Origin: Cliona cf. orientalis
Taxonomy: Eukaryota > Porifera > Demospongiae > Clionaida > Clionaidae
Direction of reading: 5' to 3'
Length of the DNA: 64,000 nt
Assembly (NCBI GenBank): GCA_963930775.1
Contig: OZ005694.1
Location: forward strand, 9,254,899-9,318,898
Below, one piece after another: positions 1 through 64,000 of this stretch. How positions within the stretch are numbered: the first letter of the stretch is position 1; each line of letters starts with the position of its first letter. Position numbers and translations under genes: made by a program. The notes below the pieces were generated by a model. That model made no database searches. It worked only from the letters and a program-made list of their open reading frames with translations, and was not told the DNA's origin.

Positions 1-23
1 GTACATGTGTATATACGATGTAG

Positions 24-2611
<2,588 letters not shown>

Positions 2612-2889
2612 TAATAATTATTATTATACCGACACTTATACGTTTGTATGTTCCCCTCACCACTGCATCTATTGTGATGCATTTTAACAAAATTAATAAT
2701 TATCAAACAATATCACACTCTTGATCGTAGCTACTAATCAGCCTACAAAAATAATATTATGTGCACAAGTCTATAATCATGCATTCACAGTTGATGAAAG
2801 TTATACTACACAACTACAGATCTCATTTCTCACTAAACTGTTGCTATATAGCTATACTTCAGTTTTGCTTTAATATACCGTAGTGTGGC

Positions 2890-3190
2890 AGAATTAGTTC
2901 ATTCTATCATGATCATTCGAACAGGCACAAGAGGTGCTCCTGGAGGCAATGATGTGCATGAATACATCATCACCCTCAGCCATGGCAATGGACAATTTCT
3001 TAGGCATCGAGTATTTCTTAATTATTGGATCAACAACATCGTTGAAGCATTTCAAGACTCCTTTGAGCTTACCCTGGACCATTCAAAGCCACCAACGACT
3101 TTAAGATGTTTAAGGTTATCTTTTACAACCTTCAGTGCCGCTTTGCAGTCGGATACGTGGAATGTTTTAAGTATTTTAATTTAAGACTGG
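2890..3190 (-). pseudogene. Degraded copy of the small secreted-protein gene at 32346-32789
   Basis: Read on the minus strand, pieces match the intact paralogue: a KTFHVSDCK stretch corresponds to the KFPVSDCK region, and SMPKKLSIAMAEGDD corresponds to the tail with KAMAEGDDDD. The two pieces are in different frames, with stop codons between them and upstream of the first, and no start or signal peptide is visible. It occupies the same position and orientation relative to paraplegin as the intact gene does in the second block. A functional spliced form cannot be fully excluded, but no good splice sites repair it. Confidence 0.7.
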
Positions 3191-3399
3191 GGTTGTTTTC
3201 TTGCATAGTATTGAACGTTGATAATGATCCTCCAATTGCAGCAGATACTGTATACCACCAAGGGCTTATATACCCCAGCCATTGATACCACTGGTCGCCC
3301 CCCTAATGACATGACTATTGCATCACACCTGCCCTTTGAAGTTTTCCCATAATATTATTGCGAGCGTGGCTAAGCGCGCACATGAATGTGACGACCATT

Positions 3400-3604
3400 G
3401 CCCGATTGCTCATTCTATAAAAGTGCATGTGCATGCGTAGTCTCGCGCGCCACACCCCCAAGGGTGTGGCTAGCGAGACTAGCGCATGCGTTTGTGTGTT
3501 TTATTCAGTCCGATCCGGCTGCCTCGTGTTTTCTGGACTGCAAATTGAAGAAACAATCTCAGCTAGGAGGCCATAATCGAACCTTTCTTCGTATATGAAC
3601 TTTT
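3400..3604 (+). promoter_or_regulatory. Likely NLR 1 promoter and non-coding first exon
   Basis: TATAAAAG lies at 3416-3423. It is followed by a stem-loop at about 3439-3482 (arms TAGTCTCGC/GCGAGACTA and CCACACCC/GGGTGTGG). The segment from about 3515 to 3604 ends in a splice donor (TTTT|GTAAGC) and is clearly homologous to 38790-38883 upstream of NLR 2, including CTTTTCTTCGTATATGAAC and the intron start up to TGATCATTTTGACAGAT. Conservation of this exon plus donor in front of two otherwise different N-terminal exons argues for a shared 5' untranslated exon. The transcription start is inferred. Confidence 0.6.
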
Positions 3605-4139
3605 GTAAGCGCAAAAGAAACCGATCATTTTGACAGATATTAATTTTTCCTACATGTTTATTGACTATTCCATTTAACATCCCTCACGGAAGAGCCATAA
3701 TTTAATACTTCTGAGGGGTCTAAATTTATCAGTGCTATTTTAATGAGTTCTTGACGGGTAAAAATAGATTCTTGGAGGGATCAAGTCCTCTTTTTGATTG
3801 GTTCTTGATGGTTGAAGTCAATAATTAGGGGGTAAATCAAAATTTGGTCTTCCGTGGGGGTCTATCTTTATATATATTGGGATCAAGTGGCAAGAACGAC
3901 CCCACAAAAATTTTCAATCAGAAAAGATACAGGTGACCTAAAACCCTGTCACAATAGCACGTGAAAATTTGAGGGCCGTTTATGCCACTTGACCCTTGGA
4001 ATAAGCCACTGTGTGTTGTACCAGTGTACATGTACATAATGTCTTGCTGTACAAAGGAATGTGGCAAATTGAACAATGTTTGAGCTGTTGCTCCTATTGT
4101 GGAGTGTTGATCAAATAATCATAATTGGCTGTATTAGTT

Positions 4140-4300
4140 GTGGGGAGAGTTTTAGGAAGCGAGGTAGACCACAGAAAACGGCCGAAGTTGATGGCTTTTT
4201 GGTAGGCTGTAATGGTGGTAGACCCCACAATACTACCAGAGAATCCGGCTCCTTCGTTAGTGATGGTTGTCCCCATGACACACCCGGGAAGCAAGCTATG
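4140..4300 (+). other. Degenerate repeat-encoding fragment (KRGRP / GGRP / GCPHDT motifs)
   Basis: A plus-strand reading frame (4076-4393) contains KRGRPQKT, GGRPHNTT and GCPHDTPG spaced about 18-20 residues apart, like a decaying tandem GGRP-type peptide repeat preceded by a Cys-x-x-Cys (GCISCGE). Such repeats occur in repetitive sponge and cnidarian proteins. No start context or splice structure is convincing, so it is probably a relic of a repeat-carrying element. Confidence 0.3.
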
Positions 4301-4642
4301 CTGCCAGTGATGGTCGACAACATGGTACCACCCAAGAAGCAGCCTTTTCTGTTGGTGATGGTCAACCAACTAGAGAGACTGGTTGCAATATAAGTGGTGG
4401 ATGACCACGCAACACCACATCCCCAGTAGCTGCATATTTCTAATGGTGCATGTGGTAAAAGGTCGTCAAGAGTACAAGCCACATCGATGGCGGCACCTCA
4501 ATCGCAGAGATGGAGTCAGAGATCGACTCTCGACCTCGACAGGGACAAGTTTCGATGCTTCAATCACAGGAGATGAACTTGACAGTGCAGTACAGCTTCC
4601 GAACTTCAGATCGGTCGTGGCATGATGCGTGCTATCAAGAGT

Positions 4643-4853
4643 TACCGTATAGCGGGAAACTTTCGAGGGAGAAAACTTTCACGAATTTCGCGATTTTTCC
4701 GCCATCCGCGAAAGTTTTCTCCACGAAATTCTAGGCATGCCACACCCATTATGCGACCAGTTTTAACATTCCACGAAAGTTTTCTCCGCGAAACGCTCCT
4801 TTCCTACCGATCCGCGAAAGTTTTCTCCCTCGAAAATTTCCCGCTATACGGTA
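4643..4853. mobile_element. MITE with TACCGTATAGCGGGAAA ends
   Basis: A 211-bp palindrome-like element. The left end TACCGTATAGCGGGAAACTT is mirrored by AATTTCCCGCTATACGGTA at the right end. Related copies are at 14601-14811 and, with diverged interiors, at 5088-5311 and 20571-21047. The 3-kb coding element at 44574-47571 has the same ends and may have mobilised them. Confidence 0.85.
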
Positions 4854-5087
4854 TTAGGAAGAGTATGTAGCTCCTGTATGTTAGTATTGCGCTTATGTAG
4901 TGTGGTGGTGGTGTCACAGCACGTAGTAGATACCAGACAAATGCTGTACAAGTACATGATTTGTGAAAACTGTGTGGCCACAAGCCTATGAATAAATACT
5001 GCAGGGTAGTCCCTTGCATTATACCACCATTTCACAGTGTAGAGCTTGCTCGCTTACATACTCTTCCTAATACACTCTTGGTGCTAT

Positions 5088-5311
5088 ATACCATATAGCC
5101 GGAAATATTGGCAGGCATTAAATTTGGCGGTTGAGCCCCAAATCACTATTGCAAGAATATTGGCGGATTTAAATTTGGCGGTTCGGTACGGGATCGCCAT
5201 ACGTATATATGCGAGTAGGAAATTTTGGCGAATTTTTAATTTGGCGGTTGCAATATAGACCGCCAAACCGCCAAATTTAATTCCCCGCCAAATTTTCCGG
5301 CTATACGGTAT
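5088..5311. mobile_element. MITE of the ACCGTATAGC end family, diverged
   Basis: The ends TACCATATAGCCGGAAA and TTTCCGGCTATACGGTA are inverted repeats. The interior has several AAATTTGGCGGT motifs in both orientations. It lies in the presumed first intron of NLR 1. Confidence 0.75.
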
Positions 5312-5579
5312 AGCGCAAGGCTATCCACAGGATTATGTCAGCCAAAAGAATGCGTGAAGTTCGGCCAGTGGTACTTGTTGGAGAAAGTAGCACTCATCTT
5401 AATGTATTTGCTGGATACAGGCGTCAGATACTTTATATACACACATGTATGTACCGATTTTCAAGTCTCAGAAAGGCTGCATGGAGGCCCTGAATTTTCT
5501 CATAATAATTATTTCATAGCTACAAAATAAGCAGGTGGGAAACAATACAGTGCCCTAAGTCTCGTGCCCATCCTCTCCT

Positions 5580-5650
5580 ATGCGTACGCACCGCTAGCGC
5601 TACTAGCGGATGTTCTACTAATCGAAAATGGCAGGATCTGTTAAATATAA
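5580..5650 (+). pseudogene. Decayed partial copy of the CARD exon start
   Basis: The stretch with ATGGCAGGATCTGTTAAATA followed by a TTGTTCTTATTT segment resembles the real CARD start at 6018 (ATGGAAGGATCTGTTGAATA). It ends in a stop after about 12 codons and is not continued as a domain. It looks like a local duplication remnant. Confidence 0.45.
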
Positions 5651-5693
5651 AATGCTTGTTCTTATTTAATTTGTAAGTGAAATCATACCATCC

Positions 5694-5933
5694 CAGGCTT
5701 GGGTTCTCCCCAAAAATTTGAGTGGGGGTAAATCTTGAGATGTGTATGCAGATAGGTATATACGAGCCTACTACAGCCTGTAGTAATGGATTTATAAACT
5801 GTGGTTATAGGCATCCCCAAAGCATGACCATGTAAGGTTATTTAGCCATTTGTAGTGCACCACAGCTAGGTGAAATTTGAGCTAGCAACTGGTCGACCCT
5901 TTACCAGAATCGACCAGTGTGGGGAGAACCCTG
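5694..5933. mobile_element. MITE with GGGTTCTCCCC ends (hAT-like)
   Basis: The left GGGTTCTCCCCA and right TGGGGAGAACCC are inverted, and CCATCC flanks both sides. The interior (AAACTGTGGTTATAGGCAT...GTGCACCACAG) matches 39740-39830 inside the larger relative at 39691-40657, where an 8-bp target duplication is visible. Confidence 0.75.
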
Positions 5934-5993
5934 CCATCCCCTATAGCTATTAAATTTTGTACAGTGAATTACTATTTTTGCATATCTATGTAG

Positions 5994-6399
5994 CTACTAG
6001 CAGACATTCTTTTCAAAATGGAAGGATCTGTTGAATATGAAGTTCTCATTCGCCACACAGCTGATCTTCAAGTAGCAGTCAGGGCAAATCTCACTCCCCT
6101 CGGCGCTCGGCTTGTCGCTGCTCAAATTATCACTCCCGACCAGTATGAAGAAATCAGAAATGCCCATCGATCGGTTAATGAAAGGGGAGCTGATTTGGTT
6201 GGATACATCCAAATCAAAGTGTACCAAAATCCTTGGCATTATCATACTTTTCTTGATGTTCTACGGAATGATCCATCCCAGTATGGTGATATTTTAGCAA
6301 AACTTGAGCAAGCTAGGTTATCACAGGTATCGGAGCGGCAATTCGTGATCCCACAACCCCCACCGCTGAGAAAAGACGACAATCAACTGCCTGCTCAAG
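5994..6399 (+). CDS. NLR 1 exon: CARD domain with start codon
   Basis: Translation from ATG 6018 gives 127 residues plus one base (donor CAAG|GTATCT, phase 1). Residues about 8-98 read as a caspase-recruitment domain: NLTPLGARLVAAQIITPDQY is the typical CARD helix 1-2 region, followed by RGADLVGYIQIKV and FLDVLRNDPSQYGDILAKL. A linker with a proline run (QPPPLRK) follows. The acceptor is TATGTAG|CTACTAG at 5993 or the AG at 6000. TAG lies in frame directly upstream, so translation starts at this ATG. Confidence 0.85.
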
Positions 6400-9300
6400 G
6401 TATCTTGTTTTTGTTGGTCTTGTCCCGATTCTGCATGTATACAGGGGACTAGTTTAAGTCTTGGACCCCTCTCCCCCACCCCCTTTATTAAATAGCATCA
6501 TGGACTTGAAGACAGTGGTGGACAGCTGACATACGTGCAGCTAGAACAATCTAGCTCAAGGACATAATTATTAATTCATGCTAATATTAGCATCATGGCC
6601 CAGACCCCCTCCCCTAGCCCTCATGATGATGTTAACGTCGTAGCTAATGGCTGTAGATCTATTAATTTTTAGAATGATGTCATGTATAGCTACATATGTG
6701 ACCGGATCTGAGAAAATCCGCCATATTGGTCAATCCATGAAACTTTAGTTGGCTGCATATTTGGATAGCTGTATCATAGGGCTAACCTTCCTCCAAGTCT
6801 GAGATACATCCCGCGCTTGGCTGTGGAGCTAAAGTGCTTTGTTTGCGATCGCGCCATGCACACCCTCAATAATCAAGAAAATAAGGTTCTATGCACACGT
6901 ATGGCGTTTCCATAGACTACGCGTGAACCGGAAATCAATTGAATGGCCATGGGCGGAGCCGTTCGAAATGAATATAAAGATCGAGCAAGGGTCGAATTTC
7001 GAGGGCGCTGATTGTTCTTCGATGCCCACGATGCCCAAGAAGCTAAAACGGTGAGCGAACATCAGTAGTTCGATGAATCTAGCTGTATCTAGATAGGGCA
7101 TTCTAATTAGCACTCATAGCAATGGGCTCCATGTACGGCAGCTGTACAGACTAGGTAGGTCAAAATGAAGGCTTACTTCACCTTGGTAACTTACGTTTAC
7201 CCTCCGTAGGCGGTGGCAACAGTTAGTAGAATGGTTCTTTGACATAAATATGACAAAACTGGACTTTGATATTTTTTTGACTGTAGATACTATAAACATG
7301 CAATGCGCCATATGTGCATCTTGATAATATGCCGGGTTTTCTCAGATCCGGTCACATATATGTAGGTAAAGGTCGTCAGCTACAAGGGCACGCTTGCATG
7401 CTGCTGCAGCTCTCATCTCTATGCAGATAGATGTGAATGCAGATGTAATGTACTCGTGGTATGTGCTTTAGAGGGCTAGGCCCGTACACATGGGGGGGGG
7501 GGATTCGAGGAGATTCGTCCGAACCCCCCTTTTGGCCGCCTAGCATAGCACAGCACCAGAAGCAATCCAGGTGTAACTTCACATACTTCTTTATGCTATT
7601 GTTGCTTTCCGCTATATATTATAACTGGATTATGCATAATATTAAATCAGCAGAGTGTGAATAGCTATCACATCAGCATATAGCACAGGGTATTTGCTCA
7701 AGGGTTGAGTTATGAGGGTGGCTGAGTGCCTTCATATTATCCTACTTTCTAGCCCGTTGCTATATGGTTGCTAAGGTATACAAGGTACTATAATATTATT
7801 ATGTGATATAGTCCGGGCTCATGTCCATATGCTTGTGATAGTTATTGACCAACTCCCGAGCTTTGTATGCAGTATAGAAGCACTCATCTCTCAGGCGTGG
7901 AGTATAGAAGCACAAATCCCGAGGGTAAAAGCCCGAGGGATGAGTGCTTCTATACTGCATACAAAGCGAGGGATTGATACACATGTAACTACCTTCTAAC
8001 CCATTGTTTCCATGGATACAATAAACATGTTTTTAGCCCTCAAGAATTGTATGAATTTTTGGTCTGGCCCTCAGGAACTGTATAATAGTAAACATATGGA
8101 CATAATACAATCAGGAGCACTATATTGTCATGTTCCTAATACAATAATATTGTACTCAGTATTATTCGACACAAAATTGCTGTGCATATGCATGCAGTTG
8201 CCTCATTCCCAGTGCATCCTAACAGTAGTCCTTATAGGCCACTTCAACTAAAGTGGATATTAACATGCCCCCTCCCATGACAACCCCTAACTTTGTAGAC
8301 CATTTGTATATACCATAGTGTCCCGGGTAAGCGCCCATGCACTGTACTTCAAGGGGTCAATGTAGCAGCTTATATACAATGTATGCATGCAATTATTTCC
8401 TGGGTAACCATAAGTGCGGGCCAAAATTGCTAGTTCTGGGATACTATGGTATGTACTTTAAGGTGCACAAATAACAGCTAGGTAGCTTGTAGCTTATATA
8501 TAAAGTACAGTCATGATAATAACAATACATATAGTTATCCATGAAAAACGTCTGTTGGAGAAATCAGCTGTGGAAGCAGCAGAGAAGCGTCCTCGACTTG
8601 AAGGAGAACATAGTGAGACAATATCCAGCTTGGTTTCAAACCCAGGTCCTAGTGGGATGCCCATACCATTGAGCCACAGCTACGTATGGCCATGGAACCC
8701 TTTGTATTGTACCCCCAGGAGTGGATTGAACCTTCATCGCTCAGCCAATTTAGTTAGAGATATTCCACCGTTGGAACACATACCAAACTTGGCTACAAAT
8801 GTCGTTGATTCTCACTCAGCCAATGTAGCTGTAGATATTAATCCACTGTTGAAACACAGACCAAAATTAGCTGCATTCTATTCCCACCAACCCGATGTTC
8901 CTGAAGGCACATGGCCACCAGTCAAGAAGACACAGTATATTAACTTAGCACTCATTAGAACAGAACAGGCAATTGACTTTAACAAAGAATTCTTGCGTCA
9001 GACAATTCGTGGTTCTATCGATGACATTATGAAGGACAAAGATGACATCAAGTATGATGAGGTGTTCACAGACGTGGAGGACGGTGCTCGGCTATTGTTC
9101 GAAGGAAGGCCCGGGTGCGGCAAGACAACCATGATGAACAAAGTGTCTCAAGACTGGGCTAAATGGAAGTTCTTTTCTTCATGTCTGCTCTTTTTAGTTC
9201 ACCTACGGAGGTTTGGAAATCGGTCCGATATTAATCTTGAAACAGTTCTTCGTTCTACACCTGTTAATTTTTCTGAAAAAGAATTCCAACAGATTCAAAC

Positions 9301-12300
9301 ACACATTGAAGATAATCAAGGAGAAGGTGTTGTATTTGCACTGGATGGGCTGGATGAATATTGCCCTGATAAGAAAGAAATGAATACTACCTTCGTACAC
9401 AAACTAATTAAAGGACAAATCCTTCCAAAATCTATAGTGATTGTGGCATCACGTCCAGCTGCTTCTCAGAAATATCGAAGAAGTGCTACCAAATGTATTG
9501 AGGTGCTAGGATTTTTAAAGGAGCAAATATATGAGTATATCAAGAGTTATTTTGATGGGAGGGATTCATTAGTGGCAGGACTTTCGACATACCTGGAGCA
9601 TCATCCCAATGTCATGCACATGTGCTACCTTCCCCTACACATGGCAATGGTCACATATCTTTATGAAGTTGAAGGAGCTTCTCTTCCTCAAACTGAGACT
9701 GAAATCTATCGCCACTTCACGCTTTCCACTTTACTACGATCTATTCGTAGGAGAAATGGCACAGAGATGGAAATTGATGATGAAGTATTTTGCTTATCAC
9801 ATTTTGATAATTTGGAGCCAGAGGACAGAGGCATATTTGACTCTATTCTTAAATTTGCTTATGAAGCCACTGTAGTCAATCCGCAGCAAGTCTTCTCAGC
9901 TGAAGAAGTCAAAAAATTCACCAATAGGCAGTTTAATAACACTGGAAACAATGAAAATTCACTTGGCTTAGTAGTTGTCGATAAGTATTTTGTCAAGTAT
10001 GGACTCAAGGAGATCTACACCTTTCTACATCTTACCTTTCAGGAATTCCTTTCTGCTTGTCATATTGTACAACTTGATTCTCGAGCTCAGGAGGCAATTA
10101 TTTTGAAGTATGGCAGTGATAAAAGCTTAGGAGTTGTTTGGAAATTTTACTGTGGAATGACACAGTTTTTCGGTGAAAAAATGCACAATTTCGAACAGTT
10201 GGTTGAAAAAACAAAATCTGAGGTGCTTCTTCATCTTCGCTGTGCTCATGAATCGCAACAAGATATCTTATGTACACACACAGTAAACTCATATGACTCA
10301 AAGATTGTTTTAAATTCATTGTCGCTCAACCCTGCTGACTTCACTGCTCTGGGTTTTGTACTCACTCATTCTAGCGTTCCTGCTACTGAACTTGCCATCA
10401 CTTCATGTAACATTGGTCCTGAAGGTCTCTCTGCATTGGAGAAGGCAGTCAATGTATCACCCCCTCCTACTCTGGAAACATTAAGGTGATTCAGTCTAGT
10501 ACAGCAGTGTATATTGTTATTGAAGTCACATTATTATATATATATACAACGAAACATAATTTTCAGAGCGACAATTTTCTTATACCGGGTAATAGTCCGT
10601 GTCCTAACCTGGAGGGCATAAAAGATGCACTCTCCTACAAGTTCAGAAGACTCACGATTGGTCAGAATTGTTGTGCCATGTGCACAAACGCGGTTGCCAG
10701 GGCCTAGGGGCCATAGAGATGCATTCTCGAGCTCAAGTGAGCAGCGCAAGCGCCGCGCGTTTCGACAGGCCTGCTCGGCAGGCCACCGAGCCTCGAGCGA
10801 AGCGAGAGGCGATATCTGCTCTTTATCATGGTCTGGTGATAGATTCGATGTTCGAGCGGAGTGAGAACATCGCCATTACACGGTGAGTTTGATCAGCTAC
10901 TCTTGGCCTGCAGTGAGGGGTGTGGTCTTCATCTGCGCATGCGCGCTGCTCTCGATTGTACTATAGCGTGCTGTTAGTAGTGTTCAGTCACATTATCCCA
11001 TGATTGTGACATCAAACATACTTACTTGTTATATAATAATAATATTATTTATGTTGCATATAACTTCTCCAGTTTTCACAGCACGAAGGTAAAAAAAGTG
11101 ATTCCTGAATTATGTAGTGTTTTGACGAAATTCCCACACCTGCATAAGCTTATGTAAGTAATTCATTGAGCAAATGTAGCTACATGTAGGTATTTACCAC
11201 ACTCTATTTCACTGTCTGTGTATTGTACACAGTTTCTCAAGCTGTGGCATCAGAAAGAAATCACTGAGTGAAATGTCTGCAATATTGCCAGCATTGGAGT
11301 CAGTAGAGCAACTGGAGTAAGTTGCCATAGTGTCCCAGGTAACCACCCATGCATACTTTCCTATTTTGGCCAGCATGCATGGGTGCTTACCTGGGATCAT
11401 ATAACTTCATACATTTTTTATATTATGCTGTTATGTTGACCCCTTGAAATGTGCTACATGGGGAGTGGGCACTTACCCAGGATACTAGTATGGTAATTGA
11501 AAGTTATAAGTAGCTACTGTAATATGATAGCCTTGCTTCTATCAGGAGCTTATGAGTGCTGCGAAGCGGTCCTCTGCTACCGTAAATCACGAATATTTTG
11601 TTGTTAAACTATTTTCAGACAGCCTGGCTTGTGCGAAAATTAAACGTATGAAAATACATGTGCAATATTAACGATAATGCGGTACAGGGTTGTTTGTCTG
11701 AAAATTATTTAATGCAAAAAATTATCGCATGAAATATTTTAGACACGAAATATTCACGATTTTTAGTACGGTATATTATTAAAACAAGTATAAAAACAAT
11801 TGAATAAAATTGAAGAATGAAGTAGGGATGGCAGGATCAAAAAGTACACAAACAAGAGATAATCGCATCTACTATACATCCCTACGCTTGCTTTTCTCGA
11901 CTATTGTGCACCTATTATCCATGGTTGACGTGTTTGTTGAGTGCGGTATGTGGGAGACATTCGTGCAGGTTGTTCCCTAGTTGTCATGATGGTTCGGGTT
12001 TATCAGGTTTGATTCAATCGCATTATTACTGATTATTTTTGCACCCATCAAAAAGCAAGCGTAGGGATGTATAGTAGATGCGATTATCTCTTGTTTGTGT
12101 ACTTTTTGATCCTGCCATCCCTACTTCATTCTTCAATTTTATTCAATTGTTTTTATACTTGTTTCTGTTATTTTTTATTGCACTTAGTGTAATTATCAAT
12201 GCCATCTTTCATGGTATGCTCACAACTTCTGATTAATTAAGTGGAAGATGGGAGGTGCGCAAAATTCTTTGCCACGCCCCTCATTGACTTGCGTTCATAA

Positions 12301-15300
12301 AGGATGACAAAGAAGGCTGCTTTAGGCGGCCCAAGTAGTTATGAGACTTTTCCGCTTAGGGAGAAAACCAAGTTCTATGTTTTTACTGTTGGCAGCTATC
12401 CGGCATAATATCGAGCCTTGTTCCTCCGTATGATGGATCATATCTATGACCGATCCAGCGAAGCACTAGCGCTGCAAGCGTTAGCGAGTAGCTCGCCTAT
12501 GCCTAGCGCCTTACCGCTCCTCGAGCCTTGAACCTTCATATCCATGATCGAGCGGTTGAGCGATGTACGAGCTAGTGAAATAGTTAGCTCGCCTAGCGCC
12601 GGCGCCTAGGGCCAGGCGCTGTCACATGACTTCACCATGGCAACATATTCCTAGCATGCGCATTATATCACAAAATGGCGTATTAGACACACCCATTCGA
12701 TAATGCGACGTACACACCCACTATTACGTAACTGTCGAGATAACACCAAACTAGCGTGCCACTGCACTGCGCGCTACAAAATAGAATGGATTTATACTCA
12801 AAGTAAGATGAGCGGTGGAGGCAGTCTCCAGTTAGCCCTGGAAATGAGAAAGAAAGAAAGAAAGAAAGAAGAAAGAAAGATTGACAAATGGCCTATTTTA
12901 TGAACATCTGGTTCTGACGTGTACAATTGTTTTGATGAACGATCTTGGTCTTCTTAGATGCACAATTTGCTGGAGATTCTGATTTTCATACTTAGAAATT
13001 TCACAAAATTATCTATTTTGAGATATTTGGGTATTTGTAATGTATTACATATATGGCATATCCGGGCCATCCCTACTTATAGAGTCTACCGACTCTATGA
13101 TATGCGAGTCAAATTTTTTTCCATTCTAGGGATGTACATGTATAAATTAATTTTTATTATCTGATTTTACTTGCATGCATATAGCTTATCGTGTAATAAT
13201 GATTTGGGTGTGAAGTCGGCAGATGCTCTCCGTAGTTTGCTCACAAAATTACCGAAGCTAAAGAATCTCGTGTGGTGAGGCAATGCCATCAGCGTTTTAT
13301 TATAATGTGTTACTTTCATTATAATATTATGCAGGGTTGATGGTCTGCTTACTTCATCTTTATTTAATACCTTGATTAGAAATAATATTGGATTTAATCT
13401 GTAAGTATACGTAATATATTATTATGTATTATATAACAATTTTTACAGTAATTATGTACATTGCTTGTTTCTTGCTAATAGAGAGGCTAGCAAAAGCTCC
13501 AAGAGCCCCAAGCAAGAGTTATTTGGGTACAATAATTGAAAGTTAACATAGTAGTAATATTACAATTATGATGCTCACTATTATGTGATTGCTTTTCAAG
13601 GTTTGGTGATGGTTATCGTGATATCAACTTCGATTCAAGCTACTTTCAAGCTCACCTTAGTAGTGCAGTCTTTATTCAAGCCCTAAAGTAAATTGGCATG
13701 TAGTTTTTTAATGTACAGATTATGCCATATGGTGGGTAAGTTCGTGGGCCACTGTTTTTTTTTTTTCCACCTGCGCTAAGTAACAGAGGAGCAGTAGTTA
13801 GTACCAGTGCATACATGGAAGCTATCAAGGTGGGGGCACGGCCCCGTAGACTACAGCACCCTCGATTATTGCCCATATACAGATAAATAAAATTATTGAT
13901 ATTGTCCCTATAGCTATAATATGTGCACATATATAGTACCATACTGGAGTAGTCCAGCCCGTTCAAGGCTTTTGAGGGGGAGGGTGCCATATAGTGATCA
14001 AACTGATTTGTAATAAGTAGCCCAACTCTTTTCTTGCTATTATTCACACATGCAGTCTACGTAATAAAAGTATGGATGATACTGATGCTCAGTCTCTGGC
14101 TAAATGTCTCCCACATTGTATAAATCTTCAGCAATTAGAGTAAGCTATATTAGCATTATCAGTGGCTGACATGTATATTATGCCATGCATCCCTGCTCTG
14201 AATTTAGCTGTCAAGTTATTATAGTGCATTCAAGGCAGTGATTATCATTAGGTAGTGGTTGTCATAAAAAAAATTATATCCATAATTAAAAATTTTGAAC
14301 TATGCATTATTGTTGATCAGTGTTTGAATTTCAGGCATATGACTTTCTTAAACACTGGGTGGATAATGTACTGTGTATGTGGAAAATTTCGATTTTGCCA
14401 AGCTACCTTTGTGTTTTGGTGCATGGATAAATTTTTTGCCAAAGGTTGCCATATCCTCTATACAATCATTGACACAGGACAAAAAAATTAGCGTAATAAA
14501 TTTTTTGCCAATGAGAGCAGGTGGCGAAAGTTTCTCCTGGCGAAATATTCCATGTATACAGTAGTGCATTTGATACACTCTCCCTTATCAGTAATGCTAA
14601 TACTCTATAGCGGGAAATGTTCGATGGAGAAAATCTTCACAAATTTCATGATTTTTCACCCATCCGTAAAAGTTTTCTCCATGAAATTTTAGGCATGCCA
14701 CACCCATTATGTGACCAGTTTTAACATTCCGCGAAAGTTTTCTCCACGAAATGCTCCCTTTCTACCGATCCATGAAAATTTTCTTCCTCGAAAATTTCCC
14801 ACTATACGGTAGTATACTGCAGGTTATTGTTAATATTTAGTCGTACGACTCGGGGGGATTAATGTTTATCATTCACATACAGTCTCAGGCGTAACAACAT
14901 CGGTGATGCTGGTGCTCAAGCTCTGGCTGAAGGTCTCCAACATTGTTCTAACCTGCAAATGCTAGAGTGAGTATTGATCATGTATAAAATTTGGGGGGCT
15001 AGTTATAGGCTTTAATACAACTGTATGTACATTGTTATGCTCATCATTGAACAATCTGCACATGTACATGTAGTTACCACATAGTTTCCTAGATCGGGAA
15101 CTATAATAATTATTATGTAGTTATTGCTGTTCACATACAGTCTTATGGACAACAAGATAGGTAATGCTGGTGCTCAAGCTCTGGCAGAATGTCTCCAGCA
15201 TTGCACTAACCTCAAAGAATTATTGTAAGTGATGTATGCACCTTTCAAATATCCCCCTGCCCCCCCCCCCCAAAATAATAAAAGAAATTTCTGACCTGAA

Positions 15301-18300
15301 ATATATAATTATTTTCATTTCCCCTTCCTAATTTACTATATTTGGCAATCTTGTCCCTCAAATATTTTTCTAGCTTGTCAGATGAAATTGCTTTAGTTTG
15401 CATACAAGGCTATTACACTGAGCTCCCTTTGAGCATGCACGGATTTTTGTGATGCTACGTATACAGATGCTCATCCATGGCTATTTATTACCCCGCATAT
15501 ATGTACAAGGGGGTGAAGTGATAAGTTTGTAACTCTTGTCATTATCTTTACTTTACTTACAAGAGGTAGATTGAAACAGAATCATTTTTTGTAATTGTAA
15601 CTTAATCTACCAAAGCTAATAACATGAAATTAAATACATACACTGCAGAGGAAGGCTGTTGCCGCAACTGTACTATAGCGCAGCTGCATAAAGTTTGTGG
15701 TATATATGTAGGATGCGGTTATGACTGTTAGATTCTTGATAACAAGTCACATGATATGACCCTTGATCACTGTTTTATCATTCCACACAGCCTCTATGGA
15801 AACAACTTTGATGGTGCTGGTGCTCAAGCTCTGGCGGAACGTCTCCCACATTGCACTAACCCACAAAACTTAAAGTAAGTTCAAGGGCTATAGCCACTGA
15901 TTCTACATGTACCTGACCTGGGCCTGCATGTGAATAGCATGTATGTACAAAGGATGAAATAGTTAATGTTAATGATCCATACAGTCACCAACTAGAATAG
16001 ATATCTGAGCAAGAAGTGATTTATTGATTGATAGTGAAGCCTGAGGCAAGTAGGCCACTAAGCTGTCCAGTTCAAGTACTATAGCCAATTTAATACTGAA
16101 CAAAGGAAAATTATCAGGTGTAACCACAGCTTGCATATAGAGTACTTTCCTTTAGCTGCTACCCCATGTCAATAATGTTGTTTTGTGGGACTCCAGGATC
16201 ATAAAATTAATCGTGATAATATTTGTTGTTTATATTCAAGTCTCAGGGATAAGAACATTGGTGATGCTGGTGCTCAGAGTTTGGCAGAAGGTCTCCAGTA
16301 TTACACTAACATTCAGAAATTAGAGTAAGCAATTGTGGATTTGTTCTGCCCTAGTTACAATGTATGTTTGCATAAGTGCATGCGAATATGGTGGATTTTT
16401 ACTTGAACTCTGTACTCAGAGGAATTTTGCTAGTATCTAGGATACCTCCCCCCCCCCCCCCCCCCCCCAATAAAAAAAATCCTACATATAACTGTGAGTT
16501 ACCCATGTATCAACTAATCAACTGATACTTGTTCATATACAGTCTCATGCGGAACAACATTGGTACTAATGGTGCTCAGGCCCTGGCAGAAGGTCTCCAG
16601 CATTGCAGTCACCTTCAAGAGTTAGAGTAAGCAACCTATCAACCAATAATACTTTTGCTGCTGCAGCATACTGTGTTTACCAGTTATCACTGTTTATTTA
16701 GAAGGGGGTGCAGGATTTTCCCCTAAGATTACATTTTAGCCCCCCCCCCCTCCTTAGAATCTTACTAATGCTAATTGAAGTGTTATCACAAGCAGTAAGG
16801 CTTCCTCATCGACTCTTAACGTTATTTTTGGTCTAACTGTAGTCTAAATAGATCGTAAATCACCTGTAGGGTGGGGTGGGGGCATGCTCCCAGACTCCCC
16901 TAGAGATAATGATCATGCATTATCTCCTTCCTACATCCTTCCCCCCCCCCCCCCCCCCCCCCCCCCCCAAAATGAAAATAAAATCACCATGAGTTGCCAA
17001 TGTATCAATTATTAATACTTGTTCAAATACAGCCTCACAAGTAACAGTATTGGTGATGCTGGTGCTCAAGCTCTGGCAGAAGGTCTCGAGCACTGCACTA
17101 ACCTTCAAACGCTGAAGTGAGTAATCCTGATCTATGTGCTAATAATTTTGTGTGTCGATCTGTGTACCAGTAGAGTAATTTACCGATCATCGGATATCGT
17201 CGAATCCCGGACATGCGGTTTTAGATGAGTTTGGCCGGAATCATAGTCATGGTAGGCCATATACTAAATGATTTCATGCTTCCTACAACTTTCTTTAGCT
17301 TACAAGTGGAGCTAGCCAGTAGTCATCCTCTATTTGCGTCCGATTCATCGAAAATGTTTGGGTGGAGTCCCACTGGTGGGCGTGGCTAAACACGATCGAA
17401 ATGGTGGACCGGAGTTAGCTGCTAGCGCATGTACCTGTAGCAGCGTTGACCGATTCTGATCATCACCAAGATAGAATATACAAGCATGTCCGAGATTTGA
17501 AGCGGAGGTCCGGTTTGTAAATTTCTAACACTGTATCTTTGAGCACAATTTGCACGCGTTGCAACAAAGATTGGGACATACGGTTTGCGTCATTCGTTAG
17601 CTGACTGGTAGCTCTATCTACTGAGTACTCTATCATTTAAAATCATTGTTGTATCCGAAAGTTATGGGTTGCTTTATAAAAACGGTCCGGATTTCGATGA
17701 TCTACTCTACTCTCTGTACTGTATATGGGAAAGCAATTCTCTTGATGATGTTGTGTGGTGGTGACACATGATGCATTGATGGATAAGCATTTAATTTATT
17801 CTATTTGGGCTTGAAACCTGGTTCTATTTGCATAGCATGGTTCACAAGTGCCACCAAGTGTATTTTATTGATTATACCTATCAATCACACCCCCTAAGAC
17901 CAATTTATATCCCCAGTGCACACAAATAATAATAGTGTAGTGTCCCGGGCAAGTGCCCATGCACCATATCCTGCCTTAAGATGACTATTTTTTTGTGGGT
18001 ACTAATGTTGGATATTCCTGCCGATTGGCCCAAAAAACACAAAAATTTGTACTCACTAATATTAGCTATATGCACTATAGAGCATTGGAATTTGTCGATC
18101 CTGTACCATTTTAGCATACAAATTGCAAAAATTGATACTCGCAAATGAATTTTAAGCTAAAATCGCAGATGGTGTTTGATCATGATATTGACATGTCATG
18201 CCACCCTCCCCACCCCCAGTAAATAAATCTGTATACTAATATAACCACGTATCAGCTAAAAAAAATTTTTATATACAGTCTCGAGGGAGACAGCATTGGT

Positions 18301-21300
18301 ATTGCTGGTGCTCAGGCTATTGCAGAAGGTCTCCAGCACTGCACTAACCTTCAAGAGCTCAAGTGAGTGATTATGTGCTTGCATAAGTGCATGCACATGG
18401 ATGTGATTGTTGCATGTTGCGTTTGATTTCTGGATTACAAATTATAATGTTGCTCACATGTACAGTCTCTGTGACAACAAAATTGAAGATGCTGGTGCTC
18501 AGTCTCTGGCAGAAGATCTCCAACATTGCACTAACCTTCAAAAGTTAAAGTAAATAATCACTCATTACATTTATTTTCTGTATTATTCTGTCTACTAGTA
18601 CTGTAATGTTTGTGCATGTATTATGGGAAAGCAATTCTGTTGATGATTAATCCTCAGCGCATGAGCCGGAGGGTTACGGTAGTTGTTTTATGTGTGTGTC
18701 CCTGTCTGTTATCAAGCTAGCTGCTACATACCTCATTTATACGTTGAAAATTAGGTGTCATTAGGCTTTCTATACTGATTTCAACATATGCATTATGTGG
18801 ATTGCATTGAAAACGCTTTATTCAGAAGTTTTGGCGACATTTGCTGGCCACTTTGCTTTTTGACCAGCTCATAATGGACGAAAAAGACAGCTGACTCATC
18901 ACTAGACTATCAACGATGCTTCTTGGCTTAAATTTTGTTGTTTTTTTTTTTGTACTTTCTTTGTGTGTAACAAAACTGCATGCTGATCAAGCATATATTA
19001 TGCACATGTGCCTGATCACACTGCGTATTACGTAATTGTATACAATCATAATTATATACATAAGTGCATGTGCATTCTTGTGGTTACTCTATATTCTTGA
19101 CAATAATATTATGGTGATAATTTGGGCTCTGTACGGTTTCAATCAAAGTGTATACTCTTAAGGTTATGGGATAGTATTCGATGTGCAATTTATAAATGAT
19201 TGCGCACGGGCACAATTCACGTATGTTTTAATACAGTTTAGTCCGAAACGCGAACGAACGTCGACCATTTCCAAATGTAGACAAGTCCAAACTTCTGCGT
19301 CAACGTTTGAAGACCAGAGACTCGAACGAACTGACTTTGCCGTCGTTCACGATAGTCCATCAATTGGAGCAGGGCAAAGTATAGCGCTTCTTCGAAAATT
19401 CTAAGATGGTGAATCATTAGACAAGGTTTTGTCCTGGAGGGCCGCCATTAAGCACGTCACATGGCAGCTGAGCAGTAAGTTTTTATGTTCGCTTTCTGTT
19501 CGTGTAACTCGACCGAGTTCAAATGCTATACTTGGCACTGTAGAGACTCGTAAGCTATCGTTTCGTTTGTATATCATTACATAGAGGCTGTTTACCTTGG
19601 CAAAAACTGACGCAGAAAATTGCAATACTTACCCGCGCTTGCAGACAGACAGTGGCAGGTTTGCTTTTCGTTTTTGTGGACTATCTGGCAGGCATCAGGA
19701 GAGCTACGTGCCTATGCCTTGACTGTGCAAAGAACGTGGACAAAAACTGGAATATAACTATCTCTAGTCTCGTGCCCAGCCCCCTTCATGCACGCGCGAG
19801 AAAGGGTCTGGTGAAAAGGGCCGCCCTACCGTGTCCCTCTGGAATGCAATAATTGTCGTTTTGGTGTGCGTTAAATAAGAAATAAACCATACCGTGCGCG
19901 CGCATAGCTATCTATAGCAATAGGTTGGGCGCATGCGTGCAATAGTCGATTACATTCCAATAGTCATGTGACTACGCTACTGCAATCTCATTGGCCACGT
20001 TCGATTTTCAACGTGGGGACACGGTAGTACGACCCTTTTCACCAGACCCTTTCTCGCGCGTGCATGAAGGGGGCTGGGCACGGGACTAAACTATCTCATT
20101 TATTATTCATGTGAACTTTGACCATGCGTGGGCAGAACACTATCCCGTAACTTTAATAGAGTTTATGTGCCCTCACATAGAATATGATCGATGGTCAAAG
20201 GCATGTGCTGTAGTTTTGATTCTGATGCAACCATTAGCCACATGAATCCTAGATCAAGAGTTGTGATTTTAAGTTTTATTTTTCACATACAGTATCAGAC
20301 TCAATGGTATTGGTGAAGCAGGTGCTCAAGCTCTGGCAAAATGTCTCCAACACTGCACTAACCTTCAAGAACTAAAGTAAGTAACCTGAATTGATACACC
20401 ACCTCCTGTATTAAATACCCCACACAGCCTATATAATAGTACTATGTTGTTAATCCATCCAAAAATTGCAAAATCTGGAGGTCTAGTATCTGAGTTACAA
20501 GCAGGGATAGGGATCACTCCCTTCGGCACCCACTTTGCATTTTCCATCACATTATTGCTACATACCCACATACCGTATGGCGGGTAGTTTTCGTGGGGTG
20601 CTAATTTTCGTTATTTTCGTGTTGACTTGGCAGTCACGAAATTTTCCCACCCACGAAAATTAATGCCTACGGTGATATGGTATTATGCGAGTCCATGATG
20701 GTGGCGTGGCCACAAACATCGTGGCAGTGAGGCCAACACTCTCCAGTGTTAGCAAGCAACAGTAGCCACTATCATCCAGCTGATAGTGTCTTCGACAAAT
20801 AACATTCTTCTATCTCATGCTATTTATCCAAGTCTCTGAAAGTATGGCTTAGTAGCTAACAAAGAAGATCGCCAGTGAGATCGAGCGCGTGTATCAATTA
20901 CATCATCGCTTGTGCAGCAGTGCCACGCCCCTGGACTGGTTACTGTCAAATATGTCACGAAATTTAAAATCGCGAAAATTAATTTTGAGGGCCTTTTCGG
21001 ACTTTCCATGAAAATTTACACCCACGAAAATTACCCACCATACGGTACATGCCACAACAGTGTGTTTTATTGATCATGCCTATCGATCAAGGGCTTATAT
21101 ACTCCCTCAGGAAAGAGAGTCATACCATCAGCTGATTGTGTGTACGTGCTGCTATACTATACGTACATGCCAAATTGCATACATGACATTGTGTGTAGGG
21201 AAATATCATTTAATAGAATTTGGAAGGGGTACCCCAGGTGGATATTCCCTTTAATATTAGATTTCATCCCAGCCCCCCTTTAAAGTCATACTTGTAGTAT

Positions 21301-24300
21301 TATCACAAGCAGTAAGGCTTCCTCATCGACTCGATTGATTAAAGTATTAAGATATAGCCTAAAATAGATTATAAATTGCAAATTTTCTGTAGGGGGTCAC
21401 ACTCCCAGACTCCCCTAGAGACAATTGCATCTGATCACCAGTCATGCCCAAAAAATATAACTCTGAGTTACCCACATACATGTATCAACAGTTATTAATA
21501 CTAATACTTGTTCATGTACAGTCTCTCGAGGAACAACATTGGTATTGCTGGTGCTCAGGCCCTGGCAAAAGGTCTCCAGGATTGCACTAACCTTCAAAAG
21601 CTAAAGTGAGTGATCTAATACTATGTATTAACACAAAATAGTTATAGTGCATGCACATGGTTGTGATATTAAATTTATATTTGAATTCTGGATTACAAAT
21701 CATACTGTTATTTACATGTACAGTCTCGGTGTGAACAAAATTGAAGATGCTGGTGGTCAAGCTCTGGCAGAAGGTCTCCAGCATTGTACTAACCTTCAAG
21801 TGCTAGAGTGAGTGATCTGTGGGTTAACACAGCATTGTTATAGTGCATGCACATGGAGTGGGTTGTGATTTTTACATTCGATATGTACTTAAAGTATGAA
21901 TATGCTTCTTTGCTCACCATAGACACAGTGGGTTTTATATGTATGCGCCTATTGGTAAGAAACTCCGTTTGATACAGTTGTATATGCTAAAATATCAGCA
22001 TAAAATTGACCACACCCACATTATTATGTGGATGATAAGGAACACTACAAACAGCGACCAGGAAACAGATGGGAGCTTCTGCTTGATACAAATAAACCAA
22101 GTGATGCATTATGACATTGTGTAGATCTAGGCTGTATACATGACTGTACATGACCAACTACAAGTAATAAGCCCGGAAAGAATGTATGCACCCAAATCAA
22201 AGTTATTGTACCGTCAAGAATATTATAATAGAGATTATACTATGATACTCTTGGTATACGTGATTTTTGCTGGATAAAGATTTCGCCAAGCCCAGCTATC
22301 TTGGTATTGCAGAAATATTTGGTGGAAAATAAATTTCACCAACGTGGTAAAGGTCGCCATAATATTCTCTATGCAATCTTTAACAAAAGGAAAAAAATTT
22401 TAGCGTGATAAAATTTTGGCCAATGAGAGCAGGTGGCGAAAATTTTCTCCTGGCGAATATTTCTACGTATACAGTATGTGTAATTCCTAAACAATCCTCA
22501 CCTTCAGTATTCTATTTTGTATTTAATTGAGTGCACCATAGCATGTCAATTATTGCGATAGCTTGTGTATGCTGACTCATGTATAATATATCACAGAATT
22601 AGCTAATTGCCCTAATTAGCTATCACATGCAGGGCTGTACCAATTGGTCTATCCATCTATAAAAATTACCAGATCTCGAGATATAGACATCTTAGTGAGT
22701 GGACGATATTATGAAGTTGAAAATGGTGGTGTGACCAACTTTGCTTCTAAGGTCATGGCTACACAGCTTTTTGATTGGCCACACCTTATAATGCTATTTC
22801 AACTGCACATGCTCAAGCTAGCTAGAAGGGCTATCAAAATCATAAAATGATCTGTGAGACAGGGCCACCATGCTGCATGTGTTCTAGAGAGCTCTGTATT
22901 GAGCCAGTACTGTATGATGATGATGACATTTGATTATTTGTTCTTCAGCTTACAGCAAAATGCACTGACTGACAGCAGTATTGGTTCTCTCAGTCAGCTC
23001 ATAAGAACAGCCAAACAACTTAACAACTTGGAGTGAGTTGATGATGCCTATTCAATCATATTACTGTACTTCTTCTAAAAATCCACCCCTTCTAATTCTA
23101 ATTATTCGGCAACCTTTACCAAATGATTGAAAATAGCCCTAATTTTCGGCAAAGGTTATTATAAATAGTATAGCTCCATCTTTAACTAAACTGTTCAATC
23201 TAAGTATCAAGGTTGGCAAACTACCGAGTTCCTGGAAACTTTCAAATATTGTACCAATTCCTAAAGGTGGCGATCCATCCTCTACTTCAAACTATCGTCC
23301 GATTTCACTGCTCTGCATTATTAGTAAATGCTTAGAAACACACATCTTCAACGTGATACTACAACATCTTCAATCAAGGGACTACTCTTTTACCAACCAG
23401 TGGGGATTCCAGGCCGGGAAGTCAACCTCACTTGCCTTGTTATCTACCATTCATGATTGGCATCTCCATCTTGAAAATTCCACGGAAGTATGTGCTACTT
23501 TTCTGGATCTACGCAAAGCTTTTGATTCTGTACCACATCGTCAATTAATGGAAGTTCTAAGTAATCTTGGACTACCTAGCAGTGTACTGAAGTGGCTAGT
23601 CTCATACCTTACAGATAGAAAGCAAAGGGTGGTTGTAAATGGGTGCACATCCCATGAAAGTGTCGTCCTCTCTGGTGTTCCCCAGGGTTCGGTTCTTGGA
23701 CCTCTCCTATTTCTGCTGTATATAAATTCTATTCAGGATCTGAAGCTCTCTGCTGGAACAAGGATGATGCTGTATGCAGATGATATTTTGTTATACAAAC
23801 CCATCCACTCCGTGACCGACTACCAACAATACCAGTCCGACATCAATACTGTGTCAATATGGCTCAAGCACCGACATTTGAGCATCAATCCAGTGAAATG
23901 CAAATACATGGTGGTGACACGCAAAAGATTCAGTCTCGTGCAAACTTTTCCTCCAATTCTTATTGAAAGTACACCCATTGATCAAGTCTCTGAAATGAAA
24001 TATCTCGGCGTCACGATCACATCTGATCTATCCTGGTCCAAACATATTAGCAAAATCTCTTCTAAAGCCAGGAAGGTCGCAGGCCTCGTCTACCGAAAAT
24101 TCTATAAACACTTGGCAAGTAGAAAAAAAAACAATATTTTAAATAATTAATTCAGGGGGGAATTGGGAGCACTTGGGGACATAATTTTTGCACGGGCACG
24201 CAGAATGGATTAAATCTAGAGATTTGACCTTTAGGAATTTTGATTCACGCCTTAGAATTGAAGTTACGGCCCTTTAAAGTTTTCCCATATGTTTGTATAG

Positions 24301-25345
24301 GGAAGCCATGTGTTTGCAATGTTTTCCGCCCACGCGCTACGTGAAAAACGGGGAATACCCGTGGTGTGCGTTATTTAGAAAATTTCTCAAAATTGGAGTA
24401 TAGGTTGTTTGCTTGCTTTGTATGGCTCTACTGTGCATCCTAGGTGTATTATGTGGTTTTCTGGACAATTTTTTTCTGCTTAGTGTGCACGCTAGCTTGA
24501 AAAAAAAAAAAAAAAAAAAATAACCTCTAAAATTCAGTAAGTACAGTGGACTCTCCGAATAACGGACACCTTGGTACATAGGCTTCTGTCCTTTATTCGG
24601 GGTATGTCCTTTATTGGGGTGTTTTACTTTAGTCACCCCCACTTCATCTAATATTAATTTTATAGCCAATAATTCATTAATTGTTATAAAGAAATTCATG
24701 ACGTATTCAAGTGACATTGTATGGCTAGCTACTTGCCATTTGAGCATGCAAGTAAAGCAGTGGCTGTTGTCATTACTATAGCTAGACAGAGTACTAGATG
24801 TATTGCTGTCTTATTATTAATTTTTTTGTACAGACTGTTAATAATGCCATGAACTGCATGTAAGAAGGTCGTGGGCGGGGTTAGCCACACCCACCGCCGT
24901 CCGTTAGTCGGAACGTTTTTTGTATAGTACTGTATTACTTCGTGCAAGCTGCTGTGTCCGTTATCCGGAATTCGGAGGTTGTCCGCTATTCAGGTGCTGC
25001 TACTGTATTAAACATATGGAGATATCGGTTGGTACATATAGCAGTGTCCGTTATTTGGTAGAGGTCCGTTATTGGGAGTGTCCGTTAATAGAGAGTCCAC
25101 TGTATTATGATTTTCATGCCAAAATTTTTAGAATAAATACATGCAGTATATACACATGACAGTCATATACAACCACTGAACTATGAACAGTACTAGTTGC
25201 CATACTTCACAGTGGCATGTTTTCTCACCACAGACTTTGGGGTCACTTGAACAATTTCACTGGTGATGGACGGAGAGCATTGAAAGCAGCAGCAGAGGAG
25301 AGAAACTCAAATCCTGACTTTGCCCAATTATATATCAGTGTATAA
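5994..25345 (+). CDS. NLR receptor gene 1: CARD-NACHT-LRR (gene-level entry)
   Basis: Intracellular pattern-recognition receptor of the NACHT-LRR family, predicted at about 1329 residues. Exons: CARD 5994/6001-6399 (ATG 6018); NACHT 8535-10485; LRR exons 11073-11153, 11233-11316, 13185-13274, 13335-13400, 13482-13526, 13601-13687, 14056-14139, 14883-14966, 15141-15224, 15791-15874, 16241-16324, 16543-16626, 17033-17116, 18279-18362, 18466-18549, 20293-20376, 21522-21605, 21724-21807, 22949-23032; terminal exon 25234-25345 (TAA 25343). All junction phases agree (phase 1 before NACHT, phase 2 throughout the LRRs) and the frame stays open to the stop, which strongly supports one gene. By family knowledge the CARD recruits signalling partners, NACHT binds ATP and oligomerises, and the LRRs sense ligand. 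A non-coding exon near 3604 probably precedes it. No 2A motif was found at this gene's N-terminus. Confidence 0.88.
6695..7358. mobile_element. 660-bp inverted-repeat element, ends TATGTGACCGGATCTGAGAA
   Basis: The left TATGTGACCGGATCTGAGAA is mirrored at the right by TTCTCAGATCCGGTCACATA. It sits in NLR 1 intron 2 just before a block (7366-7740) shared with NLR 2 intron sequence at 49252-49600, where this element is absent. A 71-codon open frame at 6839 inside it has no recognisable features. Confidence 0.8.
7366..7740. repeat. Paralogous intron block shared with 49252-49600
   Basis: TGTAGGTAAAGGTCGTCAGC through GGGTGGCTGAGTGCCTTCATA is found again in the corresponding NLR 2 intron with small changes. 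It marks conserved non-coding sequence from the NLR duplication rather than a gene. Confidence 0.8.
7861..7966. repeat. Perfect 28-bp inverted repeat (hairpin)
   Basis: The arms 7861-7888 and 7939-7966 are exact reverse complements (CTTTGTATGCAGTATAGAAG...CTCATC), separated by about 50 bp that contain a further GGGATTTGTG/CCCGAGGG-type partial repeat. It is probably the core of a foldback MITE. Confidence 0.85.
8311..8451. mobile_element. Small MITE with ACCATAGTGTCCC / GGGATACTATGGT ends
   Basis: A 141-bp element just upstream of the NACHT exon. The left TACCATAGTGTCCCGGGTAA is mirrored by GGGATACTATGGTA. Further copies or parts are at 11325-11494 and 17935-17970. Confidence 0.75.
8535..10485 (+). 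CDS. NLR 1 exon: NACHT NTPase domain
   Basis: A single 1951-nt exon (acceptor CATATAG|TTATCC, donor TTAAG|GTGATT). Walker A is GRPGCGKTT at 9104-9130, about residue 318. Walker B is VFALDGLDEY at 9332-9361, and the sensor-like IVIVASRPAAS is at about 9440. The NACHT-associated helical region follows (EIYTFLHLTFQEFLSA at about 10010-10060). The first LRR-like segment is ELAITSCNIGPEGLSALEKA at the 3' end. A basic stretch near the start (EKRPRL) could be a nuclear or linker signal. The exon is co-linear with 50574-52347; NLR 1 has about 60 extra residues (8623-8810) after the first 30 residues. Confidence 0.95.
10555..11040. repeat. About 480-bp dispersed repeat, second copy at 57838-58310
   Basis: TAGTCCGTGTCCTAACCTGG...GATTGTGACATCAAACATAC is present in two different LRR-region introns of NLR 1 and NLR 2 at about 90 percent identity by eye. 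It contains a palindromic CAGGCCTGCTCGGCAGGCC and GCGCATGCGCGC near the 3' side. Because the introns are not equivalent, it moved as a repeat. The family is unknown. Confidence 0.75.
11073..23032 (+). CDS. NLR 1 LRR exon array (19 exons)
   Basis: Ribonuclease-inhibitor-type leucine-rich repeats, one repeat per exon, every intron in phase 2. Most exons are exactly 84 nt, starting TCTC after ACAG and ending in CTAAA/TTAGA before GTRAGT. The consensus is N-x-IGDAGAQALAEGLQHCTNLQ-x-L. The first six exons (11073-13687; 81, 84, 90, 66, 45, 87 nt) are divergent and correspond one to one with 52412-54153 in NLR 2. The last LRR exon (22949-23032) is diverged (ALTDSSIGSLSQLIRTAKQ) and acts as a cap with the 25234-25345 terminal exon. 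Intron flanks are also repeated (GTATCAAC...ACTTGTTCA...ACAG), so whole exon-intron units were copied. Confidence 0.9.
11325..11494. mobile_element. MITE with CCATAGTGTCCC ends
   Basis: CCATAGTGTCCCAGGTAACC at the left is mirrored by CCCAGGATACTAGTATGG at the right. An inner inverted pair (CCCATGCATACTTTCC / CAGCATGCATGGGTGCTTACC) is also visible. It begins right after the donor of the 11233-11316 exon. Confidence 0.65.
11578..11773. mobile_element. MITE with TACCGTAAATCACGAATATT ends
   Basis: TACCGTAAATCACGAATATT at the left matches the inverted AATATTCACGATTTTTAGTACGGTA at the right with one small difference. It is immediately followed by another foldback element at 11782. Confidence 0.75.
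11782..12162. mobile_element. Foldback element with near-perfect 112-bp arms
   Basis: The arms 11782-11894 and 12051-12162 are almost exact reverse complements across about 112 bp, around a loop of about 156 bp. The near identity implies recent insertion or ongoing arm homogenisation. No coding potential is seen. Confidence 0.88.
14370..14811. mobile_element. Two adjacent MITEs between LRR exons
   Basis: 14370-14575 carries GTATGTGGAAAATTTCG-type and GGCGAAATATTCCATGTATAC ends and is related to 22253-22475. 14601-14811 is a copy of the 4643-4853 MITE (CTATAGCGGGAAATG ... TTTCCCACTATACGGTA). Confidence 0.65.
18647..19080. repeat. Dispersed repeat of the CCCTCGGCGCATGCGC family
   Basis: It starts ATCCTCAGCGCATGAGCCGG, then GAGGGTTACGGTAGTTG and a GT-rich stretch, AGCTAGCTGCTACATACCTC and GACTCATCACTAGACTATCAAC. 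Other copies are at about 39872-40560, 52761-53035 and 54205-55020. This copy preserves the uninterrupted site for the MITE inserted at 54567. Confidence 0.75.
19162..20155. mobile_element. MITE nested inside a larger inverted-repeat element
   Basis: The outer ends GGTTATGGGATAGT (19162) and ACTATCCCGTAAC (20138) are inverted. An inner element, about 19765-20089, has arms longer than 50 bp starting TAGTCTCGTGCCCAGCCCCC and is flanked by ACTATCTC on both sides (8-bp target duplication). The inner one is related to the 54567-54917 element. Confidence 0.8.
20571..21047. mobile_element. Non-autonomous derivative of the 44574-47571 transposon
   Basis: The left 50 bp (TACCGTATGGCGGGTAGTTT, GTGGGGTGCTAATTTTCG) match the right end of the 3-kb coding element read in reverse. 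Its right end (TCAAAATTAATTTTCG, GATGATGTAATT) matches the coding element's left end through and beyond the terminal repeat. It lacks both open reading frames, so it is an internal-deletion copy rather than an unrelated MITE. Confidence 0.8.
22253..22475. mobile_element. MITE with GTATACGTGATTTT / TTCTACGTATAC ends
   Basis: It shares the internal block TAGCGTGATAAAATTTTGGCC, AATGAGAGCAGGTGGCGAAA and TTTCTCCTGGCGAA with 14470-14570. It lies between the last two regular LRR exons and the cap exon of NLR 1. Confidence 0.65.
23165..24150 (+). mobile_element. Truncated non-LTR retrotransposon (LINE) reverse transcriptase
   Basis: One uninterrupted reading frame of about 320 codons encodes the reverse-transcriptase core. 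It contains GKLPSSWKLSNIVPIPKGG, NYRPISLLCIISKCLE, GFQAGKSTSLALL, DLRKAFDSVPH (palm aspartate), SGVPQGSVLGPLLFLLYIN and the catalytic MLYADDILLY, followed by the thumb region (KYLGVTITSDLSWSKHI). The endonuclease domain and the true 3' end are missing, so it is truncated at both ends. It sits in sense orientation in the last intron of NLR 1. The order of motifs is that of Jockey/CR1-type LINEs. The open frame suggests a young insertion. Confidence 0.93.
24544..25102. mobile_element. Tc1/mariner- or pogo-like MITE, CAGTGGACTCTC ends
   Basis: CAGTGGACTCTCCGAATAAC at the left is mirrored by TTAATAGAGAGTCCACTG at the right and flanked by TA on both sides. Inner repeats of TCCGTTATTNGG recur. It has no coding capacity. 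Confidence 0.85.
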
Positions 25346-25731
25346 TGCAAGTGTTTTTGCCAGATCAGTGCAATGAACCAAACTCTCCCACTAAAGTGAG
25401 TACAATAATCAGTCACATTTAGAGGGGGGGGGGTGCCCTGGGATTCCCCCCCCCCCCCTAGTGACCAGTTTCCCCCCCCCCCTAAAATATTGAGAAATTT
25501 TAGTATAATATATACTAAATAAACAAATACCAAGATTTAAATTAAGGTTAAAGAGTGATTCTTCGGTTTGACTGTTTGAAATATCTAATATCAAGTCTAT
25601 GATTTGGGAAAGTTAATCTACATGTGTATATGCACTAATTTTACATTTACTTAGTGGGTATGTATTTGTCAACCACAATCTATCAGCACTAATTTTTGAT
25701 CAAAATAGGCCTAAGATGCAACTCTTTATTC

Positions 25732-25765
<34 letters not shown>

Positions 25766-26315
25766 AACATATAGTTCCTCCCCCTAACAAAAAATCCTGT
25801 ATGAAACCCTGATAATTATTGAGGTCATGTGACACGGCATCTCATAGTCACTGTTGCTTTTGTCTTTCTATATCCTCAGGGGTTGATTACTGGGTCTCCA
25901 CTGATCGATGGGGCCAGGGAGATCATGTACGTGACTGCATGATGACCACACGTACTGGACTAGCTACTACAGTACATTGATCTAGCTACTGAGTCTACTG
26001 CAGAAGCTATGGCATAGCTGGTGCGGTGCTATGAAGTGGAATAATTATCTATTTCAGCTCTGTTTATGGGTTTAATATAGGCCAACCAGTATTATATATT
26101 GACCAGCCGTACTCGTACGATTGTAGACACAAACATCTCATGCTTTATCAGTTTTCATTTAAATGTTGTGGCTTTCTGTATCTACTATATGTTTTTATTT
26201 TCAAGGGAGCCGACGCAAAAACACTTGTATCTGCAATCATTGTGAACAAATGTGGTAACGGTCGTCATATTTAGCTGATCATAGTGTGCTTCAAATAGAA
26301 CAATTCTGGGTGAAC
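25346..26315. other. Intergenic region between NLR 1 and paraplegin copy 2
   Basis: No gene is seen. It holds poly-G/poly-C tracts (25428-25485 and a 30-bp G run at 25733-25763). It also holds a right half of the CAGGGTTTCATNNAGGATTT element family (about 25790-25815). Confidence 0.6.
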
Positions 26316-32018
<5,703 letters not shown>

Positions 32019-32345
32019 TAATAATTATACCGATACTCGTATGTTTGTATGTTCCCTCATCACTGCATCTATTGTGATGCATTTCAGCAAAAGATTATCA
32101 ATGAATAACACACTCTTGATCATAGCTACTGATCAGCCTACAAAAATAATAAAATGTGCACAATTCTATAACCGTGCACTATAACAGCTAAGAATGTTAT
32201 ATATACTACGCAACTACAGAGTCAGGTTCTCACTAAACTATTACTAGCTATAATGTCATTTCAGTTTTTCTTTAATAATAATTAATATAGTGTGGCAGAA
32301 TTAATCAAGCGGGCGTGAGAGGAGCTTCAGGATTGGGTTCGGGTT

Positions 32346-32789
32346 CTATGAATTTCCACCGTCGATCATATTATAATCATCATCGTCACCCTCAGCCATG
32401 GCCTTAGGCAGTATGAATTTCTTAATTGCTTCCTGAATATCAGTGACCACGGCTATCATTGCTAGAGGTGATTTTATTTGAAACCATGTGCCAAGTAAGC
32501 GTTTCAAATCTTTGTCTTTTTTTAAAGCATCCTCTGCCATCTTGCAATCAGATACGGGGAATTTTGTAAATGTTTGTAGTAGGTAATAATTATTAGGAAT
32601 GTCCGTTTGAAGACGTTTTAGATCAACAGTTGATACAATTTTATACGACTCACTGCACGGTTTGTCCTTAACTATGTTTCCCGGCATTGTCATCCTAATG
32701 ATGTGAATTTCACACTCTGTAGCTTGAACAGACTCAAGCATTAACAGTGCACCAAGTGAGAACGCAAGGATGGTGACCAGCTTTCCCAT
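32346..32789 (-). CDS. Small secreted protein of unknown family, single exon
   Basis: A 147-residue reading frame that I do not recognise. The first 23 residues (MGKLVTILAFSLGALLMLES then VQA) form a signal peptide with a good cleavage site (VQA|TE). The mature part has three cysteines (TECE, KPCSE, SDCK), mostly amphipathic helical segments, and an acidic tail (AEGDDDDYNMIDGG). The odd cysteine number could allow a disulfide-linked dimer (inference). It lies about 330 bp from, and tail to tail with, paraplegin copy 2. Its relative at 2890-3190 in the first block is broken, so at least one copy has been kept intact. Most likely an extracellular or vesicular protein restricted to sponges. Confidence 0.75.
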   Translation of the reverse strand: MGKLVTILAFSLGALLMLESVQATECEIHIIRMTMPGNIVKDKPCSESYKIVSTVDLKRLQTDIPNNYYLLQTFTKFPVSDCKMAEDALKKDKDLKRLLGTWFQIKSPLAMIAVVTDIQEAIKKFILPKAMAEGDDDDYNMIDGGNS

Positions 32790-33764
32790 AGCTAGGTGGC
32801 GGCCAACTGTTTATAGCTGTGCTTTTGGATGTTAAGGTCTTTCTCTGATTTTCACGTTGCTGCTTTCTTGAGTTGGGCTCCTTCCTTTGTAGGATGGTGG
32901 TGATCGAATCGAACGTACACACGCATTTATATACAACACTGCAAAACCCTACAGTGCTATACTTCCTCTCTGTCTGCTTCTGCATAGCTATCTACCAAGA
33001 GTGGTAATGATAATTAATATAATTTTTATACGCTTGAATCTTTATTATGCTTTTCCTCGTGCAAAGTCAAGTGTATAGTTTCAGAGGATTCTTGTGACTG
33101 TGATATTATGAGTGATCTCATTAGCTTGAGGTATTATGAAGAAGGTAACTTGGTTACTAATAATAGAGCAGTTTAGCTTCTGTTTGCGGTGCTTTAAGGC
33201 AAGAAAATAATTTTTTTTTGTGTGTAAGACGTGTGATCCCATTAATTATTATTTAAGGTATTGTAATTGTGAAGAAGGCAGCTTGGTTGCCAATAATAGA
33301 CCAGTTTAGCTTCTGTTTATCGCTAGATAATAAGTCGGATTGTTATACCCAACATGCATGCCGGAATTAACCATTTTGTGGGCATATAATTATAATAATT
33401 AAAATTTAACACGTGATGTTTATATTCCGCTACCAGTAGCGTTTATTAAATTAGTCTTAACATGCCGGTATTGTTGAAATGTTGTATAGTACGTACCGAA
33501 ACCGTGCAAAACAAAGGATACCAATTACTGCCGAAGTCGCTTACAAGACTAGCTAGTTCCCACAGGAAAACCGGTACCAGTGCATGGGATGAATATATTC
33601 TATGTAACTATATCTAGATCTCCCGCATGCAAGACCTAGTATAATTGACGTGTAATAAGCCAGGTGTAAGTATAATAATTATTATATTATGTGGATGATC
33701 ATGAGGGACAGAATAGTCGCAGAAAATTATTAATTATTACAAATTAATTAAAGCCAAATTATTT
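32790..33764. other. Region between secreted-protein gene and ITFG1; direct repeat
   Basis: No gene is seen. Two imperfect direct repeats of about 95 bp (33118-33192 and 33259-33325) share GAAGAAGG[TA/CA][A/G]CTTGGTT and GCAGTTTAGCTTCTGTTT-like sequence. The 3' flank of ITFG1 is TC-rich (33870-34015). Confidence 0.6.
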
Positions 33765-35320
33765 TTAGTACATTGCATTGAAGTGAAATCGATGTTTGGC
33801 CTGCTTCTTCTCTTTGGAATCTTGATACTGCAGTGAAGGGGAAAGAACACAATCATGATTGTGCTATCTCAGCCTCCCTCCCTCTCTCTCTCTCTCTCTA
33901 GCTCTCTCCCTCTTTCCCTCCCTCTCCCTCTCGATCCCTCTAGCTCTCTCCCTCTCTCTTTCCCCCTACACTTCTCTATGAAAATCCCTCCCTCTCCCTC
34001 TTTCTCTCTCCATCACTTTCAAAGCAAAGGATAAAGATTTACTGTAGTCACCTTTTCTCTCGCCTGTAGGAGGCCAATGATGATGGCTATCCCCACTGCC
34101 AGGGCACACAGCACTCCAGCCGTGCTGTACACCAAGTTGCTAGGAGTCAGGTACAGCTCAATGTGCCAACTATATACCAGTGCATGTGCATGTGTGAGTG
34201 TGTGTCTCATAATATTATGGTGGTGAAATATTTCACAATAATTATACCTCTTTGCATTATCGATTGGTGAAGGGATGACAATCACCTGCGAGTTTGGTAC
34301 CAACAGCGACCACTGATGGAACTGGAGACCAACGTTGAAAGTCCAATTCCCATTCTCCACGTCACTATCCCGGTACCCAGCTCCAACGGTGAGAGCCTCA
34401 ATGAAATTAGGGGTTTCCCCCAAACCGAAAAGTACGAAGGGCAGCTGTAAAGAATTAGAGCTGGAGTACTGGATGTTGGCAACACTTCTCTCATTGTGGC
34501 CTGTTCTACCAGTAGTGGAGAAAGAGACTGTAGCTCCAGGAAGGACTGAGCCATATGGCTGGGAGAGTGAAGAGAGAGAGAGAATTGGTAGTGTAGGGGG
34601 AGGAGAGATAAGCTATTAATAATCATTACTTATAGGACACTGTAGTTGTTCATCACTGACTTATCTTCTGTCCTGATCTGCAGTCTTGGAAACAGTGACC
34701 ACTGAGAACTGTACAAGCAAAAAAAAAATAATACTACTATCGTTTTCATGGTTTGTACTAACTACCTGTCAGTTATCTTCAGTAGTGAAATCGCTATCTA
34801 CCATAATTATGTACCTAAAACTTTGAGGAAAGTATGATCCTCACTGAGAGATTGACAATAAGCCAGTAGATTTCCAGCAGCAGGGGGAACGACCCCATCC
34901 CCCCTCAGTGTGCCCCCCTGCACCATCAACACATCCAGGACACCCTGCATAATACCAATATTATCACACTAGGCACAGTGAATTAATTTTATTCATTTAC
35001 ATCCTCCCATAGATCAAAAAAGGCGGCCTGGGTTACGTTAGCGGCAGCTGCTTCGTTGAACAGTTCCCACTGTAGGCGGAGCCTGCCACCTGCCGAGCCC
35101 AGGAGCACAAGGGGTCGCTGAAGCTCGGTTGTGGTGGTCCCCTCCGCACCTTTGGACTTTGAACCATCACCACTCGTGGAGCGGCTGGAGACAAAAGTTA
35201 CTATGTCAGGGTAGCCGTCTAGGTCGAGGTCGCTGATGGTGGGCTGGGAGAGATGGAGGGAGGAGGCTTCAAAGGAGGTACCAGTGAGATTGACTGTCAT
35301 GACCTGAGGAGGGAGGGAGG

Positions 35321-35405
<85 letters not shown>

Positions 35406-38179
35406 CAAAGATAACCAATGCAGCTGCATCAATAGCTTACACTGGTGAAGTCCAGCTTCCATGAGTCTCCTGCTCCCTGACACCTAACAACATCTGCTCC
35501 AGAAAACTACAAATTAGCAATTAAATTCAGAAGAAGGAAAAAAAATATCAGTGGACAGAACTAGCCTCATCCCTAGTCACCCTGGTCTTTTTCAAGGCAT
35601 GAAAGATCAGGGTTAATGGGGATGAGGTTAGGATAGAACTACACTGTACATAATATAATGTGAATCATACAAGCAAATTACCCAGAGAAAGAAGATAAGA
35701 GTGTTTGTTACCTTTTTCAGATGAAGCACATGTGCAGCTGTTTGGTCGCACTGACTATCATAGCAGGAAAAGAGCACCACTTCAAGTTGCCCGTCGCCAT
35801 CTGTAGAATAGGTAAGGGGTCGTCACACCAAGTCATCACAGTATAGTGGCCACCTATGATCAGTGGCTGCAGTAGAGAGGAGGCTGCTTTAAAGCTTAAT
35901 GCTAGGGAGATAATTTTCTCAGAGCATGCTGAGCCCATACTAATAATACTGGTATAATAATAATTGAAGGGCTGAGAACCATACTGGGCTAATCCCAAAT
36001 TAAATGTGGGGAATTGTCTAAAAAGCCCAAAAATGGACTAAAAACCATAGATTGTACTCTACCAAGTTACTGAAATTTTCAGAAATGTGAATTTTCTGCA
36101 GCTCATGAGACACATAATATTAAACATATCTTCAAGATTCGTGGGCTAATTCAACATTTGTGGGTTAGCCCCACTATGGTTCTCAGCTCATGCATATATA
36201 TCAGCCCCAAAGAACTGGAGATAATAATTATTATTATTATGAAAACTTGTTCCTCTGAGCATCCTGGGCCCATAATAATAATTATAGCTCATGCATATCA
36301 GCCCCTTGTATAATAATAATTATTACAAATAATAATATAATAATATAAACCCAAACCCGAAAAAAATAACCCCATCCTCCCGTCGACCTTCCGAGCTCTA
36401 GGCTGGAACGTTGGTCAGGGTACACTGCAGACATTACTGCAGCCAGTTAGGCTTCTGTGTCACAGCCACAGGGGACCGAAGTCAGCCTATGGTGGATTAC
36501 CAGGCTTTGTCCAGGATGGGGGGTATTCGAGGGAGGAACCTGGGCGACCCCTAAGCCATATATGCCCAGGACCATGTGCAGTTTTCAGCTGCATGCAGAT
36601 GCCAGAGGGGGTACCGCTGACATCGTCTAGCCCCGATAGTCCCTCCCGGAAAACGCTATTTATTGAGCTGGGACAGGGGGTAGCAAAACACGTATGGGTT
36701 ACACGTTGGAATGCGATGACGTAATTAAATCTATGAATATCATTAACACGCGCTATAGGATATCTCGGTAACGGTAAGAGCTATGGAGCTGGAACAAAAA
36801 CCAAAATGCAGTTTATAAGCAGATGAAAACAGTTATCACAGTCCTGAACATGCTACTTTTTATCTATACCATGCCATAGCATATATTATAGCTAAACCTT
36901 CATACTTCATCAAACCCAGGGGCGTAGCCAGGAATTTAGAAAAGAAGGGGCAAGATTTCGCGCTAAGCGCGCGAAAAATTTTAGACCGGAAACCACACCC
37001 ACTAATTAAATCACGCGCTCCGTTTTCTGCTCTTTGAACTCATCAAATGCTCGAGACTCGAGACCAGACACTGCTCGATCGAGGCATAGCTCGAAAGTTT
37101 GTTTACAGATAGCTTTCTAGTCAGCCTTTCTGTGATAAATTTTGACTCTGAAGACTACTGTAACAACTTGGTGCTGGTATTTATACGGTAAGAAGTGATA
37201 AATATTACATGACTCTGGGAAAAAAAGGGGGGGCAAATGCCCCCTGTGCTCCCCCCTGGCTACGCCCCTGAAACCATCATGCATGCAAATATTTGGGCCA
37301 AAAATTTTTGGTGGGGTCATGAACTCGGCCTTGCTGCATGACGCTATAAATATTATTATAATATTATTGCCTCACCCATGTCAGCAAATATTGGTAGACC
37401 TACAACTTTCGTGGAGTCTCGACTGAAAATAGATGGCAAAGACTTGCTAGAGATCATGACAAAACCCTCTTCTCCTCTCTCCTTCCACACCTCCATCGAC
37501 CTGTTGTCTTCCCCATCTCTGTAGAGCACTAGCTCTGGGAGACAGTCGGAATCTAAATCAACGAAGTAGCTGTTGGTAATGGTCTCTGGCACAGGAGAGG
37601 GAGGAGGGTGGTAGGGGAGGGGGTGAGGGATGAATGTGAAGGAGCCGTTGTTGTTAATGGTGCTGACAAAGAAGGTGGGAGTGTGAAGTGTTCCGTTGCT
37701 AGTGCAGGTAGTAGCAAATAGGTCTGGTATGTGGTCGCCATTGATGCTGTAGGGTACAGGGGAGAGAGAGAGAGAGAGAGAGAGAGATGTGAGGGTTGAC
37801 AGAGAGTAAAGAAAGGAAAGAGGTGGGAAACACGGTCTATGTTTCTCAACTTACTCCAAAACTAGAGGCAAGCTTATGCTCGACATGTTACCCAATTCCA
37901 TGGCTAGTGCTGTCTTACCTGCAAGAAGATTTATGATAAAGTAAATGTTCACACAATCAAAATTTCCATCAGAAAACGTACTCATAAGTTGGCTGTTTCC
38001 TCACCACTAGCTACATCAACTCACCATTCACTGCCACTCTACCGTCATCAGTCACATGACACAGGTACAGGGTGGGCGTGTAGCATTGACGAACTTCGAC
38101 CTCTGAGACCGGAACTAGCGTGAGGATGTCCACCACTCCATCTCCGTTGAAGTCGCCCGTCTTCACCTCGGCTACGGGG
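33765..38179 (-). CDS. ITFG1: ITFG1/TIP-like FG-GAP repeat type I membrane protein (5' end not found)
   Basis: Eleven exons in coding order: 38025-38179, 37855-37918, 37376-37746, 35712-35800, 35441-35506, 35001-35303, 34815-34944, 34665-34708, 34248-34558, 34052-34169, 33765-33827 (stop 33765-33767). About 570 residues are recovered. FG-GAP/calcium-loop motifs are DFNGDGVVDI, DINGDHIPDLF, DLDSDCLPELV, DMDGDGQLEVV and DLDLDGYPDIV. FFDLWEDGVLDVL, KVLVLSGHC, LFGLGETPNF, LVPNSQVIVIPSP and LYLTPSN then follow in the order of human TIP. Next come one membrane helix and the tail HRFHFNAMY, matching the vertebrate HRFHFDAM end. The signal peptide and first roughly 100 residues are not visible between 38179 and the NLR 2 promoter; the gene may be truncated there or have a distant first exon. 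The 34665-34708 exon has an AT instead of a GT donor. Family role: cell-surface adhesion and immunomodulatory protein. Confidence 0.9.
35323..35400. repeat. (GA)n microsatellite in ITFG1 intron
   Basis: A GA run of about 78 bp directly upstream (plus-strand higher coordinate) of the 35001-35303 exon. It provides its polypyrimidine tract on the minus strand. Confidence 0.95.
36917..37270. mobile_element. MITE with CAGGGGCGTAGCCAGG ends
   Basis: CAGGGGCGTAGCCAGGAATT at the left mirrors CCTGGCTACGCCCCTG at the right. It contains a GGGGGGGCAAATGCCCCC palindrome. It lies in the large ITFG1 intron (35801-37375), which otherwise contains AT-rich repeats and a 36360-36660 segment with no recognisable gene. 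Confidence 0.85.
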
Positions 38180-38759
38180 CTGGGGACATCCATGTAATTA
38201 GTACAATAGCGTGGTGATAAACAACAAAATTGAGTATTAAGGAAATAACCAGTGCCAAACAGGAGGAAGTCCTCATTAATTAAAAATGGCAGTAGGGGTG
38301 GTGATTTTCAATGAATATATATCGGTCAGAAGCAAAGATCTTTATTAATTAAATACTCATACTCACAGTTTTATGTCATTCTGTATGAAATTTTGTAGCA
38401 TTGGATTATAATGTAGCCCTAGCACCCAGACTATAGCCTTGTTGCTGTAGAAACTTTTCTTGCGTACTGATGCCTTACCTTTGCTTGTTTTCTAGCGAGC
38501 TGGATGCACGCTGCCATCTTTTGGTGAGCTACATTTAGAGTTAGCGCGGCCAAACGTTGACGATCTTTACCGCAATGATTATGGCATGCACTATATTATA
38601 TTATACGCAGTGTCTAGAGTGCCGGCAAACTTATGTACAAATTTATATTGCCATATGCAGGAGGGGGCGGGGACTAGGGCTACGTAAGAGTACAGTATTT
38701 TATATGTATTTACCGGCACTATAACACTTAAATTGCGGTGCCGGTACGGCACTGTAGAC

Positions 38760-38883
38760 ACAGCGTATTATATATGAGCCAGCGAACACGTATCGCTTCC
38801 TCGTGTGTCTTCTGAACTCCTGTTCCTGAGGAGAATCAATCTCCAGAGGCCACAATCAAACTTTTCTTCGTATATGAACTGTT
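38760..38883 (+). promoter_or_regulatory. Likely NLR 2 promoter and non-coding first exon
   Basis: 38790-38883 matches the NLR 1 first exon (CTTTTCTTCGTATATGAACT) and ends in the donor GTT|GTAAGT; homology continues about 40 bp into the intron. ATTATATATGAG at 38768 is a possible TATA element. The upstream sequence 38450-38600 has a partial copy at 43560-43740. Confidence 0.55.
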
Positions 38884-38956
38884 GTAAGTGTAAAAGAAAC
38901 TGATCATTTTGACAGATTTGTTAAATCCTGGATTATAATATTATTGTCCTTATTAG

Positions 38957-39666
38957 GCTGTCCACCATGGTGGCTCTGGTTGAATTCGATGTAGCCGAGG
39001 CTCGTATCAATTGCAACATTCATTCTGATAAAACCCATCGGCAGCTGTCAAGTTCTAGGCTGGCCAACAGAAGACTCCATGCATATCACTCTATCATCGC
39101 AATGTCTCTGCTCCACCCTGCGCTGGTCATCCTCACACTCTTCATCGTGCTACGCCTTAGATCGATGAAAATCAAACTACCACTAAAGTATCACCACAAG
39201 CGATGCCACCATTCTTATTATGGTGCTGGTGTGGGTGGAACTACTGGGTCACAACTAACCTTGAAGACTCTAGTGGTGATGCTTAAGAAATTTGAAATGT
39301 ACCTCCTTGTGATACTACATGCATATCGCTCTGTCATCGCAATATCTCAACTTCATCCTGCACTACTCATTCTAACTCTATTTATCGTGCTACACATTCG
39401 ATCGATGTTTAATTTTCGAATTCACCTCAAACGATACCACCTTTCGTACAGTGCCAATGTGTGGTCATTCAAATTAAATATTGTTTTTCACCACAAGCGA
39501 TGCCACCATTCCTACAAAACTACTAGCTATGAGTCACGACTAACCTTGAAGACAACAGTGGTGATGCTCGGTTATGCAGAGAAAGACAAAATGTACCTCC
39601 TGGCGATTATACATCAATGTCTGATCATTTCTGGAGATGTGGAACTCAACCCTGGACCCCTGGGTG
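38957..39666 (+). CDS. NLR 2 exon: hydrophobic N-terminal region ending in a 2A-like sequence
   Basis: 233 codons plus one base (donor GGGTG|GTGAGC, phase 1). Near the end, GDVELNPGP (39633-39659) fits the 2A consensus D-[VI]-E-x-N-P-G-P exactly; the predicted ribosomal skip is between G (39654-39656) and P (39657-39659). Upstream there are two related halves of about 100 residues: each has a LLHPAL[VL]ILTLFIVL hydrophobic helix, a Ser-Met after it, HHKRCHHSY, LTLKT-VVML and MYLL. Such 2A sequences are known at the N-terminus of sea urchin and sponge NLRs, where the upstream part can act as a signal sequence when skipping fails. The helices here could serve that purpose (inference). Confidence 0.8.
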
Positions 39667-42600
39667 GTGAGCAAATAATATTACACAGAGCAGGGTTCTC
39701 CCCACACTGGCCTAGTGGTGACTATAGTGATGCCATGGACTTGTAAACTGTGATTATTAGGAAATTAGTGGTTGTAGGCATGCCCAAAGCATGACCGTGA
39801 GGTTATGTAACCATTTGTAGTGCACCACAGATAGGTGAATGGTGGTAAATTTGAGTAGTTTCTGGACTAGTTAACCCTCGGTGCATGCGCCGCAGGGTTA
39901 CGGTAGTCGTTCTGTGTGTCTGTGTGTCTTTGTGTGTGTGTGTCTGTCTGTTACCAGGCTAGTTGCTACATACCTTATTTATACGTTGAAAGCGAGGTGT
40001 CATTAGGTTTCTCGTGGTGATTTTAACAAATGAAACGTGTAGAATTTGTTGAAAATGCTTTATTCAAAAGTTACAGCGACATTTGCTGATCACCTCTGCC
40101 TTCTTCGCTTCTTGATGAACTCTCAATGGATAAAAGTGACAGCGATGGCTTCTTTTCCAAAAGACTAGGATGTAGGACTAACGATAGGTCTTATAACTCG
40201 ACTGACTCATCACTGATCACAGTAGACCCTGAACGCTTCTTGGCTTTCTTGTGTAGCACTATAGCTAGCTAGCAAATGCAACTGCTGATCAGGCACGTGA
40301 TGATCATGCTACGTATTACATAATCCCTTGCCATTGCACATGATAAATAGCATATTCTATATTTATTTATAGGCTTTGGTAAAAATAGAGTACACCATAA
40401 AAGGCTAGTGCACGGTATAGCGCATATATACTGGCATGTATATAGATCTTTTCTCATTTGGCATAATGATATTACATCGAAGCAAAATTATAGGCTTAAT
40501 CAGTGACCAGTTTAAAACAAATTCATGAAAGCCGAGGGTTTCGTACCATTAGTGCTTCATTTTGAGTTAGCAACTGATCTGTACCAGAACTGATTATTCC
40601 TTTACCTGAACTGACTATCTGCATACAGATCTCAGATTTACTCTGGGGAAAACCCTGACACAGACTAGGAGTGTGCTATTATATAAAAATATTATTATAT
40701 GAGCATAACTATATTGTAAGCATAAAGGGGGTGGACACCTCTTAAATATTATAGTCATCATATTATTTTTTATTATGGTTATAAAATTAATAATAATATT
40801 ATTATTATGAGCTGGTATGAATATTTATATGATTTTTAGTGTTGGATTTGCGGAGTGTAACTAACGAGCTTGTCTCTGTGATGGCCAAGTGGCACACCAT
40901 TGGAGTTCAGCTGGGTGTCGATCCAGCCAAACTCGAGGAGATTGAAAGCAACTATCAAACAGCTGACAGACGCTTCTCCGAAGTGATCAAGTTCTGGCTA
41001 AGGGGGAACGCATCAGCAGCTGTAAGCTGGGAGTCACTAGTGGAGGTCTTAGAACGACCTTTTGTTGGTGAGAAAGGACTGGCCAAGATATTGAGGGAGA
41101 ATGGAGGAATGATCGTCAGCGAAACTGTGGTCGTAGCACCCGGAGCTGCTGAAAGTGGAGTACAACCACAGGAGAATAATGGAGGCCAGAGAGGAAAGAA
41201 GAGGTCTGTGGAACAGAAATTGGATGATAGCGGGGATCAACATCATGAACATCAAGGTGCATATGCTAGTATAATATTATAGTAGCAGTCAAAAAAATGG
41301 TGACGCTTCCGTTCCGTTCCGCCCCGTTCAGACGCTGTTCCACCTCCGTTCTGTATGCACGCGTGCATAATTAGTAATTGGGCGTGGTCTTTCGATGTGT
41401 AAAAAAAAAGGAAGGCCAGCTCGTCAACTCGCCGACTAGAATCAAGAGTTTATGGTCTTCCAAATTGTTCTGGGGCAGTTCACTATTGCCGCTTTTTGAT
41501 TTTGAGTGAGTTCTGCGATCGAGGCTCAACTGGGTTTGAAGTCTGCTATCGACGATCGATTGATCGATCTCGCATTGCCAATCGACTCTGATCGCCTCCA
41601 AATATGATCGCTTGGATAGAGCAATGCTTCTTTTGGCTTTCTTAAGGTTCTTGAGGCATCATTTTCGTGCTAGCTACGATTGGAACAGTTGACTGCATTT
41701 TCCATTGCGTCGGCCTCCACCCGTCCCGTTTCCATTATTGTGCATGGGGAATGGCCGTTTTACTTCCGTCTCGACGGGACGGAACGGAACGAAAACATCA
41801 CCTTTTTTTGTCTCCTACTGTATCTTCGTGTACTACTCTATAATAATATTGATTATGCATGTGGATATTGCCATAGTAGAACGATGATACCGCGGAAATA
41901 CCACTCGTTCATTGCCTTTTGTGTTCTTACTCGTGACAATACTCGTAACAATACGTGGCAATGAACTTGTGATATTTCCAGGTATCATCGTTCTACTGTG
42001 GCAATAAGTATAATAATATACATGACATTGTAGTACTACTGTATGATAAAAGCATGAGTGTATATCTACAAAATGCTAAATTAGAACAGCGTACATACGG
42101 CCCCATTGCCCAGGCATGAGAATGTGCAATGGAATATTTTGCGTGACCAACGTACCATAATATATACTAGGGTGATGTAAACCATTGAGGGGGTGAGCGT
42201 TTGCTCACAGCATAGTAAAGGGCAGAGGAGGTTGGACATGACGCACATTTATGCCGTAGTCACATGACCTTGGTATGCAAATATGCTGCCATGCATTCAA
42301 AAGAATGCCATTTGCAAGTGTAGCTGGTACCTAAAATGTTTGCGTTTATGAACAATTGCCAAACCTGAAGCTGAAACGGAGATGAATCGTGTAGATCTAA
42401 TGTTGTAACAGCAAAAGAAGCTGACTGTTTTTGATGTTGCCATTCTGAGGAACGAATTTTCTCGATTTGCAAGAATTGTGAGGGGTGGACGGGCGGGGTA
42501 TGGTGCTGGATCTTATTTTCTCATGGATTTCAACTTGCTTTCACATGTAAAACTCATCAAGGCTTTAGATCGTGACTTACATTTTGTACAGTATTGTATA

Positions 42601-45600
42601 TGGGGCAACACGCCCACTTTTTGTGCGCACGTGATTGTGTCCAACCTCCTCTGAGTAAAGGGTTGCCCCCTCTATTATCTTCAATCCAAAGTGCATGTAC
42701 AAGTAGCCATTATCAATAACTGAGCACAATCTAATAGTTAGAGACCAAGTCCAAGGTCTCTACACATTTTTAGATCATAGCTGTAACAAATACTGCAATT
42801 TGATTGGCTACTGACAGGTATCTATATCTCATAGTCACTTACAAGCTTCTCATAGTCACCTACAAGATTTTCATAGTCACCTACAAGTTTTGCCCTCTGG
42901 CTCTTAGCAATACAAGCTATTATGATCTAAACTTGTTAGACACTGTTTAGTCGGTTTCTATGTGATTTAGAAGACCTCAGGGCTCTCATAGAACCCTCGC
43001 TTCGCTCGGGATTCTATATAGAGTCCTTCAGTCTTCTAAATAATAGTTAGAGACCAAGTCCAAGGTCTCTACGCATTTTAAGAGACCCGAAGGCCCGAGG
43101 CTGTAGCATCCCGAGCGAAGCGAGGGTGCTACTAAGGGCCTGAGGGTCTCTTAAAAGCGTAGAGACCATTGGACGAGGTCTCTAACTGGTTTAGAATATA
43201 GCAACTGTAACCGTGGTAGTTGACCTGAGGACTAGGCTACTGTTGCACTGTGCATCTTTCTTTGCCCTTGGCTATACTTGTAGGTCTCTATGAAACTTGT
43301 AGGTCTCTATGAGAACTTGTAGGTCTCTATGAAAACTTGTAGGTCTCTATGAGAAATAGAGACCTCTGAGTGTCCAATCAGATCACAGTATTTGTTACAA
43401 CTATATATTCTAATGTTAAACAATTGTGTACCACATTCCCAGTATGTCGGGAGCTTTGGCCCCTATGAGGCTACAGAATTGTCTGAGCTAGTATAGCTAG
43501 CTTGCCAGTTGGACCCACATTTGTAGCTGATTACAGAAATTAGATCATACCTAGACTTAGACTACATGGCCTTGTTGCTGTAGAAACTTTTCTTGTGTAC
43601 TGATGCCTTACCTTTGCTTGTTTTCTAGCTGTCTACTCAAGCTGGATGCGAGCACTCGAGCTGCATTTTTTGGCGAGCTACATTTAGAGTTAGCACGGCC
43701 TACATTGACGATCTTTACTGCAATGATTTATGTGCATGCGCTATGAGCTAGCGAACACGTGGATGACGTATTGCTACATACATACATACATACATAAGTA
43801 CAGCGATTTTCTCGTAGTACTGAATAGTGTAGGACTCGCTCAGGCTCGCCCCAATTATATACAATACACGTACAGCTGTACCGTTTCGGTGCTGTGAGAT
43901 TTATTGGGGTGAGCCTGAGAGAACCCCACATAGGGTTTGGCACCAGTGGTATTCATTATTAGTGGTAGATTAGTACAAACAAACATGCATGCAAATGTAT
44001 GTATGGTTGTTAATTATCTTCTAGTGTTGCTTTGAATTATCTCATTTATATATATCTCCGGCATAGTTTTGTAAAAGTTGACATTTTTGATAAGCTCTAC
44101 CCTAGAACTGCACTACTAGCGGCAAAAAAGTTTTGATTCGTTGTATGCATCATTGAACGGCAGTACGCCTGGTGTGAGCTAATGTTAAACGGAACCAGGA
44201 CTGTAACTAGCCTCATCCCCAGGCCTTCTGAGGGGGAGAAGGAGAGAAGGCGTGGTATCCACTGTATGCGCATGCGCTGTTTATTCAGATTTTGAATAAT
44301 CCCATTACGTACGGATGCTGCCTAGTATACTTGCCCTTTGACCTTAATTCATCGTGCTCAACATACTTAGAAATGGCAGGCTTAGACAGTTCAAGTTTCG
44401 AGCGAGATTTTGAGGTACTGTAGACTCTGGTTATTAAGCGCACCCCGCTATTAGGCGCACATTTTTTATTAAGTACATGCTCTCTTCTCGTCACAAGCTA
44501 TTGTTTATTAAGCGCATGCGCTTAATAGGCGTGGCGTTCTATGAACCTGACCTGACCTTGACCGGCTGGAAAGTACCGTATAGCGGGAAATTTTTGTGGG
44601 GTTTAAATTTCGTCAAAAATCTGATCAAGCCGTCAAAATTAATTTTCGTGGTTTTAATTTTCGTGACTGTCGAACCAGGAAGAGCGGCGCTGCGCACGCT
44701 TGCCATGATGATGTAATTATTTATAATCGCGCGCGACGTGCCACGCGTAGCGCGTGTACGTATAGCTACGTACACGCCTTCTCTGACATCCATGTGACCA
44801 AGATCGAGCTAGCGATGGAGAGATTTTGCATTGACTCTTGTGTGCGAGGATACCACGTTTACAGTGACATATGGGGCGCTAGTGTTGGTGAAGAGCTGCC
44901 ATGTGAACGCGAGGATGGAAATAGTACCAATCCTTTTGCTGTCGCTATCAAACGGAGTGGAGTGATTATTGGTCACATACCAAGGAAGATCTCTTCGGTT
45001 TGCTCTTTATTTTTGCGGAGAAATGGAGTTATCAAGGTAGAAACGACAGGAGGGAGGCGATATTCAGCAGACTTATCTCAGGGGGGCCTTGAAATCCCGT
45101 GCACGATTACATTTGAAGGTGTTGAAAAGGACGTGGAGAAGGTGAAAAAACTGATCAGTGCTACTTTGACACCTCCCACTGGTGATGAGAACTTGCCACC
45201 AGACAACAAGAGAAGAAAGATCGACTCTTTGGTTGATAGAGACTCGGACAATGAAATGGCGGAATGGATGAGATTTGGTTGTCTTGTCCTCACCCAGCAT
45301 GACAGAAACATCCTAACTGGACAGGAGCTCTCAGATAAGCATATTGATTTTGCTCACACCATGCTGCGATCACAATTTCCGATGTTAAACGGCTTGCAGT
45401 CAACATTGTTCCAGTCTCGCTCACAAGGATTCAAGTCAAGCATGAATGCAATACAGATTATCCACTCTCGCAGCAATCATTGGATTGTAGCTACAACTTT
45501 ACAATGTGACCCTGGGGAGGTAAAAATCTATGATTCTGTATATGAATCGTTGGACACAGAAACACTCGAAGTGGTGAAGAGGTTATTTGGCAGTGAAAAC

Positions 45601-48600
45601 GACCCGCTAACAGTTTCCATGGTCACTGGGGCACCTAGACAGCAAGGGAGCACCGATTGCGGTGTATTTGCCATAGCAGTTGCTACCTGCCTGGCATTTG
45701 GTGGTGATCCGACAAAAATGATGCTTCATCAAGCGACCATGAGAAGTGAGCTCCTGAAGCGCTTCGGATCGAAGCAACCTACCCAGTTTTAGCTATAATA
45801 AATATTATACAGCATAATAATCATCATCATGTAAATCATTCGATTTTAAAAAGAATGTGAATCAGATAATGATTTAAAAAAGATTACTTAATGTGCATAT
45901 ATAACACTGTACTGTATAATGGGTTTGGAGTTAGTCCTTTAGGCTGTCCAGTATGCCAGCTGCAGAGAAACCATTTACAATGAAGGATGGGTTGGAACTC
46001 AGGTAGTCGTACATTTCTACCAGCCAACGTGCACCAAGAGGTTTCATGATGCTCAGTCTCATATCAACTTGCTGGGTGTTCACCTGCTGAATGTCATCTT
46101 CAAGCTGAGCAGCAATCTGGTTGGCAAACCACTCCTGAAATTTTCTTCGAAGGAATTCCTTATCTGGTTTGTTCACATTTAAGTCAAGGGGCTGAAGTCG
46201 ATCGGTGCAGTTTGCTGGCACTAAAACACGTTCAATATGGTTGTCTTCAAGCATCTTGAGCACCTCCTCTGTGCACTGACCCTTGAATGCATCAAATATC
46301 ACTAGTGCAGAGTGATCATCTTCCAGACCTAGCTGTTGCCTCTTCTCCTTCACATATGGTAGGATGATTTTTTCGATGTAGGCCTTAGTTGTTTGTTCAT
46401 TAGCCCACCTGTTGGGAGTGTACATTATACTCCAATCATCAGGAAAAGTGAAGGTAAGTAGACTTGCTGCTGTCTTGCCTTGATAAATCACCTGGATTGG
46501 GAGGAAGTCACCGACAGCTGTAGCAGCAAATACAGCCGTAATCTGACGCTTATCTTCAACACTGGCAATCTCGACTCTTTTGGCACCTTTCTTCTCCATC
46601 GTCCATTATGATACTGGAACAATTTTTATTCCCGTTTGATCCCAATTGATTACTAACTCGGGTGGAATATCCATCATCTCGACCACCGCCTTGATGTCAA
46701 AGAGATACTGGGTTTTCTGAGCCTCAAATTGCTCAACGGCAACCTTAGCCTTGGTGTTTCCTTGTCTTTTGACAAATCCCATCCTGTGAAGAATAGATTT
46801 TGCCCAGTTTTTCTCGAGTTCAAGGGGACCACCTTCTTCTTTCAGTAGTGACCTATCTCGCTTGCGAACAACTCCCATAGCTACTGCAATGGCAATTGAT
46901 GTGTTGACAACTGCTCCACTGTCACGCATGGCTCTGATGATGGTCTGCACTTCAGCATCAACCTTTTCCCCGAGCAAGAAAGGTCTACCTCGTTTTTTGC
47001 CAGATAGATGACTCACGACTAAATCACACCCTGGTTCTGCTGATCTTCGTTTGTTCTGTAGCTCCTTTTTATAAGCCTTTACCCAATCTCGAACAGTGGT
47101 CTCCTTTAGCTCTCTACCGAGCTCCCCTCTAAATCTTCGCATAGCAGCACGAACTCCATGGACGCTGCCGTACTGGGCTACTCGCGCCTTCTCCTCGGGT
47201 GTGAAGGAGAGATATGAACCTCGTTTTTTCTTCTGGGCAGCGGTGACCGACTTTACTTCTTTGTTAACTTCAGCGAGGACGCTCGGAGCAATCGTACGGG
47301 ACAGAGGGCCTTTGGAGTCAAGAACGTCATCAGCTGGTCGACAGTAGCGATAAAGGGACATCTGAGCCATTCTTCGTTAACACTCAGGGTTGAGCTACAT
47401 ACGTACCAGGCCAGCTCAGTGTTGGCCACACCTACCGACCGATCCTTAGCGGTTGTGCGTGTCTGCATATTGGTAGTCATTAAATTCCATGGGTGGAAAA
47501 TTTTGTCACTCTGGATCAACCGCGAAAATAACGAAAATTAGCACCCCACGAAAATTACCTGCCATACGGTATATGGAGTCCAGATATCTTTGGAGAAATG
47601 ATGGCCATATCATGCAAGAAGATCGAGTTTCAGACAAATCGTCAGCACTCGTTGTCTTGAACGGCAGCTATAAACACTAAAGTGCTCGATCGATCGAGCC
47701 AGCTAGCACTAGCGCGAGCGGGCCTCGCATCCATCACGTGCCCAAACGTTTATGGGCGTGGTTATGTGCCATATAAGCGCATATCCTGTATTAAGCGCAT
47801 ACTGTCGTTCCGTTTACCGCTATAAAGCACATGCGCTTATTAACCAGAGTATATGGTAGTTTGAGTGATGTCCATCCGTCGATGAAGGCCTCTGAACAGC
47901 GTGGGCACGTGTGTAGTGCAATCGCTAGTACAAAGGTCAGGAGGTCATCCTACATTCTTTAGACATAATGTGGACCGTTTCACTTGTCAGCACGTGGTAG
48001 GAATTAGTCACTTTTACGCGGAAAATGTAGCGCATGTGCAGTGGCGTAGCGGAGGGGGGGGGGCTGCTCAGGGTGCTCAAGCACCCCCTTCTGCTCTTGG
48101 CATAGTTCACATAGTCCATAGAACAGCCTCATCCAGCACCCTTAGCAGGTATAGTCAGAATCCAAATATGGATGAAAATTTCCATATAAAATCATCCATG
48201 TTGGATGATTTTTAACTGATATGTCAAAATCATCCATATTTGGATGATTATTACATAGCTTTCTCTATAGAGAGGCTGATGTCACCTATAATCATCCAAT
48301 ATTGGATGATTCTATATTGGATGTGACCATTATTGGATGCTTTGTGTCATCACTTTCTGGATGAAACTTATATGATACAATAAGCATCCATTGTTGGATG
48401 TAACTTGTCATCATTTTCTGGATGAAACTTGTACAGTACAATTATCATCCATTGTTGGATGTAACTTATCATCACTTTCGGGATGAAAATTACGTAAAGA
48501 AACGATCATCCCTTACTGGATGATTCTTGCCATCACTTTCTGGATGAAACTTATTCGGTACAATTATCCAGATGGCCTGGGGATGAGGCTAGACTGTAAC

Positions 48601-51600
48601 TCACCTGCAAGTTTGAGAGAGCTTGCACAGTGCACTTTATTCAGGATTTCGCTGCATGCACAGAAACTGATAAAATACGGTCTGATGGCGTTGCTACTGC
48701 ATGGGTGGAGCTGTTCAAAATATTAATGGAATTATGTGACTATTGTCATATTGGTAGCATTCTATGTACATGACTACGTCTAGCTAATTGAGACCCAGTG
48801 CTAGATTGTATACAGAAGACTAGAGGCCTCATTGAATTTTGTTTGCTGCAATTGTGGTCACTTGCATTGATCCTCTACCTCGTGGTGTCACCTCTTATTT
48901 ATCATGAATATATTCATGTATGCATTATAGCAGCTGTCATCAATGTTCTTGAAAGAAGTTCATGTTGACTACAACGATAAAAGCGCCTCACATAGATTAC
49001 CCGCCATAACAAATACCCCATGTGTGTGTTCAAAGGATAAAGCAATCAGTTTTGTCTGTCTGTCTCTGTCAGGACGAAAATCGCCAGATCTGGAGATCTA
49101 CGCATCTGAGCCACCCATAAAGAACAAATCCATCAAAAAATTGGTTCCGTTATGCTTCGAATCATGTTGCAAGGCCCACAAACATCATAAGTACTGTATT
49201 TTTGTTGGCCATGACTGTTGACCCATGTGCTTTCTGCTCATGTGCCCAATATGTAGGTAAGGATCGTCAGCTACAGGGGCATGCTTGCATGCTGCTGCAG
49301 CTCTCATCTCTATGCAGATAGATGTGGATGCAGATGCAACGCACGCGTGGAATGTGCTTTAGAGGGCTAGACTTGTACACATAGGGGTAGGGGTTCGAGG
49401 GGATTCATCCTTTTGGCCACCTAGCCTAGCACAGCACTAAAAACAATCCAGGTGTAACTTACATGCTTCTTTATGCAAAACAATTATTGCTTTCCGCCAT
49501 GTTAAATTAGCAGAGTGTGAATAGCTATCACATGCAGCACAGTGTATTTGCTCAAGGGTGGAGTAATGGGGGTGGCTGAGTGCCTTCATATTCTACTACT
49601 ATTTATAATAACAGTACAGATCACAGCAAAGTTGACAAATTCGTATGTGTAGAGTGCGGGTGACACACGGGTATCCATAACATAGGGGTCAGAACCGGGG
49701 GGGGGGGGGGGGGAGCCCAGCTTCCCCCCCACTTTTTTAGGCTGACACACCCATTTTTGCCTTGTGCTAAGCAAAAATAGTGAACTTGTCAATTTTACCT
49801 GTCTGCAATAGCCTTCTGTCAGCTGTGAGTCAAAATTATGCAAGTTTCTTCGCTGCTCTCCTTGAAATGGACTATTTTTGCCTGTTCATCATTTCTTCAT
49901 TTTCGCCATTAGTTTCACGAACACATTATCATTAATTAATGGGTATGGCTTAAAATTATACTGCTTATTGGCCTCCTCACATTCAAAATGTTTGCGGCAC
50001 CTATGCATAATGCACTTGCAAGGCCTCACAGCTTGTATACGGCATGCAATTGCCTTGTACCCAGTGCATGCATGAGCTAATAAAACTCCTTACGGACCAT
50101 TTCAATATATCGCTATATATTTCATAGGCGTAGGAATAGGGGGGGCCGGGGGGGCCATGGCCCCCCCAACCCTCTGACTGGCTGCTGGCCAGAAAGCCCA
50201 AGATACAGCCTATCAACAGATATTTCACAGATCTGACTGAGTCAACTCATAAAATTTTATGAATAAACTCAACTTACTGCTCGTTCTACAGCCAGAAAAC
50301 CTCTTGCTTCACTGTCACACAGCCTCGTTGATGTAAAGATGGGCGTGGTCAAAACTTTTCGCGCGCACTTTGCGCGCTGTTTTCTTTTGGCCCCTCCAAC
50401 CTTATGTATGTTCCTACGCCTATGTATTTAACTTCAGAGGATTTTAATATGCCCCCCTCCCAAATTTAATCATAACCCCCTAACTTTATAGACCATCCGT
50501 ATGTACATAAAAGTTACAGTTAGTTAGCTTGTATGGTACTATTGGGATAATAATTTAATTAAATTTATAATAGTTGTCCGTGCAAAACGTCCATTGGAGA
50601 AATCAGCTGAGGAACCAGCAGAGAAGCGTCCTCGACTTGAAGGAGGACTTAGTGAAGCGGAGGGTGATTCTCACTCGGCCAATGTGGCTATAGATAATAA
50701 TCTGTTGAAACATCGACCAAAATTGTCTGCATACTATTCCCACCAACCTGAGATTCCTCAGGATGCATGGCCACCAGTCAACAAGACACAGTATATAAAA
50801 TTGGCACTCATTAGAATAGAGCGACCAATTGACCATAACAAGGAATTTTTGCGTCACACAATTCGTGGTTCTATCGATGATATCTTGAAGGACAAGGATG
50901 ACATTAAGTATGATGAGGTGTTTGCAGAAGTGGAGCAGGGTGCTCGGCTATTGTTCGAAGGAAGGCCCGGGTGCGGCAAGACAACCGTGATGAACAAAGT
51001 ATCTCAAGACTGGGCTAAGGGTAAGATCTTCTCTTCATGTCTGCTCTTCTTGGTTCACCTACGGAGGTTTGGAAATCGATCAGATATCGATTTTGAAACT
51101 GTTCTTCGCTCTACTCCTGTTGAATTTTCTGATGAAGAATTTCAAGAACTAACTGCACAGATTGGAAGCAATCAAGGGAAAGGCATGGTATTTGCCCTGG
51201 ATGGGCTGGATGAATATTGTCCTGAAAAGAAATATAAGAAGACAACTTTCATACACAGATTAATTAAAGGAGAGGTCCTTCCAAAATCTATAGTGATTGT
51301 GGCATCACGTCCAGCTGCTTCTCAGAAATATCGAAGAAATGCAACAAAATGTATTGAGGTGCTGGGATTTTCAAAACAGCAAATATATGAGTATATCAAC
51401 AGTTATTTCAATGGGAACAAGAACAAAGATTCATTAGTGGTAGAACTTCAGACATACCTGAAGCATCATCCCAATGTCATGCACATGTGCTACCTTCCCC
51501 TACACATGGCGATGGTCGCGTATCTTTACGAAGTTGAAGGAGCTTCTCTTCCTCAAACTGAGACCGAGATGTATCGCCACTTCACATTTTCCACTTTAAT

Positions 51601-54600
51601 ACGATCAATTCGTAAGAGAGATGAGATGGAGATTGATGATGAAGTAGAATTTTTTTTTCAATCTTTTGATGATTTGCAGCCAGAGGACAGAGTTGTATTT
51701 GACTGTATTCTTGAACTTGCTTACGAAGCCACTGTAGTCAACCCACAGCAGGTATTCTCAGCTGAAGAAGTCAGAAAAGTTACCAGTAGACGATCCAACA
51801 ACACTGCAAACAGTGATAATTCACTTGGTTTAGTAGTTGTCGATAAGTATTTTGTCAGGTATGGACTCAAGGAGATCTACACCTTTCTACATCTTACCTT
51901 TCAGGAATTCCTTTCTGCTTGTTATATTGCACAACTTGATTCTCAAGCCCAGGAGGAAATTATTTTGCAGTATGGTGGTAACAAAAACTTAGGTGTTGTT
52001 TGGAAATTTTACTGTGGAATGACACAGTTTTCCGATGAAAAAATACGCAATTTCGAGCAGTTAGTTGAACAAACAAAATCTGAGGTACTTCTTCATCTTC
52101 GCTGTGCTCACGAATCGCAACAAGATATCTTATGTACACACACAGTAAACTCATATGACTCAAAGATTGTTTTGAATTCATCGTCGCTCAATCCTGCCGA
52201 CTTCACTGCTCTGGGTTATGTGCTCACTCATTCTAGTGTTCCTGCTACTGAACTTGCCATCACTTCATGTAACATTGGTCCTGAAGGTCTCTCTGCATTG
52301 GAGACGGCAGTCACTGTATCACCCGCTCCTACTCTGAAAACATTGAGGTGATTCTAGACTAGGTTGATGTTATTGTACTAACTTGATTATACCCATAAAT
52401 TTCCCATGCAGTTTTCATGGCACAAAGGTTAAGAAAGTGATTCCCGAGTTTTGTAGTATTTTGACGAAATTCCGAGAGTTGCATAATCTTATGTAAGTAA
52501 TTCATTGAGTAAAAGTAGCTACGTAATTGCCACACTCTATTTCACTACATCTGTGTGTTGTACAGTTTCTCAAGCTGTGGCATCATAATGAAATCACTGA
52601 GTGAAATGGCTGAAATATTGCCTGCATTGGAGTCAGTAGAGCAACTGGAGTAAGTTGCCATTAATTGTTGCTTCCAAACCTATTATTTCACGTCACATGT
52701 TTGCCCCAGCCAAAATCTGGATGTGTATTTTTTCTATTATAAGAGTCAATTTTTGTTATTAACCCTCGGCGCATGCGCGAGGGTTACGGTAGTTGGTTTG
52801 TGTGTCTGTCTGTCTGTTATCACGCTAGCTGCTACATACCTCGTTTGCAAGTCCAATTTGCAGTGTTATAAGGTTCCTTATGGCGTTCCAAACGCATGAT
52901 TTGTGTGGATTTCTCCGAAAACGCTTTGTTTGCCAGTTTTAGCGTCATTTGCCGATTCTAAGCTTCTTGACTTTGCCCGACCTAGCGATAGCATGACTTA
53001 ACGTATAAATAGGTTGCGCGCTATATACGGTATGTACGTTTATTAACCCTCAGCGCATGCGCAGTTGCATCAATCCTGTTGCTCAGTCCACTAGCGAGCT
53101 TTTGACGATCACGGGCTTCTTTTCAACTCTAAGTCATAGCTTCTAAGGCTTAGCTGCTAAGCCTTAGAGTTGAAAAGAAGCCACTATCATCATCCCACAC
53201 TAAGCTGCCTGTATTTTTATGGTACCCTTTGACTCTCTGGCTTGTATGCATGCATGGCATTACAGTGCTTGAACCCAAGTGAGTTGTGATAATATTGGAC
53301 ATGCAATATTGCTCAGTGTACTTCAGTCTTGTGCCAAGGCTTTGCATCATAGTCCTTCAAGTTAAGATGTAGCTAGCTAAGTCCCCAAGAATTGGAGGGT
53401 AGGCTACAGTGAGGGAAGTTGAGTTGATCTCGACGCCACAGTGTGGAGTTCAATACAGCACACTAGGGTTATTGCTGCTATGAGCTGTTGCACCTTGAAT
53501 GACACTGCTGTGCAAGTATAACATTATCCTCATCCCTGTCTCGCCCCGGCCCCAGCCCTTTAGTTACCTCCTTTTCTGCATGCAACTGTTGAAGCATTTA
53601 GCTAATGTCATGCAACACGCCAAGGGTTTGTGCTCAAGAGAGCTCTAGTTAAGAGTAGTAATGTGAAATTTTTTGCCTGATTTTAGCTTATCATGTAATG
53701 ATTTTGGCGTAAAGTCCGTAGACGTTCTCCACAGATTGTTCACAAAATTACCAAAGCTGAAGAATCTCGTGTGGTGAGGCAATGCCATCAGCTTTGATTG
53801 CAATGTGTTACTTTCATTATAATACTATGCAGGGTTGATGGTCTACTTACTTCATCTTTATTTAATAGCTTGATAGCAAACAATATTGGAATCAGTTTGT
53901 AAGTGTATTATAAGTGTCGAGTCAATGCTAGTATACCTTTTATGTGTTTGTTTTTTGCTAATAGAGTGGCTAGCAAAACCTCCAAGAGCCCCAAGCAAGA
54001 GTTATTTAGGTACAATAATTAAAAGCTAACATTATAAATGTGATGCTCACTTTTATATGATTATTTTTCAAGGTTTGGTAATAGTGGTATCAACTTCAAT
54101 TCAAGCTACTTTCAAGCTCACCCTTGTAGTGCAGTCTTTATTCAAGACCTTAAGTAAATTGGCAGTGTAGTTTTAATGTACAAATTATACCATATGGCAG
54201 GTAATTAACCCTCGGCGCATGCGCGAGGGTTACGGCAGTCATTCTGTGTGTGAGTGGGTGAGTGAGTTAGTGTGTGTGTCTGTTACCGCGCTAGCTGCTA
54301 CATACCTGTTTTATACATTGAAAACAAGGTGCCATTAGGCTCTTTGTCGTAGATACAATATATGCATTGTGTGGATTTTGTTGAAAATGCTTTATTCAAA
54401 AGTTCTGGCGACATTTTCTGACCACCACGGCCTTCTTCGCTTCTTGTCCAGCTCTCGCTCGATGAAAGAGACACTAACCGCTTCATTTCAAGAAGATTAG
54501 TGTGTAGCTCAAGCGATAATTCTTGTAACTCGACTGACTCATCACTAGTCACAGTAGGCTATCAACTTAGCCTCGTCCCCAGGCTCTTTTGGGGGAGGGG

Positions 54601-57600
54601 AAAAGAGAGCCTGGTAACGACTGCATGCGCATGCGCCAAAATCTCCGTATACTATCAGTGGACTACTTGATTGTATACTAACTAGTAAAGCCCAATAGTC
54701 ACCCAAGCACTCGAAAGTATCTTGCCATCGGCTAGTGATGGTGTCTAGGAGACTTAAATGAGGTAAATCAATCAAATGTTGATTTTCATCCCCTCGAAAG
54801 GTCGTTCTGTTGTGAAAACTGGCTTACCATGTTTTATTGGTAAGAGTTCGCGCATGCGCATGCAGTTGTTACCAGGCTCTCTTTTCCCCTCCCAAGAGAG
54901 CCTGGGGACGAGGCTAGCTATCAACTATGCTTCTTGGCTTTACTTTGTACTAGATCTGCTGATCTGCACGTGGTACTATTATGTAATACCGTGCAATCAA
55001 TAATGCATTCTTGTGGTTATAGTTACTCTCTACAACACTGCTAACAGCAACATTGTTGCAGGCTTAGCTTGCAAATTTGCAACATGTAGACTAGTCACTA
55101 CTGCAGTAAATCTCACAGTGCCGAGGATTTAGCACCAATGGTGTTCATTTTAATGGGGTACTATTTCATTATTTCTATTGAAAATTTTCACCCATGCAAA
55201 GCAACGTCTTACAGTGCATGTCGAGGAGCAGTAGCTAGTATAGCACACACACGGAAGCTATTAAGGTGGGGGCATGGCTCCGTAGACTGCAGTCATATAA
55301 CAAGTTTAAAACCATAAAAATGAGCTTACTCTGATTTTTTGCAAAAATTAGCACCCTCGATAATTGCCCATATTATACAGATAGATTGATATTGTCCCTA
55401 TAGCTATAATATTATATGCACATACCATACGGGAGTAGTCCAGCCGCTTCAGGGCTTTTTGAAGCGGGGTGCTATATAATGATCAAATTGATTTGTAATA
55501 AGTAATCTAACTCTTTCATGCTATTATTTACACATGCAGTCTCTGGGATAAAAGCATGGATGATACTGATGCTCAGTCTCTGGCAAAAATTCTCCCACAT
55601 TGTATAAACCTTCAGCAATTAGTGTAAGCTATAATTATTAGCATTGTCAGTGGTTTGACATGCATATTATGTTGTGGTACCATGCATCCCTGCTCTGAAT
55701 TTAGCTGTCAAGTTATCGTAATGCATTCAAGGTAGTGATTGTCTTTAAGTAGTACATAGTTACCCTGCGCGCATGGGCAAGGGGTAAAGTAATTGGTTTT
55801 GTCTGTCGTTGTCTGTCGTCGTTAGCACAAAAATCGCCTGATCTGGAGATCCAGTAAGTACAGCATATCCGTCGATATCGTCGAAAAACTGGCTTCATTA
55901 TGCTTCAAATCATTTGGCAAGGTCCATGAGTGTTGCCAATACTGCATTTTGTTGACCACGCCTATCAATACTACCCACCATGTGCTTTCTGCTCATGCGC
56001 ACAACCTGGCCTGGCACAATTTGTAGGTAAAGGTCATCAACGCTGCAGCGCGTGGGGTATGTGCTCTATAGAGCTCTAGTTGATCATAGTATTGACGCAT
56101 CATGTCCACCCTACCCCCCTTCCCCCCCCCCCCCCCCCCAAATTCTATGTAATATAATAATGCATTGCTCACATGTAAATAATAATTGTTTAACCCTGAA
56201 TTGTTCATGTATCAACTAAAACTTGTTCATGTACAGCGTCATAAATAACAACATTGGTACTGCTGGTGCTCAGTCTCTGGTAGGAGGTCTCCAGCAATGT
56301 ACCAACCTTCAAGAGCTAAAGTGAGCGTATGTTTAACATGTTATAGTGCATACACATGGTTACAATTTCATAACTAAAGCTCTATAGAGCACATACCCCT
56401 CGCACACATTGCACAATCTATGGAGTTGGTTTTGTGTGCATGGCTATAATAATTTCGTGAACTTCAGAAAATTAGTGGAAATGCTGCTTAATTGTACGTA
56501 GCTACCGGAGGTCTCGGTGACAAAAAGCACTCTCTCTGCACCAGATCTAGACTAGCTAGCTACTAGGAGATATGAACTGATACTTCCAATACTTATTATA
56601 ATAGTATAGCCATTTTACATTATGATTTAGCTCCATAGGGCTGCAGATTTCAGCTCTGGCGGATAGACTAAAGATTTCACGAGCATTATTAATTTTGACG
56701 ATCTTTACCAGTCATATTCTTGGCTACTTGGTTGTGCGCATGAGCAGAAAACATAATGGGCATGCATTATGCATTCAGTAGGCACTATCGAAAGGCGTGG
56801 TTACATTAGCTAACAAAATGGCACTATTTGTGACGCCCATGGACCGTGTCCATCCATTTGACACACAGTGAAGCCAGTTTTTCGCCGAATTCGATTGATT
56901 CGTTGTGTTTACAAGTCACTTAAATGCCTACATCTTGAGATAAGGCGATTTTTGTGCTCACAACGACAACGACAACGACACGACCGATTATTTTACCCCT
57001 TGCGCATGCGCGCGGGGTAATAATTATAGCGATGTTGCTTATGTTTAAATTGTTTAACCCCGAGTTGTTCATGTATCAACTAAAACTTATTCATATACAG
57101 TCTCGAGGGAAATAGCATTGGTACTGCTGGTGCTCAGTCTCTGGCAGAAGGTCTCCAGCACTGCACTAACCTTCAAAAGCTAAAGTGAATGATCTGTGTA
57201 TTCACATAAGTGCATGCACATGATTGCATTGACATGATATTGCTCATGTGACACTATACAGTCTCTATGGGAACAAAATCAATGATGCTCAGGGTGCTCA
57301 GTCTCTGGCAGAAGGTCTTCAGCATTGCACTAACCTTCAAAAATTAAAGTAAAAATGTTTATGTTGACTCATCACATTTATTTTGTGTGCCGATCTGTCT
57401 TACTATAATTATGGGAAAGATCATTGTTTCTCTTGACAATGTGGTGATAACAAAGGATGCATTGATGATAATTTTAGTTAAGCATGTTCAAAGTGCACTC
57501 TTGGTTGAGTTTATGTGCCCCTCGCATAGAACATGATGGCCTTGGCCAAAATGTGTTATAGTTATGATTCTGATGCAACCAATAGTCACATGAATCCTAG

Positions 57601-60600
57601 ATCAAGAGTTGTGATAATAGTTGCTTTATTGTTCACATACAGTGTCGGATACAACAGTATTGGTGATGCTGGTGCTCAAGCTCTGGCAAAAGGTCTCCAG
57701 CACTGTACTAACCTTCAAGAGTTGGAGTAAGCACCCTGAATTGATACACCACCTCCTGTGTTAATTACCCCACACACATGGACAAGGGGTAAAGTAGCCT
57801 TCAGCCTATAATTATATATATACAACGAAAAATATTTTTCAGAAGATCAATTTTCTTATATAGTCCGTGTCCTAACCTGGAGGGCATAAAAGATGCGCTC
57901 TCCTACAAGTTCAGAAGACTCACGATTGGTCAGAATTGTTGTGCCGTGTGCACAAACGAGGTTGCCAAGGCCTAGGGGCCATAGAGATGCATTCTCGAGC
58001 TCGAACGAGCGGCTCAAGCGCCGCGCGTTTCGACAGGCCTGCTCGGCAGGCCACCGAGCCTCGAGCGAAGCGAGAGGCGATGTCTACTCTTTGTCATGGT
58101 CTGGTGGTAGATTTGACGTTTGAGCGGAGTGAGAACTTCGCCATTACACGGCGAGTTTGATCAGCTACTCTCCAGTAAGGGGTGTGGTCTTCATCTGCGC
58201 ATGCGCGCTACACTAACTGGCACTCGATTGTACTGTAGCATGCTGTTACTAGTGTTCAGTCACATTATCCCATGATTGTGACATCAAACATACTTGTTGT
58301 AATAGCACTATGTTATTAATCCACCAATAACTGATCATGTGCTTGCTGCGATACTGAGCTACATACCTCTGTAGAGCATATACCCCGCATGCTCTGTAGC
58401 GTAGTATTGAAATGCTCTACTGCAGAGTTGTTTTATGACTTGACGACCCTTTCCAACACTGAGTTTGCGCATGCACAGTCGCATCAGCATACTATGCTAA
58501 AGAGTGGGTGTGGTCAATAAACCACAGACATACTGAACAGAAAATGCATTATTTGTAGCGCTAGTAAGCCTTTTGAGCAGTTTGAAGCTCATACAAACCA
58601 GTTTTTCATTGATATCTACCAATTGATTGTGCTTTCAGCATGCACAGATGCCTAGAACGTGAGATCTGGTGATTTTCATGCCGACAATAACGACGACAAC
58701 AGACGGACAAACCGATTGCTTTACCCCTTGCACATGCGCGCAGGGTAATTGGCTTACGTAGGGAAAGTCATTATATAATACTGTTTGAAGGGAGTACCCC
58801 AGGATTTTCCCCTAAGATTACATTCTAAACCCCCCCCCTTAAAGTCTTACTAATGCTAATTGAAGTGTTATCACAAGCAGTAAGGCTTCCTCATCGACTC
58901 TTAATATTTGGTCTAACTATAGTCTAAATAGATCGTAAATCACAAAATTTTCTGTAAGGTGGGGTGGGGGCATGCTTGCAGACTCCCCTAGAAACAATGG
59001 TGTTTGAGATATACATCATGCCCCCGCCTCCAATGTATCAATAATTAATACTTGTTCATAATATTATACAGCCTCACAAGTAACCACATTGGTGATGCTG
59101 GTGCTCAAGCTCTGGCAAAAGGTCTCCAGCACTGCACTAACCTTCAAAAGCTAAAGTGAGTGATCCGAATTGTATCCCACACACACGGACAAGGGGTAAA
59201 GTAGTCTTCAGCCCATGTAGTAGTACTATGTTGTTACTCAATCATTGGTACAAAGCTTGTAAAATCTGGAGGTCTATCATTAATGGGGGCTCGTCCCCCT
59301 TTGGCACCCACTAGTATTATTTTCCATCACATTATGCTACACACCTGCATACATGCCACAATAATATGTTTTATTGATCATGCCTATTGATCGCATCAAG
59401 GGCTTATAGACCCCCTCAGGAAAGAGGATCATACCAATAGCTGATCATGTGCCTTCTGCAATATGTACTGCCAAATAGCATATTATGTGGGGAAAGATCG
59501 TTAAATTTTTAGAAGGGGGAGCCCCAGGATATTCCTTTAATATTTGATTCGAACCCCCCCCCCCTTTAAAAAGTCATACCAATGTTAATTGTAGTGTTAT
59601 CACAAGCAGTAACTTAAAGGCTTCCTCATCAACTCGTAGATTGTAAATCACACGCTCCCCGACTCCCCTAGAGACAATTGTATCTGATCATAAATCGTTC
59701 CCAAAATTATAATCCTAGTTACACATGTACATGTATCAACTAATACTTGTTTACGTACAGTCTCTGGGGCAACAACATTGGTGATGCTGGTGCTCAAGCT
59801 CTGGCAAAAGGTCTCCAGCACTGCACTAACCTTCAAGAGCTAAAGTGAGTGATCCGAATTGTACCCCACACACACAGACAAGGGGTAAACAGGGTTTCAT
59901 TTAGGATTTTTGTCAAGGGGGGGCAAACGCGAGAATTCAAGAGTTAAGGGGGGGCAAAGACTATAGTATGTTTATCCATCTGTGAAGAATGACATTGTGC
60001 TCATTAACTTCATTACATTAGGGGGATTAGGGGGGTCTGGGGGTATGCTCCCCCAGGAAATTTTTTAATGTTTCAACCTCTGAGACTGTTTCTGGTGGCT
60101 TCTGAGCACTCGGATGGGGAAAGTCTGTCAGTAATATCTACTGGTTCCCCTCTATTTCAAGTCGAATGTTGCAAGGATGTGGGATGTGTCTCTTACTGCG
60201 CGTAGCGCGAAGCTTTAGCTAATTTATGGCTTAAAAATAAGCAAAATTGCTTTGGACACTTTTACCAGTTAAATCTTTAACTTGTGCATGTATTGCATGT
60301 ATGGATGGTGGCTACTTTCAAGGGGGGGGGGGGGCAGCCAGCTTCCAAGGGGGGGGGGGGCGAGTGACCCCTCCCCCCCCCCCCCCCTAAATGAAACCCT
60401 GGTAAAGTAGTCTTCAGCCCATGTAGTAGTACTATGTTGTTACTCAATCATCGGTACAAAGCTTGTAAAATCTGGAGGTCTATCATTAATGGGGGCTCGT
60501 CCCCCTTTGGCACCCACTAGTATTTTCCATCACATTATGCTACACACCTGCATACATGCCACAATAATATGTTTTATTGATCATGCCTATTGATCGCATC

Positions 60601-62259
60601 AAGGGCTTATAGACCCCCTCAGGAAAGAGGATCATACCAATAGCTGATCATGTGCCTTCTGCAATATGTACTGCCAAATAACATATTATGTGGGGAAAGA
60701 TCGTTAAAAATTTTTAGAAGGGGGAGCCCCAGGATATTCCTTTAATATTAGATTCAACCCCCCCCCCCCTTTAAAAAGTCATACTAATGTTAATTGTAGT
60801 GTTATCACAAGCAGTAACTTAAAGACTTCCTCATCGACTCGTAGATTGTAAATTATACGCTCCCCGACTCCCCTAGAGACAATTGTATCTGATCACAAGT
60901 CATTCCCAAAATCATAATCCTAGTTACACATGTACATGTATCAACTAATACTTGTTTACGTACAGTCTCTGGGGCAACAACATTGGTGATGCTGGTGCTC
61001 AAGCTCTGGCAAAAGGTCTCCAGCACTGCACTAACCTTCAAGAGCTAAAGTGAGTGATCCGAATTGTACCCCACACACACAGACAAGGGGTAAACAGGGT
61101 TTCATTTAGGATTTTTGTCAAGGGGGGGCAAACGCGAGAATTCAAGAGTTAAGGGGGGGCAAAGACTATAGTATGTTTATCCATCTGTGAAGAATGACAT
61201 TGTGCTCATTAACTTCATTACATTAGGGGGATTAGGGGAGTCTGGGGGTATGCTCCCCCAGGAAATTTTTTAATGTTTCAACCTCTGAGACTGTTTCTGG
61301 TGGCTTCTGAGCACTCGGATGGGGAAAGTCTGTCAGTAATATCTACTGGTTCCCCTCTATTTCAAGTCGAATGTTGCAAGGATGTGGGATGTGTCTCTTA
61401 CTGCGCGTAGCGCGAAGCTTTAGCTAATTTATGGCTTAAAAATAAGCAAAATTGCTTTGGACACTTTTACCAGTTAAATCTTTAACTTGTGCATGTATTG
61501 CATGTATGGATGGTGGCTACTTTCAAGGGGGGGGGGGGGGCAGCCAGCTTCCAAGGGGGGGGGGGGGGGGCGAGTGACCCCTCCCGCCCCCCCCCCCCTA
61601 AATGAAACCCTGGTAAAGTAGTCTTCAGCCCATGTAGTAGTACTATGTTGTTACTCAATCATCGGTACAAAGCTTGTAAAATCTGGAGGTCTATCATTAA
61701 TGGGGGCTCGTCCCCCTTTGGCACCCACTAGTATTTTCCATCACATTATGCTACACACCTGCATACATGCCACAATAATATGTTTTATTGATCATGCCTA
61801 TTGATCGCATCAAGGGCTTATAGACCCCCTCAGGAAAGAGGATCATACCAATAGCTGATCATGTGCCTTCTGCAATATGTACTGCCAAATAACATATTAT
61901 GTGGGGAAAGATCGTTAAAAATTTTTAGAAGGGGGAGCCCCAGGATATTCCTTTAATATTAGATTCAACCCCCCCCCCCTTTAAAAAGTCATACTAATGT
62001 TAATTGTAGTGTTATCACAAGCAGTAACTTAAAGACTTCCTCATCGACTCGTAGATTGTAAATTATACGCTCCCCGACTCCCCTAGAGACAATTGTATCT
62101 GATCACAAGTCATTCCCAAAATCATAATCCTAGTTACACATGTACATGTATCAACTAATACTTGTTTACGTACAGTCTCTGGGGCAACAACATTGGTACT
62201 GCTGGTGCTCAATCTCTGGCAGAAGGTCTCCAACACTGCACTAATCTTCAAGAGCTAAA
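38957..62259 (+). CDS. NLR receptor gene 2: N-terminal 2A exon, death domain, NACHT, LRR (gene-level, 3' end outside window)
   Basis: Exons: 38957-39666 (ATG 38967 in CCACCATGG), 40840-41256 death domain, 50574-52347 NACHT, then LRR exons 52412-52492, 52566-52649, 53687-53773, 53833-53898, 53965-54009, 54073-54153, 55540-55623, 56237-56320, 57101-57184, 57262-57348, 57643-57726, 59072-59155, 59761-59844, 60966-61049, 62176-62259. No cap or terminal exon like that at 25234 is seen before 64000, so the gene probably runs on. The first two junctions are phase 1 and LRR junctions are phase 2, as in NLR 1. Predicted role: cytosolic immune receptor signalling by death-domain contacts; the 2A motif predicts that a separate N-terminal peptide is released during translation. 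The 9.3-kb intron 41257-50573 holds the Ulp1/DDE transposon. Confidence 0.85.
39691..40657. mobile_element. hAT-like element with CAGGGTTCTCCCCA ends, carrying a nested repeat
   Basis: CAGGGTTCTCCCCA (39691) mirrors TGGGGAAAACCCTG (40644-40657). Both sides are flanked by ACACAGA[G/C], an 8-bp target duplication. It starts 24 bp after the donor of the 2A exon. About 39872-40560 inside it is a copy of the CCCTCGGCGCATGCGC repeat. Confidence 0.82.
40840..41256 (+). CDS. NLR 2 exon: death domain
   Basis: A 139-codon exon (acceptor TTTTTAG|TGTTGG, donor CAAG|GTGCAT, phase 1 at both ends). Residues from LRSVTNELVSVMAKWHTIGV through LEEIESNYQTADRRFSEVIK and WLRGNASAAVSWESLVEVLE match a death-domain fold (W in helix 2, conserved WxxLVxxL near the end). 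A polar linker (KKRSVEQKLDDSG) leads to NACHT. It takes the place of the CARD exon of NLR 1 with the same phase and the same last two codons (CAA G). Confidence 0.85.
41283..41820. mobile_element. MITE with CAAAAAAATGGTGACG ends and TTCCGTTCC repeats
   Basis: CAGTCAAAAAAATGGTGACG at the left mirrors AACATCACCTTTTTTTGTCTC at the right. Subterminal TTCCGTTCCG and CGGAACGGAAC are inverted as well. It is about 27 bp past the death-domain exon donor. Confidence 0.8.
41865..42006. mobile_element. 142-bp MITE with TATTGCCATAGTAGAACG ends
   Basis: TATTGCCATAGTAGAACGAT at the left mirrors ATCGTTCTACTGTGGCAATA at the right. The interior repeats ACTCGTNACAATAC. Confidence 0.82.
42223..42653. mobile_element. 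431-bp MITE, CAGAGGAGGTTGGACA ends, 9-bp target duplication
   Basis: CAGAGGAGGTTGGACA and TGTCCAACCTCCTCTG are inverted. AGTAAAGGG flanks both sides (42214-42222 and 42654-42662). It belongs to the same family as 1903-2067. Confidence 0.88.
42779..43402. mobile_element. Foldback element rich in GTAGGTCTCTATGA repeats
   Basis: The outer ends AGCTGTAACAAATACTG and CAGTATTTGTTACAACT are inverted. The left side has three TCATAGTCACNTACAAG units; the right side has four CTTGTAGGTCTCTATGA units in the opposite sense. A central segment (43040-43190) has its own inverted TTAGAGACC...GGTCTCTAA pair. Confidence 0.75.
43555..43770. repeat. Partial copy of the NLR 2 upstream sequence
   Basis: GCCTTGTTGCTGTAGAAACT ... 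GGCGAGCTACATTTAGAGTT ... GAGCTAGCGAACACGT repeats 38440-38800 in order, missing 38605-38770. Either a dispersed repeat reaches into the NLR 2 promoter or this is a duplicated promoter fragment. Confidence 0.6.
44815..45792 (+). CDS. HIRAN-like plus Ulp1/SENP-type cysteine protease in transposon
   Basis: 325 residues from ATG 44815; an upstream ATG at 44596 in the same frame would start inside the terminal repeat, so I prefer 44815. Residues about 8-100 (YHVYSDIWGASVGEELPCER, NPFAVAIKRSGVIIGHIPRK, GGRRYSADLSQGGLEIPC) look like a HIRAN-type domain. The C-terminal half is a C48 peptidase: SNHWIVATT (catalytic His), KIYDSVYES (Asp) and GSTDCGVFAIAVA (Gln-x-x-x-x-Asp-Cys region with catalytic Cys). 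Family role: SUMO/ubiquitin-like isopeptidase. In DNA transposons such captured genes may counter host modification, but that is inference. The frame is intact, unlike its transposase neighbour. Confidence 0.8.
   Translation: MERFCIDSCVRGYHVYSDIWGASVGEELPCEREDGNSTNPFAVAIKRSGVIIGHIPRKISSVCSLFLRRNGVIKVETTGGRRYSADLSQGGLEIPCTITFEGVEKDVEKVKKLISATLTPPTGDENLPPDNKRRKIDSLVDRDSDNEMAEWMRFGCLVLTQHDRNILTGQELSDKHIDFAHTMLRSQFPMLNGLQSTLFQSRSQGFKSSMNAIQIIHSRSNHWIVATTLQCDPGEVKIYDSVYESLDTETLEVVKRLFGSENDPLTVSMVTGAPRQQGSTDCGVFAIAVATCLAFGGDPTKMMLHQATMRSELLKRFGSKQPTQF
45931..47370 (-). pseudogene. Pogo-like DDE transposase with one in-frame stop
   Basis: Two open segments on minus, 47370-46606 and 46614-45931, are in the same frame and separated only by a TAA codon (46606-46608). 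The N-terminal part has a helix-turn-helix-like region (LSFTPEEKARVAQYGSVHGV, KETTVRDWVKAYKKEL), then a GKKRGRP basic motif. The catalytic region follows: ELVINWDQTGI (first Asp) just before the stop; ALVIFDAFKGQCTEEV (second Asp) and DRLQPLDLNVNKPDKEFLR (third acidic site) after it. The order and spacing are those of pogo/Tigger/jerky-type transposases. The stop predicts inactivity unless it is a sequencing error. Confidence 0.82.
48150..48575. repeat. 61-bp minisatellite made of CATCCA/TGGATG hairpins
   Basis: CATCACTTTCTGGATGAAAC recurs at 48348, 48409, 48470 and 48531, a regular 61-bp period. Each unit also has CATCCATTGTTGGATG, a small perfect hairpin. The upstream, more diverged part has CATCCATATTTGGATG and CATCCAATATTGGATG. 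Confidence 0.85.
48980..49215. repeat. Dispersed repeat, relatives at 55760-55990 and elsewhere
   Basis: AGTTTTGTCTGTCTGTC, GAAAATCGCCAGATCTGGAGATC and TTCCGTTATGCTTCGAATCAT are shared with 55790-55920. Ends with ACCCCTTGCGCATGCGCG-type sequence occur at 56995-57020, 58722-58748 and 62905-62930, suggesting one family. Confidence 0.55.
49252..49600. repeat. Intron block paralogous to 7366-7740
   Basis: It matches the NLR 1 intron upstream of the NACHT exon (CAGCTACAGGGGCATGCTTGC, GATAGATGTGGATGCAGATG, GGTGGCTGAGTGCCTTCATA). It marks the left part of the shared NLR sequence in the second block. Confidence 0.8.
50123..50424. mobile_element. MITE with CATAGGCGTAGGAA ends
   Basis: CATAGGCGTAGGAATAGG mirrors TTCCTACGCCTATG. 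It contains a GGGGGGCCATGGCCCCCC palindrome and a TTTTCGCGCGCACTTTGCGC segment. It lies about 150 bp upstream of the NACHT exon of NLR 2. Confidence 0.85.
50574..52347 (+). CDS. NLR 2 exon: NACHT NTPase domain
   Basis: A 1774-nt exon (acceptor TATAATAG|TTGTCC, donor TTGAG|GTGATT). Walker A is GRPGCGKTTVMNK at about 50960, Walker B is MVFALDGLDEYCPEKK at about 51190, then IVIVASRPAASQKY and the helical region EIYTFLHLTFQEFLSACY. It is roughly 85 percent identical in protein to NLR 1 by eye. Differences cluster in the linker before NACHT (60 residues shorter) and around the NNTANSDNS loop. Confidence 0.95.
52412..62259 (+). CDS. NLR 2 LRR exon array (at least 15 exons)
   Basis: The same one-repeat-per-exon design and phase-2 introns as NLR 1. 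Exons 52412-55623 are one-to-one with 11073-14139. From 56237 on, exons carry N-x-IG[DT]AGAQ[AS]LA[EK]GLQHCTNLQ. One exon (57262-57348) has an extra codon (DAQGAQ). The last three (59761, 60966, 62176) are nearly identical and sit in 1.2-kb tandem units; the first two of them are identical in protein except for nothing I can see, while the third differs by G-D to G-T and A-Q-A to A-Q-S changes. Confidence 0.88.
52761..53035. repeat. Dispersed repeat of the CCCTCGGCGCATGCGC family
   Basis: TTAACCCTCGGCGCATGCGC, GAGGGTTACGGTAGTTGG, then AGCTGCTACATACCTC. A second TTAACCCTCAGCGCATGCGC at 53042 begins a further fragment. Confidence 0.7.
53114..53182. repeat. Perfect 20-bp stem hairpin with internal palindrome
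   Basis: The arms 53114-53133 (GGCTTCTTTTCAACTCTAAG) and 53163-53182 are exact reverse complements. The loop contains CTAAGGCTTAG-CTG-CTAAGCCTTAG, itself a palindrome, so several foldings compete. Confidence 0.85.
54205..55020. mobile_element. Dispersed repeat interrupted by a 351-bp MITE with 8-bp target duplication
   Basis: The repeat is a copy of the 18647-19080 family. Inside it, 54567-54917 has ends TTAGCCTCGTCCCCAGGC and GCCTGGGGACGAGGCTAG and is flanked by CTATCAAC on both sides. The family copy at 18894 shows the uninterrupted CTATCAAC site. Confidence 0.82.
55190..55500. repeat. Intron block paralogous to 13740-14000
   Basis: GGTGGGGGCATGGCTCCGTAG, CAGATAGATTGATATTGTCC and GGGAGTAGTCCAGCC correspond to NLR 1 sequence before the 14056 exon. 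Conserved position relative to the LRR exons supports descent from one ancestral gene. Confidence 0.75.
57838..58310. repeat. Second copy of the 10555-11040 repeat
   Basis: Same order of TAGTCCGTGTCCTAACCTGG, GACAGGCCTGCTCGGCAGGCC and CATTATCCCATGATTGTGAC. It sits between LRR exons 57643 and 59072, a different intron from copy 1. Confidence 0.75.
59890..60401. mobile_element. 512-bp MITE with CAGGGTTTCATTTAGG ends, copy in unit 1
   Basis: CAGGGTTTCATTTAGGATTT mirrors CCTAAATGAAACCCTG. GTAAA flanks both sides (5-bp target duplication). It holds long poly-G and poly-C tracts near the right end. A second copy in the tandem array is at 61095-61612. Confidence 0.88.
61095..61612. mobile_element. 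Copy of the CAGGGTTTCATTTAGG MITE in unit 2
   Basis: Nearly identical to 59890-60401, with longer G tracts and one G-to-A difference (GGGGAGTCTGGGG). It has the same GTAAA borders, so it was copied with the unit rather than inserted again. Confidence 0.88.
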
Positions 62260-62342
62260 GTGAGTGATCTGAATTGTACCCCACACACATGGACAAGGAG
62301 TAAGGTAGTCTACAGCCTATGTAGTAGTACTATGTTGTTACT

Positions 62343-63107
62343 TCGGTGGCCGAGAGGGACACTGCCACGGCGGCCCAAGCCATGTTGGGGCCGTCTGAAA
62401 GCCCCAAAGGGCTGCCCATCAGCTGCGCCTGGCCGCCACGGCTAAGCCGTGCCTCGCCAAAATTAAAAATCGTTATTCAGTTTACGAATGGTTAAGTGGA
62501 CAATGTTAGGTGTGGTCTAGATCTTATGATCATTGAGTTTTCTCTGGAATTCAATGCTCCGCATGTTTATCCAGAAATAGCAAACACTACGGTAGGAGTA
62601 TCAAAAGGGAAAATGTTTATGTGATGTATATCACCCTTTCTTTATCAGTGGTGATCATTCTTGTGCTTAGCAGACATCAAAAACGTACGCTTAAACGCTG
62701 CGGTGGGTGTGGTCTGGTAAGTTAGTATTGCGTGCGCATGGGCAGAAAGCACGCAGTTGATAGGCGTGACCAACAAGCATTATAGCGATTGAATCCAAAC
62801 AAGGCTGAGTCCGTTTCTTTGCTGTATTTGATCGCGATTATAACCCACCGTGCCCAGATGGCTATGCATATCGTGTGAACGATGACAGAGACAGACCGAC
62901 AAACTGACCCCTTGTGCATGCATGCAGGATAATGGTCTAGTTAACCAGTCGTAAACTAGAGAATAATTTTTCAAACAAACTGGCAGGCGCAGCTGAGCCG
63001 TGGCGGCCAGCCACAGCTGATGGGCGGCCCTTTGGCGGCCAACAGCGGCTTTCGGGCAGCCCACAGCGGCTTGGGCTGCCACGGCAGTGTCCTTCTTGGC
63101 CACCATA
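62343..63107. mobile_element. 765-bp element with GC-rich terminal repeats of about 115 bp
   Basis: Left TCGGTGGCCGAGAGGGACAC...GCCACGGC and right GGCAGTGTCCTTCTTGGCCACC are extended inverted repeats. GTTACT occurs on both sides, and the tandem units show the unbroken GTTGTTACTCAATCAT site. It interrupts what would be the fourth LRR unit. Confidence 0.85.
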
Positions 63108-64000
63108 GTTACTCAATCATCGGGACAAAAATTGCAAAATCTGGAGGTCTATCATTGATGGGGGCTCGTCCCCCTTTGGCTAGTATTTTCCATCACATTA
63201 TGCTACACACCTGCATACATGCCACAACAGTATGTTTTATCAGGAGTAGATCAGATAGGAGTGTTGAACTACAGTACAAACGTAGTAACAGCGTTCCGGT
63301 AGGATAATGTAGACAAATTGTAATCAAGGCTGCCATGCACTATCACATCTTGTACTTTAAGTGGGTGTTACATAAACACGGACTGCAGCTGTACAATGTA
63401 GTTTAAGGTAGTTAAACGTAGTTAACGGCGGGAGTCTGGCGTGCATGTGCTCGCGAAGGCGCATTACGGGAAGGCGGGTGCGCCCGGCCCTATTGTCCCC
63501 GGGGCAGCACACTCGCCGAAGTCACCACGTAGCTGTGCGCGCAGGGTAGAGTCAGTTCTGCAGCCAGCTAGCGACAAGCACAAGCGTATCGTTGTCAAGA
63601 GTTTTTCACTGTCCCACCATCCTCGCTAGCTTCCTATTTCCTGTATTTTTTCATGACGAGTCTCAAGTACTCGTGAACGTGATCGCGAGCAGCCAAAGCA
63701 CGAGACTTTTAGCAAGCTTGTTGAGAGAAGAGAGGCAGTAAAACTATACCTAGCTCACAAACTAGCTAGGTTTTTTTGCTGTCTAGTCTCGAATACTTGC
63801 GTGTGCCCTTGCGAGCGCGTACACTCGAAACGCGGGTACCGGGTACACGCAGTTTGCCGGAAATTGACTCGCAAGCAGACGCTACACTACACGCGTGTCA
63901 CTTGCACTCGTTTGTCAAGTTACCTGTGAGCGGTACTATATATGGGACGACTAGAGTTAAACTGTGTAGTGCAGCTGGTACTATGGTGGCCTAGGTGGGA
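63108..64000. other. Remainder of window: partial LRR unit then GC-rich unassigned sequence
   Basis: 63108-63240 continues the tandem unit (ACTCAATCATCGGGAC, CTGGAGGTCTATCATTGATG). After that no LRR exon or other gene is recognisable. 63420-63560 and 63780-63900 are GC-rich with short open frames lacking known motifs. Probably still NLR 2 intron. Confidence 0.5.

What the first reader, a model, noticed from the sequence alone, without database searches (positions are those of the whole stretch)
39633..39659. 2A-like ribosome-skipping motif at the N-terminus of an NLR
GDVELNPGP matches the 2A consensus exactly, lies at the end of an exon upstream of a death domain, and the phase-1 junction would join it in frame to death-NACHT-LRR. 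Established knowledge: 2A-like sequences have been described in N-terminal parts of sea urchin and sponge NLRs. If used, one mRNA makes a free hydrophobic N-terminal peptide and a cytosolic receptor; if skipping fails, a membrane-targeted fusion results.
Basis: partly seen in the sequence, partly recalled or inferred. Interest (0 to 1): 0.75.

Follow-up and report, generated by a model that had tools for sequence, protein, structure and literature searches.

The report
Ribosome-skipping leader exon on sponge receptors
In this sponge genome a receptor gene, and others like it, starts with a detachable membrane-peptide exon that ends in a virus-like "ribosome skip" signal, so one mRNA probably makes two separate proteins.

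Summary
The motif is real: GDVELNPGP at 39633-39659 ends a 233-codon first exon (ATG 38967, donor after 39666). Ten near-full-length copies of this leader exon were found; all keep the 2A core, a phase-1 donor and a death-domain exon behind. Gene bodies then differ: NACHT (2, window included), ankyrin or another helical exon (5), Roc/COR-like by weak matches (3). Genome-wide there are 152 D(V/I)ExNPGP sites, 0 reversed controls. Of 147 listed, 109 have a same-strand hit of 2A-linked death-domain probes within 3 kb downstream, 1 upstream, 0 opposite (random mean 0.59). None of the 150 best Pfam Death hits has a listed 2A there, so the link is to particular death-domain lineages. Best reading: an exon-borne StopGo cassette separating a membrane-type leader from a cytosolic receptor. 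Splicing and skipping were not observed. N-terminal 2A on NLRs is known from sea urchin; here leaders are longer and the cassette goes beyond NLRs. Searches of the held library listed no sponge report; Rao 2025 could not be read.

The parts
38967..39666 (+). Leader exon 1: 233 codons plus one base; two 19-residue hydrophobic segments (about residues 43-61 and 123-141) and a 2A tail
   Evidence: ten near-full-length copies including this one; dN/dS against this copy 0.25-0.38 in eight comparisons
39636..39659 (+). StopGo/2A core D-V-E-L-N-P-G|P, residues 224-231, preceded by CLIISG
39667..40839 (+). Intron 1, phase 1 (donor GTGAGC, acceptor TTTTTAG); inferred from sequence, no RNA
40840..41256 (+). 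Death-domain exon, phase 1-1
   Evidence: Pfam Death E 2.9e-4, just under cut-off; a relative lies behind each of the ten leader copies
41257..50573 (+). Intron 2, phase 1, holding transposon-type genes; inferred from sequence, no RNA
50574..52348 (+). NACHT exon of the receptor, open to 52348 (true 3' exon end not determined), LRR-like at its end
   Evidence: Pfam NACHT E 1e-22; LRR_6 E 0.019, under cut-off
57530..57727 (+). Possible further LRR exon (NSIGDAGAQALAKGLQHCTNLQELE, by eye)
   Evidence: no family search run

Best explanation
The gene is a death-NACHT-LRR receptor whose first exon is a detachable StopGo cassette. The ribosome makes a leader of about 230 residues with two membrane-type segments. 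At its hydrophobic L-I-I-S-G-D-V-E-L-N-P-G tail it fails to form the Gly-Pro bond, releases the leader, and carries on from Pro to make a cytosolic receptor. A minor unseparated fraction would be a membrane-anchored fusion. Shown by sequence: motif, frame, conserved phase-1 splice sites, coding constraint on the leader, a near-invariant core, and coupling of many 2A exons to death-domain exons. Inferred: splicing in vivo, skipping, membrane insertion, and a role in setting the amount or place of receptor signalling.
For: Core and the whole-genome pattern control. All 28 distinct 2A exons whose DNA I held end in SGD(V/I)ExNPGP, read by eye; all but L007 have an L/I-rich stretch right before, the class of which one motif was shown active in reticulocyte lysate (PMC12846837 section 10). 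Donor phase 1 in 25 of 28 by pattern; the other three (GGAG|GTAT) are phase 1 by eye. Constraint: 152 of 155 D-any-E-x-NPGP sites have V or I (105 + 47, whose reversed control gave 1). Relaxing the final Pro while asking for Gly before Asp again gives 152 sites, and the first 100 listed are the same places as, compared by eye. Leader dN/dS 0.25-0.38 against the window copy. Leader identity 74-92% drops to 45-50% past the donor in eight of nine copies. Death hit within 3 kb downstream for 109 of 147 listed sites, upstream 1, opposite strand 0; random placement mean 0.59, maximum 4 in 1000. NACHT within 5 kb downstream for 17 of 147, upstream 0. Second copy in the same order on the same chromosome.
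Against: No RNA or protein evidence was available. Intron 2 is 9.3 kb and holds transposon-type genes; its acceptor has a weak pyrimidine tract. Only 2 of the 29 closest NACHT relatives have a listed 2A within 20 kb upstream. The death probes were taken from 2A loci, and many loci are tandem copies: 80 clusters at 100 kb, 49 with a death hit. None of the 150 best Pfam Death hits has a listed 2A within 3 kb upstream, so 2A marks only some death-domain lineages. 38 of 147 sites have no death hit within 3 kb downstream. At wider limits upstream hits appear: 7 of 147 for death at 5 kb, 8 of 147 for NACHT at 20 kb.
Confidence: 0.78

Rival explanations
1. Dual targeting as in sea urchin (a variant of the best reading, so the two odds overlap): skipping is deliberately partial, and the point of the exon is to send part of the receptor to the membrane or secretory route.
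For: Sea urchin SpNLR2A6 skips at about 80% in vitro, and its unskipped form enters the secretory route (PMC4981915). 2A reactions can be inhibited when some upstream sequences are translocated into the ER (PMC2978324 abstract). 25 of 28 held leaders have a hydrophobic segment.
Against: A near-invariant core suggests selection for efficient skipping. Constraint along 230 residues seems more than a targeting signal needs (inference). No signal-peptide predictor was available; the first hydrophobic segment starts near residue 43.
Confidence: 0.3
2. Leader plus death is a separate small gene, or a 5' part used only with other bodies, and does not splice to this NACHT exon.
For: The cassette sits in front of ankyrin and Roc/COR-like genes elsewhere. 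Intron 2 is long and holds transposon-type genes. Only 2 of the 29 closest NACHT relatives have a 2A nearby.
Against: The death exon ends in a phase-1 donor in all ten copies. Both chromosome-6 copies are followed by the same type of NACHT exon, with intron blocks in the same order. Two other chromosome-6 NACHT exons have a death hit about 70 bp upstream.
Confidence: 0.15
3. The 2A motif is a non-functional relic or was carried in by a transposon or virus.
For: A dispersed element on chromosome 1 also carries DIEVNPGP.
Against: Core nearly invariant with synonymous changes. The leader has ten near-full-length and three partial copies, each full one with a death exon behind it. One viral-contig scan found no relative.
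Confidence: 0.05

Closest known systems
Sea urchin SpNLR2A sequences (Roulston 2016, PMC4981915; abstract, sections 6 and 9 and passages read)
   Same: 2A core at the N-terminus of NLR proteins with death-NACHT-LRR architecture; hydrophobic upstream part; many genes (85 of 241 NLRs reported there)
   Different: The 14 sea urchin sequences tabulated there are 26 residues long; the window leader is 231 residues with two hydrophobic segments on its own exon; here the same 2A exon also precedes ankyrin and Roc/COR-like genes
Viral StopGo/2A elements of the L-rich SG class (PMC12846837; abstract, sections 10 and 14 and passages read)
   Same: Gly at p11, Asp at p12, L/I-rich hexapeptide, full octapeptide
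   Different: Host gene, at an exon end, not a viral polyprotein; activity not tested here
Sponge NLRD genes and TM-containing NLRs (Dysidea avara, PMC12909245; passages read)
   Same: Expanded death-NACHT-LRR families; some gene models with transmembrane domains
   Different: The terms 2A-like, skipping and polyprotein do not occur in that paper's text

Membership tests
StopGo/2A element | Core octapeptide D(V/I)ExNPGP | tested here: met
StopGo/2A element | Recognised upstream hexapeptide class | tested here: met
   CLIISG, judged by eye against the L-rich (A/S/C)G class of PMC12846837
StopGo/2A element | Inside a frame that continues downstream | tested here: met
   By genomic sequence only: phase-1 junctions and one frame; no RNA
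StopGo/2A element | Gly-Pro bond skipping | not testable with these tools
   Needs in vitro translation
Sea urchin type N-terminal SpNLR2A | Short N-terminal sequence of about 26 residues ending in 2A | tested here: not met
   231 residues to the core end; first hydrophobic segment near residue 43
Sea urchin type N-terminal SpNLR2A | Dual targeting of skipped and unskipped product | not testable with these tools
   Works-like claim only; not filed as a member
NLR (death-NACHT-LRR) | NACHT domain | tested here: met
   E 1e-22
NLR (death-NACHT-LRR) | Death domain N-terminal to NACHT | tested here: inconclusive
   Pfam 21.3 bits, cut-off 22.6; profile of relatives against PDB FADD 1.1e-4; single-sequence model poor, mean pLDDT 50.7; joining seen in DNA only
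NLR (death-NACHT-LRR) | LRRs after NACHT | tested here: inconclusive
   LRR_6 E 0.019, under cut-off; a further LRR-like ORF at 57530 by eye

The most novel reading that the evidence does not exclude
StopGo works here as a host-encoded, exon-shuffled operon device. Unlike membrane leader peptides (at least six groups among those seen) are each coupled one to one with a cytosolic death-domain receptor (NLR, ankyrin or Roc/COR type) by the same 2A tail, and the freed leader is a working partner of the receptor. Some NLRs annotated as membrane-bound in sponges would then be mis-read two-protein genes.
Probability: 0.35. Interest if true: 0.88.

Novelty: new variant of a known kind. Interest (0 to 1): 0.74.

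Why it matters
A recent structural paper calls StopGo largely confined to viruses and only rarely used in cellular genes (PMC12846837). This one sponge genome holds 152 canonical cores (some in a mobile element), and 109 of the 147 listed lie within 3 kb upstream of a death-domain hit. If they work, this is a large natural host use of the mechanism, in immune-type receptors far from sea urchin in the animal tree, and it makes the purpose of host 2A sequences directly testable. It also bears on reports of membrane-bound sponge NLRs (PMC12909245).

Tried and rejected
Chance motif: rejected. Viral origin of the leader: one viral-contig scan, no relative. Transposon spread of the leader: judged unlikely, ten near-full-length and three partial copies, each full one with a death exon behind it. 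Death-fold check by structure prediction failed for lack of confidence (two searches found it unfinished), so no fold search was run. A general link of 2A with all death domains: not supported, 0 of the 150 best Pfam Death hits have a listed 2A within 3 kb upstream. Other sponge genomes could not be searched. Rao et al. 2025 (survey of eukaryotic and viral 2A sequences, cited in PMC12846837) is not held; whether it lists sponge 2A genes is unknown to me. One tally in my script (Gly at p11: 0) is an indexing slip; the Gly was read by eye from the printed tails.

Full report
What is there. GDVELNPGP is at 39633-39659 as stated. It closes a 233-codon exon that opens at ATG 38967 in a CCACCATGG context. 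The exon ends one base into a codon at 39666, before GTGAGC. The next exon, 40840-41256, encodes a death-type domain and has phase 1 at both ends; the NACHT exon starts at 50574 in the matching phase. Joined in a script, the three read 964 codons and then the stop that ends the NACHT frame. That exon should splice on to LRR exons downstream; I did not model these.

The organism. The contig lengths shown for this genome (contigs 1, 3, 4, 6; 10 and 15) agree with the chromosome table of Cliona cf. orientalis odCliOrie1.1: 37.5, 11.96, 11.51, 11.33, 9.79 and 8.35 Mb (passages of PMC12639293). The totals differ slightly: 216.79 Mb in 149 contigs here, 217.17 Mb in 307 scaffolds there. The window would be chromosome 6, 9,254,899-9,318,898. 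This is inference from lengths.

The leader is a conserved coding exon. Thirteen places match it: ten near full length at 80-100% identity, the window included, and three partial. One full copy (L024, chromosome 3) carries a TGA in its frame. All ten keep the 2A core (nine V, one I) and a GT donor in phase 1, one codon earlier in three of them. The acceptor before the death exon is kept in ten of ten: nine, L030. The death-exon donor (GTGCAT, GTACAT or GTACGT) keeps phase 1 in all ten. In one copy (L022) leader, intron and death lie in a single open frame. Against the window copy, eight intact copies give dN/dS 0.25-0.38; over all pairs of nine copies the mean is 0.41, range 0.25-0.71 (L024 left out). 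Identity is 74-92% over the last 300 nt of the leader and 45-50% over +20 to +170 past the 2A in eight of nine copies; the chromosome-6 duplicate keeps 88%. Unrelated window pieces aligned the same way give 46% on average, range 32-53%.

One cassette, several bodies. Behind leader plus death come: NACHT on chromosome 6, two copies. Ankyrin repeats on chromosome 4, four copies, three of them confirmed by Pfam (L025, L026, L030) and L029 by eye. One chromosome-4 copy with another helical exon (L028; Pfam hits all under cut-off). Roc/COR-like proteins on chromosome 3, three copies, with weak Pfam matches under cut-off (COR-A 0.003, Roc 0.004 to 0.06); two of them also show a weak second Death match. 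At L035, behind a related leader, a TRADD-like N-terminal domain (E 1.7e-6) is followed by ankyrin repeats. Symmetric phase-1 exons make such shuffling easy.

Is it really joined to the NACHT exon? In the second chromosome-6 copy, leader, death, several intron blocks and NACHT come in the same order as in the window, beside scattered repeat matches. The transposons in that intron differ: a DDE_1 transposase in the window, a Tc1/mariner-like one by eye in the other. Two other NACHT exons of this array have a death hit about 70 bp upstream. Against this, only 2 of the 29 closest NACHT relatives (28 on chromosome 6, one on chromosome 8) have a listed 2A within 20 kb upstream, and the other NACHT gene in this window has a CARD-like exon instead (Pfam E 0.0038, under cut-off) and no 2A.

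Genome-wide. There are 105 DVExNPGP and 47 DIExNPGP sites; both reversed patterns give none. The tool listed 100 of the 105 and all 47, so 147 enter the counts; five were never seen. Death places came from three probes (425 distinct starts, 367 after merging overlaps). Of 147 sites, 109 have a same-strand hit within 3 kb downstream, 97 within 1.5 kb. One has a hit within 3 kb upstream, none on the opposite strand; at 5 kb the figures are 110, 7 and 0. Median distance is 324 bp among the 110. Random placement gives a mean of 0.59, maximum 4 in 1000. Collapsed at 100 kb there are 80 clusters, 49 with a death hit. Caveats: the probes came from 2A loci, each search lists at most 150 places, and many genes are tandem copies. 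As a check from the other side, none of the 150 best Pfam Death hits has a listed 2A within 3 kb upstream, so the coupling belongs to particular death-domain lineages. NACHT hits (188 starts, overlaps not merged) lie within 5 kb downstream of 17 of 147 sites and upstream of none; at 20 kb, 21 and 8.

Constraint on the motif. D-any-E-x-NPGP occurs 155 times (reversed control 1), and 152 of these are V or I by the counts. G-D-(V/I/M)-E-x-NPG without asking for Pro occurs 152 times, control 0; by eye the first 100 are the same places as, so each of these is preceded by Gly and followed by Pro. I held DNA for 28 distinct 2A exons: eight are the first listed sites, the window is one, and the rest were chosen for the leader or for a nearby NACHT. 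All 28 end SGD(V/I)ExNPGP by eye; 25 have a hydrophobic 19-residue segment. With the tail removed the leaders fall into six single-linkage blastp groups, so the tail is shared by leaders that are otherwise unalike. A death domain follows in the DNA held for 25 of 28, and for 6 of the 8 first-listed ones (L005 and L007 lack it there, as does L036). The profile used was built from some of these loci.

Mechanism. The hexapeptide before the core is L/I-rich and ends in SG. Li et al. group such sequences as L-rich motifs 2 and 6 and found motif 6 active (PMC12846837 section 10). A sea urchin NLR 2A leader skips at about 80% in vitro and acts as a signal sequence when it does not skip (PMC4981915). 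I therefore take separation into a leader and a receptor starting with Pro as most likely, with a minor fused fraction. Whether the fused fraction matters is open; ER translocation of some upstream sequences can inhibit 2A (PMC2978324 abstract).

Novelty. N-terminal 2A on NLRs is known from sea urchin, and a 2024 paper names NLRs as cellular carriers of 2A (passage of PMC11512398). In the held library, searches pairing 2A terms with sponge, Porifera, Amphimedon, NLR or Helitron listed no sponge 2A paper that I recognised from titles and abstract openings; the listings were cut (20 of 352, 20 of 24, 20 of 37, 15 of 279). Rao et al. 2025 was not available. What differs here is the long constrained leader, its own shuffled exon, and its use beyond NLRs.

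Noticed in passing
L042 and L043 (chromosome 1 near 18.01 Mb): A dispersed element with DIEVNPGP carries the 2A after a multi-hydrophobic leader and in frame with helix-turn-helix repeats (HTH_28 E 5e-10); a further ORF has a weak DUF6570 match (E 0.02). It looks Helitron-like (recalled, not shown). Observed only.
   Followed up: partly
39074-39167 and 39314-39407: The leader exon contains an internal duplication that repeats its hydrophobic segment: each piece matches the other's counterpart in the chromosome-6 copy at 78-80% DNA identity.
   Followed up: partly
5994-6449 and 8504-10486: The other NLR of the window has a CARD-like exon (Pfam E 0.0038, under cut-off) ahead of its NACHT exon and no 2A; N-terminal modules differ within one array.
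   Followed up: partly
44584-45789 (+) and 45934-47376 (-): Intron 2 holds a Ulp1-type protease ORF (Peptidase_C48 E 6e-6) and a DDE_1 transposase ORF (E 3e-11) next to a second ORF without a good match.
   Followed up: partly
23143-24150 (+): Reverse transcriptase-like ORF (YADD by eye); no family search run.
   Followed up: no
59651-62254 and 60008-61407: ORFs repeated at about 1.2 kb spacing suggest a tandem repeat in the 3' part of the gene.
   Followed up: no
chromosome 6, about 8.97-9.78 Mb: A same-strand array of 26 listed NACHT exons of one family surrounds the window.
   Followed up: partly
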